From contig JAFXFO010000021.1 in NCBI GenBank assembly GCA_017520425.1, positions 1 to 64,000 on the forward strand: 64,000 bases of DNA. The letters are read 5' to 3'. Below, piece by piece: positions 1-64,000 of this stretch. Numbering within the stretch: the first letter of the stretch is position 1; each line of letters starts with the position of its first letter. This DNA comes from Lachnospiraceae bacterium (GTDB lineage Bacteria > Bacillota > Clostridia > Lachnospirales > Lachnospiraceae). A model generated the notes under the pieces. It did no database searches, had not been told where the DNA came from, and saw nothing but the letters and a program-made list of their open reading frames with translations. The translations under genes were made by a program, and so were the position numbers.

Positions 1-750
1 AATGATGCACTTTGGGATGCATTCAACAACTATCATATGATTCAGACAGCAGACAATATCTGTGACGAATGGGGTATCACCCGTGAAGAATTGGATGCTT
101 TTGCATTAAAGAGCCAGCAGAAGGCAGAAGCAGCTCAGGCTTCAGGTGCTTTCGATGCAGAAATCGTTCCTGTTATGGTTAAGAAGAAAAAGGAAATGGT
201 TGAATTCAAGGTTGACGAAGGTCCTCGTCCCGGTTCTACCATGGAAGGTCTTGCAAAGCTTCGTCCTATTAACAAGGATAAGTATGTTACCGCTGGTAAC
301 GCTTCCGGTATCAACGACGGTGCAGCTGCAATCGTTGTTATGAGCGAAGAGAAGGCTAAGGAGCTTGGCGTTAAGCCTATGGCTACTTTCGTGGCAGGTG
401 CTCTTGCAGGCTGCCGTCCTGAAGTTATGGGTATCGGTCCTGTTTACTCTACCAAGAAGGTTATGGAGAAGACCGGCATGAAGATCGAAGACTTCGACAT
501 CATCGAAGCAAACGAAGCTTTCGCAGCACAGTCTATCGCTGTTGGCCGTGATCTTGGTATCGATGTAGATAAGCAGCTTAACCCTAACGGTGGTGCTATC
601 GCACTTGGTCACCCTGTAGGTGCTTCCGGTTGCCGTATCCTTGTTACTCTGCTTCATGAGATGCAGGCTAAGGGCGCTAAGACCGGTCTTGCTACCCTGT
701 GTATCGGTGGTGGTATGGGCTGCTCAACCATCGTTAAGATTGAAGACTAA
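1..750 (+). CDS. thl: Acetyl-CoA acetyltransferase (thiolase), 5' end missing
   Basis: Condenses two acetyl-CoA to acetoacetyl-CoA, the first step of butyrate formation in the cytoplasm. The reading frame is open from base 1, so the visible 249 residues are the C-terminal part; a full thiolase is about 390 residues, so the N-terminal part with the acyl-accepting cysteine lies outside the window. Visible thiolase signatures are NEAFAAQS (from about 511), the GHPVGASG motif with the catalytic histidine at 610-612, and the CIGGGMG motif with the proton-relay cysteine at 700-702. It is followed 75 bp downstream by crt in the same direction, as in other clostridial butyrate operons. Identity is secure; substrate preference is inferred from the neighbours. 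Confidence 0.96.
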
Positions 751-825
751 AGTTATATAGTAAATTTTGCTCCTGCCGGAATGGTTTCCATGTCGGCAGT
801 GAGTTATGAATAAGGAGAAATAAAA

Positions 826-1650
826 ATGGATTACATTTTGTACGAACAAAAAGGTCAGTACGCAGTGGTTACCATCAATCGTGAGAAGGCACTGAACGCA
901 CTGAACTCTCAGGTTCTGGAAGAACTTGACAAGACTTTGGATGCTGTAAACCTTGATGAAGTAAGATGCCTTGTTTTAACAGGTGCAGGCGCAAAATCCT
1001 TCGTAGCAGGTGCAGATATCGGAGAAATGAGCACCCTTACTAAGGCAGAAGGCGAAGCTTTCGGTAAGAAGGGTAACGACGTTTTCCGTAAGTTGGAAGT
1101 ATTCCCCATCCCCGTAATTGCAGCAATCAACGGCTTCGCTTTGGGTGGCGGATGTGAAATCGCTATGAGCTGTGATATCAGAATCTGTTCTGACAACGCA
1201 GTATTCGGTCAGCCTGAAGTAGGCCTTGGTATTACCCCCGGTTTCGGCGGTACCCAGAGACTTGCTCGTCTGGTAGGCGCAGGTATGGCTAAGCAGATGA
1301 TTTACACTGCAAGAAACATCAAGGCTGCAGAAGCTTACAGAATCGGCCTTGTAAACGAAGTTTACTCTGCAGAAGTGGATGCATAAGGTAATGTAGTGAA
1401 GAGTGCACAGGAAGTTATGCTTGCAGCAGCTGAGAAGATGGCAGCAGGTATTGCAAAGAACGCACCTATCGCTGTTCGTAACTGCAAGAAGGCAATCAAC
1501 GATGGTTTAGATGTAGATATGGATGCTGCAATCGTAATCGAAGAGAAGCTGTTTGGCGACTGCTTTGAAACACAGGATCAGCAGTACGGTATGGCTTTCT
1601 TCCTTGACAAGAACAAGGAAAAGGTAAAAGAGCCTTTCAAAAACATGTAG
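826..1650 (+). pseudogene. crt: 3-hydroxybutyryl-CoA dehydratase (crotonase), interrupted by in-frame TAA
   Basis: Crotonase dehydrates 3-hydroxybutyryl-CoA to crotonyl-CoA in the butyrate pathway. The start has a good ribosome site (AAGGAG) and the first 186 codons carry the whole crotonase core, including the oxyanion-hole region, GGGCEIAMSCDI and FGQPEVGLGI with the two catalytic glutamates. At 1384-1386 the frame meets TAA, then continues in the same frame through GNVVKSAQEVM and another 80 or so residues matching the crotonase C terminus up to 1650. Without the stop the protein would be about 274 residues, normal for the family. A GAA to TAA substitution would explain it. The C-terminal helices lost by termination normally complete the oligomer. 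A restart at GTG 1396 lacks a convincing ribosome site. A sequencing error is possible. Confidence 0.85.
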
Positions 1651-1734
1651 CCATTAATAAAAATCAAGCGGCTGCGAAGCAAAAGGATTTTCGAGAGTAA
1701 ATTAAATTTAACACATATATTAAGGAGGACTAAC

Positions 1735-2607
1735 ATGAAAGTTGGTATTATTGGTGCCGGTGCAATGGGCCAGGGTATTGCAAAGGCTTTCGCTCAGACC
1801 GAAGGCTATGAAGTTGCTCTCTGCGATATGAAGCAGGAATGGGCAGAAGGCGGTAAGGACAAGATTGCAAAAGGTTATGCAAAGCTTGTTGAAAAAGGAA
1901 AAATGACTCAGGAAACAGCAGACGCTATCGTTGCAAGAATTACTCCCGGTCTTAAGGAAAACCTTTGTGCAGATTGCGATTTGATCGTAGAAGCTGTATT
2001 TGAAAACATGGAAGTTAAGAAGAACACCTTTGGTGAGCTTGACAAGATCTGCAAGCCTGAGTGTGTATTTGCTTCTAACACTTCTTCTCTTTCTATCACA
2101 GAAATCGGTAACGGTTTAACCCGTCCTATGATTGGTATGCACTTCTTCAATCCTGCAGACCGTATGAAGCTTGTTGAAGTTATCGCAGGCGTAAATACTC
2201 CTCAGGAAACTGTTGATACCATCGTTAAGATTTCTGAAGAAATCGGCAAGACCCCTGTACAGGTTAACGAAGCTGCAGGTTTCGTAGTAAACCGTATCTT
2301 AATCCCTATGATCAACGAAGCTGCTTTCATCAAGATGGAAGGTGTTTCTGATATCGCAGGTATCGACGCAGCTATGAAGCTTGGTGCAAATCATCCTATG
2401 GGACCTTTGGAGTTAGGTGACTTCGTAGGTTTGGATATCTGCCTTGCTATTATGGATGTTCTTTACAATGAAACCGGCGACAGCAAGTATCGTGCATGTC
2501 CTCTTATCCGTAAGATGGTACGTGGCGGTAACCTTGGTGTTAAGTCTGGTAAGGGCTTCTATGTATACAACGCAGACAGAACTAAGACACCTGTAGATGC
2601 TATGTAA
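1735..2607 (+). CDS. hbd: 3-hydroxybutyryl-CoA dehydrogenase
   Basis: Reduces acetoacetyl-CoA to 3-hydroxybutyryl-CoA with NAD(P)H. The 290-residue protein starts with a Rossmann GxGxxG fingerprint (GIIGAGAMG, residues 4-12), has the NTSSLSI serine segment and the GMHFFNPA motif with the catalytic histidine near residues 137-144, and a C-terminal helical dimerisation domain ending GKGFYVYN, all typical of the family (about 280 residues). A strong AAGGAGG site precedes the ATG. It lies 84 bp after crt and 189 bp before bcd; the second gap holds a structured repeat element. Function assignment is strong from motifs and from operon context. Confidence 0.96.
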   Translation: MKVGIIGAGAMGQGIAKAFAQTEGYEVALCDMKQEWAEGGKDKIAKGYAKLVEKGKMTQETADAIVARITPGLKENLCADCDLIVEAVFENMEVKKNTFGELDKICKPECVFASNTSSLSITEIGNGLTRPMIGMHFFNPADRMKLVEVIAGVNTPQETVDTIVKISEEIGKTPVQVNEAAGFVVNRILIPMINEAAFIKMEGVSDIAGIDAAMKLGANHPMGPLELGDFVGLDICLAIMDVLYNETGDSKYRACPLIRKMVRGGNLGVKSGKGFYVYNADRTKTPVDAM

Positions 2608-2613
2608 TATTAG

Positions 2614-2757
2614 TTCAGAACCATGCAACTTTGTTTTGCATCAGGACTATGCAAGCTTGCTTGCAATGAACTGAGGCGGAACAAAGTTATGTGGCGAGAG
2701 CCACATATGAGCAAAAGGAAAGCCTCGAAGAGGCGATTTTGCGAATGGTACTGAATA
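2614..2757 (+). repeat. Structured intergenic element, copy A
   Basis: This gap within the butyrate operon holds a multi-stem inverted-repeat element. Outer arms TTCAGAACCAT (2614) and ATGGTACTGAA (2745) nearly pair. Inside are AACTTTGTT/AACAAAGTT, a GCAAGCTTGC palindrome, a short GTGGC.GCCAC-type stem and a hairpin GCAAAA..GCCTC-GAA-GAGGC..TTTTGC. Related copies occur at about 5918-6082 and 27203-27335; paired arms differ in sequence but keep pairing. There is no ORF of note in it. It may act as an RNA structure modulating hbd-bcd transcript processing, or be a small non-autonomous mobile repeat. Confidence 0.7.
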
Positions 2758-2796
2758 AAAATATAAATTCAGAATAATTTTGGAGGAAATAAAATC

Positions 2797-3963
2797 ATGG
2801 ATTTCACTTTAAGTAAAAAGCATGAAATGGCGCGCGCTCTGTTCAGAGAGTTCGCTGAAAAAGAAGTAAAGCCTTTAGCACAGGAAGTTGACGAGACTGA
2901 AGTATTCCCTCGTGAGACTGTTGAAAAGATGGCTAAAGCAGGTTTCATGGGTATTCCGATTCCTAAGGAGTACGGTGGACAGGGTTGTGACATTTTAACA
3001 TACGCTATGTGCGTAGAAGAATTATCTAAGGTTTGCGGTACCACAGGTGTTATCGTTTCTGCACACACCTCTCTTTGCTGTGACCCTATCTTAACTTACG
3101 GTACAGAAGAGCAGAAGCAGAAGTATTTACCTGACCTTGCAGCAGGTAAGAAGATCGGTGCTTTCGGTCTTACCGAGCCCGGTGCAGGTACCGATGCTCA
3201 GGGTCAGCAGACCAAGGCTGTTTTGGACGGCGATGAGTGGGTACTTAACGGTTCTAAGATCTTCATCACCAACGGTAAGGAAGCTGATGTTTACGTTATC
3301 TTTGCTGTAACCGGTATTGTTGAGAAGCGTGGCCGTAAGGTAAAAGAAATTTCTGCATTCATCGTAGAAAAGGGAACTCCCGGATTTGACTTCGGTACCA
3401 AGGAAAAGAAGATGGGTATCCGTGGTTCATCTACATACGAGCTTATCTTTACTGATTGCCGTATCCCTAAGGAGAACTTACTTGGTGCATTAGGAAAGGG
3501 CTTTGCAATCGCTATGCATACCCTTGACGGTGGTCGTATCGGTATCGCTGCTCAGGCACTTGGTCTTGGCGAAGGTGCTCTTGAGAGAACTATTGAGTAC
3601 ACCAAGGAAAGAAAGCAGTTTGGTAAGGCTATCGCAGGCTTCCAGAACACCCAGTTCCAGCTTGCTGACATGGCTACCAAGGCTCAGGCAGCACAGTTGC
3701 TTGTTTACAAGGCTGCTTGCAAGAAGGACCAGTATCAGAAGGATCACAAGACCGCTTACGGTGTAGAAGCTGCTATGGCTAAGCTTTATGCTTCAGAAAT
3801 GGCTATGGAAGTTACTACCAAGGCTGTTCAGCTTCACGGTGGTTACGGTTACACCAGAGAATACGATGTAGAGCGTATGATGCGTGATGCTAAGATTACC
3901 GAAATCTACGAAGGAACCAGCGAAGTTCAGAGAATGGTTATTTCAGCAGATTTGCTTAAGTAA
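2797..3963 (+). CDS. bcd: Butyryl-CoA dehydrogenase (acyl-CoA dehydrogenase family)
   Basis: FAD enzyme that reduces crotonyl-CoA to butyryl-CoA and, with EtfBA, is known in Clostridia to bifurcate electrons from NADH to crotonyl-CoA and ferredoxin. The 388-residue protein shows the acyl-CoA dehydrogenase order: helical N-terminal domain, the FGLTEPGAGTDA flavin-binding segment near residue 125, the middle beta domain with WVLNGSKIFITN, then the C-terminal four-helix domain with QLHGGYGYTREYDVERMMRDAKITEIYEGTSE; the glutamate in YEGTSE is the expected catalytic base. GGAGG precedes the ATG. It is directly followed by etfB and etfA, which supports the bifurcating complex rather than fatty-acid degradation. 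Confidence 0.96.
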   Translation: MDFTLSKKHEMARALFREFAEKEVKPLAQEVDETEVFPRETVEKMAKAGFMGIPIPKEYGGQGCDILTYAMCVEELSKVCGTTGVIVSAHTSLCCDPILTYGTEEQKQKYLPDLAAGKKIGAFGLTEPGAGTDAQGQQTKAVLDGDEWVLNGSKIFITNGKEADVYVIFAVTGIVEKRGRKVKEISAFIVEKGTPGFDFGTKEKKMGIRGSSTYELIFTDCRIPKENLLGALGKGFAIAMHTLDGGRIGIAAQALGLGEGALERTIEYTKERKQFGKAIAGFQNTQFQLADMATKAQAAQLLVYKAACKKDQYQKDHKTAYGVEAAMAKLYASEMAMEVTTKAVQLHGGYGYTREYDVERMMRDAKITEIYEGTSEVQRMVISADLLK

Positions 3964-4001
3964 GACTGATATAAAAATAAATTTTAAAGGAGATAAACAC
4001 A

Positions 4002-4784
4002 ATGAAAATCGTTGTTTGTATTAAGCAGGTACCTGATACAAAGGGTGGCGTTAAGTTCAATCCCGATGGTACTTTGGATAGAGCTGCTATGATGACTATC
4101 ATGAACCCTGATGACAAAGCAGGTTTGGAAGCAGCACTTAGATTAAAAGATCAGTACGGTGCAGAAGTTACCGTTATTACCATGGGTCTTCCTAAGGCAG
4201 AAGATGTATTACGTGAAGCTATGGCTATGGGCGCTGACAAGGCAATCCTTGTTACCGACAGAGTACTTGGTGGTGCTGATACTTGGGCAACCTCTCAGAC
4301 TTTGGCAGGTGCTATCCGTAACTTAGAGTATGATTTGATTATTACCGGTCGTCAGGCTATCGACGGTGATACCGCACAGGTTGGTCCTCAGATTTCTGAG
4401 CACTTGAACATCCCTGTAATTTCTTATGCACAGGACATCAAGGTAGATGGCAACAGCGTTATCGTTGAGCGTCAGTATGATGACAGATATCATGTAGTTA
4501 AGGCTCAGATGCCTTGCTTAATCACCGCTCTTGGTGAATTAAACGTTCCTCGTTACATGACTCCCGGCGGAATCTTTGATGCATGCGAAGCAGAGATCAC
4601 TGTTTGGGGCAGAGCTGATTTAGTAGATGTTGAAGATTCTAACTTAGGTTTGAAGGGTTCACCTACTCAGATCGCAAAGGCTTCTGATAAGGTAAGAAAG
4701 GGCGCAGGCGAAGTTGTTAACCTGGATCCTACCGAAGCAGTTGATTACATCGTTGGCAAGTTAAAAGATAAGCATATCATCTAA
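4002..4784 (+). CDS. etfB: Electron transfer flavoprotein, beta subunit
   Basis: Small subunit of the electron transfer flavoprotein, 260 residues, starting MKIVVCIKQVPDT as is characteristic of EtfB. It carries an adenine-nucleotide/flavin binding fold with segments such as AMAMGADKAILVTD and GRQAIDGDTAQVGPQ. In butyrate-forming Clostridia this subunit, together with EtfA and Bcd, passes NADH electrons to crotonyl-CoA and ferredoxin. The AAAGGAGA ribosome site is 38 bp after bcd stop and etfA follows after 15 bp, so the three are almost certainly co-translated from one message. Bifurcating function is known for close relatives and inferred here. Confidence 0.96.
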   Translation: MKIVVCIKQVPDTKGGVKFNPDGTLDRAAMMTIMNPDDKAGLEAALRLKDQYGAEVTVITMGLPKAEDVLREAMAMGADKAILVTDRVLGGADTWATSQTLAGAIRNLEYDLIITGRQAIDGDTAQVGPQISEHLNIPVISYAQDIKVDGNSVIVERQYDDRYHVVKAQMPCLITALGELNVPRYMTPGGIFDACEAEITVWGRADLVDVEDSNLGLKGSPTQIAKASDKVRKGAGEVVNLDPTEAVDYIVGKLKDKHII

Positions 4785-4799
4785 TAGGAGGAATAAACA

Positions 4800-5843
4800 A
4801 TGAGTTTAGCAGAATATAAGGGTGTATATGTCTTCGCTCAGCAGGTAGACAATACCATTGATAACATTGCATTTGAATTGATTGGTAAAGGTAAAGACCT
4901 TGCTAAGGATTTAAATACAGAAGTAACTGCTGTATTAGTTGGTAGCGACGTTAAGGGATTAGCTGATGAATTAGCTGCTTACGGCGCTGATAAGGTTATC
5001 GTTGTAGACGATCCTGAATGTAAAGAGTACAGAACTGAGCCTTACGCTCATGCATTAGCATCTGTAATCAATGAGTTCAAGCCTGAAATTTTCCTGGTAG
5101 GTGCAACCGCTATCGGTCGTGACTTAGGTCCCAGAGTTTCAGCTAGAGTACACACCGGTTTGACCGCTGACTGTACCGTACTTGAGATTGGTAATTTCCC
5201 TATCAATCCTGTACCCGGTAAGGAGCAGAAGCCTAACCAGTTATTAATGACTCGTCCTGCATTTGGTGGTAACACCATCGCAACCATCGCTTGTCCTGAC
5301 TTCCGTCCTCAGATGGCTACTGTACGTCCCGGCGTTATGCAGAAGCTTCCTAAGGTAGAAGGCGCTAAGGCAGAAGTAATCGAGTTCAATCCCGGATTTA
5401 CTCCTGACAACAAGTATGTAGAAATTCTTGAAATCGTTAAGGCAGTTAAGGATACCGCAGATATTATGGATGCTAAGATTTTAGTTTCAGGTGGTCGTGG
5501 TGTTGGTTCTGCTGAAAACTTCAAGTTATTGGAAGACCTTGCAGAAGTTATCGGCGGTACTGTAAGCTGCTCACGTGCAGTTGTAGACGCTGGCTGGAAG
5601 TCAAAAGACCTTCAGGTTGGACAGACCGGTAAGACCGTTCGTCCTAACGTATACTTTGCAATCGGTATCTCAGGTGCTATTCAGCACTTGGCAGGTATGG
5701 AAGAATCTGACTTGATCATCGCTATCAACAAGGATGAAACAGCTCCTATCTTTGATGTAGCTGATTTCGGTATTGTTGGCGACTTGAACAAGATCCTTCC
5801 TGCTTTAACTGAGAAGTTAAAAGCTGAAATGGCTGCTAAGTAA
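4800..5843 (+). CDS. etfA: Electron transfer flavoprotein, alpha subunit
   Basis: Large subunit of the electron transfer flavoprotein, 347 residues. The N-terminal half resembles EtfB; the C-terminal domain has the FAD-binding signature with SGGRGVGSAENF near residues 230-241, then VSCSRAVVDAGW, QVGQTGKTVRPN and FAIGISGAIQHLAGM, which position FAD in the EtfA fold. AGGAGG precedes the start. It is the last gene of the butyrate block: a strong intrinsic terminator follows 21 bp after the stop codon. It works with EtfB and Bcd; the ferredoxin reduced here could feed the Fd-dependent oxidoreductases elsewhere in the window. Confidence 0.96.
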   Translation: MSLAEYKGVYVFAQQVDNTIDNIAFELIGKGKDLAKDLNTEVTAVLVGSDVKGLADELAAYGADKVIVVDDPECKEYRTEPYAHALASVINEFKPEIFLVGATAIGRDLGPRVSARVHTGLTADCTVLEIGNFPINPVPGKEQKPNQLLMTRPAFGGNTIATIACPDFRPQMATVRPGVMQKLPKVEGAKAEVIEFNPGFTPDNKYVEILEIVKAVKDTADIMDAKILVSGGRGVGSAENFKLLEDLAEVIGGTVSCSRAVVDAGWKSKDLQVGQTGKTVRPNVYFAIGISGAIQHLAGMEESDLIIAINKDETAPIFDVADFGIVGDLNKILPALTEKLKAEMAAK

Positions 5844-5864
5844 GTCATTTAAAAAGTAAGTTTT

Positions 5865-5899
5865 GGTACTCCGCAGGATGGTCTGTGGAGTACCTTTTT
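5865..5899 (+). terminator. Intrinsic terminator of the butyrate operon
   Basis: GGTACTCCGCAG and CTGTGGAGTACC form a 12-bp stem (one G-U pair) around a six-base loop, followed by five T. It sits 21 bp after the etfA stop and marks the 3' end of the thl-etfA message. Confidence 0.92.
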
Positions 5900-5914
5900 G
5901 GGGAAAATTTGTTA

Positions 5915-6083
5915 CTATTCAGAGCCATGCAAATGTATGAAAACAGACCTGTCAAGCTTGCTTGTAAATGGCTGCTTTCATACATTTATATGGCGAGAAG
6001 CACTCTATAAGCTTGCAACTTGTAAACAAGTTGCTAAGGAAAGCCTCGTAGAGGCGATTTTGCGAATGAGGGCTCTGAATAGT
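5915..6083 (+). repeat. Structured intergenic element, copy B
   Basis: Second copy of the multi-stem element. Outer arms TATTCAGAGCC (5915) and GGCTCTGAATA (6071) pair perfectly. The next stem AAATGTATGAAA/TTTCATACATTT replaces a different but equally paired stem in copy A; the shared parts are CAAGCTTGCTTG, ATGGCGAGA and the hairpin GCCTC-GTA-GAGGC followed by GATTTTGCGAATG. A further short stem CAACTTG/CAAGTTG lies at about 6015-6032. It lies between the butyrate operon terminator and the MFS gene, so it is in the leader of the latter if transcribed. Confidence 0.7.
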
Positions 6084-6117
6084 TAAGAAAAATTTAAGAA
6101 AGGATGAGGTATTCATC

Positions 6118-7398
6118 ATGAAAATTCAGAACAAATGGATACGTGCAGCAATTCCTGCTTTGCTTCTTCACTGTAGTATCGGTACTGTTTATTGCTGGTC
6201 AATCTTCAGTCAGGAAATCGCAGATTATATCGGATTCTCCAAGGGTGCTACCGAATGGGCATTCAGTTTTGCTATTTTCTTCCTTGGTATGTCAGCAGCA
6301 TTCCTTGGAAACGTAGTAGAGAAGGATATTCACAAGTCTTCTTTGATTGCTACCATCTGCTTTGCAGCAGGTATGGCAGGAACCGGTTTCTTCATCTGGT
6401 TCGGTGGTCAGAACAAGGGTAGCGTATTAGCATTAATCGGTATTTATGTATGCTATGGTTTCATCATGGGTATCGGTCTTGGTACCGGTTACCTTTCACC
6501 TGTTAAGACTCTGATGCTTTGGTTCGCTGACCGTAAGGGTCTTGCAACCGGTTTGGCTGTAGCTGGTTTCGGTGCGGCTAAAGCTATCGCTTCTCCTATC
6601 ATGCAGGCTATGCTTTCCGGACTTGGCGAAGGCGGTATTTACAAGATGTTCTACATCTTGGCAGGTGTTTATTTCGTAATGATGTTCATCGGACATTTAT
6701 TACTGGCTAAGCCTGAAGGCTGGCATGAGCCTTCCGGTAAGGAAAGCAAGCCCAGCATTGTTCAGGTACTTAAGACCAGACCTATTATCAACTATGTTGG
6801 TATCTGGTTGATGTTCTACATCAACATTACCTGTGGTCTTGCATTGATTTCACAGGAGAAGATGATTATCAAGTGTATCGGTTTAGGTGCTTCTGTTGGT
6901 ATCATCTCTACTGTATCTGCGATCTTCAATGCAGGTGGACGTCTTGGTTTCTCTGCATGGGCAGATACCATGAAGGATCGTAACACCATTTACAAGTTAA
7001 TCTTTATCCTTTCCATCGTATTTACCGGTTTGGTAATCTTAACCAACGGTATCAAGAATGGTGAAGGTAATGTATTGTTAATCGTTTTGGTTCTTGCTCT
7101 TATCTTCTTAGTAAATGCAGGATACGGCGGTGGTTTCTCCAATGTTCCTACTTTACTTTCAGACCACTATGGTATGGGAAGTATCAGTGCAATCCACGGT
7201 ATCACCCTGTCAGCATGGGCGTTTGCAGGTCTTACCGGTAACCAGTTGGCTGCATATATTGTATCTCATGTAGGTACTCCTGAAGCAGCTACCAACCCGG
7301 TAGGATATCAGACCGTGCTTTATGTAACAGGCGCACTGTACATCGTAGCACTGTTAATCAGCTTATTCTTCGTAAAGAAGCCTCTTGAGAAGAAATAA
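6118..7398 (+). CDS. OFA-type major facilitator superfamily transporter
   Basis: Integral membrane carrier of 426 residues with about twelve hydrophobic segments. The N terminus (WIRAAIPALLLHCSIGTVYCWSIF) and the GLGTGYLSPVKTLMLWFADRKGLATGLAVAGFGAAK segment match the oxalate/formate antiporter (OFA) subfamily of MFS proteins, which exchange small carboxylates. Substrate cannot be read from sequence; position just after the butyrate operon suggests a monocarboxylate. The gene has its own GAAAGGA/GATGAGG ribosome site, and a terminator before and after it, so it is probably its own transcript with a structured leader. Subfamily call is fairly confident, substrate is inference. Confidence 0.85.
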   Translation: MKIQNKWIRAAIPALLLHCSIGTVYCWSIFSQEIADYIGFSKGATEWAFSFAIFFLGMSAAFLGNVVEKDIHKSSLIATICFAAGMAGTGFFIWFGGQNKGSVLALIGIYVCYGFIMGIGLGTGYLSPVKTLMLWFADRKGLATGLAVAGFGAAKAIASPIMQAMLSGLGEGGIYKMFYILAGVYFVMMFIGHLLLAKPEGWHEPSGKESKPSIVQVLKTRPIINYVGIWLMFYINITCGLALISQEKMIIKCIGLGASVGIISTVSAIFNAGGRLGFSAWADTMKDRNTIYKLIFILSIVFTGLVILTNGIKNGEGNVLLIVLVLALIFLVNAGYGGGFSNVPTLLSDHYGMGSISAIHGITLSAWAFAGLTGNQLAAYIVSHVGTPEAATNPVGYQTVLYVTGALYIVALLISLFFVKKPLEKK

Positions 7399-7418
7399 TT
7401 GAATGAGTGACTATTTAG

Positions 7419-7449
7419 GGCTGTCATGCGTATGCATGGCAGCCTTTTT
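7419..7449 (+). terminator. Intrinsic terminator after MFS gene
   Basis: GGCTGTCATGC and GCATGGCAGCC form a stem with one wobble pair, followed by TTTTT. It begins 20 bp after the MFS stop. Confidence 0.9.
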
Positions 7450-7478
7450 AATTCACCAGTTCACCCGTCAAAATAATG

Positions 7479-7520
7479 TAGCCCCATCATATGCTTGCAT
7501 AATGATGGGGCTATTTCTTT
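7479..7520 (+). terminator. Second intrinsic terminator, possibly bidirectional
   Basis: TAGCCCCATCAT and ATGATGGGGCTA form a perfect 12-bp stem around an 11-base loop, followed by TTTCTTTT. With the terminator 30 bp upstream it makes a double stop before the tandem array. Confidence 0.85.
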
Positions 7521-7629
7521 TGACGTGGGAACTGATTCATAACAGGTCCTTTAGTGAATTGTTGTTTGGATGGGATGCCAGGCAGTATTCGAAGGCTGGA
7601 ATTCAGCTAAAACTACGAAAATAGAGAAA

Positions 7630-7978
7630 TTGGCTTAGTTTTAGGAAGGAATGAAGGAGGGAAGAGACGAAAAACTAAGCCAAAAACAGTGAAATAGAGA
7701 AAATTGGCTTAGTTTTTGGAAAGAATGGAAGGGGAAGGAGAAGAAAAACTAAGCCAAAAACAGTGAAAAGTAGAAAATTGGCTTAGTTTTAGGAAGGAAT
7801 GAAAGAGGGAAGAGACGAAAAACTAAGCTAAAAACAGTGAAAAGGAGAAAATTGGCTTAGTTTTAGGAAGGAATGAAGGAGGGAAGAGACGAAAAACTAA
7901 GCCAAAATCAGAAGAAGAGAAAAAGTGGCTTAGTTTTAGGAAAGAATGTAAGAGGGAAGAGATGAAAAACTAAGCCAA
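7630..7978 (+). repeat. Five-copy 74-bp tandem repeat with internal palindromes
   Basis: Units start near 7630, 7704, 7778, 7852 and 7925, a period of 74 bp (73 for the last step). Each unit carries TTGGCTTAGTTTT and, about 30 bp later, AAAACTAAGCCAA, so each can form a 13-bp stem. The loop is purine-only or nearly so and rich in GGA (AGGAAGGAATGAAGGAGGG). Units differ by scattered substitutions, mostly in loop and linker, plus one arm change in unit 3 (GCTA) and one in unit 5 (GTGGC). No ORF runs through it. It fills most of the gap between the MFS gene and ltaE. Confidence 0.93.
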
Positions 7979-8013
7979 AATACAGAAAAAGTAGAAAGCA
8001 GGATGAATCTGTG

Positions 8014-8021
8014 CTAGAATA
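8014..8021 (+). promoter_or_regulatory. Possible extended -10 promoter for ltaE
   Basis: TGCTAGAAT near 8013-8021 fits an extended -10 element (TGn-TAtaAT type) about 60 bp upstream of the threonine aldolase start. No good -35 box is visible, so this is tentative. Confidence 0.4.
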
Positions 8022-8081
8022 GAGATAGTGTGTGAAGCAATAGTAGGATTTGAAGAGAATGCATAATATCAGGAGGATAAG

Positions 8082-9116
8082 ATGATTTCCTTTGAAAGTG
8101 ATTATATAGCGGGAGCCCATGAGAAGGTGCTCCAAAAGCTGATAGAGACCAATTTAGAGCCCTTAAGTGGGTATGGCAGTGATAAGTATACCAAGAGTGC
8201 CTGTGAGAAGATTAAAGCGGCTTGTGCTTGTGAAGAGGCAGAAGTGTATTTGCTGACAGGCGGTACCCAGACCAATGCCCTGATTATTTCTACCATGCTG
8301 GCGGATTATGAAGGGGTGATTGCGGCAGATACCAGTCATGTGGGGTGCCATGAGGCCGGAGCCATCGAGTATACGGGGCACAAGGTATTGCCCCTGCCCA
8401 ACCATCAGGGAAAGCTGGATGCAGGCGAAGTGGAGCAGTATCTGAAGACCTTTTATGCAGACGGAAACCATGAGCATATGGTGTTCCCGGGGATGGTCTA
8501 TATCTCCCATCCTACGGAGTACGGGACATTGTACAGTAAAGAGGAACTGATGGAGCTGGCAAAGGTTTGTAGTGCCTATAAGATTCCTTTGTACATGGAC
8601 GGTGCACGTCTGGGGTATGGTCTTATGAGTCCTGAGACAAATGTGACTTTACCGGATATTGCAAGACTTGTGGATGTGTTCTATATCGGTGGTACCAAGG
8701 TGGGAGCCCTTTGCGGGGAAGCAGCGGTGTTTACGAAGAACAATGTCCCCAGGCATTTTATGACCCTGGTGAAGCAGCATGGAGCACTGTTAGCCAAGGG
8801 CAGACTTTTGGGTGTGCAGTTTGATACCCTGTTTACCGATGATTTGTATTTTAAGATCAGTCAGCATGCCATCAACATGGCGCAGCGGCTGAAAGCCATT
8901 TTACAGGAGGCGGATTGTACCTTTTATCTGGAATCCCCCACCAATCAGCAGTTTGTGGTGATGGAGAATGAACAGTTAAAAGAGTTTGGCAAGGAAGTGG
9001 CTTACAGCTTCTGGGAGAAGTTTGATGAGAGTCATACAGTGATTCGTTTGGCCACCAGCTGGTCCACCAAGGAAGAGGATTTGGAAAGTTTGAGAAAGAT
9101 TTTGGAGAAGATATAA
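8082..9116 (+). CDS. ltaE: Low-specificity L-threonine aldolase (PLP)
   Basis: Cytoplasmic PLP enzyme of 344 residues cleaving threonine (or allo-threonine) to glycine and acetaldehyde. Family signs are the N-terminal FESDYIAGAHEKVLQKL, the TGGTQTNALI nucleotide-like loop around residue 60, MDGARLGYGL with the PLP-contacting aspartate near residue 170, and YIGGTKVGALCGEA, where lysine 206 should hold PLP. The AGGAGG site is well placed. The stop codon overlaps the start of the next gene by one base (TAATG), so the two are translationally coupled. The beta-eliminating lyase family is broad; threonine aldolase is the best fit. Confidence 0.9.
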   Translation: MISFESDYIAGAHEKVLQKLIETNLEPLSGYGSDKYTKSACEKIKAACACEEAEVYLLTGGTQTNALIISTMLADYEGVIAADTSHVGCHEAGAIEYTGHKVLPLPNHQGKLDAGEVEQYLKTFYADGNHEHMVFPGMVYISHPTEYGTLYSKEELMELAKVCSAYKIPLYMDGARLGYGLMSPETNVTLPDIARLVDVFYIGGTKVGALCGEAAVFTKNNVPRHFMTLVKQHGALLAKGRLLGVQFDTLFTDDLYFKISQHAINMAQRLKAILQEADCTFYLESPTNQQFVVMENEQLKEFGKEVAYSFWEKFDESHTVIRLATSWSTKEEDLESLRKILEKI

Positions 9117-9601
9117 TGGCGAAGCAGAAAGAAATCAAAACCAATGCCATGCGTATTCTGGAGACCATGGGGATTCCCTTTGAAACCCATACCTATGAGT
9201 GTGATGAGTTTATCGACGGAATCCAGATTGCGGATATGCTGGGATTGCCCCACGATAAGGTGTTTAAGACCCTGGTGACGGTGGGTGCCAGCAAGAATTA
9301 TTTCGTATTTGTGATACCCATTGCGGAGGAGCTGGATATGAAGAAGGCGGCGCGAAGCGTGGGTGAGAAGAATGTGGCCATGATTCATGTAAAGGATATT
9401 AACCAGGTCACCGGCTATATCCGTGGAGGCTGTACTGCCATCGGTATGAAGAAACAGTATGTAACCAGAGTGGCGGAGGAAGCGATACTTCAGGATACTA
9501 TCATCGTCAGCGGCGGCAAGCTGGGCATGCAGATTGAGCTTAAACCGGATATGCTTTTGCAGGCGGCAGGGGCGGAGTACGCAGACCTGTTGAAGGAGTA
9601 A
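9116..9601 (+). CDS. ybaK: Cys-tRNA(Pro)/Cys-tRNA(Cys) deacylase (YbaK family)
   Basis: A 161-residue trans-editing protein that hydrolyses misacylated Cys-tRNA(Pro). It has the YbaK/ProX fold signatures: FETHTYE at the N terminus, the HDKVFKTLVT segment with the conserved lysine near residue 46, the central VIPIAEELDMKKAARSVGEKNV stretch, and GGCTAIGMKK followed by ISGGK-like VSGGKLGMQIELKP. Length matches the family (about 155-160). It overlaps the ltaE stop by one base and the CxxCxxCC gene follows after 54 bp, suggesting a three-gene transcript. Start ATG at 9116 is the only sensible choice. Confidence 0.93.
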   Translation: MAKQKEIKTNAMRILETMGIPFETHTYECDEFIDGIQIADMLGLPHDKVFKTLVTVGASKNYFVFVIPIAEELDMKKAARSVGEKNVAMIHVKDINQVTGYIRGGCTAIGMKKQYVTRVAEEAILQDTIIVSGGKLGMQIELKPDMLLQAAGAEYADLLKE

Positions 9602-9655
9602 TGACAGGAACGAAAGGTAACCGGAGGGCCGTCCACCCGGAGAAGGAAAAAAAGT

Positions 9656-10318
9656 ATGAAACGAAATGTGGATTTGTCGGAGATATCCGACGGCAAATTT
9701 TATACGGTAAATGATATGGCTAAGCTGGGCTGTCAGGACTGCGCGGGATGTTCGTCCTGTTGCAAAGGTATGGGCAACAGTATCGTACTGGATCCCATGG
9801 ACGTTTACAGAATCAGTGCAAAAACGGGAATGGGCTTTGAAGGCCTTTTACAGGCCCATATAGAGCTGAATGTGGTAGACGGCATCATATTACCAAATTT
9901 GAAGCAAACAGGCCTAAATGAGGCTTGTGCGTTCTTAAATTCCGAGGGACGTTGCAGTATCCACGAGGCCAGACCGGGAATATGCCGGTTATTTCCCTTA
10001 GGAAGGTACTATGAGGACGGAGATTACAAATATTTCCTGCAGATAAATGAGTGTCAGAAGGATAACCGTACCAAGGTAAAAATCAGCAAATGGGTGGATA
10101 CTCCCGAGTATCCCAAGTACAAGGCATACATACTGAAGTGGCATTATTTCCTGAATGAGGTGGAAGAGCTGTTAAAGACCTCCGGGGATGAAGCCTGGAA
10201 TAAGCAATGCTGTATGCTGATTTTGCAGGCTTTTTACATGAAGAAGTATGATGTGACGAGAGATTTTTATGAGCAATTTGAGGAAAGATACCAGGTAGTG
10301 AAGGAAGCGCTGAGCTGA
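9656..10318 (+). CDS. YkgJ-family cysteine-cluster protein
   Basis: A 220-residue member of the YkgJ (UPF0153, zinc/iron-chelating domain) family. The defining cysteines are visible: CQDCAGCSSCCKG near residues 24-37 followed by CAFL...GRCSIHEARPGICRLFP around residues 92-122 and a later NECQK. The family is thought to bind a metal or Fe-S centre, but the biochemical role is unknown. It follows ybaK with a purine-rich ribosome site (GAGAAGGAAAAAA). A shorter relative lies at 15792 inside the TerB/VWA cassette. No transmembrane segment is apparent. Confidence 0.85.
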   Translation: MKRNVDLSEISDGKFYTVNDMAKLGCQDCAGCSSCCKGMGNSIVLDPMDVYRISAKTGMGFEGLLQAHIELNVVDGIILPNLKQTGLNEACAFLNSEGRCSIHEARPGICRLFPLGRYYEDGDYKYFLQINECQKDNRTKVKISKWVDTPEYPKYKAYILKWHYFLNEVEELLKTSGDEAWNKQCCMLILQAFYMKKYDVTRDFYEQFEERYQVVKEALS

Positions 10319-10341
10319 GTTTCTGACGCGGTAAAAGGAGA

Positions 10342-10371
10342 GAGGATGATCGGAAGATTATCCTTTTTTGA
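10342..10371 (+). terminator. Intrinsic terminator after the CxxCxxCC gene
   Basis: AGGATGATC and GATTATCCT flank a short loop and are followed by TTTTTT, about 25 bp after the stop at 10318. Confidence 0.75.
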
Positions 10372-10811
10372 TGGACAAAATATGACATGAAAGTCACAAA
10401 TAAGAAAAAGTAAAAATGTCGTTTTAGAAAGACAACGTAAAATCGGTGGTTTCCAAGGAAAATGACAAGGAAACATGACGAAGTAGTCAGTTTATGTTGA
10501 CCGATTGAGTCTATGAAAACTGAAGCTTTTACCAGAAAACCGGGAGGAGTTTGAGTAAAACGAGGGGGGAATGTTCAAAGGAGAGACGCAATCTGTCTGG
10601 GGTAAACCAATGTATCTATAAGAAATAAAAAGGGGAAAAGGTACCAGATATTTATCAATAAGTGGTACTAAAAGGTTAAATAATAAGATATAGATACAAA
10701 AAGCACTTTAAAACAGGCTAAAGATGATTGTTTTAGAAGAAAAAAGGATACTAAAGAGAGAAAAAAACCAATATAGATACGCGGGTAAGAAAATGAGAAA
10801 TATCCGGTGCA
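10372..10811. other. Long A-rich non-coding gap upstream of the MATE gene
   Basis: No convincing gene is seen in this 440-bp stretch. It contains an inverted repeat AGGTACCA/TGGTACT at about 10638-10671, and three nearly identical 9-bp sites: GTATCTATA at 10612 and its inverse TATAGATAC at 10689 and 10772. These could be operator sites for a regulator of the pump gene. Otherwise the strand is strongly purine-biased and looks unconstrained. Confidence 0.5.
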
Positions 10812-10817
10812 AAACAG

Positions 10818-10846
10818 TTGATTTTGAAGATGGGCGTTGTTATACT
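10818..10846 (+). promoter_or_regulatory. Promoter of the MATE gene
   Basis: TTGATT (10818-10823), a 17-bp spacer and TATACT (10841-10846) form a good sigma-A promoter about 70 bp before the ATG. Confidence 0.75.
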
Positions 10847-10917
10847 TATAAGCGGACTTTCAGGGTCTGCAGGGCTCTGAATATTTTAGATATTTGATAA
10901 GTAAGAAGGTAACGAAC

Positions 10918-12300
10918 ATGGAACAGAAGACGCAGAATCCCCTGGGCACAGCTCCGGTAAGTAAATTAATGGTAAAGTTTGCAATCCCCAGCATCATTGC
11001 TATGCTGGTGGGTGCCTTATATAATATTGTAGACCAGTTTTTCATCGGGCAAAAGGTGGGAACCTTGGGCAATGCAGCCACCAATATTGCATTCCCCCTG
11101 TCAACCTCCTGTATCGCACTGGCACTGTTATTCGGAATCGGCGGTGCCTCCTGCTTTAACCTGGCACTGGGCCGGGGAGAGAAGGAGAAGGCCATCCATT
11201 TTGTAGGCAATGCACTGGTCATGCTGGCAGTCAGCGGTACCTTTTTGTGTCTGATTACCCAGCTGTTTTTGACACCTATGCTGATTGCATTCGGAGCACC
11301 GGATGATGTACTTCCTTATGCTCAGTCCTATGTGCGGATTACCGCCTTTGGTTTCCCTTTTCTTCTGTTGACCACCGGTGGAGGACACCTGATGCGTGCG
11401 GACGGAAGTCCAAGGATGACCATGTTTTGCAACCTGTCGGGAGCAGTGATCAATACAATACTGGATGCCATCTTCGTATTGGGCTTTGAGTGGGGCATGG
11501 AAGGTGCGGCGCTGGCTACCATCATCGGTCAGATTTTCTCCGGTGTGCTGGTCATCCGCTATATGTGCCATTTCAAGACGGCGCCCTTGCAGAAGAAGCA
11601 TTTCAAAGTGCAGATGCAGTATACGGGGCAAATCATGTCCATCGGTATGGCATCCTTCTTCAATCAGCTGGCTATCATGCTGGTGCAGATTGTGTTAAAT
11701 AATTCGCTGAAATATTATGGTGCTTTGTCTGTTTATGGGGAATCTATTCCGCTGGCCTGTGCGGGAATCGTCATGAAGGTAAGCCAGCTGTCCTTTTCTG
11801 TGGTCATCGGTATCGCTCAGGGTACCCAGCCCATCGAAAGCTTCAACTACGGGGCGAAGAACTACAAGCGTGTACGGGAGGCTTACAAATTGGCTTGTAT
11901 GGCGGGAGGAGTGCTGTCCTTGGTGACTTTTGCCGTATTCCAGTTGTTCCCCAGACAGATTTTAGGCTTATTCGGAGACGGCACAGAGGAGTACTTCGTC
12001 TTCGGCGAAAAGTACTTCAGAGTGTTCCTGTTCTTTACTATACTTAACTTTTTACAACCCATCACATCTACCTTCTTCACCTCTATCGGTAAGGCCATCA
12101 AGGGCATCTTCCTGTCCCTGACCAGACAGGTGCTGTTTTTGATTCCGCTGGTGCTCATATTGCCCAGGTTTATGGGAATCGATGGTATCTTATATGCCGG
12201 ACCGATTTCCGATGCAGTGGCAGTACTGGTAGCCGTGGGCATGGTGATGGTAGAGTTTAGGGGAATGAGGAAGCTGGAGAGGGAAGTGGCGGAAAATTAG
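10918..12300 (+). CDS. MATE family multidrug/Na+ efflux protein
   Basis: Polytopic membrane protein of 460 residues, about twelve hydrophobic helices, of the MATE exporter family. The family-typical start is present: NPLGTAPVSKLMVKFAIPSIIAMLVGALYNIVDQFFIGQKVG, along with ARTDGSPR-like MRADGSPRMTM around residue 155 and GIAQGTQPIESFNYGAKNYKRVREA near residue 300. An upstream in-frame TTG at 10894 is possible, but ATG 10918 has AGAAGG at the right distance and begins at the conserved region. A sigma-A promoter lies at 10818 and a terminator follows at 12333. It is probably a single-gene transcript. Substrate unknown. Confidence 0.93.
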   Translation: MEQKTQNPLGTAPVSKLMVKFAIPSIIAMLVGALYNIVDQFFIGQKVGTLGNAATNIAFPLSTSCIALALLFGIGGASCFNLALGRGEKEKAIHFVGNALVMLAVSGTFLCLITQLFLTPMLIAFGAPDDVLPYAQSYVRITAFGFPFLLLTTGGGHLMRADGSPRMTMFCNLSGAVINTILDAIFVLGFEWGMEGAALATIIGQIFSGVLVIRYMCHFKTAPLQKKHFKVQMQYTGQIMSIGMASFFNQLAIMLVQIVLNNSLKYYGALSVYGESIPLACAGIVMKVSQLSFSVVIGIAQGTQPIESFNYGAKNYKRVREAYKLACMAGGVLSLVTFAVFQLFPRQILGLFGDGTEEYFVFGEKYFRVFLFFTILNFLQPITSTFFTSIGKAIKGIFLSLTRQVLFLIPLVLILPRFMGIDGILYAGPISDAVAVLVAVGMVMVEFRGMRKLEREVAEN

Positions 12301-12332
12301 GGATGAAATCTGTCCAAAATATAGTAAAGTAG

Positions 12333-12380
12333 TAGTCCATAATGGGTATGCTGGAAGGATACCTGTTGTGGGCTTTTTTT
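12333..12380 (+). terminator. Intrinsic terminator after the MATE gene
   Basis: AGTCCATAATGGGTAT and ATACCTGTTGTGGGCT form an imperfect 16-bp stem with a nine-base loop, followed by seven T. Confidence 0.85.
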
Positions 12381-12460
12381 AGAAGAGGTGACAAGAAAAA
12401 CAAAACAATTTTACGAATACTCATAAAAATAAAACAAATTGTCTTTCAATAGAAAGTGGA

Positions 12461-12616
12461 ATGTGGTATAATACACATAATTCTATAAAAACGCACGAAT
12501 CGGCAATAGATAAAGGCGTGGGAAAGAATATTTATGTGCAATTTGACGTTGATTTATTAAAAGATAAAGGTTTGAGTAATAAAGTTTATTATATTGACAG
12601 AATGAAGGAGGCCTAA
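12461..12616 (+). CDS. Small ORF or C-terminal gene remnant before the TerB/VWA cassette
   Basis: A 51-codon frame from ATG 12461 to TAA 12614-12616 reads as protein-like sequence ending YVQFDVDLLKDKGLSNKVYYIDRMKEA; the frame stays open upstream to 12392 without an ATG. Its last codons contain the AAGGAGG ribosome site of the next gene. A TATAAT with extended TGG lies at 12464-12472, which would start transcription inside this frame, so it is more likely the 3' remnant of a lost gene than a working one. No family recognised. Confidence 0.4.
   Translation: MWYNTHNSIKTHESAIDKGVGKNIYVQFDVDLLKDKGLSNKVYYIDRMKEA
12464..12472 (+). promoter_or_regulatory. Probable promoter of the TerB/VWA cassette
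   Basis: TGG-TATAAT gives a consensus extended -10 about 145 bp before the first large cassette gene; the -35 region (TTTCAA, 17 bp upstream) is weak, as is usual with an extended -10. Confidence 0.55.
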
Positions 12617-12617
12617 A

Positions 12618-14201
12618 ATGTCACGTAAAAAAAACGATAAACGAGATGATATATTAAATGCAGGAATTGCAGGTGCTTCTTACGAAACGGTACAAAGGTA
12701 TGGTTCTGCAGTAAAGGAACATTTAGTGGCTTATTCGGGAATTGATAGTGAAAAAATAAATTCTACAACAGGAAAAGCGGTTGAGTTACAAAAGAGCTTA
12801 AAAAGTATTAAAACGCAAGGGACGAATGAAGAGTATGCATTCTCAATTAGGCAACAAAAGGCAGGGTGGGCAGCTGAAGTAAAGGATACTGCGAATAGAA
12901 ACGCAGAAAAGATAATAAAGGGAGAGTCTACAAGAAAAATAAGGCATGATGATTTGCCCAATACGCCAGCAAATCATCCATTATATGATCACATTGAAAT
13001 TGATGCTCAAGGTAATATAGTTCAGGGTTCGGGAACACAAATGAAGTTTATAGGAGGAGCGGAAATAGACCCGACAGGCGCTGGAAATGCAGAAAGAGCG
13101 TTGAAAAAACTGCAGTCAAAGGATTTTCAAAAGTATATAGATAATGATGTGAAAATTGAAGTGCCAAAAGATGAATATCAGCAAATGATAGATAAAGCGA
13201 CGGAAGATATTAGTTCGTTGGAAGCACAATTAAAGAAGGTTAAAGCTAGTGGTAATGTCGAAGCAATAGAAAAGTTAGAAAAAAGAATAGAAAACCTAAA
13301 AAAACTCAAGAAGAATCTTCGTCCTAGTTCATTGACACGAAAAGAGGCGCTTGAAGCTGTAGATTCGCCCAAATGGTCTACCACAAAAAGTGTAGCAAAA
13401 GTATCTCATCAAGCAGGACTAAAAACAGCAGGAACGGCTGCTCTTATAGGTGGAAGTGCTTCTTTGATAAGAAATGTTGTAGACATGTGTAAAGGAGAAA
13501 TAGAAGCTGATGAGGCGGCAATGAATGTACTAAAAGACACTGCACAAACGGCAGCTATTGGATATGGTACTGGTTTTGCAGGAAGTGCTATAAAAGGAGC
13601 AATGCAGCATTCTAAGTCACAATACACTCAGGCGCTTGCGAGGACTAATGTTGCGGGCACAATTGTTGCAGTAACAGTGAGTGCTTCAAAAACTTTAAAG
13701 AAGTATTTTGCCGGAGAGATAGATGGAACAGAGTGCCTGGAATCTTTGGGAGAACAGGGAACAGGAATGATTGCCTCGTCAATGTTTGCTGTAATAGGTC
13801 AGGCGGTTATTCCGATACCTATTGTAGGTGGACTTATAGGTGGTATGGTAGGATATGCATTATCTTCAGCAACATATGGTATACTTACTTCTTCACTAAA
13901 AGAAGCGAAGTTGGCGCATGAAGAACGCCTAGCAATAGAAAAGGCTTGTGAAGAACATATTCAAATGATACGAGAGTATCGTACTCAGATGAGTGCAACA
14001 ATAGAAAAGTATTTGTCGGATAAAATGGAAGTGTTTAATGAATCATTTGCTGGGATAAAAGAAGCACTTGAGATTGGGGACGTAGATTTGTTCATTGAGA
14101 GTTCTAATAGTATTATTGATTCCCTAGGAGGAAATAAACCATTTGAATCAATGGATGAATTTAATGAGAAAATGCTAAATGGTGTATCATTTAAACTTTA
14201 A
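12618..14201 (+). CDS. Cassette gene 1: coiled-coil, glycine-zipper protein of unknown function
   Basis: A 527-residue protein I do not recognise as a named family. Residues 1-180 are polar; 190-235 form a clear coiled coil (EDISSLEAQLKKVKAS...); residues 270-290, 345-358 and especially 381-425 are glycine-rich hydrophobic segments (IPIPIVGGLIGGMVGYALSS) that look membrane-inserting or glycine-zipper-like; 430-470 is again helical and charged. There is no signal peptide. It starts with AAGGAGG and opens a run of five same-strand genes with gaps of 13, 12, -4 and 52 bp. Base composition is visibly richer in A+T than the flanking genes, with many ATA and AGA codons, hinting at acquisition. It could be a pore-forming effector, but that is inference. 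Confidence 0.8.
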   Translation: MSRKKNDKRDDILNAGIAGASYETVQRYGSAVKEHLVAYSGIDSEKINSTTGKAVELQKSLKSIKTQGTNEEYAFSIRQQKAGWAAEVKDTANRNAEKIIKGESTRKIRHDDLPNTPANHPLYDHIEIDAQGNIVQGSGTQMKFIGGAEIDPTGAGNAERALKKLQSKDFQKYIDNDVKIEVPKDEYQQMIDKATEDISSLEAQLKKVKASGNVEAIEKLEKRIENLKKLKKNLRPSSLTRKEALEAVDSPKWSTTKSVAKVSHQAGLKTAGTAALIGGSASLIRNVVDMCKGEIEADEAAMNVLKDTAQTAAIGYGTGFAGSAIKGAMQHSKSQYTQALARTNVAGTIVAVTVSASKTLKKYFAGEIDGTECLESLGEQGTGMIASSMFAVIGQAVIPIPIVGGLIGGMVGYALSSATYGILTSSLKEAKLAHEERLAIEKACEEHIQMIREYRTQMSATIEKYLSDKMEVFNESFAGIKEALEIGDVDLFIESSNSIIDSLGGNKPFESMDEFNEKMLNGVSFKL

Positions 14202-14214
14202 GGAGGAAGAAAGT

Positions 14215-14775
14215 ATGGACAGAAGAGGACAAGCAAAGCTTTATTATCTTTACATGATGTCTGATGGGGAAGTTTCTACGAATGAGAAGAAATTATTCAC
14301 CACTATATGTAAAGAGATAGATGTAGATGCTGATGCTAAGAAAGGTATTATTAAGGAATGTGAAAGAATAGCCAAGAGTGAACGACTAAATTGTATGGAA
14401 GTATTATTAAAAAATATAGAAATCAGCTATCCGGGAGAATTATTAAATATTGATTTAAGTAAATATGTTTCAGATAGTGATAAAGCAGCAATAATATGGA
14501 ATTTAGTTAATCTGGGATATGCTGATGCATATTTTACAAATGCTGAAAGAGCAATTGTGGAATTCTTATGTGAGTATTGGGAAATCAACAATTCAGTGTA
14601 TCAAGAAATGATTGATGTTGCTGAGACAATATTATCGCTTGAAAAGCATAGAAAGTGGGTGGAAGAAGAATTGACTGATTCGGAAACAAAGCAGGAAAAG
14701 CTTAAGCAGATTAAGAAAGATATTAAGTATGCACAAGAATCAATAAAGATTACAATTACAGAAATTGGTTTATAG
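14215..14775 (+). CDS. Cassette gene 2: TerB-like helical protein
   Basis: A 186-residue soluble alpha-helical protein. The segment YYLYMMSDGEVSTNEKKLFTTICKEI (residues 8-33) and the second LGYADAYFTNAERAIVEFLCEYW (about 99-121) resemble the two acidic, metal-binding helical repeats of the TerB superfamily (D-G-x-[IV]-x-x-x-E pattern). TerB proteins link tellurite/stress modules to membranes and to VWA (TerY) partners. The chosen ATG 14215 has an AAGGAGG site nine bases upstream; the longer frame beginning at 14179 overlaps gene 1 and lacks a site. The C-terminal 40 residues are a charged coiled coil. Family call is by motif reading and is moderate. Confidence 0.65.
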   Translation: MDRRGQAKLYYLYMMSDGEVSTNEKKLFTTICKEIDVDADAKKGIIKECERIAKSERLNCMEVLLKNIEISYPGELLNIDLSKYVSDSDKAAIIWNLVNLGYADAYFTNAERAIVEFLCEYWEINNSVYQEMIDVAETILSLEKHRKWVEEELTDSETKQEKLKQIKKDIKYAQESIKITITEIGL

Positions 14776-14787
14776 GAGGAGATAATT

Positions 14788-15795
14788 ATGCCGATACCTT
14801 TACTATTTATTGCTGCCGGAGTAGGAACTGGTTTATTAGGAGTAGGAAAAAGTATAAAAGCAGGAATTGATCAGAAGGATGCTAATGAAACCAACAGTGC
14901 AGCTAGAAGTAAAATAGAACATTCTAAAGAGAAGGTAAATATTTGCCGTAAGAACTGTGGAAAGGCAATAGACAACTTAGGACAGAGGAAGATAGCAATT
15001 CTTGACGGAAGTATTAAAGATTTTATTAAAGAATTTGAGATGCTTAATCATGTGGAATTAAGTGAGTCTGTTGGTTTAAATGAACTTCATAAGATGGTAC
15101 TTGATAAAAAGTCCTTTTCTGAATTAAAAGAACTGCAAGGCATGGCGACATCTATGGTAGGTGGTTTGGCTTCCGGAGCTATGGCAGGAGCCCTTACAGC
15201 TTTTGGAGCGTATGGTGCGGCAGGCGCATTGGCAACAGCATCTACCGGGACGGCTATTGCTTCATTGAGTGGAGCAGCAGCAACTAATGCGACACTAGCA
15301 TTTTTCGGTGGTGGTTCGTTGGCTGCTGGTGGTTTAGGCATGGCTGGAGGTACTGCAGTATTAGGCGGTCTTGTTGCAGGTCCGGCGCTGGCAGTTTTAG
15401 GGTTTGTTGTTGGAGCTAAAGCATCTAAGAATTTAGATGAAGCTTATGCTAATTGGGCAAAAGCAAAAGAATTTGAGGAAGAGATGAATGCGGTTGCAGA
15501 TCTCTGTAATGGAATAAGAAGACGCTCAGCTATGTTTAATAGATTTTTGATTCGTCTTCAAACAGTATTTGATCCACTCATTTATGAAATGACTCAGATT
15601 ATTGAGAATAAGGGAACTGATTTTAGAGTATTCTCTGAGGATGAAAAGAAGTGTATTGCATCAGCAATGTCATTGGCTGGCGCAATTAAGGCGATTTTAG
15701 ATACTCCTATTCTTGATGATGAAGGCAATATGACGGAAGAGTCGGGCTTTGTTATTAGTTCGATGCAGAAGAAAGTTGAGGCTATAACTGCATGA
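14788..15795 (+). CDS. Cassette gene 3: glycine-zipper membrane protein
   Basis: A 335-residue protein with an N-terminal hydrophobic helix (PLLFIAAGVGTGLLGVG) and a long alanine/glycine-rich hydrophobic block at about residues 120-212 (GGLASGAMAGALTAFGAYGAAGALATAS...AVLGFVVGA), built from GxxxG repeats typical of glycine-zipper membrane proteins and of colicin- or holin-like hairpins. The flanks (40-110 and 215-260) are helical and charged. It begins with an AGGAGG site 12 bp after gene 2 and overlaps gene 4 by four bases (ATGA). Likely membrane-embedded and partner to gene 1, which has the same kind of segments. Function unknown. Confidence 0.75.
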   Translation: MPIPLLFIAAGVGTGLLGVGKSIKAGIDQKDANETNSAARSKIEHSKEKVNICRKNCGKAIDNLGQRKIAILDGSIKDFIKEFEMLNHVELSESVGLNELHKMVLDKKSFSELKELQGMATSMVGGLASGAMAGALTAFGAYGAAGALATASTGTAIASLSGAAATNATLAFFGGGSLAAGGLGMAGGTAVLGGLVAGPALAVLGFVVGAKASKNLDEAYANWAKAKEFEEEMNAVADLCNGIRRRSAMFNRFLIRLQTVFDPLIYEMTQIIENKGTDFRVFSEDEKKCIASAMSLAGAIKAILDTPILDDEGNMTEESGFVISSMQKKVEAITA

Positions 15796-16052
15796 TATTT
15801 CCTTGTGAAAGATGTGGATTGTGTTGTAAACATATAGAAAAGATACCTGAGCTAAAGGATTTAGATTCAGGAGATGGTAGATGCATCCATCTTCAAGATA
15901 ATAATTTGTGTGCAATATATGAGAGTCGGCCGGATATATGCAGGGTTGATAGGATGTATGAACTGGTATTTGTTAAGCAAATGAGTGAGGATGAATATAT
16001 AAGTATAAACATTGAAGGTTGCAATGCTTTAAAAAGACAATATGTATTATGA
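15792..16052 (+). CDS. Cassette gene 4: mini CxxCxxCC (YkgJ-like) protein
   Basis: An 86-residue protein starting MIFPCERCGLCCKHI, the CxxCxxCC signature of YkgJ-type metal-binding proteins, with the second cysteine set in GRCIHLQDNNLCAIYESRPDICRVDR at residues 29-54 and a late NIEGCNALK. It is essentially the core motif alone, far shorter than the 220-residue relative at 9656. The start overlaps the gene 3 stop by four bases, so it is translationally coupled and an integral part of the cassette. It may carry an Fe-S or zinc centre, perhaps for sensing or for modifying a partner; this is inference. Confidence 0.8.
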   Translation: MIFPCERCGLCCKHIEKIPELKDLDSGDGRCIHLQDNNLCAIYESRPDICRVDRMYELVFVKQMSEDEYISINIEGCNALKRQYVL

Positions 16053-16104
16053 CTAGTGTAAATTGCTTTGTTGGGTAAAATACAAACGAAAAGGAGTAAC
16101 AAAA

Positions 16105-16914
16105 ATGGCGCTAGATATGGGTAAGTATGCCAAAATGGCAAAGGCTGAGCGAAAATTGCCAATTATTTTTATGATTAATGAGAAGATGATTAGAAGTGAA
16201 AAATGGGATGGTGGAATGTATCATCGTGTAATAGCCGATATAATGAAAAATTTAGCTTATAGAAGTGTGGATGCGATAATGTCCGTAGTATCCTTTGGAG
16301 AAGGAGTTCATCTTTGGAGTGGATTTAAAAAATATGATGAATATACTGATAAAGAATGGCCTAAAATGACGACATCAGGAAAATCAGTGTTTAATATCGG
16401 TCTTACATTAGTAAAGGATATGTTAGAGGATATTGATACCACACCGGAAGGTAATTATGATCCGATAGTGGTATTGATTTCAAGTGATGAAGTTTCTCCC
16501 GGTTATAAAAATGAACTTAAAATTCTTAAAAACAATGGTAGATTTAAGGATATTCAGAGAATAGGAATAGCAGACTTATCTTATGACGGAAGTTCTTCGT
16601 ATTGGAGTAACAATTATACAGGCAATAAGGAAGCTCAAGTAAATAGTAAGGCGCCCCAAATTCTTAAAGAGTTTGCTGGAAACAATATTACTTTGTTTAT
16701 TTCTGATATCAAGTATGATAGTTGGTGTACAGTTTCTAATTGGATAACAACAGAATATAAGGATGAAGATACATGGTTCTGTCCAGTGTTGAGTATGATG
16801 GAATTGAGATACACAGAGGATGAAAAACACCATGCAAGAAAGATTTGTGAGAATGAGACATCCGGATATAAAGGCTTGTCTATTTTTAAAGGTTTTGGAA
16901 ATATGTTTACTTAA
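16105..16914 (+). CDS. Cassette gene 5: VWA-like (TerY-like) protein with degenerate MIDAS
   Basis: A 269-residue protein with the layout of a von Willebrand A domain: strand plus MIDAS position LPIIFMINEKMI (residues 18-29), helix, then VDAIMSVVSFGEGVHLW, a TSGKSVFNIGLTLVKDML segment with a TerY-like threonine/serine loop, and PIVVLISSDEVSPGYKNEL in the place of the usual TDGEP motif. The MIDAS DxSxS is replaced by NxKxI, so metal-dependent ligand binding is probably lost. ATG 16105 is preferred over the upstream in-frame start because AAAAGGAG precedes it. Pairing of TerB-like and VWA proteins is a known theme of tellurium/stress systems. Confidence 0.7.
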   Translation: MALDMGKYAKMAKAERKLPIIFMINEKMIRSEKWDGGMYHRVIADIMKNLAYRSVDAIMSVVSFGEGVHLWSGFKKYDEYTDKEWPKMTTSGKSVFNIGLTLVKDMLEDIDTTPEGNYDPIVVLISSDEVSPGYKNELKILKNNGRFKDIQRIGIADLSYDGSSSYWSNNYTGNKEAQVNSKAPQILKEFAGNNITLFISDIKYDSWCTVSNWITTEYKDEDTWFCPVLSMMELRYTEDEKHHARKICENETSGYKGLSIFKGFGNMFT

Positions 16915-16975
16915 GAACAATGCCAGAAAATTGGGTGGCTAAAATTGTAAAAACTCATGATTTACCTAAAAGCAT

Positions 16976-17010
16976 AAAGCAAGTGCTTACCATTTGTAAG
17001 CACTTGCTTT
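16976..17010. terminator. Bidirectional terminator between the cassette and the XRE regulator
   Basis: AAAGCAAGTGCTTAC and GTAAGCACTTGCTTT form a perfect 15-bp stem with a five-base loop; A and T runs on both sides allow it to serve the cassette on the plus strand and the regulator gene on the minus strand. Confidence 0.92.
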
Positions 17011-17016
17011 ATTTCC

Positions 17017-17943
17017 CTACTTCCCCATCAACCCCTTACACTTCTCAGCCTGTCTCATGGGGAATTTGATACCCACATCATCCTCCCACTCTTCGAAGAT
17101 GTGCACCAGTCTCATCCATGCTTCGTAGGCTTTGGCGAAGTCGCCTAATTCCTCATGGCACCATGCGATGGAGAATAAGGATTCCAGCATATCAGGATCC
17201 AGTTCATAATGCTTTTCCCAGTACAGGAAGGCTTCCTCATACTTTTTCAGTTCCTTGCAGGTGTCACCGGCGATGCTGTAGATATAGGATTCTTCCGGAT
17301 ACTTGGCCATGATATCCTTTGACACACGGTAGCATTCTTCATACTGCTTTGCCCAGTAATAGGCAACTGCCAGACAAATCCATTCTTTTGCATTCTCCGG
17401 TGCCTCCTTCACTGCCTGCAACTGTTCGTCAATACATTGCTGATCAAGACCCATTTCACCGGCACGGAACCATACCTTGAAAATCTTGTTTTTATAGTAG
17501 AATTCCGGGTCCACGTCCTTACACAGTTCCATGGCTTTGTCCACACTTTCCAAGGTTTTGTTTCTGCTAATCTGGAACATTCTCATGTGTAACCAGGCAT
17601 TGGAATGATAATCTTCGGCGATAAGGGGACCTTCCTTTTTCAGGCGTTCAAACTCTGCCACAGCGGCCATGAAATCATCATAGCGGTAAGCATCCCCAAA
17701 CTCTGCCACCAGGCGGTAGAAGAGTTTGCCATGTTCCTGCAGATTCTCCCGGAACAAATCATCCACCAGCACATCATAGAGGCGGGCGATTTCCGGCAGT
17801 AGCAGGATATCCGGGAAGGTGGCACCGGTTTCCCAGCGGGACACGGACTGGGCGCTGACACCCAGCTTATCAGCCACCTGTTCCTGGGTCATCTGCTTAT
17901 CCAGTCGTAACTTTCGTAAATTCTTTGAAAATGTATCGTTCAT
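17017..17943 (-). CDS. XRE-family regulator with TPR-like sensor domain
   Basis: A 308-residue DNA-binding protein. Residues 5-60 are a Cro/C1-type helix-turn-helix (LRKLRLDKQMTQEQVADKLGVSAQSVSRWETG), followed by helical repeats with TPR-like spacing (AYYWAKQYEECYRVSKDIMAKYPEE, GDTCKELKKYEEAFLYWEKHYELDPD), an arrangement seen in many Firmicutes regulators that sense peptides or metabolites. The start MNDTF (17943) is chosen because an AAAGGAG site sits just upstream; the six-codon longer form would place that site inside the gene. It points away from the MarR-ABC operon and toward the cassette, and it could regulate either. Target genes unknown. Confidence 0.85.
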   Translation of the reverse strand: MNDTFSKNLRKLRLDKQMTQEQVADKLGVSAQSVSRWETGATFPDILLLPEIARLYDVLVDDLFRENLQEHGKLFYRLVAEFGDAYRYDDFMAAVAEFERLKKEGPLIAEDYHSNAWLHMRMFQISRNKTLESVDKAMELCKDVDPEFYYKNKIFKVWFRAGEMGLDQQCIDEQLQAVKEAPENAKEWICLAVAYYWAKQYEECYRVSKDIMAKYPEESYIYSIAGDTCKELKKYEEAFLYWEKHYELDPDMLESLFSIAWCHEELGDFAKAYEAWMRLVHIFEEWEDDVGIKFPMRQAEKCKGLMGK

Positions 17944-18106
17944 AGGTATTCTCCTTTTCATATCTTAGATTCAAGTTTTTAAGCGCGCTTCGTAACTTCA
18001 TGCCTTTAGTATAGCGGGGAAGAATGCAAAAATCCATATCACATTTTAAGTGAGAACTCTTGGTTTCTGAGAGTTGGAGATTTATGCAAATACTTAAACT
18101 TCCCCA

Positions 18107-18135
18107 TTGACATACCTTTCTTTTTATATTACAAT
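18107..18135 (+). promoter_or_regulatory. Promoter of the MarR-ABC operon
   Basis: Consensus TTGACA (18107-18112), a 17-bp spacer and TACAAT (18130-18135). The six-fold 15-bp repeat begins 17 bp downstream. Confidence 0.85.
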
Positions 18136-18152
18136 GAATTTGTTCAATGACG

Positions 18153-18242
18153 AACAGTTCAAAGCAAAACAGTCAAAACATGAACAGTTCGCGTCGAAAC
18201 AGTCCAAAGACAAACAGTTCAAAGGTAAACTATTCCAAAGGA
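18153..18242 (+). repeat. Six tandem 15-bp repeats in the MarR leader
   Basis: Repeats begin at 18153, 18168, 18183, 18198, 18213 and 18228, each a variant of AACAGTTCAAAGnnA; the core GAACAGTTC is a perfect 9-bp palindrome in copies 1 and 3. The array lies between the promoter and the marR ribosome site, a natural place for an autoregulatory operator, although it could also be read in frame as pentapeptide repeats of an N-terminal extension without a ribosome site. Confidence 0.85.
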
Positions 18243-18250
18243 GGTACCAA

Positions 18251-18733
18251 ATGCAGGAATTGGATAATAAAGTCGGCTATATGATTCATAAAGTGGATAT
18301 GGGAGTGAAGAAGATTCTGGATGCTACTTTGAAGGCTGCGGGTTACGATGAAGCTACCCTGATGCATGGGTGGATTTTGAAGTACCTGTATGACAACAGC
18401 TCCAAGGATATCTACCAGAGAGATATCGAGAAGCAGTTTGGTATCGGCAGGTCTACGGTTACTACCATTATCCAGCTTATGGAGAAGCGAGACCTGATAC
18501 GCAGGGAAGCGGTAGAAGCGGATGCCCGGTTGAAGAAGGTGATTCTGACCGAGAAGGGGAAGGAGTACCATGACCTGGTAGGTGCAACCATTAACGATAT
18601 CAATCGTAAGGTGATGATGGGGATTTCCGATGAAGAGAAGCAGTTTTTCCTGGGCACCTTTGCCAAGATTGAGGAGAATCTTCGGGCAGCCAAGAAAGAG
18701 ATTACAGAAGTAAATTCTGAGAATAAGCAGTAG
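18251..18733 (+). CDS. MarR-family transcriptional regulator
   Basis: A 160-residue winged-helix regulator. The dimerisation helices flank a DNA-binding core with KDIYQRDIEKQFGIGRSTVTTIIQLMEKRDLIRREAVEADARLKKVILTEKGKEY (about residues 57-111), the standard MarR recognition helix and wing. ATG 18251 has AAAGGAGG at the proper distance; a longer frame from 18107 begins inside the promoter and is not credible. It heads an operon with the two ABC half-transporters (13 bp and 2 bp gaps), so it most likely represses its own operon and responds to a drug or metabolite exported by the pump. Six tandem repeats upstream may be its operator. Confidence 0.92.
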   Translation: MQELDNKVGYMIHKVDMGVKKILDATLKAAGYDEATLMHGWILKYLYDNSSKDIYQRDIEKQFGIGRSTVTTIIQLMEKRDLIRREAVEADARLKKVILTEKGKEYHDLVGATINDINRKVMMGISDEEKQFFLGTFAKIEENLRAAKKEITEVNSENKQ

Positions 18734-18746
18734 CAGGAGGAGTAAG

Positions 18747-20495
18747 ATGTTTAAGACGTTACTAAAACAAGTGAAGCAGTACAAATGGGTAGCCATTGCC
18801 ACCCCGCTTTGTATGCTTTTAGAGGTGTTGATGGAGACCATGATTCCTTTTCTGATGGCGTCCATCATTGATAAGGGTGTAAATGCCGGAGATATGGGAC
18901 ATATCATTAAGATAGGTGTCCTGATGATTGGTACCGCACTCATTGGTCTGGCGGGCGGTCTTTTAGGAGGCTGCTTTGGTGCTAAGGCATCCACCGGCTT
19001 TGCAAGGAATCTGCGTGAGGCCATGTACAATCATATCCAGACCTTTTCCTTTGCCAATATTGATAAGTTCAGTACCGCAGGTCTGATTACCCGTATGACG
19101 ACGGATGTAAACAGTCTGCAGATGTCCTTTCAGATGTGTCTTCGTATGGCCATGAGAGCACCTGCCAGTATGATTTGCGCTCTGGTGATGGCTTTTTCCA
19201 TCAACGCGAAGCTTTCCATGATTTATTTGGTGGCAGTAGCCTTTTTGGGTGTGGTGTTGTTCTTCCTGATTCGTAAGGGTAGCGGGCTGTTCCGTGCCGC
19301 TTTCCCCAAGTATGATGAGCTGAATGCTTCCGTACAGGAGAATGTATCCGCCATCCGTGTGGTAAAGGCTTTTGTTCGTGAAGAAGAGGAAACCAGGAAG
19401 TTTAAGAAAGCCAGCAACAATATTTATAAAGTTTTCTCTAAAGCAGAAAAGTATATGATTTTAAACGGTCCTTTGATGCAGCTGACCGTATATACCTGTA
19501 TCATTCTGATCAGCTGGTTCGGTGCCAAGATGATTGTAGGTACTGAATTAACAACCGGTGAATTAATGAGCTTATTGGCTTATTGTATGAATATCCTGAT
19601 GAACCTGATGATGCTTTCCATGCTCTTTATCATGCTTTCCATGAGTTTGGCAAGTGCAGAGCGTGTCAGCGAAGTATTGAATGAAACCAGTAGTCTGCAG
19701 AATCCTGAGAATCCTATTATGGAGGTAAAGGACGGCAGCATCGTATTTAAGAATGTGGACTTCGGCTACAATACTACCAGTGAGAAGCCGGTGCTTCGAG
19801 ATATCAATCTGGAGATTAAGGCGGGCGAAACCATCGGTATCATGGGTGGTACCGGTACCGGTAAGACCAGTCTGATTAACCTTATCAGCCGTCTTTATGA
19901 CGTTACTGACGGTGAGGTGCTGGTAGGCGGTCACAATGTAAAAGAGTACGATATGGAAGCTCTTCGTGAACAGGTGGCGGTGGTACTGCAGAAGAATGTA
20001 TTATTCTCCGGTACCATATACGAGAACCTGCGCTGGGGTAACAGCGAGGCTACGGATGATGAGTGTAAGCAGGCATGTAAGCTGGCCTGTGCCGATGAAT
20101 TTATAGAGCGTTTTACGGATAAATACGATACTTACATAGAGCAGGGTGGTAGTAACGTATCCGGCGGACAGAAGCAGAGACTTTGTATCGCCAGAGCCCT
20201 ACTTAAGAAGCCCAAGGTGCTCATCTTAGATGACAGTACCAGTGCGGTGGATACCGCTACCGATGCGAAGATCAGGAAGGCGTTCCGTGAGGATTTGCCG
20301 GGTATTACCAAGCTGATTATCGCTCAGCGTATTTCCAGTATCCAGGATGCGGACCGCATCATTGTTATGGATGACGGCGAAATCAACGGTTTCGGTACCC
20401 ATGAGGAGCTTTTGGAGACCAATGCCATCTATCGTGAGGTTTACGAATCTCAGACCGGCGGCAGTGGTGACTTTGACGAGAAGGAGGCGGATTAA
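18747..20495 (+). CDS. ABC exporter half-transporter 1 (degenerate ATPase site)
   Basis: A 582-residue fused membrane-ATPase subunit: six transmembrane helices in residues 15-310 and an ATPase domain from about 335. Walker A is GGTGTGKTS near residue 370, the signature is VSGGQKQR near 470 and Walker B is VLILDDSTSAVD. The catalytic glutamate after Walker B is replaced by aspartate, and the switch histidine position reads AQRISS instead of AHRLS, so its own ATP site is the degenerate one. This is the hallmark of the first subunit of heterodimeric exporters such as LmrCD or BmrCD. The partner starts 2 bp downstream. Substrate probably a drug or peptide. Confidence 0.95.
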   Translation: MFKTLLKQVKQYKWVAIATPLCMLLEVLMETMIPFLMASIIDKGVNAGDMGHIIKIGVLMIGTALIGLAGGLLGGCFGAKASTGFARNLREAMYNHIQTFSFANIDKFSTAGLITRMTTDVNSLQMSFQMCLRMAMRAPASMICALVMAFSINAKLSMIYLVAVAFLGVVLFFLIRKGSGLFRAAFPKYDELNASVQENVSAIRVVKAFVREEEETRKFKKASNNIYKVFSKAEKYMILNGPLMQLTVYTCIILISWFGAKMIVGTELTTGELMSLLAYCMNILMNLMMLSMLFIMLSMSLASAERVSEVLNETSSLQNPENPIMEVKDGSIVFKNVDFGYNTTSEKPVLRDINLEIKAGETIGIMGGTGTGKTSLINLISRLYDVTDGEVLVGGHNVKEYDMEALREQVAVVLQKNVLFSGTIYENLRWGNSEATDDECKQACKLACADEFIERFTDKYDTYIEQGGSNVSGGQKQRLCIARALLKKPKVLILDDSTSAVDTATDAKIRKAFREDLPGITKLIIAQRISSIQDADRIIVMDDGEINGFGTHEELLETNAIYREVYESQTGGSGDFDEKEAD

Positions 20496-20497
20496 GT

Positions 20498-22450
20498 ATG
20501 GCTGAAGCAAGACCTGCAGCAAGACCTATGGGACCTATGCGTGGCCCGGGCGGTCCGGGAGCCCGGGGCATGAGAGGACCCAGACCCAAGATTAAGAATC
20601 CCGGCAAACTCTTTATGAGAGTGATGAAATATGTATTCAGAGATTATGCGATTCCTTATATCATCGTAATTGCATGTATTTTCATCGGTGTATTTGCAAG
20701 TATTCAGGGTACTTTGTTTACCAAGACCTTGATTGATGAGTATATTACTCCCTTTTTGCTGACACCAACACCGGATTTTACTCCTTTGGCTAAGGCTATC
20801 GGAAGAGTGGCTATATTCTATGCCATCGGTATCATATCCGGCTACACCCAGAACCGTATTATGATTAATGTTACCCAGGGAGTACTCCGAAACTTACGTG
20901 ATGAGCTTTTCGAACATATGGAGAAGCTGCCCATTAAGTACTTCGATACCCACGCACACGGCGATATCATGTCCGTATATACCAACGATATTGATACCAT
21001 GCGTCAGCTCATCAGCCAGAGTATTCCTCAGATGGTTAACAGTGTGGTAACGGTCATCAGTGTGTTTATCAGTATGGTGATTCTGAACGTTCCTTTGACT
21101 GTTTTGACCTTAGTTATGGTAGCTGTTATGATGTTCTGTGCCTCTAAAACTGCCGGCAACAGTGGTAAGTATTTCTTGGAGCAGCAGAAGAATTTAGGTA
21201 CCGTAAACGGCTTCATCGAGGAGATGATTGAAGGACAAAAGGTAGTAAAGGTATTCTGCCACGAAGAAGAGAATATGACTCAGTTTAAGGAATTAAATGA
21301 TAACCTCTTTGTCAGTGCGAATAAGGCACATACCTATGCCAATATTTTAGGACCTATCAATGCCCAGCTGGGTAATGTAAGCTATGTGCTCTGTGCCATT
21401 GCCGGCGGTGCACTGGCACTTAGCGGTATCAGCGGATTGACTCTGGGCGGACTTGCCAGCTTCTTAACCTTTAACAAGAGCTTTAATATGCCCATCAACC
21501 AGGTGACCCAGCAGCTCAACTCCATCATCATGGCACTGGCCGGTGCGGAAAGATATTTTAATCTGTTGGATGCTGAGGTGGAGACCGATGAGGGCTATGT
21601 GACTTTGGTAAATGCCAAGGAAGAAAACGGTAAGCTGGTAGAATGTGAAGAACGTACCGGACGTTGGGCATGGAAGCATACCCATCAGGCAGACGGTAGT
21701 GTGGATTATGTGGAATTAAAGGGTGAAGTAGTGTTTGATTTCGTGGATTTCGGGTATACTGATGAAAAGATGGTACTTCACGATATTGAACTCTATGCGA
21801 AGCCGGGACAGAAGATTGCCTTTGTAGGCTCCACCGGTGCCGGTAAGACCACCATTACCAACCTGATTAACCGTTTCTATGATATCCAGGATGGTAAGAT
21901 TCGTTATGACGGAATCAATGTCAATAAAATAAAGAAGTCGGATTTACGACGCTCTCTGGGTATGGTACTTCAGGAGACACATCTCTTTACCGGTACCGTA
22001 GCGGACAATATCCGTTTCGGTAAGCTGGATGCCACAGATGAGGAAGTGGTGGCAGCAGCAAAGCTGGCCAATGCGGATGCATTTATCGCCAGACTGCCTC
22101 AGGGATATGATACCATGCTGGTTGGCGACGGAGCCAACTTAAGTCAGGGCCAGCGCCAGCTTTTAGCCATTGCCCGTGCGGCTATCGCAGACCCGCCGGT
22201 ACTGATTTTGGATGAGGCGACCAGCTCCATCGATACCAGAACCGAGCGTATTATCCAGGAAAGTATGGACCGACTGATGCATGGCAGAACCACCTTTGTT
22301 ATTGCACACAGATTGTCCACCGTTAAGAATTCCGACTGTATCATGGTTTTAGAGCAGGGAAGAATAATCGAAAGAGGTACCCATGAACAATTGTTAGAAG
22401 AAAAGGGTAAATATTATCAGCTGTATACAGGTAATGCGATTGGAGCGTAA
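20498..22450 (+). CDS. ABC exporter half-transporter 2 (canonical ATPase site)
   Basis: A 650-residue partner subunit. It has a glycine/proline/arginine-rich N-terminal tail of about 35 residues (PMGPMRGPGGPGARGMRGPRPK), six membrane helices, an insert before the ATPase domain (residues 360-410), then Walker A GSTGAGKTT near 445, signature LSQGQRQ and Walker B LILDEATSSIDT with the catalytic glutamate, and the H-loop AHRLST. The signature LSQGQ rather than LSGGQ is common in the second subunit of heterodimeric exporters, since it faces the degenerate site. It is directly coupled to subunit 1 and to MarR. Confidence 0.95.
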   Translation: MAEARPAARPMGPMRGPGGPGARGMRGPRPKIKNPGKLFMRVMKYVFRDYAIPYIIVIACIFIGVFASIQGTLFTKTLIDEYITPFLLTPTPDFTPLAKAIGRVAIFYAIGIISGYTQNRIMINVTQGVLRNLRDELFEHMEKLPIKYFDTHAHGDIMSVYTNDIDTMRQLISQSIPQMVNSVVTVISVFISMVILNVPLTVLTLVMVAVMMFCASKTAGNSGKYFLEQQKNLGTVNGFIEEMIEGQKVVKVFCHEEENMTQFKELNDNLFVSANKAHTYANILGPINAQLGNVSYVLCAIAGGALALSGISGLTLGGLASFLTFNKSFNMPINQVTQQLNSIIMALAGAERYFNLLDAEVETDEGYVTLVNAKEENGKLVECEERTGRWAWKHTHQADGSVDYVELKGEVVFDFVDFGYTDEKMVLHDIELYAKPGQKIAFVGSTGAGKTTITNLINRFYDIQDGKIRYDGINVNKIKKSDLRRSLGMVLQETHLFTGTVADNIRFGKLDATDEEVVAAAKLANADAFIARLPQGYDTMLVGDGANLSQGQRQLLAIARAAIADPPVLILDEATSSIDTRTERIIQESMDRLMHGRTTFVIAHRLSTVKNSDCIMVLEQGRIIERGTHEQLLEEKGKYYQLYTGNAIGA

Positions 22451-22473
22451 GTGCAGCTGAAATTGGTGAAAAA

Positions 22474-23406
22474 ATGACATTCATTTTACTTTTTATTGGT
22501 TTCATCCTATTTGCTTTGCTGGTTTTGTATGGGATGTTTTACATCATCTTTCGCAGAAACAGGTCTACCAATAAGGACGACCGTCTGACGCCGAAGGGCG
22601 AACAATACGAGACTTACGCAGAAGTAATACGACGGGCAGTAGACCGGGTACTGCCCGTCCCCTATGAGGAGGTTTGTATCACCTCAAGGGATGGATTAAA
22701 ACTGTACGGCCGGTACTATCATCATAAGGACGATGCCCCTTTGGGCATTTTCTTTCACGGCTATCGAAGCGGCCCCATACTGGATGGCAACGGAGGGTAT
22801 CTGATTTGTGAAAGACGGGGCTACAATGTGCTGATTGTCACCCAGCGTGCTCATGGCAAGAGTGAAGGCAATGTAATGACCTTCGGGATCAGGGAACGGC
22901 TGGACTGTCTGGACTGGATTACTTACGCCAATGAACGGTTTGGTAGGGAAGTACCTATTATTTTGATGGGGATGTCCATGGGAGCGGCTACGGTACTGAT
23001 GGCAGCAGGCGAAGAATTGCCTGAGAATGTGAAAGGCGTTATTGCAGACAGTCCTTTTACCGCACCGGGGGATATCATCCGGACGGTGATGAAGGATTAC
23101 AAGCTGCCGGTGAAGCTGTTGTATCCGTTGGCAAAGCTTAGTGCCCGGATATTCGGAGGTTTCGACCTGGAGGAAACCAGTGCCCGGGAAGCAGTAAAAA
23201 AGAGTAAAATCCCCATCCTCTTTATCCACGGTGAGGATGACAGATTTGTGCCCTGTCACATGGGCAAGGAGTGCTATGAGGGATGCGGCAGCAACAAGCG
23301 TATTCTGACAGTGGAAGGTGCCGGACATGGCTTAAGCCACTGCGTGGACGCGGTAAGGTATGAAGCTTGCGTGGATGAGTTTTTGGATGAAGTAGTGGCT
23401 GTGTAA
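22474..23406 (+). CDS. Membrane-anchored alpha/beta hydrolase
   Basis: A 310-residue protein with an N-terminal transmembrane helix (residues 2-26) followed by an alpha/beta-hydrolase domain of the serine aminopeptidase S33/esterase type. The oxyanion-hole motif FFHGYRSG is at about residue 90, the nucleophile elbow GMSMGAA near 170, the acid in HGEDDRFVP near 260 and the catalytic histidine in GAGHGLSH near 288. It starts 23 bp after the ABC gene, so it probably reads through from that operon, and is followed by a terminator. Substrate unknown; a role in modifying a transported or cell-envelope compound is possible. Confidence 0.9.
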   Translation: MTFILLFIGFILFALLVLYGMFYIIFRRNRSTNKDDRLTPKGEQYETYAEVIRRAVDRVLPVPYEEVCITSRDGLKLYGRYYHHKDDAPLGIFFHGYRSGPILDGNGGYLICERRGYNVLIVTQRAHGKSEGNVMTFGIRERLDCLDWITYANERFGREVPIILMGMSMGAATVLMAAGEELPENVKGVIADSPFTAPGDIIRTVMKDYKLPVKLLYPLAKLSARIFGGFDLEETSAREAVKKSKIPILFIHGEDDRFVPCHMGKECYEGCGSNKRILTVEGAGHGLSHCVDAVRYEACVDEFLDEVVAV

Positions 23407-23415
23407 TAGAGAATA

Positions 23416-23458
23416 AAAGGTGTAGAGTCTTGAAAATTTAATGAGACTTTACACCTTT
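23416..23458. terminator. Bidirectional terminator after the hydrolase gene
   Basis: AAAGGTGTAGAGTCT and AGACTTTACACCTTT form a 15-bp stem with one mismatch around a 13-base loop. It serves the hydrolase gene and the small minus-strand gene. Its right side is also one arm of a longer-range inverted repeat (see findings). Confidence 0.85.
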
Positions 23459-23469
23459 GTTATTGTTAC

Positions 23470-23664
23470 TTAATGATTGTGGTATTTTTCTTCGAGTTTG
23501 CTGATGTCGGTGAACCCGCAGGCGTGTAATTGAATTCTTAGAAGTTCTAATTCTCTGTCCAAAATAGCATCCTTATTATCGCTATATTTTACAGATAAAA
23601 GCAGATTGAATTTGTCTAACATTTCTTTGATCATTTCTTCTCTTGTCATTGTGTTATCATCCAT
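23470..23664 (-). CDS. Small hypothetical protein (64 aa)
   Basis: A 64-residue, helical, acidic protein (MDDNTMTREEMIKEMLDK...) of no recognised family. The C-terminal half, ILDRELELLRIQLHACGFTDISKLEEKYHNH, has the length and helix-turn-helix look of Spo0E-like phosphatases, but the SQELD motif that defines them is not present. A GAAAGGA site lies upstream; alternative starts at GTG three codons earlier or ATG five codons later are possible. The gene is enclosed by a 28-bp inverted repeat. Coding status is moderate. Confidence 0.5.
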   Translation of the reverse strand: MDDNTMTREEMIKEMLDKFNLLLSVKYSDNKDAILDRELELLRIQLHACGFTDISKLEEKYHNH

Positions 23665-23748
23665 TCCTTTCACCGTCCTTTCAAAATATAAGTATATTTA
23701 TATATAAGGACTTTTGTTGAAGGTGTAAAGCCTTATTAAGTTTTCAAG

Positions 23749-23900
23749 GAACGATTGAAGGGAGATTAAGAAAGCGAAATTTTGATACTTGATAGTACGA
23801 AATTAAGATGTATTTTAGAATAACAGATTATCAGATAGATTACAAGAGTGAATTATCTGCCGGTTTCACAGATGTAGGAGAAGGAAGAAAAAAATAATTG
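23749..23900. other. Non-coding gap, no feature seen
   Basis: About 150 bp of A+T-rich sequence between the inverted-repeat arm and the candidate ECF promoter. No hairpin, promoter or ORF stood out. Confidence 0.4.
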
Positions 23901-23906
23901 AATTGT

Positions 23907-23935
23907 GAAACTTTTTTAAGACTTGTGTGTTTTAT
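23907..23935 (+). promoter_or_regulatory. Candidate ECF-sigma promoter of the metallopeptidase gene
   Basis: TGAAACTTTT (23907-23916), 13 bp, then GTTTTA (23930-23935). The same -35 box is found twice at the ECF sigma locus (50661 and 50882) with GTATTA 14 bp downstream. The gene it would drive is a paralogue of the two metallopeptidases in the sigma operon. Confidence 0.6.
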
Positions 23936-23987
23936 GTATGAAAGCGTAAAACGCAGCAATTTTTTTGGAACAGAAAGGAATGAGGGA

Positions 23988-25349
23988 ATGAAACGCAGCA
24001 GTAAATTAAGGGGAATGATTTTAGCAGGTGTGCTCAGTCTGGCACTGGCAGGCTGTGGCAATCAGACACAGAAGACCGAGGCGGAGTCCGGGGTGCAGGA
24101 GCAGGTGGAAAGTACAGAAGGAACCGAAGGCGTAAAGGAAGCCCAAACAGTTGAGGACACAAAGGTAGTGAAGACAGTGACAGAAGCAGAAACACGGGAA
24201 GAAACGGTACAGACACCTCCTGTGGAGCTGGCAGCAGGCTTTGATGAAGAATTTGTATTGAAACCCGGCGAAATATTATATGTAGGACGTGAGGGCATCC
24301 GTATTAGCTTGGACAGAATTGAATATGATGAATATGGTACTTTATTTGTGTACATACTTGGCATTGACGGAAAAGAGATTACCGGTTATGGATTTGCCGG
24401 TATAGAAGTAGACAATCAGATCAGTCAGGATGAGTTTACGGAAAACAGAGTATGCTGTATCGGAGCCGAGGAAGATAAGAGTGTAACACTGATGATTACT
24501 TCCGGTACAATCGTTCCGGAGCCTATAATATTAAGCGGTAATGCAGCAGATACTTATGTGACGACTAAGCCGGAATATGTAGAGAATGATAAAATGATTC
24601 TTTTCCTGGCGGAAGAGGTTAAAGTATACGGAAACACCATGGAATTGTTGGAGAAACTGGTTGCCATTGCAGAAAAAGAGTCCGGACTCTATATGGACAA
24701 TGATACTCCTTTTGCAGAGCGTAGCGGAAATTCTACAGATTGGCTGTATGGACAGCAGACATTTCAGGGAGTGGACCCCACCGGTGAAAAATTTCATGTT
24801 TATGTAGTTAGTCATGATGTATGTACACCTTGTGCTTTGGGAAGTGGAGTGGTACTCAATCCCCAGGATTTAGAGATTGAGGCCGGAGCCGGTGATGTAA
24901 TGCTCCACGAAACCTTGCATTGTCTGCAAATGTTGAATGGTGTGCAGATGGACAGTATTATGGATGAAGGCTTTGCTACTTATATGACGGGCCGCATTTG
25001 TGATAAGGATGAAGAAATGAACTTCAATTTCGATGCAACCATGAACTATTCTTATTATGATAGAAAGATTACCAAAGAAAACGCAGAAGAGATTTTCTGC
25101 GAAGTAAAGGAAGATAACTGGGAAAACTATCTGTACGGTTTCCGATTTATAACGTATCTATATGAAACTTATGGGGAGGATATTTTTATCAAAATTTTGA
25201 AGGATGCATCTCCACAGGATACAATTGCAGACACCGGTTTAAGTGCAAAAGAAGTGGTAGCGTATATCAAAGGAAATACCTCGGATACAGTGTTTGAAGA
25301 TTTTGCAGTGTGGTTGGAGAAGAATAAGTCCCGATTCAGTGGAAATTAA
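23988..25349 (+). CDS. Lipoprotein zinc metallopeptidase-like protein (paralogue 3)
   Basis: A 453-residue exported lipoprotein. The signal peptide MKRSSKLRGMILAGVLSLALAG ends in a lipobox with cysteine 23 (LAGC). A Glu/Thr-rich linker (to about residue 80) leads to a beta-rich domain and then a gluzincin-like site: HETLH at about residues 306-310 and DEGFATYMTG about 20 residues later, whose glutamate would be the third zinc ligand. Homologues at 52566 and 53951 share the FDEEF start, VGR segment, SGN-A/E-D-Y motif and active site. ATG 23988 follows GAATGAGGGA. It stands alone between a candidate ECF promoter and a terminator. Substrate unknown; cell-surface proteolysis is inferred. Confidence 0.82.
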   Translation: MKRSSKLRGMILAGVLSLALAGCGNQTQKTEAESGVQEQVESTEGTEGVKEAQTVEDTKVVKTVTEAETREETVQTPPVELAAGFDEEFVLKPGEILYVGREGIRISLDRIEYDEYGTLFVYILGIDGKEITGYGFAGIEVDNQISQDEFTENRVCCIGAEEDKSVTLMITSGTIVPEPIILSGNAADTYVTTKPEYVENDKMILFLAEEVKVYGNTMELLEKLVAIAEKESGLYMDNDTPFAERSGNSTDWLYGQQTFQGVDPTGEKFHVYVVSHDVCTPCALGSGVVLNPQDLEIEAGAGDVMLHETLHCLQMLNGVQMDSIMDEGFATYMTGRICDKDEEMNFNFDATMNYSYYDRKITKENAEEIFCEVKEDNWENYLYGFRFITYLYETYGEDIFIKILKDASPQDTIADTGLSAKEVVAYIKGNTSDTVFEDFAVWLEKNKSRFSGN

Positions 25350-25392
25350 TGTATGTCATCATTGTATACGGATATTTGCTTAATATGTGGGA

Positions 25393-25420
25393 AAAGGTCG
25401 CGAGAGCGGCCTTTTCTTTG
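25393..25420 (+). terminator. Intrinsic terminator after metallopeptidase 3
   Basis: AAAAGGTCGC and GCGGCCTTTT flank a short GAGA loop and end in a T-rich run (TTTTCTTTG). Confidence 0.85.
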
Positions 25421-25451
25421 TGCAATAACAGGCAAAGCAGCTTTTGCTTCC

Positions 25452-25500
25452 GGTCAACAATACTTTATCTGTTGACCATTTACGAAACTAATGATATAAT
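25452..25500 (+). promoter_or_regulatory. Promoter with overlapping palindromic operator, acyl-CoA synthetase gene
   Basis: TTGACC (25472-25477), 17-bp spacer and TATAAT (25495-25500) form a strong promoter. The -35 box is the right arm of an inverted repeat GGTCAACA-N10-TGTTGACC (25452-25477). Binding there would block RNA polymerase, so the gene is probably under repressor control. Confidence 0.8.
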
Positions 25501-25566
25501 TCGATTTAGTGGTTAAAAGCGTTAAAGCATTAAAATATTTTAAACTACGCTTGAAAGGAAAAAGTT

Positions 25567-27201
25567 ATGCCTATTACAGAGTTTTTAGAGAGAAATGCCA
25601 GACAGTATCCTACAGATGTATGTCTGGTAGAGATTAACCCTGAGATTCAGGAAGACAGAAGAGTTACCTGGAAAGAATATGAACTGATTGAGCCCAGCCC
25701 CAAGACCAGCTATCGCAGAGAGATTACCTGGAGCGTGTTCAATGAGAAGGCCAACCGTTTTGCCAATCTGCTTTTACAGCGTGGTATCAAGAAGGGGGAC
25801 AAGGTTGCCATCCTTATGATGAACGGTTTGGAGTGGCTTCCCATTTACTTCGGTATTTTGAAGACCGGTGCCTTGGCAGTGCCCTTGAACTTCCGCTATT
25901 CTTCCGATGAAATTGAATATTGTGTAAAGCTTGCAGAGGCGGATGTTTTGGTGTTTGGACCTTCTTTCATCGGACGTGTGGAGGAGATTGCAGACCGTAT
26001 CAGCAAGGGTAGATTGCTTATTTATGTAGGTGAGGGCTGTCCCGGTTTTGCAGATGATTATAATTCACTGGCAGCCAACTGTTCCAGCCAGTCGCCGGCC
26101 ATCCCTATTTTTGAGGATGATGATGCAGCCATTTACTTTTCTTCGGGAACCACCGGTTTCCCTAAGGCGATTTTACATAAGCATCGCAGTCTGACCCACT
26201 CCTGCTTAGTGGAGCAGAATCACCATGGTCAGCAGAAGGACGATGTATTCCTTTGCATCCCTCCCCTGTACCATACAGGTGCTAAGATGCACTGGTTCGG
26301 AAGCCTGTTATCAGGAAGTAAGGCGATTTTACTTAAGGGTACCAAGCCGGAATTTATCTTAGATGCAGTTTCTAAGGAAAAGTGTACCATTGTATGGTTG
26401 CTGGTGCCTTGGGCTCAGGATATTTTGGAAGCCATCGAAAGTGGCAAAGTAAATTTGGCAGATTATGAATTAGATCAGTGGAGACTGATGCATATTGGTG
26501 CACAGCCGGTTCCCCAGAGTCTGATTAAGAAGTGGAAGAGTATTTTCCCGAACCATGCTTACGATACCAACTATGGTTTGTCCGAGTCCATCGGACCCGG
26601 TTGTGTGCATTTGGGTGTGGAGAACATCCATAAGGTAGGTGCAATCGGTAAGGCCGGTTATGGTTGGGAAGTAAAAATTGTAGATGAAAAGCGTAATACC
26701 GTAGCGAAGGGCGATGTTGGCGAGTTGGCAGTAAAGGGACCCGGTGTGATGACCTGTTACTACCATGATGAGAAGGCCACTAATGAAGTTCTTGGTGACG
26801 GCTGGCTCTTTACCGGTGATATGGCACAGGAGGACGAGGACGGCTTTATCTTCTTAGTAGACCGTAAGAAGGATGTTATCATCAGTGGTGGTGAGAACCT
26901 GTACCCGGTACAGATTGAAGACTTCATTCGTACCAATGATAAGGTACATGACGTAGCGGTTATCGGTTTGGCACATGCCCGTCTGGGTGAGATTCCTGCA
27001 GCCATCATCGAGCTGAAGGAAGGCGAGACCATGACCAAGGAAGAGATGGATGAATACTGCCTGAAGCTTCCCAGATATAAGAGACCTCGCGAAATTATTT
27101 TTGCAGACATTCCCCGTAACCCCACCGGCAAGATTGAGAAGCCGAAGTTACGCGAAATGTACGGCGCGAATAAATTGATCGCTGACCAGAACCTGGGTTA
27201 A
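25567..27201 (+). CDS. AMP-forming acyl-CoA synthetase
   Basis: A 544-residue ANL-superfamily ligase that activates a carboxylic acid to its CoA thioester. The P-loop-like motif YFSSGTTGFPKAI begins near residue 189; TNYGLSES (about 336) is the adenine/acyl pocket motif, GWLFTGDMAQEDEDGF is the hinge aspartate region, and GGENLYPVQIED with the C-terminal NPTGKIEK lysine complete the set. Substrate is not determined: the family includes fatty, aromatic and branched-chain acid ligases. Its position 372 bp before iorAB, whose products are aryl- or indolylacetyl-CoA, suggests it works on arylacetic or branched acids. A repressor-type operator overlaps its promoter. Confidence 0.9.
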   Translation: MPITEFLERNARQYPTDVCLVEINPEIQEDRRVTWKEYELIEPSPKTSYRREITWSVFNEKANRFANLLLQRGIKKGDKVAILMMNGLEWLPIYFGILKTGALAVPLNFRYSSDEIEYCVKLAEADVLVFGPSFIGRVEEIADRISKGRLLIYVGEGCPGFADDYNSLAANCSSQSPAIPIFEDDDAAIYFSSGTTGFPKAILHKHRSLTHSCLVEQNHHGQQKDDVFLCIPPLYHTGAKMHWFGSLLSGSKAILLKGTKPEFILDAVSKEKCTIVWLLVPWAQDILEAIESGKVNLADYELDQWRLMHIGAQPVPQSLIKKWKSIFPNHAYDTNYGLSESIGPGCVHLGVENIHKVGAIGKAGYGWEVKIVDEKRNTVAKGDVGELAVKGPGVMTCYYHDEKATNEVLGDGWLFTGDMAQEDEDGFIFLVDRKKDVIISGGENLYPVQIEDFIRTNDKVHDVAVIGLAHARLGEIPAAIIELKEGETMTKEEMDEYCLKLPRYKRPREIIFADIPRNPTGKIEKPKLREMYGANKLIADQNLG

Positions 27202-27202
27202 T

Positions 27203-27335
27203 TGTTTGGACAGCAGAAATATGAAGAAACAGACCGAGCAAGCTTGCTTGTAGAGGGCTGTTTATGAATATTTCTATTGGACGAATTTCGTCCAACGAGG
27301 AACGCCGAAGGCGTTTCGAGTCTGGTGTCCAAACA
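27203..27335 (+). repeat. Structured intergenic element, copy C
   Basis: Third relative of the elements at 2614 and 5915. Outer arms TGTTTGGACA (27203-27212) and TGTCCAAACA (27326-27335) are perfect. Inside are AAATAT..AAACAG / CTGTTT..ATATTT around GCAAGCTTGC, a stem TTGGACGAA/TTCGTCCAA (27277-27295), and the hairpin AACGCC-GAA-GGCGTT (27301-27315) followed by TCGAGT. All stems sit in the same order as in the other copies but with different base pairs. Confidence 0.65.
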
Positions 27336-27358
27336 TTGAGCAAAACATAATACTTTAT

Positions 27359-27375
27359 TTCCTAATCTTTAGGAA
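27359..27375 (+). other. Short perfect hairpin
   Basis: TTCCTAA-TCT-TTAGGAA, 7-bp stem with a three-base loop, between element C and the iorA leader structure. No T run follows directly, so it is not a clear terminator. Confidence 0.5.
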
Positions 27376-27389
27376 TCGACACTATACAT

Positions 27390-27512
27390 ATCACGTAATA
27401 CACCGTATAAAAGAACAGACGCCGACGCTTTGTATGACAGAGGCGGACACTTGTGTCCGACATTCGGCATACAAAAGCGAGGTGAATGTTTTTTATCCGG
27501 TGTGTGAGTGAT
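27390..27512 (+). ncRNA. Structured iorA leader RNA, possible riboswitch or attenuator
   Basis: A compact nest of inverted repeats: ATCAC..ATACACCG (27390-27405) pairs with CGGTGTGT..GTGAT (27498-27512); CGCTTTGTATG (27426-27436) pairs with CATACAAAAGCG (27468-27479, one bulge); CGGACAC/GTGTCCG (27444-27459) forms the tip. CACC at 27401-27404 can instead pair with GGTG at 27481-27484, just before a TTTTTT run at 27489-27494, giving a terminator-like alternative. Mutually exclusive pairings of one segment are typical of transcription-controlling leaders. I do not recognise a known class. Confidence 0.5.
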
Positions 27513-27526
27513 TGGTATAGTGGAGA

Positions 27527-27542
27527 TTCCGGAGGTCCGGAA
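27527..27542 (+). promoter_or_regulatory. Perfect palindrome before iorA
   Basis: TTCCGGA-GG-TCCGGAA, 7-bp arms, 32 bp before the iorA start codon. It could be an operator or a small hairpin near the ribosome site. Confidence 0.45.
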
Positions 27543-27573
27543 GTTGAAACGATAAATAGAAAGGAACAAAAAC

Positions 27574-29313
27574 ATGAGCGAAACAAAAATTATGTTAGGT
27601 AATGAGGCCATCGCCCGTGGCGCATTTGAAGCAGGTGTGAAGGTATCTGCAGCGTATCCCGGCACCCCCAGTACCGAAATCAGTGAAAATATTGTAAATT
27701 ATCCGGAGATTTACGCAGAGTGGTCTCCCAATGAGAAGGTAGCTATGGAAGTAGCTATCGGTGCATCCATCAGCGGTGTACGTGCTATGGCAAGCATGAA
27801 GCATGTAGGTGTAAACGTAGCAAGCGACCCCCTTTATACCATTTCATATGCCGGTGTAAACGGTGGTTTGGTATTGGTGGCTGCAGACGACCCGGGCCTC
27901 TATTCTTCCCAGAACGAGCAGGATACCAGATGCGTGGCAAGAGCTGCCATGGTACCCGTGCTGGAGCCTTCTGATTCCCAGGAAGCAAAGGATTTCATGA
28001 AGTATGCCTTTGATTTGTCCGAGAAGTACGATACCCCTATTATTTTACGTACCACCACACGTTTGTCCCACTCTCAGGGTCCTGTTACCCTGGAGGAAAG
28101 ATGCGAGCCCATGGACATTCCTTATGAGAGAAATGTAAGCAAGTTCGTTATGATGCCCGGTAATGCAAAGGGCCGTCATGTATTTGTAGAAAAGCGCTTA
28201 AAGGATATGGCAGAAGATGCTTGCACCATGCCTATCAACAAGGTGGAAATGAACGATACTAAGGTTGGTTTCATCACCAGCGGTATTGCTTATCAGTATG
28301 TGAAGGAAGCTTGTCCTAATGCGTCCGTACTGAAGCTTGGTTTGGTTCATCCATTGCCTCGCAAGTTAATCGAAGAGTTTGCTTCCAAGGTAGAAACTCT
28401 TTACATATTTGAAGAATTAGAGCCTGTATTTGAAGAGCAGATTAAGTCCTGGGGCATCAAGTGCATCGGTAAGGAAATCTTCACCGTACAGGGCGAATAC
28501 AGTGCAAACATGCTTCGTAAAGCTGTTCTTAAGGAGGAAGAGGAGATTAAGGCAGCAGCGCAGGTGCCTGCAAGACCTCCCATTCTTTGCCCGGGCTGTC
28601 CTCACAGAAGCGTATACTCTGTGCTGAACAAACTGAAAATCCACGCTGCAGGCGATATCGGATGCTACACCTTGGGTGCAGTAGCGCCTCTTAGCGTGGT
28701 AGATACCACCGTTTGTATGGGTGCAAGTATTTCTACCCTTCATGGTATGGAGAAAGCAAAGGGTAAGGACTATATCAAGAACTGGGTGGCAGTAATCGGT
28801 GATTCTACCTTTATGCACACCGGTGTGAACTCCCTTATGAACATGGTATACAACCAGGGTACCGGAACCGTCATGATTTTGGATAACTCTACCACCGGTA
28901 TGACCGGTCATCAGGACCATGCAGCAACCGGTAAGACTTTAATGGGCGAGACCGTACCCGCTATCAATATTTTTGAACTTTGCAAGGCTATGGGCATCAA
29001 GAATGTAGTAGAAGTAAATGCATTCGACACCGTAACTCTTGAGAAGGTTATCAAGGAAGAAGTGGCAAAGGATGAAGTATCTGTCATCATTACCAAGTCT
29101 CCCTGCGTGCTCTTAAAGGGCAATAAATTTACTACCAAATGTGTTCCCGTTCCCGAGAAGTGTAAGAAGTGCGGCATGTGCTTAAAGCCCGGCTGTCCGG
29201 CACTGACCAAGAACGCAGACGGCACCATCTCCATCGATGCAACCATGTGTAATGGATGTGGATTGTGTAAGGGAATTTGTAAATTTGACGCCATTGAGAC
29301 AGTGGAGGTGTAA
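27574..29313 (+). CDS. iorA: Indolepyruvate ferredoxin oxidoreductase, alpha subunit
   Basis: A 579-residue TPP and Fe-S enzyme subunit that oxidatively decarboxylates aryl pyruvates (from Trp, Phe, Tyr) to aryl-acetyl-CoA, reducing ferredoxin. It starts MLGNEAIARGAFEAGVKVSAAYPGTPSTEI, typical of IorA; the TPP domain has GDIGCYTLG, MGASIS and IGDSTFMHTG around residues 360-430; two [4Fe-4S] motifs CKKCGMCLKPGCP and CNGCGLCKGICKF close the C terminus. It is 2 bp from iorB. A structured leader lies upstream. Working in reverse with an acyl-CoA synthetase it could make aromatic amino acids from arylacetates; direction is not decidable here. Confidence 0.95.
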   Translation: MSETKIMLGNEAIARGAFEAGVKVSAAYPGTPSTEISENIVNYPEIYAEWSPNEKVAMEVAIGASISGVRAMASMKHVGVNVASDPLYTISYAGVNGGLVLVAADDPGLYSSQNEQDTRCVARAAMVPVLEPSDSQEAKDFMKYAFDLSEKYDTPIILRTTTRLSHSQGPVTLEERCEPMDIPYERNVSKFVMMPGNAKGRHVFVEKRLKDMAEDACTMPINKVEMNDTKVGFITSGIAYQYVKEACPNASVLKLGLVHPLPRKLIEEFASKVETLYIFEELEPVFEEQIKSWGIKCIGKEIFTVQGEYSANMLRKAVLKEEEEIKAAAQVPARPPILCPGCPHRSVYSVLNKLKIHAAGDIGCYTLGAVAPLSVVDTTVCMGASISTLHGMEKAKGKDYIKNWVAVIGDSTFMHTGVNSLMNMVYNQGTGTVMILDNSTTGMTGHQDHAATGKTLMGETVPAINIFELCKAMGIKNVVEVNAFDTVTLEKVIKEEVAKDEVSVIITKSPCVLLKGNKFTTKCVPVPEKCKKCGMCLKPGCPALTKNADGTISIDATMCNGCGLCKGICKFDAIETVEV

Positions 29314-29315
29314 GA

Positions 29316-29885
29316 ATGAAGACAAAGAATATTATGATTGTAGGTGTTGGTGGACAGGGAACCCTTCTCACCAGCCGTATCTTAGGTGGTATCACCGTAG
29401 ATGCAGGATATGATGTAAAGCTTTCCGAGGTGCACGGTATGGCACAGCGTGGCGGTAGCGTAGTTACCTTTGTACGTTATGGCGAAAAGGTGGCAGAACC
29501 CATCGTAGAAGAAGGTCAGGCAGATGTACTTATCGCTTTTGAGAAGCTGGAGGCACTGCGTTATGCACACTTTTTGAAGAAGGATGGTGCTATCGTGGTA
29601 AACGACCATCGCATCGACCCCATGCCCGTAGTAACCGGTGCGGCAGAATATCCGGAAAACATTATCGAGAATCTGGCAAAGGAACACAGTGTATATAGTG
29701 TGAATGCTATGGACGAAGCTCTGAAGCTGGGCAACTCCAGAGTATTCAATATTATCGTACTTGGTGTAGCTGCAAAGCATATGGACTTCTCTAAGGAAGC
29801 GTGGCTTCAGGTTATCGAAAAAACCGTGCCCCCCAAGACTGTGGAAATCAACAAAAAAGCATTCTTGCTTGGTTTTGAAAGCTAA
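29316..29885 (+). CDS. iorB: Indolepyruvate ferredoxin oxidoreductase, beta subunit
   Basis: The 189-residue gamma-type catalytic-core subunit of the indolepyruvate oxidoreductase. It has the family N terminus IMIVGVGGQGTLLTSRILGG and EVHGMAQRGGSVVTFVRYG, the conserved core shared with POR gamma subunits. Stop and start of iorA and iorB are separated by 2 bp, so the subunits are made together in the cytoplasm. A terminator follows. Identity is secure; the preferred 2-oxoacid (indolepyruvate, phenylpyruvate or 4-hydroxyphenylpyruvate) cannot be told from sequence. Confidence 0.95.
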   Translation: MKTKNIMIVGVGGQGTLLTSRILGGITVDAGYDVKLSEVHGMAQRGGSVVTFVRYGEKVAEPIVEEGQADVLIAFEKLEALRYAHFLKKDGAIVVNDHRIDPMPVVTGAAEYPENIIENLAKEHSVYSVNAMDEALKLGNSRVFNIIVLGVAAKHMDFSKEAWLQVIEKTVPPKTVEINKKAFLLGFES

Positions 29886-29890
29886 GAAAA

Positions 29891-29935
29891 ACAAACAGCC
29901 CCATTGCCGGCCTGGGTGATGGGGCTTGTTGTTTG
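29891..29935 (+). terminator. Intrinsic terminator after iorB
   Basis: AACAAACAGCCCCAT and ATGGGGCTTGTTGTT form a long stem with a GC core around a 14-base loop; the descending arm is T-rich and ends TTGTTTGG. Confidence 0.85.
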
Positions 29936-30430
29936 GTAAATAGGAGCCTGGGAAAGGCTTTTATGATTGAGTGACAGATAGATTTCCCAAATATATGAAT
30001 GATATCTGTTATATAAACGTCACATTCAGGGAAGGCAACAGATAGAAATTAAAGATAAAAGTATTCTATACGTTAAGAAGAAGCTGTTTTTCAAGAAGAT
30101 GACGGATAGTTTTGGTAAATGAATGCAATCTATCCGCCGTAAAAGCCTATTCTTTCTTGATGGAGACAGATAGATATTATGTTATGGAGATAGCTATCTG
30201 CTATGATAGCTCCGAAACTTTAAAAAGTAGCATATAGAAATTAGAATTATTAAGGATATATATGTCGCGTACCAGAATCAGCATGAGAAAATGACATATA
30301 TAAGTGATAAAATCTAAATATATATATGTCAATTTGAATTTTGAACGTAGATTACAACATATAGTTTTGATGATTTTATGTAATATATATGAAAAATGAT
30401 TATATAGCTGAAACTGGCGTATTTTCGTGG
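29936..30430. other. A+T-rich non-coding gap with short repeated motifs
   Basis: No gene is seen in these 495 bp. The motif ACAGATAGA recurs at about 29972, 30030 and 30164 with near copies (ACGGATAG, CTATCCG, GCTATCTGC), partly as inverted pairs, and ATATATATG occurs several times between 30255 and 30400. These may be regulator sites for the HTH gene downstream or decayed sequence. Confidence 0.45.
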
Positions 30431-30438
30431 GTTTCAAC

Positions 30439-30481
30439 CATGTAAAACACCTTTTACATGCCCAAAATGGCCCATGTAAAA
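30439..30481 (+). promoter_or_regulatory. Operator-like repeat before the HTH membrane protein
   Basis: CATGTAAAA-CACC-TTTTACATG (30439-30460) is a perfect 9-bp-armed inverted repeat and a third CATGTAAAA follows at 30473-30481, about 60-100 bp before the HTH gene. The layout fits an autoregulatory operator. Confidence 0.65.
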
Positions 30482-30542
30482 GCCCTTTGATTGCGAAAAA
30501 TCTTCACTAGGCATATGGTGGGGAAGAAAGGAGATGCAGGAA

Positions 30543-31124
30543 ATGAATCTTGGTTCACAAATCAAAAAATATCGTAGTGAATTGTCAATGTCCCAGGATG
30601 AACTGGCAGAAAAAATCTTTGTTTCACGTCAGTCCATATCCAACTGGGAAAATGACAAGACCTATCCGGATATTAAAAGTTTGTTGCTCCTTAGTGAAGT
30701 TTTCCGGGTGTCCCTTGATCAATTAATCAAAGGAGATTTAGAAATCATGAAAAAAGAAATTGAAAAACAGGACCTTGTAGAATTTGAAAGAGACAGCAAT
30801 ATTTTTACTGTGTTGTTTATAGTGGGGCTGGTAATCACTTTTCCGATGGCTCATTTCTTTGAGTTGGTTGGATTGTTATTGTGTATGCCGGTTTGGATTA
30901 TGGCTTTATATTTTGGTTTCCGCATGGAAAAGAATTATAAGAAATATGACGTTCATACATTCAAAGAAATCAGTGCCTTTATGGAAGGCAAGACATTGGA
31001 TGAAATAGAGAAGATACGAGAATCCGGTAAACGACCTTATCAGACTGTTTTAAAGTTGCTGTTCGGAGCAGTGTCGGCAATCGTTGTCTGCGCACTGATG
31101 GGACTGCTTATAAGTATATTTTAG
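30543..31124 (+). CDS. XRE-family HTH protein with membrane helices
   Basis: A 193-residue protein with an N-terminal Cro/C1-type HTH (IKKYRSELSMSQDELAEKIFVSRQSISNWENDKTYPD, residues 7-43) and C-terminal hydrophobic helices near 90-125 (two close segments) and 170-190, so a membrane-tethered DNA-binding protein. ATG 30543 is used because AGGAG lies ten bases upstream; the ATG three codons earlier touches that site. A triple CATGTAAAA operator lies upstream. The same frame continues past the TAG for another 33 codons (to 31226) in hydrophobic sequence, so a longer ancestral form is possible. Confidence 0.82.
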   Translation: MNLGSQIKKYRSELSMSQDELAEKIFVSRQSISNWENDKTYPDIKSLLLLSEVFRVSLDQLIKGDLEIMKKEIEKQDLVEFERDSNIFTVLFIVGLVITFPMAHFFELVGLLLCMPVWIMALYFGFRMEKNYKKYDVHTFKEISAFMEGKTLDEIEKIRESGKRPYQTVLKLLFGAVSAIVVCALMGLLISIF

Positions 31125-31239
31125 AATACGGAGAAAGGTAGGGCATCAGAATGGAAGTTATTTTATTGTCCGCTGACATCCATTGTATTTGGCGTGCTGA
31201 TGATACCATTGGTGATTATAAAATAGTAGGAGGCGCAAC

Positions 31240-32037
31240 ATGATTATCGATTTTCATACTCATATTTTCCCGGATAAAATAGCGGCACGTTCCATAGAAG
31301 CCTTATCTAAGGTGTCAGGAGTGAAAGCTGCTACGGATGGTACATTGAACGGCCTGTTGGCATCTATGGACAGGTCCGGAGTGGACTTGTCCGTGATTAT
31401 GCCGGTGGTAACCAAACCGGCCCAGTTTGAATCAGTGAATACCTTTGCGGCGAAGGTAAATGAACAGTACGCAGGAAGACTTGTGTCCTTTGGAGGGATT
31501 CACCCGGATAGTGAGGATTATAAAGGGGAACTGAATCGTATTAAAGAGCTGGGACTGCCCGGTATCAAGCTGCATCCGGATTATCAGGGAGTAATGATAG
31601 ATGATGTGCGTTATATGAATATCATTGAGTATGCAGATGAGCTGGATTTGACTATATTGGTGCATGCCGGTATCGATATCGGATTGCCGGAGCCGGTACA
31701 TTGCCCACCGGATAAGGCACGCAAGGTATTGGATGTCCTGAATCCCAAGAAGTTGGTATTAGCCCATATGGGCGGTTGGAAGCAGTGGGAGGAAGTGACA
31801 GAGATGCTGGCAAGCGAGCCGGTGTATCTGGATACTGCCTTTTGCTTTGACTATATGACCCGGGAAATGTTTCTGATGCTTTGTGAAAAGCACGGAACGG
31901 ACAAGATTTTGTTTGCAACAGACTCACCCTGGAGTGATGCTCGCAGGGATATGGAAGTGATTAACGGACTGCCATTATCCCCTACGGAGAAGGATGCAAT
32001 ATTCTCCGGCAATGCAAAGAGACTCTTGAATATATAA
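31240..32037 (+). CDS. Metal-dependent amidohydrolase (amidohydrolase-2/ACMSD-like family)
   Basis: A 265-residue TIM-barrel hydrolase. It begins MIIDFHTHIFPDKIA with the metal-binding HxH, has GGIHPDSEDY and LPGIKLHPDYQG (barrel strand with the lysine/histidine pair near residues 105-115), LTILVHAGIDIG, LVLAHMGGWKQW with a further histidine, and ILFATDSPWSD with the conserved aspartate near residue 227. This fits amidohydrolase family 2 (ACMSD/uronate isomerase side) rather than TatD. AGGAGG-like site GTAGGAGG precedes the ATG. It is alone between the HTH gene and a terminator. Substrate unknown. Confidence 0.88.
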   Translation: MIIDFHTHIFPDKIAARSIEALSKVSGVKAATDGTLNGLLASMDRSGVDLSVIMPVVTKPAQFESVNTFAAKVNEQYAGRLVSFGGIHPDSEDYKGELNRIKELGLPGIKLHPDYQGVMIDDVRYMNIIEYADELDLTILVHAGIDIGLPEPVHCPPDKARKVLDVLNPKKLVLAHMGGWKQWEEVTEMLASEPVYLDTAFCFDYMTREMFLMLCEKHGTDKILFATDSPWSDARRDMEVINGLPLSPTEKDAIFSGNAKRLLNI

Positions 32038-32059
32038 CGAAAATAAATTATTTTTCGAA

Positions 32060-32095
32060 AAACCCTTGCAATTTCAGCGAGGGTTTAATATAATA
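32060..32095 (+). terminator. Probable terminator after the amidohydrolase
   Basis: AAAACCCTTGC and GCGAGGGTTT form a stem with a mismatch around a short loop; the tail is T-poor (TTTAATAT), so efficiency is uncertain. Confidence 0.6.
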
Positions 32096-32110
32096 AAAAT
32101 GCTTTAGCAC

Positions 32111-32170
32111 TATAAAGCGTTACGCTATAAAGTGTTACACTATAAAGCGTTACGCTACAAAGTGTTAATT
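32111..32170 (+). repeat. Four tandem 15-bp palindromic repeats before the symporter
   Basis: Copies start at 32111, 32126, 32141 and 32156 with exact 15-bp period. Copies 1 and 3 are TATAAAGCGTTACGC, copies 2 and 4 TA(T/C)AAAGTGTTA-; the cores AGCGTTACGCT and AGTGTTACACT are 11-bp palindromes. They lie 37 bp upstream of the symporter start and resemble in period the array before marR. Confidence 0.85.
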
Positions 32171-32206
32171 CAACAAAGCGACATAGGGATTGTGGAGGAG
32201 CAGAAC

Positions 32207-33736
32207 ATGATTATCAAGATTATATTATTAGTACTGTTTTTTGCATGTATGATTAGTGTGGGTATTTACTCACAGAGAAAGGTGAAGAGTGTAAATGACT
32301 TCGTACTGGGCGGTAGAGGAGTTGGTCCTTGGTTGACCGCTTTTGCTTACGGAACATCCTACTTTTCAGCTGTAGTATTTGTAGGCTACGCAGGACAGTT
32401 TGGATATAAATATGGTCTTTCCGCTACCTGGATTGGTATCGGCAATGCGATTATCGGTTCATTGCTTGCATGGATTATATTGGGCAGAAGAACAAGAGTT
32501 ATGACGAAGAAATTGTCATCCTCAACCATGCCGGATTTCTTTGGTAAGCGCTTTGATTCCAATGCGCTTCGCGTTGTGGCAAGTGCCATCACCTTTGTAT
32601 TTATGATTCCTTATACCGCATCCGTATACAATGGTTTGTCCAGATTGTTTGAGATGGCTTTCGATATACCCTATGCAGTTTGTGTAATTGTAATGGCTGC
32701 ATTAACCGGTTTATATGTTATATTGGGCGGTTATATGGCTACTGCCATCACAGACTTCATTCAGGGTATTATCATGTTGTTTGGTATTGTAGCAGTTATT
32801 GTAGCGGTATTAAACGGTCAGGGCGGCTTCTACGAAGCTGTATTTAAGCTGGCAGAGTTTGAAAGCGATGTACCTCTTACCATGGGACAGAAAGGTGTAT
32901 TTGCTTCCTTCTTTGGACCGGATCTGCCGAATCTGATCGGTGTTGTAGTATTGACTTCATTGGGTACCTGGGGACTTCCGCAGATGGTACATAAATTCTA
33001 TGCAATCAAGGACGAAAGATCTATTAAGACAGGAACCATTATTTCCACCTTCTTTGCGATTGTGATTTCCGGTGGTTGTTACTTCTTAGGTGGTTTCGGA
33101 CGCTTGTTTGATACCCCGGCTATTTATGATGAAAATGGCAAGATTGTATACGATGCCATCGTGCCCGGTATGCTTTCTACTTTACCGGATATTTTGATTG
33201 GTATCGTGATAGTACTGGTGCTTTCTGCATCTATGTCCACTTTGTCATCCTTGGTGCTGACCTCCAGTTCCACTTTGACACTGGACTTAATCAAGGGAAA
33301 TATTGTGAAGAAAATGGATGAGAAGAAACAGCTTCTTTGCATGAGAATCTTTTTGGTAGTGTTCATCGTAATCAGTGTAGTGATTGCAATGGATCCACCC
33401 ACCTTTATCGCACAGCTCATGGGTATCTCCTGGGGAGCGTTGGCAGGTGCATTCCTGGCACCTTTCATGTATGGTCTGTACTGGAAGGGCGTAACCAAGG
33501 CAGCAGTTTGGGCCAGCTTCGCTTGTGGTGTAGGTATCACCGTAGCCAATATGTTTATTAAGTTCATTGCATCACCTATTAATGCAGGTGCTATTGCTAT
33601 GGTGGCAGGATTGATCGTAGTGCCCATCGTCAGCTGGATTACACCGAAGATGAAGAAGGATACCGTGGAAGGCATCTTCGAGTGCTTTGAAGAGAAGGTT
33701 TTGGTAAGTAAGAAGAAGTCAATAGAAGAGGAATAA
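32207..33736 (+). CDS. Sodium:solute symporter (SSS family)
   Basis: A 509-residue membrane protein with about 13 hydrophobic helices. The start MIIKIILLVLFFACMISVGIYSQRKVKSVNDFVLGGRGVGPWLTAFAYGTSYFSAVVFVGYAGQFGYKYG matches the PutP/PanF group of sodium:solute symporters, with the Na+-site helix and the LGG-R-G loop; a later GTWGLPQMVHKFYAIKDERSIK segment is also typical. ATG 32207 has GGAGG eight bases upstream; a longer frame from 32132 would translate the 15-bp repeats and lacks a site. Substrate could be an amino acid or carboxylate. A terminator follows. Confidence 0.92.
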   Translation: MIIKIILLVLFFACMISVGIYSQRKVKSVNDFVLGGRGVGPWLTAFAYGTSYFSAVVFVGYAGQFGYKYGLSATWIGIGNAIIGSLLAWIILGRRTRVMTKKLSSSTMPDFFGKRFDSNALRVVASAITFVFMIPYTASVYNGLSRLFEMAFDIPYAVCVIVMAALTGLYVILGGYMATAITDFIQGIIMLFGIVAVIVAVLNGQGGFYEAVFKLAEFESDVPLTMGQKGVFASFFGPDLPNLIGVVVLTSLGTWGLPQMVHKFYAIKDERSIKTGTIISTFFAIVISGGCYFLGGFGRLFDTPAIYDENGKIVYDAIVPGMLSTLPDILIGIVIVLVLSASMSTLSSLVLTSSSTLTLDLIKGNIVKKMDEKKQLLCMRIFLVVFIVISVVIAMDPPTFIAQLMGISWGALAGAFLAPFMYGLYWKGVTKAAVWASFACGVGITVANMFIKFIASPINAGAIAMVAGLIVVPIVSWITPKMKKDTVEGIFECFEEKVLVSKKKSIEEE

Positions 33737-33758
33737 ATAAGTATTGAATTTTACAGGG

Positions 33759-33797
33759 AAACATGCTACTCTCTAAGGGAAGCATGTTTTTCTTTTT
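33759..33797 (+). terminator. Intrinsic terminator after the symporter
   Basis: AAACATGCT and AGCATGTTT form a perfect 9-bp stem with a 13-base loop, followed by TTCTTTTTA. Confidence 0.85.
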
Positions 33798-33895
33798 ATC
33801 AATAAATTCTATTATTCTAAAGTTCGAAAATCTATGCTTTCAAATTCAATCAAAGAGGGCAGGGGATTTCGAAGCTCCTGCAAAGGAGGAAGAAT

Positions 33896-34873
33896 ATGGA
33901 AATGGATGTGTGCTGGAAGGAATACTTCCGGGATGACGCACGTTATGCGGATGTGATTAACGGCATAGGGTGTGGTGGCCAAAGGTTGGTGGAGGCGAAG
34001 GACCTTCAGGAAGCAGATTCCCAGACAGTTTTTGGGAAGTGGTACAAAGTATTGGGCAAAGGCGGCAGGGTGCGTATCCGCGACGTGATACGAAAGGTAG
34101 CCTTCGGTGTGAATTTTGCCATAATAGGGTTCGAGAATCAGGAGATGGTAGATTACAGTATGCCCCTGCGTTGTATGGTGTATGATGCCGGAGAATACGA
34201 AAAACAGGCCGGCAAGATCCGTAAGAAGTTACGAAAACAAAAGGGATTGCGTGCGGAAGAATATTTATATGGATTCAGCAAGAACAGTCGATTATATCCG
34301 GTTGTGACCTTTATATTGTATGGGGGCAAAGCCCCATGGGATGGTCCCGAAAGCCTGCACGATATGCTGGACTGGACGGATGTACCGGAGAAGCTGAAGA
34401 GGTTCGTGTCGGATTACCCCATACATGTAGTTAAAATCAGAGAGTTTGAGAATACGGATGTATTTAAGACAGACGTGAAGCAGGTGTTTGACTTTATCCG
34501 GTGTTCGGGGGATAGGAGAACACTGGCGGAATTGGTGCAGAATGACAAAAACTTTCAGAGCATGGAGGAGGACGCTTACGAAGTGGTCACTCAGTACGTG
34601 AAAGCAGATGAATTAATACAGGTTAAAGACGAATACAGAGGAAAGGATGGGAAAATAAATATGTGCCAGGCATTGAAGGAATTGATTGAGGAAGGAAGAG
34701 AAGAAGGAAGAGCAGAAGGAAGAACTTCCGGCTTAGCGGATGGACGAAAAGAAGCTACCCGAAACATTGTAATCCGCATGGTCAAAAAAGGCAAAGCGGA
34801 TGAGGAGATAATGGAGCTGACAGAGTGCAGTGCTGAGCTTATATGGGAAATCAGAAGTAGTATGACAGAATAG
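33896..34873 (+). CDS. Rpn-family PD-(D/E)XK nuclease/transposase-like protein
   Basis: A 325-residue member of the Rpn (recombination-promoting nuclease, YhgA-like) family common in multi-copy form in Lachnospiraceae. The N-terminal domain shows KEYFRDDARYADVINGIGCGGQ, then VNFAIIGFENQEMVDYSMPLRCMVYDAGEY, the equivalent of the PD-(D/E)XK core, and YPVVTFILYGGKAPWDGP. The C-terminal half is helical and ends in a Glu/Gly/Arg-rich repeat (EEGREEGRAEGRTSG, near residue 268) and a short helix-turn motif. Rpn proteins are linked to recombination and to phage defence. It has a GGAGG site and no inverted repeats nearby, so it is not an active insertion sequence. Confidence 0.85.
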   Translation: MEMDVCWKEYFRDDARYADVINGIGCGGQRLVEAKDLQEADSQTVFGKWYKVLGKGGRVRIRDVIRKVAFGVNFAIIGFENQEMVDYSMPLRCMVYDAGEYEKQAGKIRKKLRKQKGLRAEEYLYGFSKNSRLYPVVTFILYGGKAPWDGPESLHDMLDWTDVPEKLKRFVSDYPIHVVKIREFENTDVFKTDVKQVFDFIRCSGDRRTLAELVQNDKNFQSMEEDAYEVVTQYVKADELIQVKDEYRGKDGKINMCQALKELIEEGREEGRAEGRTSGLADGRKEATRNIVIRMVKKGKADEEIMELTECSAELIWEIRSSMTE

Positions 34874-34886
34874 AGTAAAAATCATC

Positions 34887-34915
34887 TTGACAATTCATCA
34901 ACACGTTAATATAAT
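34887..34915 (+). promoter_or_regulatory. Consensus promoter of the T-box/oxidoreductase operon
   Basis: TTGACA (34887-34892), 17-bp spacer, TATAAT (34910-34915): a perfect sigma-A promoter. The T-box leader starts about 7 bp downstream. Confidence 0.93.
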
Positions 34916-34921
34916 AAAGAA

Positions 34922-35173
34922 AGTTACATATTTGAATCAAAAGACGATGATGGAGCCAGTACTTATTGTTGGAAAGTCACAGAGAGCCGCGAAAGCTGAG
35001 ATGCGGTACGATTACGAGATAAGGAATATCCCTCCTGAGTTGCAACGCCAAAGAAGTATTTCGAGTAGACGTTGACGGATTCCTCCCGTAATCGAGGACG
35101 CATATGTTGGTATGTCGTGGATGAATGAGAGAGACTTATAATAGGCTCCTGTCGTTTGCGGCAGGAGCTTTTT
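34922..35173 (+). ncRNA. T-box leader, probable isoleucine specifier
   Basis: The 250-nt leader has T-box architecture. Stem I has the K-turn (GATGA/TGAGT), the S-turn pair AGTA (34958-34961) and GAA (35024-35026) closed by CTTAT/ATAAG, and an apical CAGAGAGCC..GCTGAGA region. By comparison with the glyQS layout (one base after GAA, then the codon) the specifier is AUC at 35028-35030, isoleucine; reading directly after GAA would give UAU, tyrosine. CCTCCCGTAATCGAGGA (35082-35098) is stem III, TTGGTA near 35107 is a divergent T-box core able to pair with tRNA ACCA, and a terminator (35145-35173) closes it. Confidence 0.85.
35145..35173 (+). terminator. T-box regulated terminator
   Basis: GCTCCTGTC and GGCAGGAGC pair around GTTTGC and are followed by TTTTT, ending 26 bp before the first oxidoreductase gene. 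It is the expression platform of the T-box. Confidence 0.9.
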
Positions 35174-35198
35174 AGTACAATGAAAGGAAATCAGACAA

Positions 35199-35771
35199 AT
35201 GAACAAATCAGTGGAAATCAGATGGCATGGCCGTGGTGGTCAGGGTGCCAAGACCGCAGCCCTTCTTTTGGCGGATGTGGCTTTTAAAGCAGGTAAGTAT
35301 GTACAGGGCTTCCCGGAGTATGGTCCGGAGCGTATGGGTGCTCCCATTACCGCATACAATCGTATCAGTGATACACCCATTACCGTACATTCCAATATTT
35401 ATGAGCCGGACTACGTGGTAGTAGTGGATGAGACCTTGTTGGAAAGCATTGATGTAACCAAGGGCTTAAACAAGGAAGGCGCTATCATTATCAACACTAC
35501 CCGCTGCGTAGAGGAGGTAAAGCCTTTGTTAAACGGTTATGAGGGTGGCGTTTATACCGTAGATGCAAGAGCCATTTCCATCAAGGCATTGGGTAAGAAC
35601 TATCCCAATTCCCCCATGTTGGCAGCAGCAGTGGCAGTGTCTAAGGTAATGGATAAGGGTGAATTTTTGAACGAAATGCGTGCATCCTTCCAGCATAAAT
35701 TTGCAAAGAAACCGGAGGTTATCGACGGTAATATGATGGCTCTGGAATTAGCATTCGAGGAGGTAGGTTAA
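35199..35771 (+). CDS. porG: 2-oxoacid:ferredoxin oxidoreductase, gamma subunit
   Basis: A 190-residue gamma subunit of a four-subunit pyruvate/2-oxoacid:ferredoxin oxidoreductase. It begins with the family motif VEIRWHGRGGQGAKTAALLLADVAFKAGKYVQGFPEYGPERMGAPITAYNRI. The next genes supply delta, alpha and beta subunits in the usual gamma-delta-alpha-beta order with zero or near-zero gaps. Control by an apparent isoleucine T-box suggests that this complex makes or uses a branched-chain 2-oxoacid (VOR-like), possibly reductive carboxylation of 2-methylbutyryl-CoA, rather than being the main pyruvate enzyme. The symbol names the family only; substrate is inference. Confidence 0.9.
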   Translation: MNKSVEIRWHGRGGQGAKTAALLLADVAFKAGKYVQGFPEYGPERMGAPITAYNRISDTPITVHSNIYEPDYVVVVDETLLESIDVTKGLNKEGAIIINTTRCVEEVKPLLNGYEGGVYTVDARAISIKALGKNYPNSPMLAAAVAVSKVMDKGEFLNEMRASFQHKFAKKPEVIDGNMMALELAFEEVG

Positions 35772-36068
35772 ATGATCAGCGATAGAATCAACGAAAGAAG
35801 TCCATGGCAGGACATAACAGAAGGAAATAAAATATTTGAAGCAGCTACCTCAAGAGAGTTTTGCACCGGTGAGTGGAGAACTTCTACTCCCGTGTTTATC
35901 GAAGAAAAATGTAAGCAATGTCTGCTTTGTGTACCCGTTTGTCCCGATTCTTCCATCCCTGTGAAGGATTGTAAGCGTGGCGAGTTTGATTATGACCACT
36001 GCAAGGGTTGTGGCATTTGTGCCAAGGTTTGTCCCTTTGGTGCGATTGAGATGAAGGAGGGCAAATAA
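35772..36068 (+). CDS. porD: 2-oxoacid:ferredoxin oxidoreductase, delta (ferredoxin) subunit
   Basis: A 98-residue ferredoxin-like subunit with two [4Fe-4S] motifs, CKQCLLCVPVCP (residues 39-50) and CKGCGICAKVCP (about 78-89), the delta subunit of the complex, which carries electrons from the TPP/Fe-S core to free ferredoxin. ATG follows the gamma stop with no gap and the alpha subunit ATG follows its stop with no gap, so translation is tightly coupled. The N-terminal 35 residues (WQDITEGNKIFEAAT...TGEWRTSTPVF) are the usual extension of this subunit. Confidence 0.93.
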   Translation: MISDRINERSPWQDITEGNKIFEAATSREFCTGEWRTSTPVFIEEKCKQCLLCVPVCPDSSIPVKDCKRGEFDYDHCKGCGICAKVCPFGAIEMKEGK

Positions 36069-37256
36069 ATGGCTATCAGAGAAAGATTATCAGGTAATGA
36101 AGCGGTTGCTTATGCAATCAAGCAGATTAATCCGGACGTTTTTCCGGCATTCCCCATTACCCCTTCCACAGAAATCCCTCAGTATGTGGCAAACTATATT
36201 GCGAACGGAGAGATTGATACCGAATTTATCCATGTAGAGAGTGAGCATAGTGCCATGAGTGCTACTTTGGGTGCTTCTGCAGCAGGAGCAAGAGCATTAA
36301 CCGCTACTTCTTCCTGTGGTATGGCGCTGATGTGGGAAGAACTTTATGTAGCAGCTTCCGACAGATTGCCCATCGTACTGGCTTTGGTAAACAGAGCGTT
36401 GACCGGTCCTATCAATATCAATGCGGACCATTCCGATAGTATGGGTGCCAGAGATTCGGGCTGGATTCAGATTTATGCAGAGACCAACCAGGAAGCATAT
36501 GATAACTTCCTGCAGGCATTCCCCATTGCAGAACATAAGGATGTACATTTGCCGATTATGATTTGTCAGGATGGCTTCATCACCAGCCATGGTGTGGAGA
36601 ATATCCTTTTGGTAGAAGATGATTTGGTAAAGGATTTCGTAGGCGAATACGAGCCTGAGCATTATTTATTGAATGCAAAGGAAAAGATGTCCGTAGGTCC
36701 CTACGCCGTATCCAATTACTATATGGAAACCAAGCGTGCCCAGAGACAGGCTATGATGAATGCAAAGCGGGTTATCCTGGATATGGCTGAGAAGTTTGAG
36801 AAGATGACCGGAAGAAAGTACGGCTTCTTTGAAGAATACCGTATGGAGGATGCAGAGTACGCTATCGTAATCATCGGTTCCGCAGCAGGTACCTGTAAGG
36901 CGGCTATCGAGCAGATTCGTGCAACTACCGGCAAGAAGGTTGGTCTTATCAAGATTCGTGTATTCCGTCCGTTCCCGGAGGAAGAGCTGGCAGCAGCACT
37001 TTCTAAGGTGAAGGCTGTAGCGATTATGGACCGTTGTGAAATGTTCTCGGCAACCAGCGGACCTTTAGGTGCTGAAGTGCGTGCAGCACTGTATCAGGCA
37101 AAATCTGATGTGGAAGCAGTAAATTATTTCTACGGTCTGGGTGGTCGTGATATTACCGTGCAGGATTTTGAAGATATTTACAACCGTCTGGAGAAAATCG
37201 CAGAAACCCACGAGATTACAGATATGTACAGCTATATCGGCTTGAGAGAAAAATAA
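36069..37256 (+). CDS. porA: 2-oxoacid:ferredoxin oxidoreductase, alpha subunit
   Basis: A 395-residue alpha subunit. It starts ERLSGNEAVAYAIKQINPDVFPAFPITPSTEIPQYV, the pyrimidine-binding domain of TPP 2-oxoacid oxidoreductases, with FIHVESEHSAMSATLGASAAGARALTATSSCGMALMWEELYVAASDRLPIV in the core and IRVFRPFPEEELAAAL and DRCEMFSATSGPLGAEV in domain II. These are standard for the POR/VOR alpha chain. It lies in the T-box operon and is followed 15 bp later by the beta chain. Substrate specificity cannot be read reliably from these motifs. Confidence 0.94.
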   Translation: MAIRERLSGNEAVAYAIKQINPDVFPAFPITPSTEIPQYVANYIANGEIDTEFIHVESEHSAMSATLGASAAGARALTATSSCGMALMWEELYVAASDRLPIVLALVNRALTGPININADHSDSMGARDSGWIQIYAETNQEAYDNFLQAFPIAEHKDVHLPIMICQDGFITSHGVENILLVEDDLVKDFVGEYEPEHYLLNAKEKMSVGPYAVSNYYMETKRAQRQAMMNAKRVILDMAEKFEKMTGRKYGFFEEYRMEDAEYAIVIIGSAAGTCKAAIEQIRATTGKKVGLIKIRVFRPFPEEELAAALSKVKAVAIMDRCEMFSATSGPLGAEVRAALYQAKSDVEAVNYFYGLGGRDITVQDFEDIYNRLEKIAETHEITDMYSYIGLREK

Positions 37257-37271
37257 GGAGAATCGGACACT

Positions 37272-38207
37272 ATGGAATCTACATACAATTTTAAAGAAGT
37301 CATGAATAAGCCGGAGCGTCTGGCTCCCGGCCATAGAATGTGTGCAGGTTGCGGCGGTACTGTGGCAGTTCGTACCGTGCTTCGTGCTTTGAAGGAAGGA
37401 GATAAGGCAGTCATCGGTAATGCTACCGGATGCTTGGAGGTTTCCACCTTTATGTATCCTTATACCGCATACGAAGACAGCTATATCCACAATGCATTTG
37501 AAAATGCAGGAGCTACCCTTTCCGGTGTAGAGACTGCTTACAGAGTACTTAAGAAAAAAGGCAAAATAGATGATACCTACAAGTTCATTACCTTCGGTGG
37601 TGACGGCGGTACCTACGATATCGGTTTCCAGTCCCTGTCAGGTGCTATGGAGCGTGGACACGACATGGTTTATGTATGCTACGACAATGGTGCTTACATG
37701 AATACCGGTACCCAGCGTTCTTCCGCAACTCCCCAGTATGCAGATACCACTACCACACCTGCAGGAAAGGTATCCAACGGTAAGGTACAGATTCGTAAGG
37801 ATTTGGCAGCTATTATGGCAGAACATCACATTCCCTATGTAGGACAGACCACCTATACCGGCAATTTCAAGGATATTTATACCAAGGCTGAGAAGGCCAT
37901 TTATACTCCGGGTGCAGCATTCTTAAATGTGCTGTCACCCTGTCCCCGTGGTTGGGGCTACGAGCCTTCCGAGATGATGAATATCTGTAAGCTGGCTGTG
38001 GAAACCTGCTATTGGCCTTTATTTGAGGTGGTAGACGGCAAGTGGATTTTAAGCTATGCACCTAAGAAGAAACTTCCCTTAGAGGATTTCTTACGTCCTC
38101 AGAGACGTTTTAAGCATCTCTTCAAGCCCGGCAATGAAGAACTTTTGGTAGCGTTCCAGGCAGAAGTAGACAAGAGATGGGAAGAGCTGCAGAATAAGTG
38201 CCAGTAA
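37272..38207 (+). CDS. porB: 2-oxoacid:ferredoxin oxidoreductase, beta (TPP) subunit
   Basis: The 311-residue TPP-binding beta chain. It has the cluster-ligating cysteines in HRMCAGCGG (residues 22-30) and GNATGCLE, a third late cysteine in VLSPCPRGW, and the TPP/Mg motif FGGDGGTYDIGFQSLSGAMERGHDMVYVCYDNGAYMNTGTQRS near residues 103-145; the YMNTG sequence is characteristic of POR-type rather than KOR-type enzymes. It closes the four-gene operon. The following 45 bp contain no clear T-rich terminator before the argS promoter. Confidence 0.94.
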   Translation: MESTYNFKEVMNKPERLAPGHRMCAGCGGTVAVRTVLRALKEGDKAVIGNATGCLEVSTFMYPYTAYEDSYIHNAFENAGATLSGVETAYRVLKKKGKIDDTYKFITFGGDGGTYDIGFQSLSGAMERGHDMVYVCYDNGAYMNTGTQRSSATPQYADTTTTPAGKVSNGKVQIRKDLAAIMAEHHIPYVGQTTYTGNFKDIYTKAEKAIYTPGAAFLNVLSPCPRGWGYEPSEMMNICKLAVETCYWPLFEVVDGKWILSYAPKKKLPLEDFLRPQRRFKHLFKPGNEELLVAFQAEVDKRWEELQNKCQ

Positions 38208-38252
38208 AAAATTGTCGCATTCTCGCACATTTTCTATTCCCATAAAAAGTGC

Positions 38253-38281
38253 TTGCCAAATGAATAAGTTTGTGCTATGCT
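38253..38281 (+). promoter_or_regulatory. Promoter of the argS leader
   Basis: TTGCCA (38253-38258), 17 bp, TATGCT (38276-38281). It places the transcript start about 40 bp before the leader peptide. Confidence 0.8.
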
Positions 38282-38328
38282 ACAAAAAATTAAAGTGCAA
38301 TGTGCCCTGTGCACATGGAGGAGATAAT

Positions 38329-38385
38329 ATGTATTTGAGTTTTGTAAACAGTATGAGACGAAGAGAGAGACGTAAGCCTTTGTAA
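38329..38385 (+). CDS. Arginine-rich leader peptide of argS
   Basis: An 18-residue ORF, MYLSFVNSMRRRERRKPL, with a strong GGAGGAG ribosome site and five arginine codons within six positions (38356-38373: AGA, CGA, AGA, GAG, AGA, CGT). It sits between a sigma-A promoter and an intrinsic terminator just before the arginyl-tRNA synthetase gene, so it is ideally placed to sense charged tRNA-Arg by ribosome stalling. The coding region overlaps one side of alternative RNA stems (see attenuator entry). It is not an ordinary gene but a cis-acting translated sensor. Confidence 0.8.
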   Translation: MYLSFVNSMRRRERRKPL

Positions 38386-38508
38386 CTATGTGAATTGCTG
38401 CATGGTTGCAAGGGACTACGTCTTGTTGCCGTGCGGTCACTGTTTATAAAATGACTACAGAACCGCAATGGATTAGTGAATACTAGTTTATTGTGGTTCT
38501 TTTATTTT
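38346..38508 (+). promoter_or_regulatory. Transcription attenuator of argS
   Basis: The terminator AGAACCGCAAT/ATTGTGGTTCT plus TTTATTTT spans 38459-38508. Upstream, AAACAGT (38346) pairs with ACTGTTT (38439) and AGACG (38356) with CGTCT (38419), enclosing ATTGC..GGTT (38394-38407), which could instead pair with AACCGCAAT (38461-38469) as an antiterminator. Ribosomes held at the leader's arginine codons would break the first stems and free the antiterminator. Confidence 0.7.
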
Positions 38509-38528
38509 AAGGTTTAAGGAGGAAAATC

Positions 38529-40226
38529 ATGAAAACATTAATTGCGGAAAGTATTGTGAAGTTATTGGAAGGTGTAAGCGTGGAGGAAGTGGCAGATATG
38601 CTGGAGACTCCTCCGGAGGAAAGCATGGGAGATTTTGCCCTGCCCTGCTTTGCCTTTGCAAAGGTGTTGCGCAAAAGTCCCAAAATCATTGCGCAGGAGC
38701 TGGCGGACGGACTGGCAGAGAAGAAGGATGAGCTGGGAATCAGCCGGATAGAGGCGTTAAACGGATATTTGAACCTCTATATGGAACGGTCCGGTTATGT
38801 GAAGGCAGGCATGGAGAAATTAGCAGAGGAAGGTTTTGGTGTGAATAAGCCGGGCGTGGGCAAAACCATTTGTATGGATTATTCTTCCCCCAATATTGCT
38901 AAGAACTTCCATGTGGGACACCTGCGTACCACAGTAATCGGAAACTCCCTGTATAAGATTTTTGACAAGCTGGGATACAAGACCGTTCGTATCAATCATT
39001 TGGGAGACTGGGGAACCCAGTTTGGTAAGCTGATTGTGGCATACAAGCTTTGGAGCAGTAAGGAAGCGGTAGAAGAAAAGGGTATTGAGGAATTACTACG
39101 GATTTATGTGAAATTCAACGTGGAGAAGGATAACAATCCTTTTTTGGTGGAGGAAGCACGGCAATGGTTAGTGAAGATGGAAAAGGATGATCCGGAAGCC
39201 CTTGAATATTGGGAGTGGTTTAAGGAAATCAGTATGGTTGAATTTGAGCGGGTTTATGATATGCTGGGGATTTCCTTCGACTCCTATATCGGGGAAAGCT
39301 TTTATCGTAGCCGGGTGCCTGCGTTGGTAGAGGAGCTTAAGGCAAAGAATCTGTTACAGGAAAGTCAGGGGGCCAATGTGGTGGACCTTTCCGATTATGA
39401 TATGCCTCCCTGTCTGATTACCAAAAGCGATGGTGCCTCCATTTATCATTCCCGTGATATGGCGGCTGTGTTGTACCGGAAGGAAACCTATGGATTTGAA
39501 AAGTGCCTGTATGTCACGGGTTTGGAGCAGACCCTGCACTTTAAGCAGGTATTTAAAGCCATTGAACTGATGGGTTATGATTGGACGGAGGGACTGGTAC
39601 ACATTCCCTACGGTCTGGTAAGCCTGGATGGAGCCAAGCTTTCCACCCGTGGCGGCAACATCATCTATGCAGAGGATATTTTGAAGGAAGCTGTAGAACG
39701 TGCCATGAGTGCCATTCTGAATAAAAATCCTCAGCTGAAGGATAAGGAGCAGGTGGCACATATGGTGGGTGTAGGAGCCGTGATTTTCCATGATTTATTT
39801 AACCAGCGGATTAAGAATATTGATTTTGTCTGGGATGAGGTCCTAAGCTTCGAAGGCACCAGTGGCCCCTATGTCCAATATACCTATGCTCGGGCGAAGA
39901 GCATCCTGCGGAAGGCGGATTATCAAAAGAACGTACAACAGATTGCATATGAGAAGCTGACGGATGATTACAGTTTTAAGCTAATCAAGCAATTGCAGGG
40001 CTATGAAGAAGCGGTAAATAAGGCGGCAGAGCGGTATGAGCCTTCGGTAGTAGCGAAATATTTGATTGCGCTTTCTACCACTTTTAATAAATTCTACCAT
40101 GAATGTCCTATCTTGAAAGCAGAAGAAGCAGAGAAACAGGCCAAACTTTATCTGGTAGATGTGACCCAGGGAGTCATTAAGGAATGCTGCGAGTTGCTTG
40201 GTATAAAATGTCCGGAAGAAATGTAA
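38529..40226 (+). CDS. argS: Arginyl-tRNA synthetase
   Basis: A 565-residue class I synthetase that charges tRNA-Arg. The N-terminal additional domain (to about residue 110) is followed by MDYSSPNIAKNFHVGHLRTTVIG with the HVGH form of the HIGH motif near residue 130, NHLGDWGTQFGKL, and VSLDGAKLSTRGGN as the loose KMSKS-region equivalent typical of ArgRS; the C-terminal anticodon-binding domain (residues 450-565) ends ECCELLGIKCPEEM. The AAGGAGG site is well placed. It is preceded by an arginine leader-peptide attenuator. Identity is secure. Confidence 0.97.
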   Translation: MKTLIAESIVKLLEGVSVEEVADMLETPPEESMGDFALPCFAFAKVLRKSPKIIAQELADGLAEKKDELGISRIEALNGYLNLYMERSGYVKAGMEKLAEEGFGVNKPGVGKTICMDYSSPNIAKNFHVGHLRTTVIGNSLYKIFDKLGYKTVRINHLGDWGTQFGKLIVAYKLWSSKEAVEEKGIEELLRIYVKFNVEKDNNPFLVEEARQWLVKMEKDDPEALEYWEWFKEISMVEFERVYDMLGISFDSYIGESFYRSRVPALVEELKAKNLLQESQGANVVDLSDYDMPPCLITKSDGASIYHSRDMAAVLYRKETYGFEKCLYVTGLEQTLHFKQVFKAIELMGYDWTEGLVHIPYGLVSLDGAKLSTRGGNIIYAEDILKEAVERAMSAILNKNPQLKDKEQVAHMVGVGAVIFHDLFNQRIKNIDFVWDEVLSFEGTSGPYVQYTYARAKSILRKADYQKNVQQIAYEKLTDDYSFKLIKQLQGYEEAVNKAAERYEPSVVAKYLIALSTTFNKFYHECPILKAEEAEKQAKLYLVDVTQGVIKECCELLGIKCPEEM

Positions 40227-40239
40227 GGAAAATGTTATC

Positions 40240-40267
40240 TTTAGTGAAAAATATGTCGATATATAAT
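40240..40267 (+). promoter_or_regulatory. Probable promoter of the TM-helix channel gene
   Basis: TTTAGT (40240-40245), 16 bp, TATAAT (40262-40267), 28 bp before the ATG. Confidence 0.55.
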
Positions 40268-40295
40268 ACATCATATTTTAAGGAGGATTTTTCCA

Positions 40296-41498
40296 ATGGA
40301 GCAATTTATTAGAGACATCGTGTCAAGAGTACCGGACATTCTTATGGCAATCATTTTATTGGTTGTGGCATTCATTGTAGCAATGCTTGCTAAGAAGCTG
40401 GTAGTAAAACTGTTAAAGGCGGTAAAAGCCGAAAAGTTTTTGTCTAAACTGGGAGTAAAAGATACGGTTACCAACAGTTCGATTGAATTTATCGGTAAGC
40501 TGGTATATTTTGTAGTATTCCTGTTATTCTTACCGGCAGTATTGGACATGCTGGATATGCGTAGCGTATCTTCACCTATTACCAACATGGTATCATCTTT
40601 TGTTGACTTCATCCCTAAGTTGGTGGCAGCAGGCATTATTATTGCAGTAGGTTTATTCATTGCTAATATTGTCAGAGACTTATTGGTACCTGTGTTGAAA
40701 GCTGTTAAAGTGGATGCGATTCAGGAGAAGGCCGGCATTACCGCAACTGAGAGTACATCTTTCTCCAGCATTATCGCAAATGTAATCTACGGCATTATCG
40801 TGTTGGTAGTGATTACCTCTGCATTGGATCAGCTTGATATTTATGCAATCTCAGGTCCTGCAAATCAGATTGTGGCTTCTATTTTTGCGATTATCCCTAA
40901 GGTTCTTGCAGCAATCGTTATTATCGCAGCAGGTATCTTTATTGCAAAGCTGGTAGCAAAGCTTTTAGAAAACCTGTTAGCAGGTGTTGGCACAGACAGC
41001 TTATTAGAGAAGATTACCGGAAGCGATTGCAAGAAGGTTTCTCTTTCTAAGGTAATCAGTGAAGTTGTGAAGTATGTATTGGTTATCATTTTCCTGGTAC
41101 AGGGTATTAATGTATTGAATCTCCCTGTATTAACCGGTATCGGTACTTCTATCATCAGCTACTTACCTGCAGTATTGGCAGCAGTAATCATTTTTGCAAT
41201 CGGTATGTTTGCAGCCAATACTCTGGAAACCATCATTGTTAAGAAGTTCCCTAATGCAAAGGCAAGTGCATTGATTGCAAAGATTGCTATTTATGTATTT
41301 GTAGCATTTATTTGCCTGAATCAGTTAGGTGTTGCAATTGCAATTGTTGAGAAGACCTTTATCTTAATCATCGCTGCACTTTGTGTAGCATTTGCAGTGG
41401 CATTTGGTATTGGCGGACGCAACTTTGCAGCAAATACTCTTGAAAAGTTAGAGAAGAAAATCGATGGTGATGTTACTGAGGAAACCACAGAAGAATAA
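40296..41498 (+). CDS. TM-helix repeat protein, mechanosensitive-channel-like (CmpX type)
   Basis: A 400-residue membrane protein made of repeated units, each with two hydrophobic helices joined by a short amphipathic loop: SRVPDILMAIILLVVAFIVAMLAKKLV, FIPKLVAAGIIIAVGLFIANIVRDLL, IIPKVLAAIVIIAAGIFIAKLVAKLL and YLPAVLAAVIIFAIGMFAANTLETII are clear internal repeats. The last helix FAVAFGIGGRNFAANTLEKLEKK resembles the pore helix of MscS-like proteins. This is the conserved TM-helix family (CmpX-like), distantly related to mechanosensitive channels. It ends with an acidic tail and a terminator follows. Physiological role is probably osmotic or membrane stress; inference. Confidence 0.82.
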   Translation: MEQFIRDIVSRVPDILMAIILLVVAFIVAMLAKKLVVKLLKAVKAEKFLSKLGVKDTVTNSSIEFIGKLVYFVVFLLFLPAVLDMLDMRSVSSPITNMVSSFVDFIPKLVAAGIIIAVGLFIANIVRDLLVPVLKAVKVDAIQEKAGITATESTSFSSIIANVIYGIIVLVVITSALDQLDIYAISGPANQIVASIFAIIPKVLAAIVIIAAGIFIAKLVAKLLENLLAGVGTDSLLEKITGSDCKKVSLSKVISEVVKYVLVIIFLVQGINVLNLPVLTGIGTSIISYLPAVLAAVIIFAIGMFAANTLETIIVKKFPNAKASALIAKIAIYVFVAFICLNQLGVAIAIVEKTFILIIAALCVAFAVAFGIGGRNFAANTLEKLEKKIDGDVTEETTEE

Positions 41499-41526
41499 GT
41501 AAAAGGGATTATATACATGATAGGAG

Positions 41527-41560
41527 AGCGGCAGCCCGGAAGGGGTGCCGCTTTTTTTTG
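41527..41560 (+). terminator. Intrinsic terminator after the channel gene
   Basis: AGCGGCA and TGCCGCT pair around a 12-base loop, followed by eight T. Confidence 0.88.
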
Positions 41561-41628
41561 AAAAAGGTGGCATGAATAAGGAGTCTATGGTATTATTAGA
41601 AGAAAAGAAAACAATATGGGGGTATATC

Positions 41629-42564
41629 ATGAGTTCTCAGTATGAATTAGTGCAAAAAATCAAAGAAACTATTAACAATACCTTTATGGGCAAAGAGGAA
41701 GTAGTAGAGAAGGTACTCATCTGTTTGCTGGCAGAAGGTCATATTTTGCTGGAGGATGTACCCGGCGTGGGTAAAACCACTTTGGCGAAAACTCTTGCGA
41801 AGGTAATCGGTTGTACCATGGGACGTATCCAGTTTACACCGGACACTTTACCCGGTGACGTAACCGGTATGTCCGTATATGATATGAAGACAGGGGCGTT
41901 TCAGTATAGGGAAGGTGCGGTCATGAAGCAGGTTCTTCTGGCAGACGAAATCAACCGTACCGCGCCCAAGACCCAGGCCAGCCTGTTGGAGGCTATGGCG
42001 GAGCGCCAGGTGACAGTGGATGGCAATACCTATGCACTTCCCAAGCCGTTTATGGTAATTGCGACACAGAACCCGGTAGAATTTTTAGGTACCTATCCTT
42101 TGCCGGAAGCCCAGATGGACCGTTTTATGATGCGTATTTCCGTGGGCTATCCCGGTGCGGAAGAGGAAGTACGGATGGCGAAAGCGATTTTGAAGGGAAA
42201 TATCATAGAAGCTACGGAAACCGCTTGTACAGAAGAGCAAATTTGCGAATTAATCCATGCGGTATCCCAGGTAAGAGTAAGCGATGCGGTGATTACTTAT
42301 GCAAAGGAAATTGTGGAGCTGACCAGAAAAGAGGAGTCCTTCCTGTATGGAATCAGTCCCCGTGGACTGCTGGAACTTCTCCGTGCTGCCAGAGCCAAGG
42401 CATTTTTAGAGGAAAGAGATTTTGTAAAGCCGGATGATGTAAAGGCAGTGGTTCATGATGTCATGATTCATCGTCTGCCCTTGACATCAGAAGCAAAAAT
42501 GCGGAAAGTAAATGTAGCGAATTTAATCAGCAGTTTGTTAACCAAAGTAAAAGTACCTGTATAG
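41629..42564 (+). CDS. MoxR-family AAA+ ATPase
   Basis: A 311-residue AAA+ chaperone-like ATPase. Walker A is GVGKTTLAK near residue 46, then the QFTPDTLPGDVTGM MoxR signature, Walker B VLLADEINRTAPKTQASLLEAM, sensor 1 FMVIATQNPVEFLGTYPLPEAQMDRF and sensor 2 SPRGLLEL. The start is ambiguous: ATG 41629 after ATGGGGG is preferred, and upstream in-frame ATGs at 41572 and 41587 overlap or touch a terminator. It opens a MoxR-DUF58-transglutaminase operon (10 bp gap), a known conserved arrangement with an inferred role in folding or assembly of extracytoplasmic proteins. Confidence 0.93.
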   Translation: MSSQYELVQKIKETINNTFMGKEEVVEKVLICLLAEGHILLEDVPGVGKTTLAKTLAKVIGCTMGRIQFTPDTLPGDVTGMSVYDMKTGAFQYREGAVMKQVLLADEINRTAPKTQASLLEAMAERQVTVDGNTYALPKPFMVIATQNPVEFLGTYPLPEAQMDRFMMRISVGYPGAEEEVRMAKAILKGNIIEATETACTEEQICELIHAVSQVRVSDAVITYAKEIVELTRKEESFLYGISPRGLLELLRAARAKAFLEERDFVKPDDVKAVVHDVMIHRLPLTSEAKMRKVNVANLISSLLTKVKVPV

Positions 42565-42574
42565 GAGAGATAGG

Positions 42575-43741
42575 ATGAAGTATCGTAAGATTATTTTGGG
42601 TCTGCTTTGGATCCTTTCCCTGGTAGGAATCTCTTTTTACGGTGGTGCCATCAGCTACGGGTTTTTCTGGGCTCTTACCCTGGTGCCGATTATATCCGTT
42701 GTGTATATCTGGGTGGTATTTTTGCAGTTTCGTATTTACCAGGAAATCGAAAGCAGATTCGTTGTTTGTAAACAACCGGTGCCTTATTATTTTACCTTGC
42801 CAAACGAATCCTTTTTTGCGTTTGCTAAATTGAGTGTGAAAATGTATTCTGGTACTTCTTATGTGACAGATTTGCCGGAGACGGAAAGTTATGAAATGCT
42901 GCCGGGAGATTCGGATACATATCATACCAAGCTGATTTGTAAGTACAGGGGAGAGTATGAAGTCGGTGTAAAGGAAGTGGAAATCACGGATTTTTTGGAA
43001 CTGTTCCGTTTTCGTTATCGTGTAAAGGATTCCTTCCGTGCGATAGTATTCCCCAGATTATTACAGATGGATGAGATTAAGAGTCTGGATGATTTTGCCC
43101 AGTTCAGTATGTGGGAATCCATGCAGCAAAAGGAAGAGCCGGATGTAGTTACCAGAGATTATGTGGCAGGGGATTCCATCAAGTATATGCATTGGAAGGT
43201 ATCCGCAAAGGAGCAGAAGTTAAAAGTGCGTAACCTGACCGGCGAAAGAAGGAAGGATGTGCTTTTGGCGTATTCCACGGAACGAGTGGGTAAAATGCCG
43301 GAAGAGTATCTGCCTTTGGAGAACCAGGTTTTAGAGTTGGTTTTGGCTTTGGGGAATCATTTTGTGCAAAAGAAGATTCCCTGTACCGTGCTGCGCAGAC
43401 AGCAGGAAATGAAAGAGTTTCATTTGGAAGTGCCGGGTATATTTGATGAATTGTATCAGGACAGCGGCAAGGTGGATTTTGAAAAGGGTTATTCTACTGC
43501 AGATTTGATACAGCATATGGATATGCTGAAGGTGAAAGGAAATATATCCACCTATATTTTGGTGACTCATAAACTGGAATCGGAATGGCTGGTATTGTTC
43601 CAGGAATGGGTCAATATAGGAATAAAAGTCCTTGTGTATTGGGTGACGGATGAGGATGTGGAAGATTATGTGCGACAGGCAGGTGGCCGTATCCGTATTG
43701 AAAGAATACCCGTAGAGGGAAATTTGGAGGAAGTGTTGTGA
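42575..43741 (+). CDS. DUF58-domain membrane protein
   Basis: A 388-residue protein of the MoxR operon. Two hydrophobic helices at residues 5-22 and 26-50 anchor it; a beta-rich region follows, and the DUF58 signature DYVAGDSIKYMHWKVSAKEQKLKVRNL lies near residues 193-220. DUF58 domains are related to VWA folds and always neighbour MoxR ATPases. The stop TGA overlaps the next gene's ATG by one base (TGATG). A decayed copy of its last 60 bp lies before the second transglutaminase gene at about 46080-46140, evidence that the duplication unit started inside this gene. Confidence 0.9.
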   Translation: MKYRKIILGLLWILSLVGISFYGGAISYGFFWALTLVPIISVVYIWVVFLQFRIYQEIESRFVVCKQPVPYYFTLPNESFFAFAKLSVKMYSGTSYVTDLPETESYEMLPGDSDTYHTKLICKYRGEYEVGVKEVEITDFLELFRFRYRVKDSFRAIVFPRLLQMDEIKSLDDFAQFSMWESMQQKEEPDVVTRDYVAGDSIKYMHWKVSAKEQKLKVRNLTGERRKDVLLAYSTERVGKMPEEYLPLENQVLELVLALGNHFVQKKIPCTVLRRQQEMKEFHLEVPGIFDELYQDSGKVDFEKGYSTADLIQHMDMLKVKGNISTYILVTHKLESEWLVLFQEWVNIGIKVLVYWVTDEDVEDYVRQAGGRIRIERIPVEGNLEEVL

Positions 43742-46068
43742 TGAAACGAATGGCAACCTCCTTATATCCCTTCTTTTATCGTGTGCTTATGACACTGCTG
43801 GTGGTAGTTACCGCATTAGGTTTGGCAGGTCCTTACCTGGGTATGGAAAAGCTTACGATAACTCATTGGGCGATGGCGTTTTGGGTAAGCCTGCTTTTTA
43901 CGATGGTCAGTCTTAGCAAGATTTACCTGAAATTGCTTAGTTTTTTAGTGTTGTCAGTCAGCACAGTGATAATGATTCCTATGCTGGAAATGGCAGGATT
44001 CGGTTCCTTTTATGACAATTATGTGCTTTGGATGAACAGAAAAAGCGGCTTTCAGGAAGAATGGCTCTTAGGTTATGAACTGATACAGATTGCCGGGATT
44101 ACCTTGGTGTGCTATATCCTCCAGCTAATCCTCGAAAAGAAACTGCGACTAAAGTTAGGAACAGCAATCCTTTTGTTTGTGGGGCTGGTGGTCAGTATAT
44201 TTTTCAAAAAAAGAGTTTCCCTTATGGGAATGGCCGGCTCTATGACGTTTATACTGGTGGCTTATACTGAGTATATGCGAATGGTCCGCGGCACAAAAAA
44301 AATGCGTGACGGAAGGGCATATCTGTTGTTTTTGACTCCCTTTATTGCGGCGTATTTTGTTATCATGAGTATCGTACCCATAAGAGAGGACCCCTATGAT
44401 TGGAAACTGGTAAAGGATGTCTATCACAATGTAAAGAAAACCACCATAAGCCTGTGGGAAAGCCTTATCCGAAACGGAGAATCCTTTGACGGGCTGACCA
44501 CCGGTTTTTCTGACAATCCATGGATTGGAGACCAATTGACCAAGCATGAGAGACAGGTAATGACAGTAATAGGGAATCAAAACCTGTTAACCGATGTTTA
44601 TCTGCGTGGCAAGACTTATGACCGGTTTGCTGATTGCCGTTGGCAGGAAACACTGGAAACTAAGGCAGATGAATACCCTATTGATATTTTGGAATTAGTC
44701 TATGGGGTAAAGAGATATGATGAAAGTTGGGAAAATAAATATACGAAGAGAGCGAATCTGAGGATAATATATGAGTATTTCAATACGTCATATACTTTTG
44801 TACCCGGAAAGATGCAGGGAATTCTTAACAAAGAATACAAAGAAGCCGGTGATGTGATGCGTTTCCGTAAGGAAGAGGGATATGGTACGGAGTATGAGGT
44901 GTCCTACTATCAGATGAATTACGGAGCACCGGAATTTAACGAGTTTGCGGAAAGCGTAGGGGATTTACCGGAGGATAAGGATCTCTTTGAAAATGGCATT
45001 ATGATTCTGCCTTTGGAACAGAAAACCCCATATACTTTGGAGGATTTAGAGGAGTATCGTACGGCTATGCAGGCCCAGTACTCGGAGGAAATCACCCTTA
45101 GTCCCAAAGTGCATCAGTATATTGATAAGGTTACGGAAGGCTGTACTACCCAGTGGCAGCGTTTGAAGGCGATCGAAAGTGCTTTGCAGAATATGCATTA
45201 TACAGCTACACCCGGAAATATCCCTAAGTCCGTAAAGAGTGCGGAAGAGTATTTGGATTATTTCCTGTTAAAAAGCCGAAAAGGTTATTGTGCCCATTAT
45301 GCTACTGCATTTGTACTTTTGGCCCGTGCGGAAGGGCTGCCGGCCCGTTATGTGGAAGGCTTCAGGGCGGTCTATAATGATAGCAAGAACATACGTGTTT
45401 ATAATTCCATGGCTCATGCCTGGGCGGAGGTTTATTGGGAAGGTATAGGCTGGGTGATGTTCGAGCCCACGCCTGAGATTGCTGAGTATGCATATTCCGG
45501 ATGGTATGTGCCGGAAGGGGATCAGAGTACTGTAGAGATACGTAAGCCTATCCGATTAAGACCGACAGAATCCGCTGCCGCGGAGGAAGCAAAAGCGATG
45601 TTGGAAGAGATGAACAGGAAAGAGGAAGAGTCCCAAAAGCGACTCCGGATGATGATAGTAAGTGGTGTGCTGACTTTACTGGGAATCTGCCTGATCGTAT
45701 TTTTGGCGAAGCTGCATATCAGTAAATTAAGGTATCGGAAAAAGAATGATACGGAAAAGTTCCTGGCCGATGCAAGGAAGAATTTTTGGCTTCTGGAAAA
45801 GCTGGGATACAAACGACTTCCCTCGGAAACCTTGGATGAATTGGAAGGTAGAATCGTTAGGGAGGCACCAAGGTTGAGTGGCGGAACAAAACGACTTGTG
45901 TTTATACAGGTTTATCAGGAATGCATTTATCGGTCCATGACCATTGAAAAGGAGATGCTGCAGACTGCGTTGTCGGAAAGAGCACAGATGTTGGAGTGTT
46001 TGAAAGAGGAAAATCGTCTGTATTATCCGGTGATTAAAGTATTCCTTATGCTATGGATGGATAAGTAG
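43741..46068 (+). CDS. Transglutaminase-like membrane protein, copy 1
   Basis: A 775-residue membrane protein. Residues 8-220 hold about six transmembrane helices; a long extracytoplasmic region follows with the transglutaminase-like cysteine protease core: KSRKGYCAHYATAFVLLARAEGLPARYVEGF with the nucleophilic cysteine near residue 516, and NSMAHAWAEVYWEGIGWVMFEPTPE with the histidine near 560 and FEPTP in the position of the third residue. A last TM helix near 640-665 precedes a cytoplasmic helical tail. This is the third member of the MoxR-DUF58-transglutaminase triad. It is about 70 percent identical by eye to the next gene. Confidence 0.9.
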   Translation: MKRMATSLYPFFYRVLMTLLVVVTALGLAGPYLGMEKLTITHWAMAFWVSLLFTMVSLSKIYLKLLSFLVLSVSTVIMIPMLEMAGFGSFYDNYVLWMNRKSGFQEEWLLGYELIQIAGITLVCYILQLILEKKLRLKLGTAILLFVGLVVSIFFKKRVSLMGMAGSMTFILVAYTEYMRMVRGTKKMRDGRAYLLFLTPFIAAYFVIMSIVPIREDPYDWKLVKDVYHNVKKTTISLWESLIRNGESFDGLTTGFSDNPWIGDQLTKHERQVMTVIGNQNLLTDVYLRGKTYDRFADCRWQETLETKADEYPIDILELVYGVKRYDESWENKYTKRANLRIIYEYFNTSYTFVPGKMQGILNKEYKEAGDVMRFRKEEGYGTEYEVSYYQMNYGAPEFNEFAESVGDLPEDKDLFENGIMILPLEQKTPYTLEDLEEYRTAMQAQYSEEITLSPKVHQYIDKVTEGCTTQWQRLKAIESALQNMHYTATPGNIPKSVKSAEEYLDYFLLKSRKGYCAHYATAFVLLARAEGLPARYVEGFRAVYNDSKNIRVYNSMAHAWAEVYWEGIGWVMFEPTPEIAEYAYSGWYVPEGDQSTVEIRKPIRLRPTESAAAEEAKAMLEEMNRKEEESQKRLRMMIVSGVLTLLGICLIVFLAKLHISKLRYRKKNDTEKFLADARKNFWLLEKLGYKRLPSETLDELEGRIVREAPRLSGGTKRLVFIQVYQECIYRSMTIEKEMLQTALSERAQMLECLKEENRLYYPVIKVFLMLWMDK

Positions 46069-46137
46069 AAAAAGGTCGGCAGAAATATGCATCCGCATCG
46101 TAAAGATACCCATTGAGGGGAATTGGGAGGAAGTGCT

Positions 46138-48477
46138 ATGATGAAACGTATGGTAACATCATTATATCTCATCTTTTATCGTATGTTTATGGCTTTGTTG
46201 GTAGTAGTCATAGCAGTAGCCATGACCGGAAGCTGGTTAGGACTTCAGAAACCAACGATTTTACATTGGATTATAGCCCTTTGGGTAGCTTCTCTTTTGA
46301 CCATAGTCAGTTTGGGGAAGCTCTACCAGAAAATGTTGAGTATCGTAGTGTTGGCGGTCAGCACTTTAGTAATGATTCCTTTGATGGAAATGGCAGGAAT
46401 CGGTTCCTTTTATGACAGTTATTTCCTTTGGATAGGAAGAAAAAACGGATTTCAGGAAGAATGGATTTTAGGATATGAGCTAATACAGATTGTATGGATG
46501 ACTCTTGTGTGTTATATCATCCAGCTAATCCTGGAGAAGAACCTTAAACTAAAGTTAGGAACAGCAGCCCTTTTGTTTGTGGGACTGTTGGTCAGTATGC
46601 TTTTGGGTGAAAAGGGTTCCCTTATGGCAATGGCCGGCATCATGACTTTTATACTGGTTACTATGGCTGATTACATGAGAAGCATTCGAAGTACAAAGAA
46701 AAATCATGATACCAGGGCGTATCTGTTGTTTTTGACTCCTTTTATATTGTCGTACTTTATTCTTATGAGCATAGTACCTATACGGGAAGTGCCTTATGAC
46801 TGGAAGTTTGTGAAGGATATTTATCACAATTTGAGGGAAAAGACCATTACCTTGTGGGAAAGTATCGTCCGAAATGAGGAAGAGTTTGATGATGTAACGG
46901 TCGGCTTTTCTGACAGTCCCTGGCTGGGAGATCAGCTAATAAAGGAGGACAGGCAGGTTATGACCATAACCGGTGACCGAAACCTGCTGACAGATATTTA
47001 TCTGCGTGGTAAGACCTACGATTGGTTTGACAACTGCCGGTGGCAGGAAACTTTGGAAACAAAGGCAGATGAATACCCCATCGATATTTTGGAATTAGTC
47101 TACGGGGTAAAGAGATATGACGAAAGTTTGCAGAATAATTATGCGAAGAGAGCCAATCTGAAAATAAGATATGAGCATTTTAATACGGCATATGCTTTTG
47201 CACCCGGAAAGATGCATGGTATTGCTAACAAAGAATACAAAGAGGCCGGTGATGTGATGCATTTCCATAAAGAAGAGGGATATGGTACGGAATATGAGGT
47301 ATCCTTCTTCCAAATGAATTACGGAGTGCCGGAATTTGATGCATTTGTGGAAAGTGTAGGGGATTTGCCGGAGGACGAGGAAATCTTTGAAAATGGTATT
47401 ATGATGCTGCCCGTGGAATTGAAGGGGAAATATACCCTGGCGGATTTGGAGGAATATCGTGAGGCCATGCAGAACCAGTACGGTCAGGAGATTACCCTCA
47501 GTCCTACAGTGCAACAGTATATTGATAAGGTTACAGAAGGCTGTACTACCCAGTGGCAACGGTTGAAGGCGATTGAAAAGGCTTTGCGGAGTATGCATTA
47601 TACGGCAGAGCCCGGTGCAATCCCTAAGACTGTAAAGACACCGGAGGAGTATTTGGATTATTTTCTGATGGAAAGCAGAAAGGGGTATTGTGCCCATTTT
47701 GCTACTGCATTTGTACTTTTAGCCCGTTCGGAAGGATTACCGGCCCGCTATGTGGAAGGCTTCCGCCTGCCCTTTAATATCAGCCGGACGATCAGAGTTT
47801 ACAGTTCCATGGCTCATGCCTGGGCAGAGGTTTATCTGGAAGGTGTAGGCTGGGTGACCTTTGAACCCACCCCCGGTTATGGGGATTATGCATACTCCGG
47901 ATGGCTGGTGCAGGAGGAAGATGAAAGCACCTTGGAGGAAAGTGCTCCAATCAGAGGGGGAGCTACGGAATTTTTCCTTGAGGAAGAAGCAGAAGAGTTG
48001 TTGGAAGTGGTAAATGAGGAAGAAGAAGCACGAAAAGCGGAAAATATGCGACGCCTGTTGGTGATGGCATATGGTGCTCTGATTCTACTGGGAATCTGCC
48101 TGATTGTCTTTTTGATAAATCTTCTGATCAGCAAAATAAAGTATCTGAAAAAGAACGATACAGAGAAGTTCCTGACTGATGTAAGAAAGAATTTGTGGCT
48201 TCTGGAAAAGCTGGGATTCAAACGACTTCCCTCAGAAACCTTGGATGAATTGGAGGATCGAATCGGTAGGGAGGCTCCGCGGTTGACCAGAGGAACCAAA
48301 CAGCTTGTATTTATAAAGGTTTATCAGGAATATATTTATCGGTCCAAGGCCATTGAAAAGGAAATGCTGAAAACAGCACTTGCAGAAAGAGCACAGATAT
48401 TATCGTGTCTGAAGAAGGAAAAACGCCTGCATTATCTGCGGATTACAGTGGGCCTTATGCTTTGGGTAGATAGGTAG
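46138..48477 (+). CDS. Transglutaminase-like membrane protein, copy 2
   Basis: A 779-residue paralogue of the preceding gene with the same plan: N-terminal TM helices, core SRKGYCAHFATAFVLLARSEGLPARYVEGF with the cysteine, SSMAHAWAEVYLEGVGWVTFEPTPG with the histidine, a C-terminal TM helix and the DUF4129-like tail (KNLWLLEKLGFKRLPSETLDELEDR). Long stretches are nearly identical to copy 1 (for example KADEYPIDILELVYGVKRYDES), while the extreme termini and a patch after residue 600 diverge. ATG 46138 follows GGGAGG. Both active sites look intact, so both copies are probably functional. Confidence 0.9.
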   Translation: MMKRMVTSLYLIFYRMFMALLVVVIAVAMTGSWLGLQKPTILHWIIALWVASLLTIVSLGKLYQKMLSIVVLAVSTLVMIPLMEMAGIGSFYDSYFLWIGRKNGFQEEWILGYELIQIVWMTLVCYIIQLILEKNLKLKLGTAALLFVGLLVSMLLGEKGSLMAMAGIMTFILVTMADYMRSIRSTKKNHDTRAYLLFLTPFILSYFILMSIVPIREVPYDWKFVKDIYHNLREKTITLWESIVRNEEEFDDVTVGFSDSPWLGDQLIKEDRQVMTITGDRNLLTDIYLRGKTYDWFDNCRWQETLETKADEYPIDILELVYGVKRYDESLQNNYAKRANLKIRYEHFNTAYAFAPGKMHGIANKEYKEAGDVMHFHKEEGYGTEYEVSFFQMNYGVPEFDAFVESVGDLPEDEEIFENGIMMLPVELKGKYTLADLEEYREAMQNQYGQEITLSPTVQQYIDKVTEGCTTQWQRLKAIEKALRSMHYTAEPGAIPKTVKTPEEYLDYFLMESRKGYCAHFATAFVLLARSEGLPARYVEGFRLPFNISRTIRVYSSMAHAWAEVYLEGVGWVTFEPTPGYGDYAYSGWLVQEEDESTLEESAPIRGGATEFFLEEEAEELLEVVNEEEEARKAENMRRLLVMAYGALILLGICLIVFLINLLISKIKYLKKNDTEKFLTDVRKNLWLLEKLGFKRLPSETLDELEDRIGREAPRLTRGTKQLVFIKVYQEYIYRSKAIEKEMLKTALAERAQILSCLKKEKRLHYLRITVGLMLWVDR

Positions 48478-48517
48478 AAAATGTCAGAAAATGATAGCTA
48501 TTTTTCGCAAAATGTAG

Positions 48518-48523
48518 TATAAT
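48518..48523 (+). promoter_or_regulatory. Probable -10 box of the Fe-S flavoenzyme gene
   Basis: TATAAT at 48518-48523, 60 bp before the ATG; the -35 region is weak (TAGCTA/TTTTTC). Confidence 0.5.
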
Positions 48524-48533
48524 ATTTCCAATA

Positions 48534-48562
48534 GTTGTCGGAAAGAAAAAGATTCCGACAAC
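48534..48562 (+). promoter_or_regulatory. Perfect hairpin in the leader of the Fe-S flavoenzyme gene
   Basis: GTTGTCGGAA and TTCCGACAAC make a 10-bp perfect inverted repeat around nine bases, between the -10 box and the ribosome site. No T run follows; an operator or mRNA 5' stabilising hairpin is more likely than a terminator. Confidence 0.65.
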
Positions 48563-48583
48563 ATATAGGAAAGGAGAGCAAAT

Positions 48584-50575
48584 ATGAAATACAGAGAGTT
48601 ATTTACTCCCGTAAAAATCGGTAAGCTTACGATTAAGAACCGATTTGCCATGGCTCCCATGGGACCTCTCGGTTTAGGCGATTCCGAAGGTGGTTGGAAT
48701 CAGAGAGGTATTGATTACTATGTAGAACGTGCAAAGGGTGGTACCGGCTTGATTATGACCGGTGTTACCTTCTCAGATCAGCAGGTAGAGCCCCAGAATC
48801 AGTCCATTATTCCTGTATCTACCTACAATTCCGTACACTTTGTCAGAACCAGTAAGGAGATGACAGAGCGAGTACATGCATACGGCAGTAAGATTTTCCT
48901 ACAGATGTCAGGTGGTTTCGGTCGTGTGACCATTCCTACCAACTTGGGAGAGTTCCCGCCGGTAGCTCCTTCCGAGATTCCTCACAGATGGCTGGATAAG
49001 ACCTGTCGTTCCATCTCTAAGGAGGAAATCAGAAGCATTGTAAAGTCCTTTGGGGATGGTGCATACAACGCCATGAGAGGCGGATTTGACGGTGTACAAA
49101 TTCACGCAGTTCATGAAGGATATTTGTTGGATCAGTTTGCGATTTCCATGTTCAACTTAAGAACGGACGAATACGGCGGTTCTTTGGAAAACAGACTTCG
49201 TTTTGCCAAGGAAGTAGTGGAAGAGATTAAGTCCAGATGTGGTCAGGACTTCCCCGTAACCTTGCGTTACAGTGTGAAGAGTATGATTAAGGACTGGAGA
49301 AAGGGCGCACTTCCCGGAGAAGATTTCGAAGAAATGGGTCGTGATGTAGAAGAAGGTATCGAAGCGGCTAAGCTTCTGGCACAGTATGGTTATGATGCCT
49401 TGGATGTGGATGCCGGCTCCTACGATGCATGGTGGTGGAGTCATCCCCCGATGTATCAGGAGAAGGGCTTGTATCGTCCCTTCTGTAAGATGGTGAAGGA
49501 AGTGGTGGATGTACCTGTATTCTGTGCAGGCCGTATGGACAATCCGGACATGGCACTGGAAGCACTTCAGAATGGTGTATGTGACATTGTATCTTTGGGC
49601 AGACCGTTACTGGCAGACCCGGATTATTGTAATAAACTGCGTGCAGGTCAACAGGCACAGATTCGTCCCTGTATTTCCTGTCATGAAGGCTGTATGGGCC
49701 GTATTGCAGAGTATTCCATGATTAACTGTGCAGTGAACCCCAGAGCCGCAAGAGAAAGAGTAACTGCTTATGAGCCTATCTTACAGAAGAAGAAGGTTCT
49801 GATTGTAGGTGGTGGTGTGGCAGGCTGTGAAGCTGCCAGAGTATTGGCAATCCGCGGACATGAGCCGGTACTGTTTGAAAAGAACAGCTATCTGGGTGGT
49901 AATTTATTACCCGGCGGTGCTCCGGATTTCAAGGAAGACGATATTGCATTGGCTACCTGGTATACCAATGAACTGAAGCGTCTGGGCGTGGAAGTACATA
50001 TGAATACCGCGGTTACTGCGAAGGATGTGCTGGAAGGCGATTATGATACCGTCATTATGGCGACCGGTTCTACTCCTAAGGTGTTCTCTCTGGGTGATGA
50101 TGAGCATGTTTATACCGCTGCACAGGTACTCATGAAGGAGAAGGACTGCGGCGAGACTACCGTTATCGTAGGTGGCGGTCTGGTAGGCTGCGAAACCGCA
50201 CTTTGGCTGGCTAAGGCAGGCAAGAAGGTGACCATCGTGGAAGCACTGGATAAGATTATGAAGGTGAACGGACCTATCTGCCATTCCAATAAGGATATGT
50301 TGGAACTGTTATTACCTTTCCACAATGTGGAGATTATGACCAGCGCTAAGGTAAAGGGTTATGAGAACGGTACTCTTTCCGTAGAGACAGCAGATGGTAT
50401 GAAGGAACTTGCTTGCGACAGCGTGATTCTTTCCGTTGGTTATAACGAAGAGAACTCCCTGTATCACGAGGTAGAGTTTGAAGTACCGGAGATTTATCTC
50501 TTGGGAGATGCCAAGAAGGTGGCAAACATCATGTATGCTATCTGGGATGCGTTCGAAGTGGCAAACCATATCTAA
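48584..50575 (+). CDS. NADH:flavin oxidoreductase, 2,4-dienoyl-CoA/2-enoate reductase type
   Basis: A 663-residue old-yellow-enzyme fusion. Residues 1-360 form the FMN TIM barrel (FTPVKIGKLTIKNRFAMAPMGPLG, GFDGVQIHAVHEGYLLDQF with the H-x-x-x catalytic pair, RTDEYGGSLENRLRF). A [4Fe-4S] ligand set follows in RPCISCHEGCMGR and INCAVNP (residues 361-390), then an FAD/NAD(P)-binding domain with GGGVAGCEAARVLAIRGHEPVLFEK and VGGGLVGCETALWLAKAGKKV. This is the architecture of FadH, clostridial 2-enoate reductase and BaiCD/BaiH bile-acid enzymes. Substrate unknown; a role in enoate respiration or bile-acid or xenobiotic reduction is possible. RBS AAAGGAGAG precedes the start. Confidence 0.9.
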   Translation: MKYRELFTPVKIGKLTIKNRFAMAPMGPLGLGDSEGGWNQRGIDYYVERAKGGTGLIMTGVTFSDQQVEPQNQSIIPVSTYNSVHFVRTSKEMTERVHAYGSKIFLQMSGGFGRVTIPTNLGEFPPVAPSEIPHRWLDKTCRSISKEEIRSIVKSFGDGAYNAMRGGFDGVQIHAVHEGYLLDQFAISMFNLRTDEYGGSLENRLRFAKEVVEEIKSRCGQDFPVTLRYSVKSMIKDWRKGALPGEDFEEMGRDVEEGIEAAKLLAQYGYDALDVDAGSYDAWWWSHPPMYQEKGLYRPFCKMVKEVVDVPVFCAGRMDNPDMALEALQNGVCDIVSLGRPLLADPDYCNKLRAGQQAQIRPCISCHEGCMGRIAEYSMINCAVNPRAARERVTAYEPILQKKKVLIVGGGVAGCEAARVLAIRGHEPVLFEKNSYLGGNLLPGGAPDFKEDDIALATWYTNELKRLGVEVHMNTAVTAKDVLEGDYDTVIMATGSTPKVFSLGDDEHVYTAAQVLMKEKDCGETTVIVGGGLVGCETALWLAKAGKKVTIVEALDKIMKVNGPICHSNKDMLELLLPFHNVEIMTSAKVKGYENGTLSVETADGMKELACDSVILSVGYNEENSLYHEVEFEVPEIYLLGDAKKVANIMYAIWDAFEVANHI

Positions 50576-50588
50576 ACAAAATAAGAGA

Positions 50589-50637
50589 TTAAGAGCTTTT
50601 CAAGGTTTTGTAAGGAGACTTTGGAGGGCTCTTTTTG
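50589..50637 (+). terminator. Probable terminator after the Fe-S flavoenzyme
   Basis: AAGAGC..CAAGG and a GC-containing descending arm GGCTCTTTTTG flank the stop; the stem is imperfect but ends in TTTTT. Confidence 0.55.
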
Positions 50638-50660
50638 TTTGACGGAAATTGGATGAAAGA

Positions 50661-50690
50661 TGAAACTTTTCTGCAAGCTGATGTGTATTA
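50661..50690 (+). promoter_or_regulatory. Putative ECF-sigma promoter 1
   Basis: TGAAACTTTT (50661-50670), 14 bp, GTATTA (50685-50690). Same elements and spacing recur 220 bp downstream before the sigma gene. It lies 41 bp before the small ORF at 50732. Confidence 0.7.
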
Positions 50691-50731
50691 ATGATGAAAG
50701 GACCTAAAACATCTTGAGAGGAGGAATGGTT

Positions 50732-50884
50732 GTGGAATATATAAAAGCGGAATACAGAAGACTTGTAAAATTATTATGCGAGAAGTATAATCAAATCCTG
50801 GGACAAGATATTTTTAATAAAGCAAATGACCGGACTTCAGAGAAAGAAGAAAAGGAAAGAAGCGAAAAAAAACAAAATAAATGA
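50732..50884 (+). CDS. Small ORF (50 aa) upstream of the ECF sigma gene
   Basis: A short frame from GTG 50732 (AGGAGG seven bases upstream) to TGA 50882-50884 encodes an N-terminal amphipathic helix (EYIKAEYRRLVKLLCEKYNQILGQDIFNKA) and a very charged tail (SEKEEKERSEKKQNK). No family recognised. Two predicted ECF promoters flank it: one drives it, the other begins at its stop codon. It would be the first product of the stress response and could regulate the sigma factor, but that is guesswork. Confidence 0.6.
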   Translation: MEYIKAEYRRLVKLLCEKYNQILGQDIFNKANDRTSEKEEKERSEKKQNK

Positions 50885-50911
50885 AACTTTTTGTTTGATT
50901 TTGGTGTATTA
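50882..50911 (+). promoter_or_regulatory. Putative ECF-sigma promoter 2 (autoregulatory)
   Basis: TGAAACTTTT (50882-50891), 14 bp, GTATTA (50906-50911), about 60 bp before the sigma gene. Identity of both boxes and of the spacing with promoter 1 makes chance unlikely. Confidence 0.72.
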
Positions 50912-50972
50912 TTATATATGGATTTATTTGGGGAAACCATATTATTGGATAAACGGAGGAGTTACAAAGGAA

Positions 50973-51452
50973 ATGGGAATGACAGAGGAGTTGTTCTTAC
51001 AAGTTTATGAAAGGTACAAGAATACCGTGTATTCCGTGATTTTTAATTATGTGAAAAACACGGAGGATACAGCGGATTTGATGCAGGATGTATTTATCAG
51101 CCTGCTGAATGCGGATGTACTGTTTATGTCTGACGAGCATATGAAGGCATGGCTGATTCGAGTGGCTGCCAACAAGTGTAAGAATTTTCTGAGGGGAAGG
51201 AAGCATATATCGGATACGCCCTTGCCGGAGGATATACCGTATGAAACGTCGGAAAACAATAACGATTTATTAAAGATCGTATTGACTTTACCGGAGAAAT
51301 ACAGGATACCGCTTCATTTGTTTTACTATGAGGATTATAGTATCAAACAGATATCTATGGTACTGGATGAACCGGAATCAACCATCAAAATCCGACTGAA
51401 GCGTGGTCGGGAGAAGCTGGCGAAGATGCTGCGAAAGGAGGACTGGATATGA
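50973..51452 (+). CDS. ECF-type RNA polymerase sigma factor
   Basis: A 159-residue extracytoplasmic-function sigma factor. Region 2 is YERYKNTVYSVIFNYVKNTEDTADLMQDVFISLLNADVLFMSDEHMKAWLIRVAANKCKNFLR (residues 10-75) and region 4 is LTLPEKYRIPLHLFYYEDYSIKQISMVLDEPESTIKIRLKRGREKL (about 105-152) with the helix-turn-helix. ATG 50973 or 50979 are both possible starts; AAAGG lies close to the first. The stop overlaps the anti-sigma-like gene by four bases (ATGA). Its own promoter carries the same motif as the small ORF and the distant metallopeptidase gene, suggesting autoregulation. Confidence 0.94.
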   Translation: MGMTEELFLQVYERYKNTVYSVIFNYVKNTEDTADLMQDVFISLLNADVLFMSDEHMKAWLIRVAANKCKNFLRGRKHISDTPLPEDIPYETSENNNDLLKIVLTLPEKYRIPLHLFYYEDYSIKQISMVLDEPESTIKIRLKRGREKLAKMLRKEDWI

Positions 51453-52531
51453 GTAGAGTAAAAGATGAATATCAAAAGCAGATGGCTGCTTTTTGTGAAA
51501 AGAACAATACCATAAGTGCGCAGGATATCTTAAGCAGAGCGAAGAACCAGCCCCCTACAGAGGAAAAGGAAAAGGTAGTAGAGTTTAAGCCTAAGAAGAG
51601 TAAGGGGATGGTTTGGAAAGCTGCCATTCCGGCAGTATTGTGCTTCCTGTTGGTAGGTACTACCACATTGGCGGCAACCGGTAAATTAACAAACATTTTC
51701 CGTTCCATTTTTCAGGATGAGAAAACGGCGGAGATTGTGGATGCCGGTTATTTTCAAGAGATGGATTTAGTGGCTTCCGATGAGAAATTTGAAGCGACGG
51801 TAATCGGTGTATCCGGAGATACAGCAAACGCACGGGTGGCAATCGATATTTATGTAAAAGATGAGGAGCTAATCCAAGGGCTTAATAAAATCTATATAGA
51901 AGCATATTGTATGTCAAAGGAAGAGTATGAATATAATCTGGAAAGCTACGCCACATGGGAAGCTTATGGCAAACAGGACGAAGAGATTCCAAATCTGTAT
52001 CATGTAAGCTTGCGTACGGGTATCTGGATTGCAGATGGCCAAGAAGCTGTTTTGGAAATTGTAAAGATACGCCTTGGCGGTGACGGAAAGCCGTGGAGAG
52101 ACCATGATGTAAGTCTGAAATACAATATTCAGGCAGATAGAAAAGCCTTTTATTTGGCAGAACAGCAGTTTATAGATTTTGTACCATTTGAGTACAAAGG
52201 AAGAACATACAGTTTGATATATGTAATAAGCGGCTATTATGAAACAGAGCTTATCTTCCGTGATTTGGGTGCAGAAAAACCTCCTCAAGGAAGTGATTGC
52301 ACGAGAGAAGAATATGAAGCATGGTTAGACTTTATCCAGCAGGTAGTTTTGGTAGTGGATGGAGTAGAGTACAAAGTAATTCCGGGAAAAGAGCATTTTC
52401 CTTATTATGAAGATAATACTTATGGCGACGGCTCATATACGCATATGCATCCTTATTTCCCGGCGTATGTAAATGATGATGCTACCAGTGTAGAAGTAAG
52501 ATGCGGCGATACCGTATACAAAGTAAAATAA
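51449..52531 (+). CDS. Membrane anti-sigma-like protein (DUF4179 type)
   Basis: A 360-residue protein coupled to the sigma gene by a four-base overlap. Residues 1-53 are cytoplasmic and charged, a single transmembrane helix spans about 54-74 (VWKAAIPAVLCFLLVGTTTLAATG), and the remainder is extracytoplasmic and beta-rich (DEKFEATVIGVSGDTANARVAIDIYVKDEEL...). This is the layout of DUF4179-type proteins that partner ECF sigma factors in Clostridia and act as membrane anti-sigma factors. No zinc-finger HxxxCxxC is visible in the cytoplasmic part. The signal it senses is unknown; the adjacent metallopeptidases are plausible effectors. Confidence 0.85.
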   Translation: MSRVKDEYQKQMAAFCEKNNTISAQDILSRAKNQPPTEEKEKVVEFKPKKSKGMVWKAAIPAVLCFLLVGTTTLAATGKLTNIFRSIFQDEKTAEIVDAGYFQEMDLVASDEKFEATVIGVSGDTANARVAIDIYVKDEELIQGLNKIYIEAYCMSKEEYEYNLESYATWEAYGKQDEEIPNLYHVSLRTGIWIADGQEAVLEIVKIRLGGDGKPWRDHDVSLKYNIQADRKAFYLAEQQFIDFVPFEYKGRTYSLIYVISGYYETELIFRDLGAEKPPQGSDCTREEYEAWLDFIQQVVLVVDGVEYKVIPGKEHFPYYEDNTYGDGSYTHMHPYFPAYVNDDATSVEVRCGDTVYKVK

Positions 52532-52543
52532 TATGAAGGGGAA

Positions 52544-52557
52544 GCAGTATATACTGC
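52544..52557 (+). promoter_or_regulatory. Perfect palindrome before metallopeptidase 1
   Basis: GCAGTATATACTGC, a perfect 14-bp palindrome, ends 8 bp before the ATG; the same site with one change (GCAATATATACTGC) precedes metallopeptidase 2 at the same distance. Confidence 0.6.
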
Positions 52558-52565
52558 GTAAAGAA

Positions 52566-53906
52566 ATGAAAAGAGGAAAGAAGATACGTTTAATTTGCAG
52601 TTGTTTCATTTTGTTAACAGTGTTCTTATTAGGAGGCTGCGGCGCTAAGGAGAAGACAGACAGTTCCAAGGTGCAAAGTGTGGAGGCGACAGCTACACCT
52701 ACCGCTACGCCGGAGCCCACACCCGAACCCACTCCGGAGCCTACTGCCACACCGGCACCCACGGCTACACCCGAGCCCATCGTATTGGATGCGGCCTTTG
52801 ATGAAGCCTTCGAGTTGGTATTCGACAGGAAGTATTATGTGGGAAGAGATGATGTAAGTATCGCTATTGATGAGAAGTACACTTATATTGAAACCATTCA
52901 GGCAATCTCATATACACTCAATGTGGGAGATGAAAAATACGAAGGAGAGATTCGGTGGAGCAAGGAAGACGGACTTGAAGTTAGGCAACCAAGATTCTCC
53001 ATGAACAGGGTACTGTGTGAAGCATTTGACTATGATGAGGGAAAAGTTACCCTGCTTATTACAGAAACAACGGATATTCAGGAACCCTTAGTATTGAGCG
53101 GCAATCCGGAGGATACATATATCACTACACAGCCGGAGTATGTGGAAAGAGAAGATTATATTATTTTTATGGATAAGGGTACGAAAATCTACGGAAATAC
53201 TCCCGAGCTGATTGATGAAATATTCCGTATGGTGGAGGAAGAAAGCGGTTTGAGCAGAGATGTAGAACCAAATTATGTACCGGTGGAAAACGACATTCTG
53301 AAATGGTTGTTTATCAGAGATGAGTTCATAGGAATCGATCCGGATGTTAAGAAGTATCATATTTATGTAGTGCCTACCAGTGTATGCACACCTATGGGCG
53401 GATATGGTTATTTGATTATTAATCCCATGGATTTGGAGATTGCAGCCGGCGATGCTTATCCCATTGTGCATGAATACGCACATAGTCTTCATACAGCTAA
53501 CGGACCTTGGTTTAGTCAGATTATTACGGAAGGATTTTCCACCTACATGACAGCGCAGGTGATCAGCAAGGAAGGAAAAATTCCTTTTAAGTATGATGCC
53601 TACAAGGATTATTCAGATTTCAGTGTTAAACTCACGAAAGAAAATGTGGAGAAGAACTTCTTGGAAGGCCAGGAGTATGGTTTTGTAAATTATGCGTTCG
53701 GATTCCGTCTGATGCACTTCCTCATGGAGACTTATGGAGAGGATATATTCAAGAAGATTATGGAAGAAGGCTGTAAAGTAGTGCCTGAGTATACGAATAC
53801 ACTCAACAGGGAAGAGACTTTAGAATGTCTGAAGCGTTGTACCTCCGAAACCGTATTAGAAGAGTTTGTGGATTGGTATGCGGAGAATAAGAGCAGATTT
53901 AAATAG
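52566..53906 (+). CDS. Lipoprotein zinc metallopeptidase-like protein (paralogue 1)
   Basis: A 446-residue surface lipoprotein. MKRGKKIRLICSCFILLTVFLLGGC is a signal peptide with lipobox LGGC, followed by a proline/threonine linker built of TPEP and TPTA units (residues 40-75), a beta-rich domain and a gluzincin-like site: HEYAH at residues 302-306 and TEGFSTYMT about 20 residues later. The in-frame ATG at 52533 has no ribosome site and the homologous position before the next gene is frame-shifted, so ATG 52566 is chosen. It is the third gene of the ECF operon. Substrate unknown; wall or surface-protein processing under stress is inferred. Confidence 0.85.
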   Translation: MKRGKKIRLICSCFILLTVFLLGGCGAKEKTDSSKVQSVEATATPTATPEPTPEPTPEPTATPAPTATPEPIVLDAAFDEAFELVFDRKYYVGRDDVSIAIDEKYTYIETIQAISYTLNVGDEKYEGEIRWSKEDGLEVRQPRFSMNRVLCEAFDYDEGKVTLLITETTDIQEPLVLSGNPEDTYITTQPEYVEREDYIIFMDKGTKIYGNTPELIDEIFRMVEEESGLSRDVEPNYVPVENDILKWLFIRDEFIGIDPDVKKYHIYVVPTSVCTPMGGYGYLIINPMDLEIAAGDAYPIVHEYAHSLHTANGPWFSQIITEGFSTYMTAQVISKEGKIPFKYDAYKDYSDFSVKLTKENVEKNFLEGQEYGFVNYAFGFRLMHFLMETYGEDIFKKIMEEGCKVVPEYTNTLNREETLECLKRCTSETVLEEFVDWYAENKSRFK

Positions 53907-53928
53907 AGGATAACAGATGAGAGGGGCA

Positions 53929-53942
53929 GCAATATATACTGC
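53929..53942 (+). promoter_or_regulatory. Near-palindrome before metallopeptidase 2
   Basis: GCAATATATACTGC, one mismatch from the perfect palindrome before metallopeptidase 1 and at the same distance (8 bp) from the ATG. It marks the boundary of the gene duplication. Confidence 0.5.
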
Positions 53943-53950
53943 GCAAAGAA

Positions 53951-55294
53951 ATGAGAAGAGGAAAAAAGATTCGATTAATTTGCAGTTATTTTATTTTATT
54001 AACAGCACTCGTAATAGGGGGCTGCGGCGCCAAGGAGCAGGCAGACAGTTCCAAGGTGCAAAGTGTGGAGGCCACAGCTACACCTACCGCTACGCCGGAA
54101 CCTACACCGGAACCTACTGCCACATCGGCACCTACGGTCACACCGGAGCGAACACCGACCCCCATCGTATTGGATGCGGCTTTTGATGAAGAATTCCAGA
54201 TAGTGGACCGTAGGATGTATTTTGTGGGAAGAGATGATGTAAGTATCGTTATTAAAAATGTATACACTTTTGAAAACAATGAAAAGTCATTGGAATATAT
54301 ACTCAGAGTAGGGAATGACAAATACGACGGACAGCTTTATTGGAATGAAACGGAGGGTATTACCTATACGAGCCAACCCCTCTCTAAGAACAGAATAGAG
54401 TGGAAAGAGTTAAACTTTGAAGAGGGTAAATTCACTCTGATGATTAGCGAAACAACGGATGTGCAGGAACCCTTAGTATTAAGCGGCAATCCGGAGGATG
54501 TGTATGTACTGGAACGGCCGGAGTATGTAGAGACCGAAGACTTCATACTGTTTATGGATACAGGAACAAAGGTGTATGGTAATACAGTAGAATTGATAGA
54601 AATTATTTTTTCGTTGGCGGAGAAAGAAACCGGATTAAGCATGGATGCGCAGGCTGATTATTATACTGTACAGATAGGTCCTGAACCGATATTCGCATCG
54701 GATATTTTTAATTATGTGGACCCTAAATATGAGAAATACCACATTTATGTAGTACCATACGAGAAATGGACGGCCGGCGGAGGATATCGTGAGATGACTT
54801 TAAATCCCGAGGATTTAGAGATTGCAGCCGGAGAGGGATGGGTGATTGTACATGAATATATTCATAGCCTTCATGTAGCTAACGGTCCTTGGATGAGTCG
54901 TATTTTGGACGAAGGATTAACGACATACATGACCGGCCGGATTGCCAAGAAGGATGAGATTAACAATTTTGTTTTTGATGCCGACTACAATTATTCTTAT
55001 TATCCTACAGAAATCACCCGTGAAAATGCGGAGCAGATTTTTCTGACAGAACCGGAGGACGGTTGGGATGACTATTTGTATGGTTATCGTTTTATGCATT
55101 TTCTGATGGAGAACTATGGAGAAGATATTTTTCACAGGATGCTGGCTGAGGCACTGGAAATGGTGAAGTGGGGAACGAATACTTTGACCAGAGAGGAAGC
55201 TGCCGTATGTGTAAAAAAAGTCACATCAACCAACGTGTTTGAAGAGTTTGGGGATTGGATGCAAGTGAATAAAAAACGATTTAATTTTGAGTAA
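53951..55294 (+). CDS. Lipoprotein zinc metallopeptidase-like protein (paralogue 2)
   Basis: A 447-residue tandem paralogue of the preceding gene: signal peptide MRRGKKIRLICSYFILLTALVIGGC with lipobox, a TPEP linker, then HEYIH at residues 301-305 and DEGLTTYMTG with the likely third ligand. The first 80 residues and the leader DNA are almost identical to paralogue 1, the middle domain much less so, as expected when a recent duplication or gene conversion affects one end. It is followed by a terminator. All three paralogues in the window keep HExxH and the downstream glutamate, so all are probably active. Confidence 0.85.
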   Translation: MRRGKKIRLICSYFILLTALVIGGCGAKEQADSSKVQSVEATATPTATPEPTPEPTATSAPTVTPERTPTPIVLDAAFDEEFQIVDRRMYFVGRDDVSIVIKNVYTFENNEKSLEYILRVGNDKYDGQLYWNETEGITYTSQPLSKNRIEWKELNFEEGKFTLMISETTDVQEPLVLSGNPEDVYVLERPEYVETEDFILFMDTGTKVYGNTVELIEIIFSLAEKETGLSMDAQADYYTVQIGPEPIFASDIFNYVDPKYEKYHIYVVPYEKWTAGGGYREMTLNPEDLEIAAGEGWVIVHEYIHSLHVANGPWMSRILDEGLTTYMTGRIAKKDEINNFVFDADYNYSYYPTEITRENAEQIFLTEPEDGWDDYLYGYRFMHFLMENYGEDIFHRMLAEALEMVKWGTNTLTREEAAVCVKKVTSTNVFEEFGDWMQVNKKRFNFE

Positions 55295-55300
55295 TCAGAT

Positions 55301-55333
55301 GCGTGGGTTGTGTAAGCAACCCACGTATTTTAA
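55301..55333 (+). terminator. Terminator of the ECF operon
   Basis: CGTGGGTTG and CAACCCACG form a perfect 9-bp stem with a six-base loop, followed by TATTTTAAT. Confidence 0.88.
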
Positions 55334-55447
55334 TGTGTTCGGAAGCAGAAGAAATAGGAGGAATTGGGTAGACAAAGACTGTAGGAAGTCGTATTATAAA
55401 ACTAAGGGGATTTCTTTGAGAGAAAGTAGGATTCGGAGGGTTACAAA

Positions 55448-56947
55448 ATGGAGAAAACAGAGTTTTGTTATGCAGACCAGGGAAGGCAGATTCAGAAGGT
55501 GAATCTGTTTATGTGTATTGCCACAGCTATCTTAAATGTACTGACATACACGGTGATTGTAGTATCGTTTTTGCTGAAGAATCAGACGCTTGCCTATACC
55601 ATATGTACCTTTTTGGCTATGGCCGGAACCACCATTGGAGGGTTTGTGATGATTGCCCGCAATCGTAAGAGCAACAAGGTTCGGTACTTTATGATGATAG
55701 GTCTCTTTGTGATTACGGCCATGCTGATTTACGGCTTCAGTGATTACTATATGCGCTTTTTGGCAGCTATGCCGTTTATAGGCTGTGTGCTGTTTTTTGA
55801 TACCCGCTTTTTCAGAATAGCGTCCATTGTGATTTCTGTGGAGAATATCGGCATGACGCTTCTGCGGGAGTTTGTTTTGAAGAATTACGGGGAAGAAGAA
55901 TTCCTGGCCAATATTGTGGCAGCATTGGCGGCATCGGTTATGATGTTTGTACTGTGGTATGTGACCAAGGTGGGCAAGGAGTTCAATTCCGATTCGTTGG
56001 GCCAGGTGCAGGCCAATGCCCAAACCCAGAAAGTCATGTTGGATGATGTGATGCTGATTGCGGATAAAATCCGTTCCGGTGCAGATGGTGCCAAGGATAT
56101 GCTGAGCGACCTGCAGGAATCTTCCAAGATTGTAAATCAGTCCGTAAATGATATTAGTGACAGTACCAATCATACGGCAGAAAGTATCCAAAGCCAGAGC
56201 CAGATGACCAATGATATCCAGGACCAGCTGGAACAGACCGTGAGCCGTATGGAGAATATGGTGCGAGTGGCGCAGTATTCCAAGGAGCTGAACGAAGAAA
56301 GTGCGAAGCAGATGAAGGAGCTTCAGAGAGAAGCAGAGGAATCTGCACAGATAAATGTGGCAGTAACAGAGTCCATGAGACAGCTACAGGCCAATGTAGT
56401 TAATGTAAAAGCCATTACTCAGACCATTTTTGATATCTCTTCCCAGACCAATTTGCTGGCTTTAAATGCAGCCATCGAAAGTGCCCGTGCAGGAGAAGCC
56501 GGACGTGGCTTTGCGGTAGTAGCTGACGAAATCAGGGCCCTGTCGGAGAAGACCCGTCAAGAGACAGAGAATATTGCCAAGATCCTGGTGAGTCTGGCAG
56601 AGAATGCAGATGAAACTGCTGTGGCCGTAAGTAAATCACTGAAAAACGGTGAGGAGCAGGAGAAGCTGATCTCAGATGTGGCAAAGCAGGTAGCTGTCAT
56701 GAATACCAATGTAAACCAGCTGGCAGAGGATGTGGCGGAAATCGAAGTAACCGTGGGCAATCTGTCCCGTGCTAATACAGAAATCGTGGACAATATTTCA
56801 CAGCTTTCCGCATTTACCCAGGAAGTAACGGCGGCAACCCAGCAGTCCGCTTCCATGACGGAGGAGAACTATCGCAGTGCTTTGAATGCACAGGAGATAT
56901 TAAACAATATTGTACAGGTTTCCCACCAGATGGACAAGTATATGTAA
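55448..56947 (+). CDS. Methyl-accepting chemotaxis protein
   Basis: A 499-residue chemoreceptor. Residues 20-185 hold about six hydrophobic helices without a large extracellular domain, so it probably senses within the membrane or cytoplasm; no HAMP domain is obvious. The rest is the long antiparallel signalling coiled coil with the kinase-contacting tip [42 protein letters not shown] near residues 325-365. GGAGGG precedes the ATG. A terminator and a 120-bp gap separate it from the peptidase genes. Its presence suggests a motile organism or one controlling a chemotaxis-like output. Confidence 0.94.
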
Positions 56948-56959
56948 GGGAGTGTAACC

Positions 56960-57973
56960 ATGCCATTTAAAATCGTCAGAAACGATATTACCAAAATGCA
57001 GGTGGATGCCATTGTTAATACGGCCAATAGGTTGCCGATTTATTCGGATGGGACGGATAGTGCAGTCTATGAGGCTGCAGGCGTGGAAGAATTGCTGGCC
57101 GAGAGACGTAAAATTGGCACTTTGGAAGAAGGTCAGGCGGCTATCACACCGGGCTTTCGATTACCGGCTAAATATATTATTCATGCCGTGAGTCCCATGT
57201 ACATAGATGGGGAAAGCGGTGAAGAGGAGCTGCTTCGTTCCTGTTATCGAAAGAGCCTGAAGCTGGCCTGTGAAAAGGGGTGTAAAAGTATTGCGTTTCC
57301 TTTGATCGCGACCGGAAGCTTCGGATATCCCAAGGAAGAGGGCATGCGTATCGCCTTGGATGAAATCAATGCTTTTCTGATGAAGCAGGAGATGCACATC
57401 TACCTGGTAGTATTTGATACGGAGGCCACCAGACTGGGCCGCAATGTTTACCCGGACCTGGAAGAATATATCGACAAGCACTATGTAGAAGTGCAAAAGA
57501 AGAAGGAATATTGGTTCCCTCTTCAGGCCGCTGTGGCGGCACCTCAGATGGGTGATGCTTGCAGGGAGGAGCCGGATGAGGAGGAACTTTTCGAGGAAAG
57601 GGAATCCGCCTTGGATGAGCGTCTGAAGCATCTGACAGATACCTTTCAAGAGTATCTGATGTATTTGATTGAGAGTAAGGGTCTGAGTAATGCGGATGTC
57701 TATAAAAGTGCTTATCTGACCAAGCAGCTGTTTTCCAAGATTAAGCTGAATCCGGACTATCATCCGGACAAAGGCACTGCCCTGCGACTTTGCGTAGGTG
57801 CGCAGCTGAACCTGGACGAAACCAAGGATTTGCTGGCCAGAGCAGGCTATGCGTTGTCTCCCTGTGACAAAAGAGATGTGATATTTTCCTTCTTTATCGA
57901 GCAGGAGATTTACGATATGTTGGATATCGATATCGCGTTGGAAGAGTATGGTTTGCCATGCTTTATAGAATAG
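56960..57973 (+). CDS. Macro-domain protein with C-terminal helical domain
   Basis: A 337-residue protein. Residues 1-165 are a macro (ADP-ribose-binding) domain: DAIVNTANRLPIYSDGTDSAVYEAAG carries the usual asparagine and glycine-rich loop, and IAFPLIATGSFGYPKEE is the second signature. Residues 215-337 are an unrelated helical domain (LTDTFQEYLMYLIESKGLSNADVYKSAYLTKQLFSKIKLNPDYHPDKGTALRLCVGAQLNLDETKDLLARAGY), repressor- or HTH-like in look and unknown to me. A terminator separates it from the VWA gene, but it lies next to an ADP-ribosylglycohydrolase two genes on. It may remove or read ADP-ribose marks. Confidence 0.88.
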   Translation: MPFKIVRNDITKMQVDAIVNTANRLPIYSDGTDSAVYEAAGVEELLAERRKIGTLEEGQAAITPGFRLPAKYIIHAVSPMYIDGESGEEELLRSCYRKSLKLACEKGCKSIAFPLIATGSFGYPKEEGMRIALDEINAFLMKQEMHIYLVVFDTEATRLGRNVYPDLEEYIDKHYVEVQKKKEYWFPLQAAVAAPQMGDACREEPDEEELFEERESALDERLKHLTDTFQEYLMYLIESKGLSNADVYKSAYLTKQLFSKIKLNPDYHPDKGTALRLCVGAQLNLDETKDLLARAGYALSPCDKRDVIFSFFIEQEIYDMLDIDIALEEYGLPCFIE

Positions 57974-57982
57974 GGGATTTTT

Positions 57983-58012
57983 AAGGTCGCTTTCAGGGCG
58001 ACCTTCTTTTTT
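57983..58012 (+). terminator. Terminator after the macro-domain gene
   Basis: AAGGTCGC and GCGACCTT pair around a seven-base loop; CTTTTTTA follows. Confidence 0.85.
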
Positions 58013-58095
58013 AGACTTTGTGATATAGTTACCTCAGAAACAAGATAACAGGTCCACCGAAGTGAAAAAGCTTCGGAGAAAGTGAGGAAACTATT

Positions 58096-58761
58096 ATGAA
58101 GAAGGGTTTAACAGAAATCGTATTTATTTTGGACAGAAGCGGTTCCATGAGAGGTTTGGAAGCGGACACCATCGGAGGCTACAATTCTTTGATTGAGAAG
58201 CAGAAAAAGGAAGAGGGAGAAGCGTATATCTCCACAGTACTTTTTGATGACCGGACGGAGGTACTTCACGACAGAAAGAAGCTGGATGAAGTGGAGCCTA
58301 TGACCGACAGAGAGTATTATGTGCGCGGCTGTACGGCCCTGCTGGATGCGTTGGGCGGTGCTATCCACCATATCGGCAATGTACATAAGTATGCCAGAGA
58401 AGAGGACAGACCGGAGAAGACGCTGTTCATCATCACCACTGACGGACAGGAAAATGCCAGTCGTCAGTACTCCTATGACAAGGTGAAAAAGATGGTGGAA
58501 CGACAGCAGAAAAAGTATGGCTGGGAGTTTCTATTCCTGGGTGCCAACATTGATGCAGTGTCAGAAGCCGGCAGAGTGGGCATACGGGCCGATAGAGCGG
58601 TGAAATACGAATGTGACAGCCAAGGTACCAAGGTGAACTTTAAGGCCCTAAATAAGGCTGTAAGCAGCGTTAGAAGTTGTGCAGCACCGGAAGCACTGGA
58701 GGAGGCATTGGTCGGCTGGGATGAGGAAATCAGAGAAGACTATCAGAAGAGAAGCAGATAA
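58096..58761 (+). CDS. von Willebrand A domain protein
   Basis: A 221-residue, single VWA domain protein. The MIDAS is intact: DRSGSM at residues 12-17 (DxSxS), the threonine in RGCTALLDAL near residue 80, and the aspartate in FIITTDGQENAS near 118. It has no signal peptide or membrane segment, so it acts in the cytoplasm as a metal-dependent protein-binding scaffold. It lies between a terminator-ended macro gene and, 26 bp downstream, the ADP-ribosylglycohydrolase gene with which it is probably co-transcribed. Its partner is unknown. It contrasts with the degenerate VWA at 16105. Confidence 0.92.
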   Translation: MKKGLTEIVFILDRSGSMRGLEADTIGGYNSLIEKQKKEEGEAYISTVLFDDRTEVLHDRKKLDEVEPMTDREYYVRGCTALLDALGGAIHHIGNVHKYAREEDRPEKTLFIITTDGQENASRQYSYDKVKKMVERQQKKYGWEFLFLGANIDAVSEAGRVGIRADRAVKYECDSQGTKVNFKALNKAVSSVRSCAAPEALEEALVGWDEEIREDYQKRSR

Positions 58762-58787
58762 AGAGTGGTAAGAAGGGAGAAAGGTTT

Positions 58788-59756
58788 ATGAAGCAGATGT
58801 GGTTAACCGGAATCATGGGACTGGTGGTAGGAGATGCTTTAGGACTGCCGGTGCAGTTCAGCACCAGGGAAGAAATGAAGGACAAGCCTGTTACGGGTAT
58901 GGAAGGCTATGGAGCATTCCTTGTGCCTGCGGGCAGCTGGTCCGATGACGGCAGTATGGCTTTGGCCACCCTATGCAGTATTTTAGAGAAGGACGGCGTG
59001 GATTATGAGGATATCATGAGCCGTTTCGTGGATTGGCAGTTCAAGGGGGACTATACCCCCTTTGGATATGCCTACGACCAGGGAAGAACCTGTCTGGAAG
59101 CCATCTACAGCTATGCCAAGGGAGCAGACGCATACCACTGCGGACAGACCGGAGAACGCTCCAACGGCAACGGTTCTCTGATGCGCATCCTGCCGGTGTG
59201 CCTGTATGGGTACGAGCAGGTGAAAAAGGGCGCTATCACAGAAGAGGAAGCCCTGGATATGGTGCATCAGGTATCCGCCCTGACCCATGCCCACCTTCGC
59301 TCTAAGATGGCATGCGGCATCTATTATTTCCTGGTAAAGACGGTGCTTAATGGCGAGGGAAGCTTGCAGGAACGTCTGCAAAAAGGTATGGATACGGCCA
59401 AGGCCTATTATGAGAAGGATGTGGCTAATCTGACAGAATTGGCCTATTACGGTAGGATGTTTGATTTGGAGAGTTTTCGACAGGTGCAGGAAGACCAAAT
59501 CCGCAGCTCAGGCTACGTGGTGGACAGCCTGGAGGCAGCCGTGTGGGGACTGCTGACCACGGATAACTATCGTGACGCAATGCTAAAGGTGGTGAACTTA
59601 GGAGAGGATACGGATACCATTGCCGCCATCGCAGGAGGATTAGGAGCACTGTACTATAGCTATGAGGGCATACCGGCTGAGTGGATAGAGGTAGTGCAGA
59701 AGAGAGAGTGGATTGAAGAACTATGTGGCGGGATGGACGGAAGACCAGAGAAATAA
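58788..59756 (+). CDS. ADP-ribosylglycohydrolase (DraG family)
   Basis: A 322-residue hydrolase that cleaves ADP-ribose from modified proteins, nucleic acids or metabolites. The DraG/ARH signatures are GLVVGDALGLPVQF (residues 12-25), GSWSDDGSMALA (46-57, metal-binding aspartates), NGNGSLMRILP (about 126-136) and LGEDTDTIAAIAGGLGALYY (about 268-287, second metal-ligand aspartate pair). All expected di-metal ligands appear present. RBS AAGGGAGAAAGG. It is 26 bp after the VWA gene and 72 bp before the helicase. With the macro-domain gene it makes two ADP-ribose-related proteins in 3 kb. Confidence 0.94.
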   Translation: MKQMWLTGIMGLVVGDALGLPVQFSTREEMKDKPVTGMEGYGAFLVPAGSWSDDGSMALATLCSILEKDGVDYEDIMSRFVDWQFKGDYTPFGYAYDQGRTCLEAIYSYAKGADAYHCGQTGERSNGNGSLMRILPVCLYGYEQVKKGAITEEEALDMVHQVSALTHAHLRSKMACGIYYFLVKTVLNGEGSLQERLQKGMDTAKAYYEKDVANLTELAYYGRMFDLESFRQVQEDQIRSSGYVVDSLEAAVWGLLTTDNYRDAMLKVVNLGEDTDTIAAIAGGLGALYYSYEGIPAEWIEVVQKREWIEELCGGMDGRPEK

Positions 59757-59828
59757 TGCTTTACGAAAACAAATAATATATGTAAAATAAAATGGTAGGA
59801 ACCCATTGTTTTACTGGTAGGATAAAGC

Positions 59829-62800
59829 ATGAATAAGGTAAATCGCGATATTTTCAAAGCCATTCATGAAGGAAAGTGGCTGAAAATTGAATATCGAAAT
59901 CTGGAGGAAAAGGTAACTAAGTTCTGGGTGGGAATCCGGGACTTAGACGTCGTGCGCCGAAAAGTGATTGTTTCCGGATTACATTTAGGGAACTATTCTT
60001 TTGCAGATGAGTATGTATTAACCATTGACAATATTATTTCTTCCGAGGTAGTAGACGGGACTTATTGTGAAATCAATAATAAATTAGTGAATGATATTTA
60101 TTTGAATCCACATAAGTATAAAACTTTCTTTGAGAATACAGCAAACTTGAAGATATTAAACTATTTGGAGATATGCAATAAATTAGATGCTACTCCATAT
60201 TATTCAGAGTTTGCATTAGTCAAGAAACTGGACAGAGACAGCTTTGACGGACAGGAATATCCGTTAAGTGATGAACAGTTCCAAGAGGTTGTTAAGAACT
60301 TTCAGTACAAGACGGAAGAAAAGAAGAAAAAGGAAGGTTCCTTAAAAATGCAGCAGTTGGGTATGAATGTGTTAAGTATTCATACCAAGAAAGGGCTGTA
60401 TGTTTTGGCATATAAAAAATTACAACTGGATGTGAAAAAGCGGGTATTACGACCGGATGACGATATTGTTATTTGCACGGAATATATGGTGGATGAGGTA
60501 AAGGAAAGTATCCGAAAGTATTTAGATGCAGATGAATATGAACTGCTAAAGGATTTTGAAAAGAATCAAGAGCAAATAAAGGATTGTATTACCAAGCATT
60601 CCACCAGGGTGATTTCTGTAGATGACATGCCTTACATAATTGGCATGGGAATGGATGTGGCGCTGGATTTACATAATGAGTACGAAGCCATTATCAAAAT
60701 GTATCAGGAGGATACGGTTACCGTTCCCATTAAGGCGTTTTTCGGAGACTTATTGGCAAGACCCAGAAGAACAAAAGAATATCCCATGGTATTGCTTAAT
60801 GAGAATATCAATTTGGACCAATTATTGGCGATAAACAATGGTATGAAGTATCCCTTGGCATATATACAGGGACCACCCGGAACGGGGAAAACCAATACCA
60901 TTATTAACACCATCATTACGGCCTTTTTTAATGAGCGTACTGTTTTGTTTACTTCCTACAATAACCATCCTATCAATGGTGTATTTGATAAGCTGATGAG
61001 TATGACACATAAAGGAAAAACCATACCTTTTCCGGTATTACGCTTGGGAAATATGGAGAAGGTGCAGGAAGCAATCGAATATATCAAAGATTTGTATAAG
61101 AGAGCAAAAAATATACAGGTTTTTGAGGGTACGTTAGATAAGAGGAAAGACGATAGAATCGAACGTGCCAAGATGCTTTCTAATCTGCTGAAAACCTATG
61201 AGGAAATACTGGATTTAAAGGATCGAAGAGATGCACTAAATCAAGTGATGGATCATCAAAAGAAGCATGCTTTTGCTGCACAGATGCTGCCTTTCCAGTT
61301 TGATTTGGAAGGACGACAGATGGCTCAGGTAGAAAAACTGATTTCGGAAGCCGGTGAGATTACCGATGAACAGGCAATGGCATTGGTAGATTCGGATTAC
61401 GAAAAACTGAGGGAGTATTTATTTTATACTTCTGCAAAGTATATTAAAAAATTAGGGAATCCGCAGTATTCAGAATTGTACAATATCCTTTTTGATGAAG
61501 AACAAGATAAGGAAAAGCAGGTAGAAAGATTTTCCAAATATTTGACTAAGACAGAGAATATTAAGAAACTGCAAAAGATATTCCCCATCATTATCACTAC
61601 TTGTATTTCTGCCCATAAATTAGGCGAACCTAAGCCTATGTTTGATATGGTAATCATGGATGAAGCAAGCCAATGTAATACGGCAGTTTCGTTGGTTCCC
61701 ATTATACGAGGCGAGAATCTGATGTTGGTAGGAGACCCGCAGCAATTGAGCCCGGTGATTTTGCTAGATGATATGGTGAATGAAAAGCTGCGTCAGAAGT
61801 ACAAAGTAGTGGAGGAGTATGATTATAAAAAGAACTCCATTTATAAGACTTTTTTGGCATGTGATTCTGTGAGTGATGAAGTGCTACTACACAATCATTA
61901 TCGCTGTAATGAAAAAATAATAGAGTTCAATAATTTGAAGTATTATAATTCAAAGCTTAAGATTTGTTCTGCCAGTAAGGAAGCACAGCCATTGGTTTAT
62001 ATGGATGTGAAGAATGAACGTGTGAATGAAAAGAATACGGCACCGGCTGAGGTGGACGCTATCATCGATTATGCGATGATGAATAAGGATAAGAGCATAG
62101 GGGTAATTACGCCTTTCGTGAATCAAAGAAAAATGATTGAAGAGGAAGTGAAGCGTGAAAAACTTGCTAATGTAGTATGTGGAACAGTGCATGCTTTTCA
62201 AGGAGATGAAAAGGATGTGGTGTTATTTTCTACTGCACTGACCAATCAAACGCAAGCAGGAACTTATGGCTGGTTAAAGAACAACAAAGAGTTAATCAAT
62301 GTAGCAACTTCCAGAGCAAGAGATAAACTGATAGTGCTGGCAGATTCCAATAATCTGAATCGTTTACATCAGAAGAGTGAAGAAGATGATTTGTATGAAT
62401 TGGTACAGTATGTACGTCAAAACGGAGCATCCCATGTGACGCCAAAGAAAGCAAATTCAAGAGCACTCGGAGTGAAGCCATTTAGTACGGAAACGGAAGA
62501 GGCGTTTTTGGAGAATTTGTCACATGCACTGAGTAATATATGGCTGTCAGAAAGCAAATATACCATACACAAGGAAGTGGCTATATCACAGGTGTTTCAG
62601 GATAATGAAAGCTATAATGACCTGTTCTATTCGGGACGATTTGACTTTGTGGTATATGAGGTAAGGGGAAAGCAACAGTTCCCGGTATTAGCCATTGAAT
62701 TGGACGGAAAAGAGCATTTTACAGACGAGGTAGTAAAGAATAGAGACAGGAAGAAAAATCAGATTTGTGCAGAACACAATCTGCAGATTATTCGTGTGGA

Positions 62801-62870
62801 AAATTCTTATGCCCGTCGATATAATCATATTAAAGAAATATTGCTTAATTATTTTAAGGTAAGACATTAA
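59829..62870 (+). CDS. WYL-like/SF1 helicase/DUF2726 nuclease fusion
   Basis: A 1013-residue protein. Residues 1-80 (HEGKWLKIEYRNLEEKV...YVLTIDNIISSEVV) resemble a WYL-type ligand-binding domain. A superfamily 1 (UPF1/DNA2-like) helicase follows: Walker A YIQGPPGTGKTNTI near residue 345, Walker B VIMDEASQ near 610, GDPQQLSPV, HNHYRCNEKI, GTVHAFQGDEKDVV and INVATSRARDKL. The last 130 residues (AIELDGKEHFTDEVVKNRDRKKNQICAEHNLQIIRV) are a DUF2726-like PD-(D/E)XK nuclease. Such fusions are common in phage-defence loci. Base composition is A+T-richer than the neighbours upstream. The start has only a weak GGTAGGA site. Confidence 0.88.
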   Translation: MNKVNRDIFKAIHEGKWLKIEYRNLEEKVTKFWVGIRDLDVVRRKVIVSGLHLGNYSFADEYVLTIDNIISSEVVDGTYCEINNKLVNDIYLNPHKYKTFFENTANLKILNYLEICNKLDATPYYSEFALVKKLDRDSFDGQEYPLSDEQFQEVVKNFQYKTEEKKKKEGSLKMQQLGMNVLSIHTKKGLYVLAYKKLQLDVKKRVLRPDDDIVICTEYMVDEVKESIRKYLDADEYELLKDFEKNQEQIKDCITKHSTRVISVDDMPYIIGMGMDVALDLHNEYEAIIKMYQEDTVTVPIKAFFGDLLARPRRTKEYPMVLLNENINLDQLLAINNGMKYPLAYIQGPPGTGKTNTIINTIITAFFNERTVLFTSYNNHPINGVFDKLMSMTHKGKTIPFPVLRLGNMEKVQEAIEYIKDLYKRAKNIQVFEGTLDKRKDDRIERAKMLSNLLKTYEEILDLKDRRDALNQVMDHQKKHAFAAQMLPFQFDLEGRQMAQVEKLISEAGEITDEQAMALVDSDYEKLREYLFYTSAKYIKKLGNPQYSELYNILFDEEQDKEKQVERFSKYLTKTENIKKLQKIFPIIITTCISAHKLGEPKPMFDMVIMDEASQCNTAVSLVPIIRGENLMLVGDPQQLSPVILLDDMVNEKLRQKYKVVEEYDYKKNSIYKTFLACDSVSDEVLLHNHYRCNEKIIEFNNLKYYNSKLKICSASKEAQPLVYMDVKNERVNEKNTAPAEVDAIIDYAMMNKDKSIGVITPFVNQRKMIEEEVKREKLANVVCGTVHAFQGDEKDVVLFSTALTNQTQAGTYGWLKNNKELINVATSRARDKLIVLADSNNLNRLHQKSEEDDLYELVQYVRQNGASHVTPKKANSRALGVKPFSTETEEAFLENLSHALSNIWLSESKYTIHKEVAISQVFQDNESYNDLFYSGRFDFVVYEVRGKQQFPVLAIELDGKEHFTDEVVKNRDRKKNQICAEHNLQIIRVENSYARRYNHIKEILLNYFKVRH

Positions 62871-62882
62871 GGAGGACCAACC

Positions 62883-63149
62883 ATGTATTTTGTACCCGAA
62901 GGAACCACGATGTGCGGATATTATGAATGTGAGGATTGCGGCATGCGCTTTCTGGATCTGCAGATAGGCCCCTGTATCATATGCCCCTACTGTGGCGAAG
63001 AGGTGGATATGGAGCTGGGACCGGATGATGAGATGCCGGAAGCACCCGAGGCTGCCAAGTTGATTAAAGTGGTGAAGGATGAGGAAGTAGAGATGATGGA
63101 TACCCTCCTTAGCCTGGCCATCACCGGCGGCGATTATGAGTGGATTTAG
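62883..63149 (+). CDS. Small zinc-ribbon protein
   Basis: An 88-residue acidic protein with a zinc-ribbon pattern: CEDC at residues 17-20 and CIICPYCGEEV at about 32-42, so two CxxC knuckles. The C-terminal half (LGPDDEMPEAPEAAKLIKVVKDEEVEMMDTLLSLAITGGDYEWI) is acidic and helical. A strong AAGGAGG site lies 9 bp before the ATG and the gene is 12 bp after the helicase, so it may be co-transcribed with it. No specific family recognised; zinc ribbons of this size often bind nucleic acid or proteins. Confidence 0.75.
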   Translation: MYFVPEGTTMCGYYECEDCGMRFLDLQIGPCIICPYCGEEVDMELGPDDEMPEAPEAAKLIKVVKDEEVEMMDTLLSLAITGGDYEWI

Positions 63150-63217
63150 GCTGATTGGGAAAATGCAGAAAATTAATGTGTAAACCTGAAATAAACTGAC
63201 AATTTTCAAAAAAACTA

Positions 63218-63246
63218 TTTACAAAATAAGAACCATCTGCTATAAT
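63218..63246 (+). promoter_or_regulatory. Promoter of the c-di-GMP riboswitch
   Basis: TTTACA (63218-63223), 17 bp, TATAAT (63241-63246), just upstream of the aptamer. Confidence 0.88.
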
Positions 63247-63261
63247 AAATTTAAGTTAAAT

Positions 63262-63330
63262 ATTTGGCAAAGCAAGCGAAAGCTTGTGACGCAAAGCTAT
63301 AGGGCCTGTCAAATGGTAGCCAGTTGCATT
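63262..63330 (+). ncRNA. Cyclic-di-GMP-I (GEMM-I) riboswitch aptamer
   Basis: The conserved core is plain: GGCAAAG, a hairpin CAAGC-GAAA-GCTTG with the GNRA tetraloop, then GACGCAAAGC, a GGGCCT stem strand, TGGTAGCCAG and closing GTTGC that pairs with GGCAA. Order, spacing and the tetraloop match the GEMM-I class that binds cyclic di-GMP. The promoter is immediately upstream and a terminator hairpin lies 25 nt downstream, so control is at transcription. Confidence 0.9.
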
Positions 63331-63354
63331 CTTGTATTCGTAAGAATTTTATGT

Positions 63355-63388
63355 GGCTATTAAGGTATTATCTTAATAGCCGTTTTTA
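63355..63388 (+). terminator. Riboswitch terminator
   Basis: GGCTATTAAG and CTTAATAGCC form a perfect 10-bp stem around a seven-base loop, then GTTTTTATT. It is the expression platform of the c-di-GMP riboswitch. Confidence 0.92.
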
Positions 63389-63515
63389 TTGGATAGGTGT
63401 CCCACCACCTTGAAAATAGATAGAATGGGACAAATAATTTAACCGCAACTAAAAACCTTTTACTTTTCACAACCTTCGGAGATAATGATAACAAAACCGT
63501 AGTTATTATGTTTCC
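63389..63515 (+). other. Non-coding segment between two terminators
   Basis: No start codon opens a frame longer than a few codons here. Small stems GTCCC/GGGAC (63399-63430) and GATAAC/GTTATT (about 63485-63506) are visible. If the riboswitch terminator is bypassed, the transcript would end at 63546, giving a non-coding RNA of about 300 nt. Confidence 0.5.
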
Positions 63516-63546
63516 AAGCACAAGCTGAGAGGCTTGTGCTTTTTTC
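63516..63546 (+). terminator. Intrinsic terminator
   Basis: AAGCACAAGC and GCTTGTGCTT form a perfect 10-bp stem with a six-base loop and six T follow. Confidence 0.9.
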
Positions 63547-63639
63547 TGTCCGAAAATAGGGAAATGTGCAAGTAGGTGGTCGCAAAGAAGGTAGAAATGT
63601 GGTAAACTATATGAAATCGAGTTTGTGCGGAGGTGCAGG

Positions 63640-64000
63640 ATGATACTTAAAACAGAACGCCTTATTTTGCGTCCATGGAAAGAGTCGGACGCAGAAAGCT
63701 TATATGAATATGCCAAGGACCCGGAGGTGGGGCCAATCGCAGGCTGGCCGCCTCATAAAAGTGTGGAGGAAAGTCTGGAGGTAATCCGGAATGTATTTAC
63801 CGGTGCGGAGTGCTATGCCATCTGCGAAAAGGGTACGGACAAAGCCATCGGCGCTGTAGAACTGAAGCTGAACGGTCATACGGACATGACTGAGAGGGAT
63901 GATGAATGCGAGCTGGGCTACTGGCTGGGCAAGCCCTTCTGGGGCAGGGGCTATATGCCTGAGGCAGCAGGAGAGCTGCTTAGACGAGGCTTCGAAGACT
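63640..64000 (+). CDS. GNAT-family N-acetyltransferase, 3' end missing
   Basis: The first 120 residues of an acetyltransferase of the RimJ/RimL type run off the window end. It starts LKTERLILRPWKESDAESLYEYAKDPEVGPIAGWPPHKSVEES, the standard opening of this subfamily, followed by the ELGYWLGKPFWGRGYMPEAAGELL acetyl-CoA-binding motif A, including the R/Q-x-x-G-x-G/A-like GRGYM. GGAGG lies before the ATG. A terminator at 63516 separates it from the riboswitch, so it is probably not c-di-GMP controlled. Acceptor (ribosomal protein, antibiotic or other) cannot be told. Confidence 0.9.
   Translation, partial: MILKTERLILRPWKESDAESLYEYAKDPEVGPIAGWPPHKSVEESLEVIRNVFTGAECYAICEKGTDKAIGAVELKLNGHTDMTERDDECELGYWLGKPFWGRGYMPEAAGELLRRGFED

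Follow-up and report, generated by a model that had tools for sequence, protein, structure and literature searches.

The window, by which we mean the whole 64,000-nucleotide stretch of Lachnospiraceae DNA that was analysed, carries five open reading frames between positions 12618 and 16914, all on the + strand. These genes, and the features that bound them, are as follows.

about 12336..12382, + strand: imperfect hairpin followed by a T run, probably terminating the MATE gene that lies upstream (by eye)
12618..14201, + strand: gene 1, PDC-M09B-like, 527 aa (PADLOC match)
14215..14775, + strand: gene 2, TerB-like protein, 186 aa (Pfam TerB match)
14788..15795, + strand: gene 3, PDC-M09A-like glycine-zipper membrane protein, 335 aa (PADLOC match)
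15792..16052, + strand: gene 4, mini CxxCxxCC protein (PF03692), putatively metal-binding, 86 aa (Pfam match)
16105..16914, + strand: gene 5, rare accessory protein of VWA fold that lacks the MIDAS metal motif, 269 aa
16974..17012, no strand: perfect inverted repeat of 17 bp where two convergent genes meet, likely a terminator for both (repeat scan)

This confirms as a whole the five-ORF observation of the first-pass annotation: the genes lie where they had been described, closely packed on one strand, with an overlap of four bases between genes 3 and 4. Since genes 1 to 4 recur elsewhere in the same order, chance is ruled out. The set is also A+T-rich compared with its flanks, as had been claimed, G+C content being 36.2% for 12301-16914 versus 44.0% in the rest of the window. 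By gene, it ranges from 0.31 to 0.41 in four cassette genes (gene 4 was below the size limit of the script and is left out), compared with a mean of 0.454 (sd 0.035) across 44 other genes. Of the terminators proposed at either end, the downstream one likely corresponds to the repeat, whereas the upstream one is less firm, being absent from the scan's list. The remnant-like ORFs proposed at the flanks are also less firm; the one covered by translation is the open stretch in front of gene 1 (12464-12616). Gene 2 best starts at 14215, with AAGGAGGAAG in front, an alternative ATG at 14179 overlapping gene 1; gene 5 best starts at ATG 16105 rather than TTG 16063, with AAAGGAG in front and the homologue alignment beginning at MALDM.

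Two of the five proteins match a named candidate system. Gene 3 matches PDC-M09A (PADLOC model PDLC04407, E 2.4e-28, residues 30-295) and gene 1 matches PDC-M09B (model PDLC04408, E 6.3e-18, residues 136-478), the two genes lying on one strand with gene 2 between them. PMC11811056 describes PDC systems as candidates that stem from Payne et al. (2021) and are unpublished, and the name PDC-M09 was not found in the literature searched. The models found for this PADLOC-DB candidate are named A (PDLC04406, 04407) or B (04408, 04409, 04410), the adjacent PDLC04405 and PDLC04411 being M08B and M10A, and there is no TerB, CxxCxxCC or VWA model among them. Part of the set, genes 1 and 3, thus already bears a name, though as a candidate, and no M09 model was found for the other three genes. 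Judged by these profiles, the cassette would belong with PDC-M09 and may work like it.

Genes 2 and 4 turned out to be what they had been taken for. Gene 2 scores above the curated cut-off for TerB (PF05099, E 7e-6, 26.8 bits; cut-off 24.4), and when its family profile is compared with the PDB the top row is a COG3793 tellurite resistance protein, at an E-value of just 0.048. Gene 4 likewise exceeds the cut-off for CxxCxxCC (PF03692, E 5.3e-9, 37.1 bits; cut-off 23). A second, longer CxxCxxCC-type protein is encoded at 9656-10318 of the window, 2.3 kb 5' of the cassette, and the profile of gene 4 picks it up (E 1.6e-4). In gene 3, hydrophobic and GxxxG segments accompany the motif STGTAIAxLSGAAATNATLAFFGGGSLAAGGLG, as read from alignments.

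GxxxGxxxG-like motifs are present in both gene 1 and gene 3, and to that extent the notion of two pore-like glycine-zipper proteins stands. Gene 1, however, is more convincingly described as an enzymatic domain with a membrane segment attached than as simply another pore protein, given its conserved E...D...QxK residues and a block of confident AlphaFold prediction (pLDDT 79-95 across aa 21-270). The residues in question (E87, D111, D124, Q141 and K143, invariant in alignments) lie in an N-terminal domain of approximately aa 20-250. They were compared with the conserved E...D...(E/Q)xK pattern and alpha-beta-beta-beta-alpha-beta core of the PD-(D/E)XK superfamily, for which fold matches are weak; structural comparison returned nuclease matches, all of them weak, including Lamassu LmuA (9hr5), which may be chance. 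We consider it fairly likely that this domain is a PD-(D/E)XK nuclease. In contrast to LmuA and other PD-(D/E)XK enzymes, a membrane segment comes after it in gene 1: a helical, hydrophobic glycine-zipper region (approximately 250-440) with the motif GQxxIPIPxxGxxxG and a hydrophobic segment at 381-418, followed by a C-terminal helical domain. At other loci the N-terminal slot holds an M48 peptidase instead, so that different effector domains occupy one position. In a further class of gene 1 (class II; for example 10529-12916 in L047 and 5857-7470 in L054), conserved HH and D motifs (NHHLADLAHHPTPLGL, HLVSDMGGS) mark a membrane-like domain.

To what extent is the gene set conserved? Scanning genome contigs with an alignment of gene 3 matched at least 593 stretches, 377 of which were confirmed and the best 80 kept; the locus sets draw in part on 20 loci (L035-L054), two of which duplicate others (L046/L061 and L048/L063). 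Note that loci were picked by gene 3 alone, so that the presence of any other gene constitutes independent evidence. Among the 70 of these 80 loci that have at least 2.5 kb before gene 3, gene 1 is found on the same strand within 2.5 kb in every case (downstream in L126), and in 61 a TerB gene directly precedes gene 3, between genes 1 and 3. Nine loci fall outside the TerB count (L071, L073, L097, L099, L104, L117, L126, L127 and L129), though at L104 and L099 there is an ORF that is short and weakly TerB-like. Genes 1 to 3 also co-vary in their distances (r 0.776, n=70; 0.886, n=70; 0.78, n=59; 0 of 999 permutations each). It is close to certain what the gene set consists of and that it is conserved, and TerB is, as a new observation, the standard third part of the gene 1-gene 3 pair.

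The remaining two genes are less constant. Gene 4 directly follows gene 3 in 18 of the 75 loci, among these 80, whose sequence extends 0.5 kb or more past gene 3. When gene 1 is sorted into types by a simple rule based on motif and length, gene 4 is found at 14/25 loci with the window's type, 2/15 with a short or unclassified gene 1 and 3/5 without a gene 1 call, as opposed to none of 18 with an M48-type and none of 17 with an 'other' type gene 1 among the best 80 loci. Gene 5 is missing from all 80 (five of which have less than 0.5 kb of downstream sequence). Of the two grounds on which the first-pass annotation was to be rejected, the first (gene order not kept elsewhere) does not apply, TerB lying between genes 1 and 3 as counted above, and the second (matches to a system already named) applies to two of the five proteins. 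The five genes as a set are not conserved, gene 5 recurring once.

The spread of the set is patchy. In the relatives set of 61 genomes, gene 3 is matched in 4, a count that takes in the own genome and in which two matches are partial, and the PADLOC model matches in 33 of 295 genomes of the order, many weakly. A gene 3 tree of 77 rows, the window plus 76 loci after incomplete or odd-length rows were dropped, covers eight phyla by row titles, and the phylum labels need 10 changes where the minimum possible is 7, a pattern that suggests transfer but is no proof of it.

The genomic neighbourhood has an accessory character. In one relative (G032), a mere 43 bases separate the MATE gene (71% protein identity) from the pair of ABC genes behind it (75 and 77%), which in the window are found on the far side of the cassette, so that this genome has the flanking genes without the cassette. 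Because the window's gap between MATE and ABC genes additionally contains XRE and MarR genes, the comparison marks an accessory region rather than an exact junction. The only other near-full-length DNA match to the MATE gene in the 61 genomes, in G346, has different neighbours. Just upstream of the loci, 82 proteins were found at 55 of 58 loci; of the 80 scanned, two long ones being left out, 9 have an HTH_26 match and 4 a WYL match, and WYL-like neighbours form one cluster in 12 loci. Among 120 distant control proteins, neither family had two or more Pfam members and one WYL protein was seen by PADLOC, although a control made up of proteins of at least 100 aa is no guide to small HTH proteins. 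PADLOC families number 98 among 120 near versus 29 among 120 far proteins, drawn at random from 332 and 209 with proteins of 700 aa or more left out; most near rows among the 25 families listed per set are PD-T4-6 models, and we regard the defence-island enrichment as weak. The first-pass description of a mobile defence or stress island is in this way partly supported: the region is accessory and probably defence-related.

Three further observations concern these surroundings. At L052, L076, L105, L124 and L208 the cassette has a Ser/Thr-kinase-like gene and its HTH-like partner nearby. At 56960-62870 of the window, macro-domain-like, VWA (with an intact DRSGSM), ADP-ribosylglycohydrolase-like and 1013-aa WYL-like genes lie in a row, by eye, resembling an ADP-ribose-linked conflict cassette. 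At 41545-48477, again by eye, there is a row of a MoxR-like ATPase, a DUF58-like and two similar transglutaminase-like genes.

A compact operon in an accessory location whose genes 1 to 3 co-vary might be a toxin-antitoxin or addiction module of an island or plasmid, with genes 1 and 3 toxic unless TerB is made. Gene 1-like genes do indeed occur on two plasmids, one of which also carries gene 3: an Azospirillum plasmid has WYL, gene 1 and gene 3 one after another, close to a RecD-like helicase, and a gene 1-like protein comes after an ATP-binding protein on R. albus pRUMAL01. However, these are just two of 72,556 plasmid records, and the large, multi-component make-up also speaks against addiction, which we judge unlikely.

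Gene 5 bears on another alternative. Its VWA homology rests on matches to VWA proteins (E down to 5e-8 in a small database, 1e-5 to 9e-4 per genome) rather than on the sub-threshold Pfam score (VWA_2, E 0.011, 16.8 bits; cut-off 27). That the domain is degenerate can be affirmed, the MIDAS motif DxSxS being replaced by NEKMI and, in the homologue at L208, likewise by INEK. The latter gene lies directly 3' of a divergent gene 1-gene 3 pair, in which gene 1 is of class II (E 6e-37) and gene 3 encodes 666 aa (E 4e-26). This gene 3 homologue (8063-10063) has a repetitive C-terminal extension that by eye resembles a parallel beta-helix. Eleven of 397 genomes of the family have a match to gene 5, own genome included, the best other match, which is the L208 homologue, showing 52% identity over residues 1-242 (49% by full alignment), and a class-wide search of 391 genomes at 1e-10 found its own copy alone. 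Searching 294 further genomes of the order gave distant VWA relatives (22-28% identity) in 14; of five such loci read by eye, four are kinase-VWA-PP2C and one (L144) gave no clear map. Gene 5 differs from the VWA protein of these TerY-like operons in that it has no MIDAS and no kinase or PP2C gene adjoins it in the window. Elsewhere (1247-8911 in L209, 7404-15001 in L210), VWA, WXG100-like, large EssC-like, second VWA, PP2C-like and kinase-like genes make up, by eye, a single operon, present in two genera.

The combination of TerB with a VWA protein whose distant relatives adjoin kinase- and PP2C-like genes recalls Ter systems, which PMC7824862 proposes to join a ligand-binding TerB with sub-membrane VWA parts. 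The cassette might accordingly be a stress module, responding to metal or to damage of the envelope in order to shield the membrane, with genes 3 and 1 as a sub-membrane scaffold. Yet inspection by eye of the window's ORFs beside the cassette turned up no TerC, TerD or TelA, the VWA gene is lacking at all 80 of the best gene 3 loci, and a patchy spread together with nuclease and peptidase domains better matches conflict. We therefore find such a stress role improbable.

Polymorphic toxins consist of a varied enzymatic domain joined to a conserved remainder. Gene 1, with its varied N-termini, recalls this layout and could be an interbacterial effector that gene 3 helps across membranes while TerB and the small proteins act as immunity proteins or chaperones, and glycine zippers do depolarise membranes in the T7SS toxin EsxX (according to PMC12744356), just as other VWA relatives of gene 5 sit in the WXG100/EssC-like operons seen by eye; but the enzyme domain of gene 1 is N-terminal, PADLOC places the gene 1-gene 3 pair with defence, and no secretion marker or operon was noticed by eye beside the cassette among the gene maps listed, so that this is the least probable alternative. 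Long glycine-zipper segments are shared with EsxX and TelE, going by partial descriptions of these toxins, but the architecture differs and no secretion domain was recognised in the cassette proteins.

The function suggested by these comparisons is probably anti-phage. Shango and Bunzi, anti-phage systems according to the accessible text of PMC10250203 and PMC10952713, have a TerB-domain component; by Pfam, the five proteins here include neither the helicase nor the ATPase of Shango, and the likeness to Bunzi is drawn from its description. Our preferred reading, held tentatively and at somewhat less than even odds, is of a PDC-M09-type, TerB-gated, membrane-anchored effector cassette acting in phage defence. 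Gene 1 would be the effector, a metal-dependent PD-(D/E)XK-like nuclease anchored by its glycine-zipper segment and C-terminal helical domain, with gene 3 as its glycine-zipper membrane partner. TerB would keep the pair inactive and sense the trigger. On infection, the complex might open the membrane or depolarise it, might deliver the nuclease to DNA, or might do both; the phage would be halted, and the cell probably sacrificed. The membrane step is plausible by analogy with EsxX, whose glycine-zipper domain is reported in PMC12744356 to depolarise the membrane even from the cytoplasmic side. Genes 4 and 5 would be accessories, the former binding metal and the latter, having no metal site, perhaps serving as a protein-binding adaptor.

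What is new here is the conserved TerB, the effector slot with different enzymes, the type-limited CxxCxxCC partner and the recurrent MIDAS-less VWA adaptor. One may speculate further that these amount to a modular immune platform, a possibility for which we found no description in the literature searched: a core of gene 3 zipper, TerB gate and gene 1 C-terminus, in which the killing domain (PD-(D/E)XK nuclease, HNH-like nuclease, M48 peptidase or second membrane class) may have been swapped over evolution and the MIDAS-less VWA protein may be an occasional input. If so, TerB would be a general gate of a membrane-bound effector, a testable role for TerB in defence systems. For the TerB domains of proven anti-phage systems, the table row seen in the review (PMC10952713) gives no activity; here TerB is set between two partners in several phyla, beside varying enzyme domains, which makes its role directly testable, and a candidate of two proteins, itself unpublished, would grow into a defined system of three to five genes for which a catalytic site is predicted.
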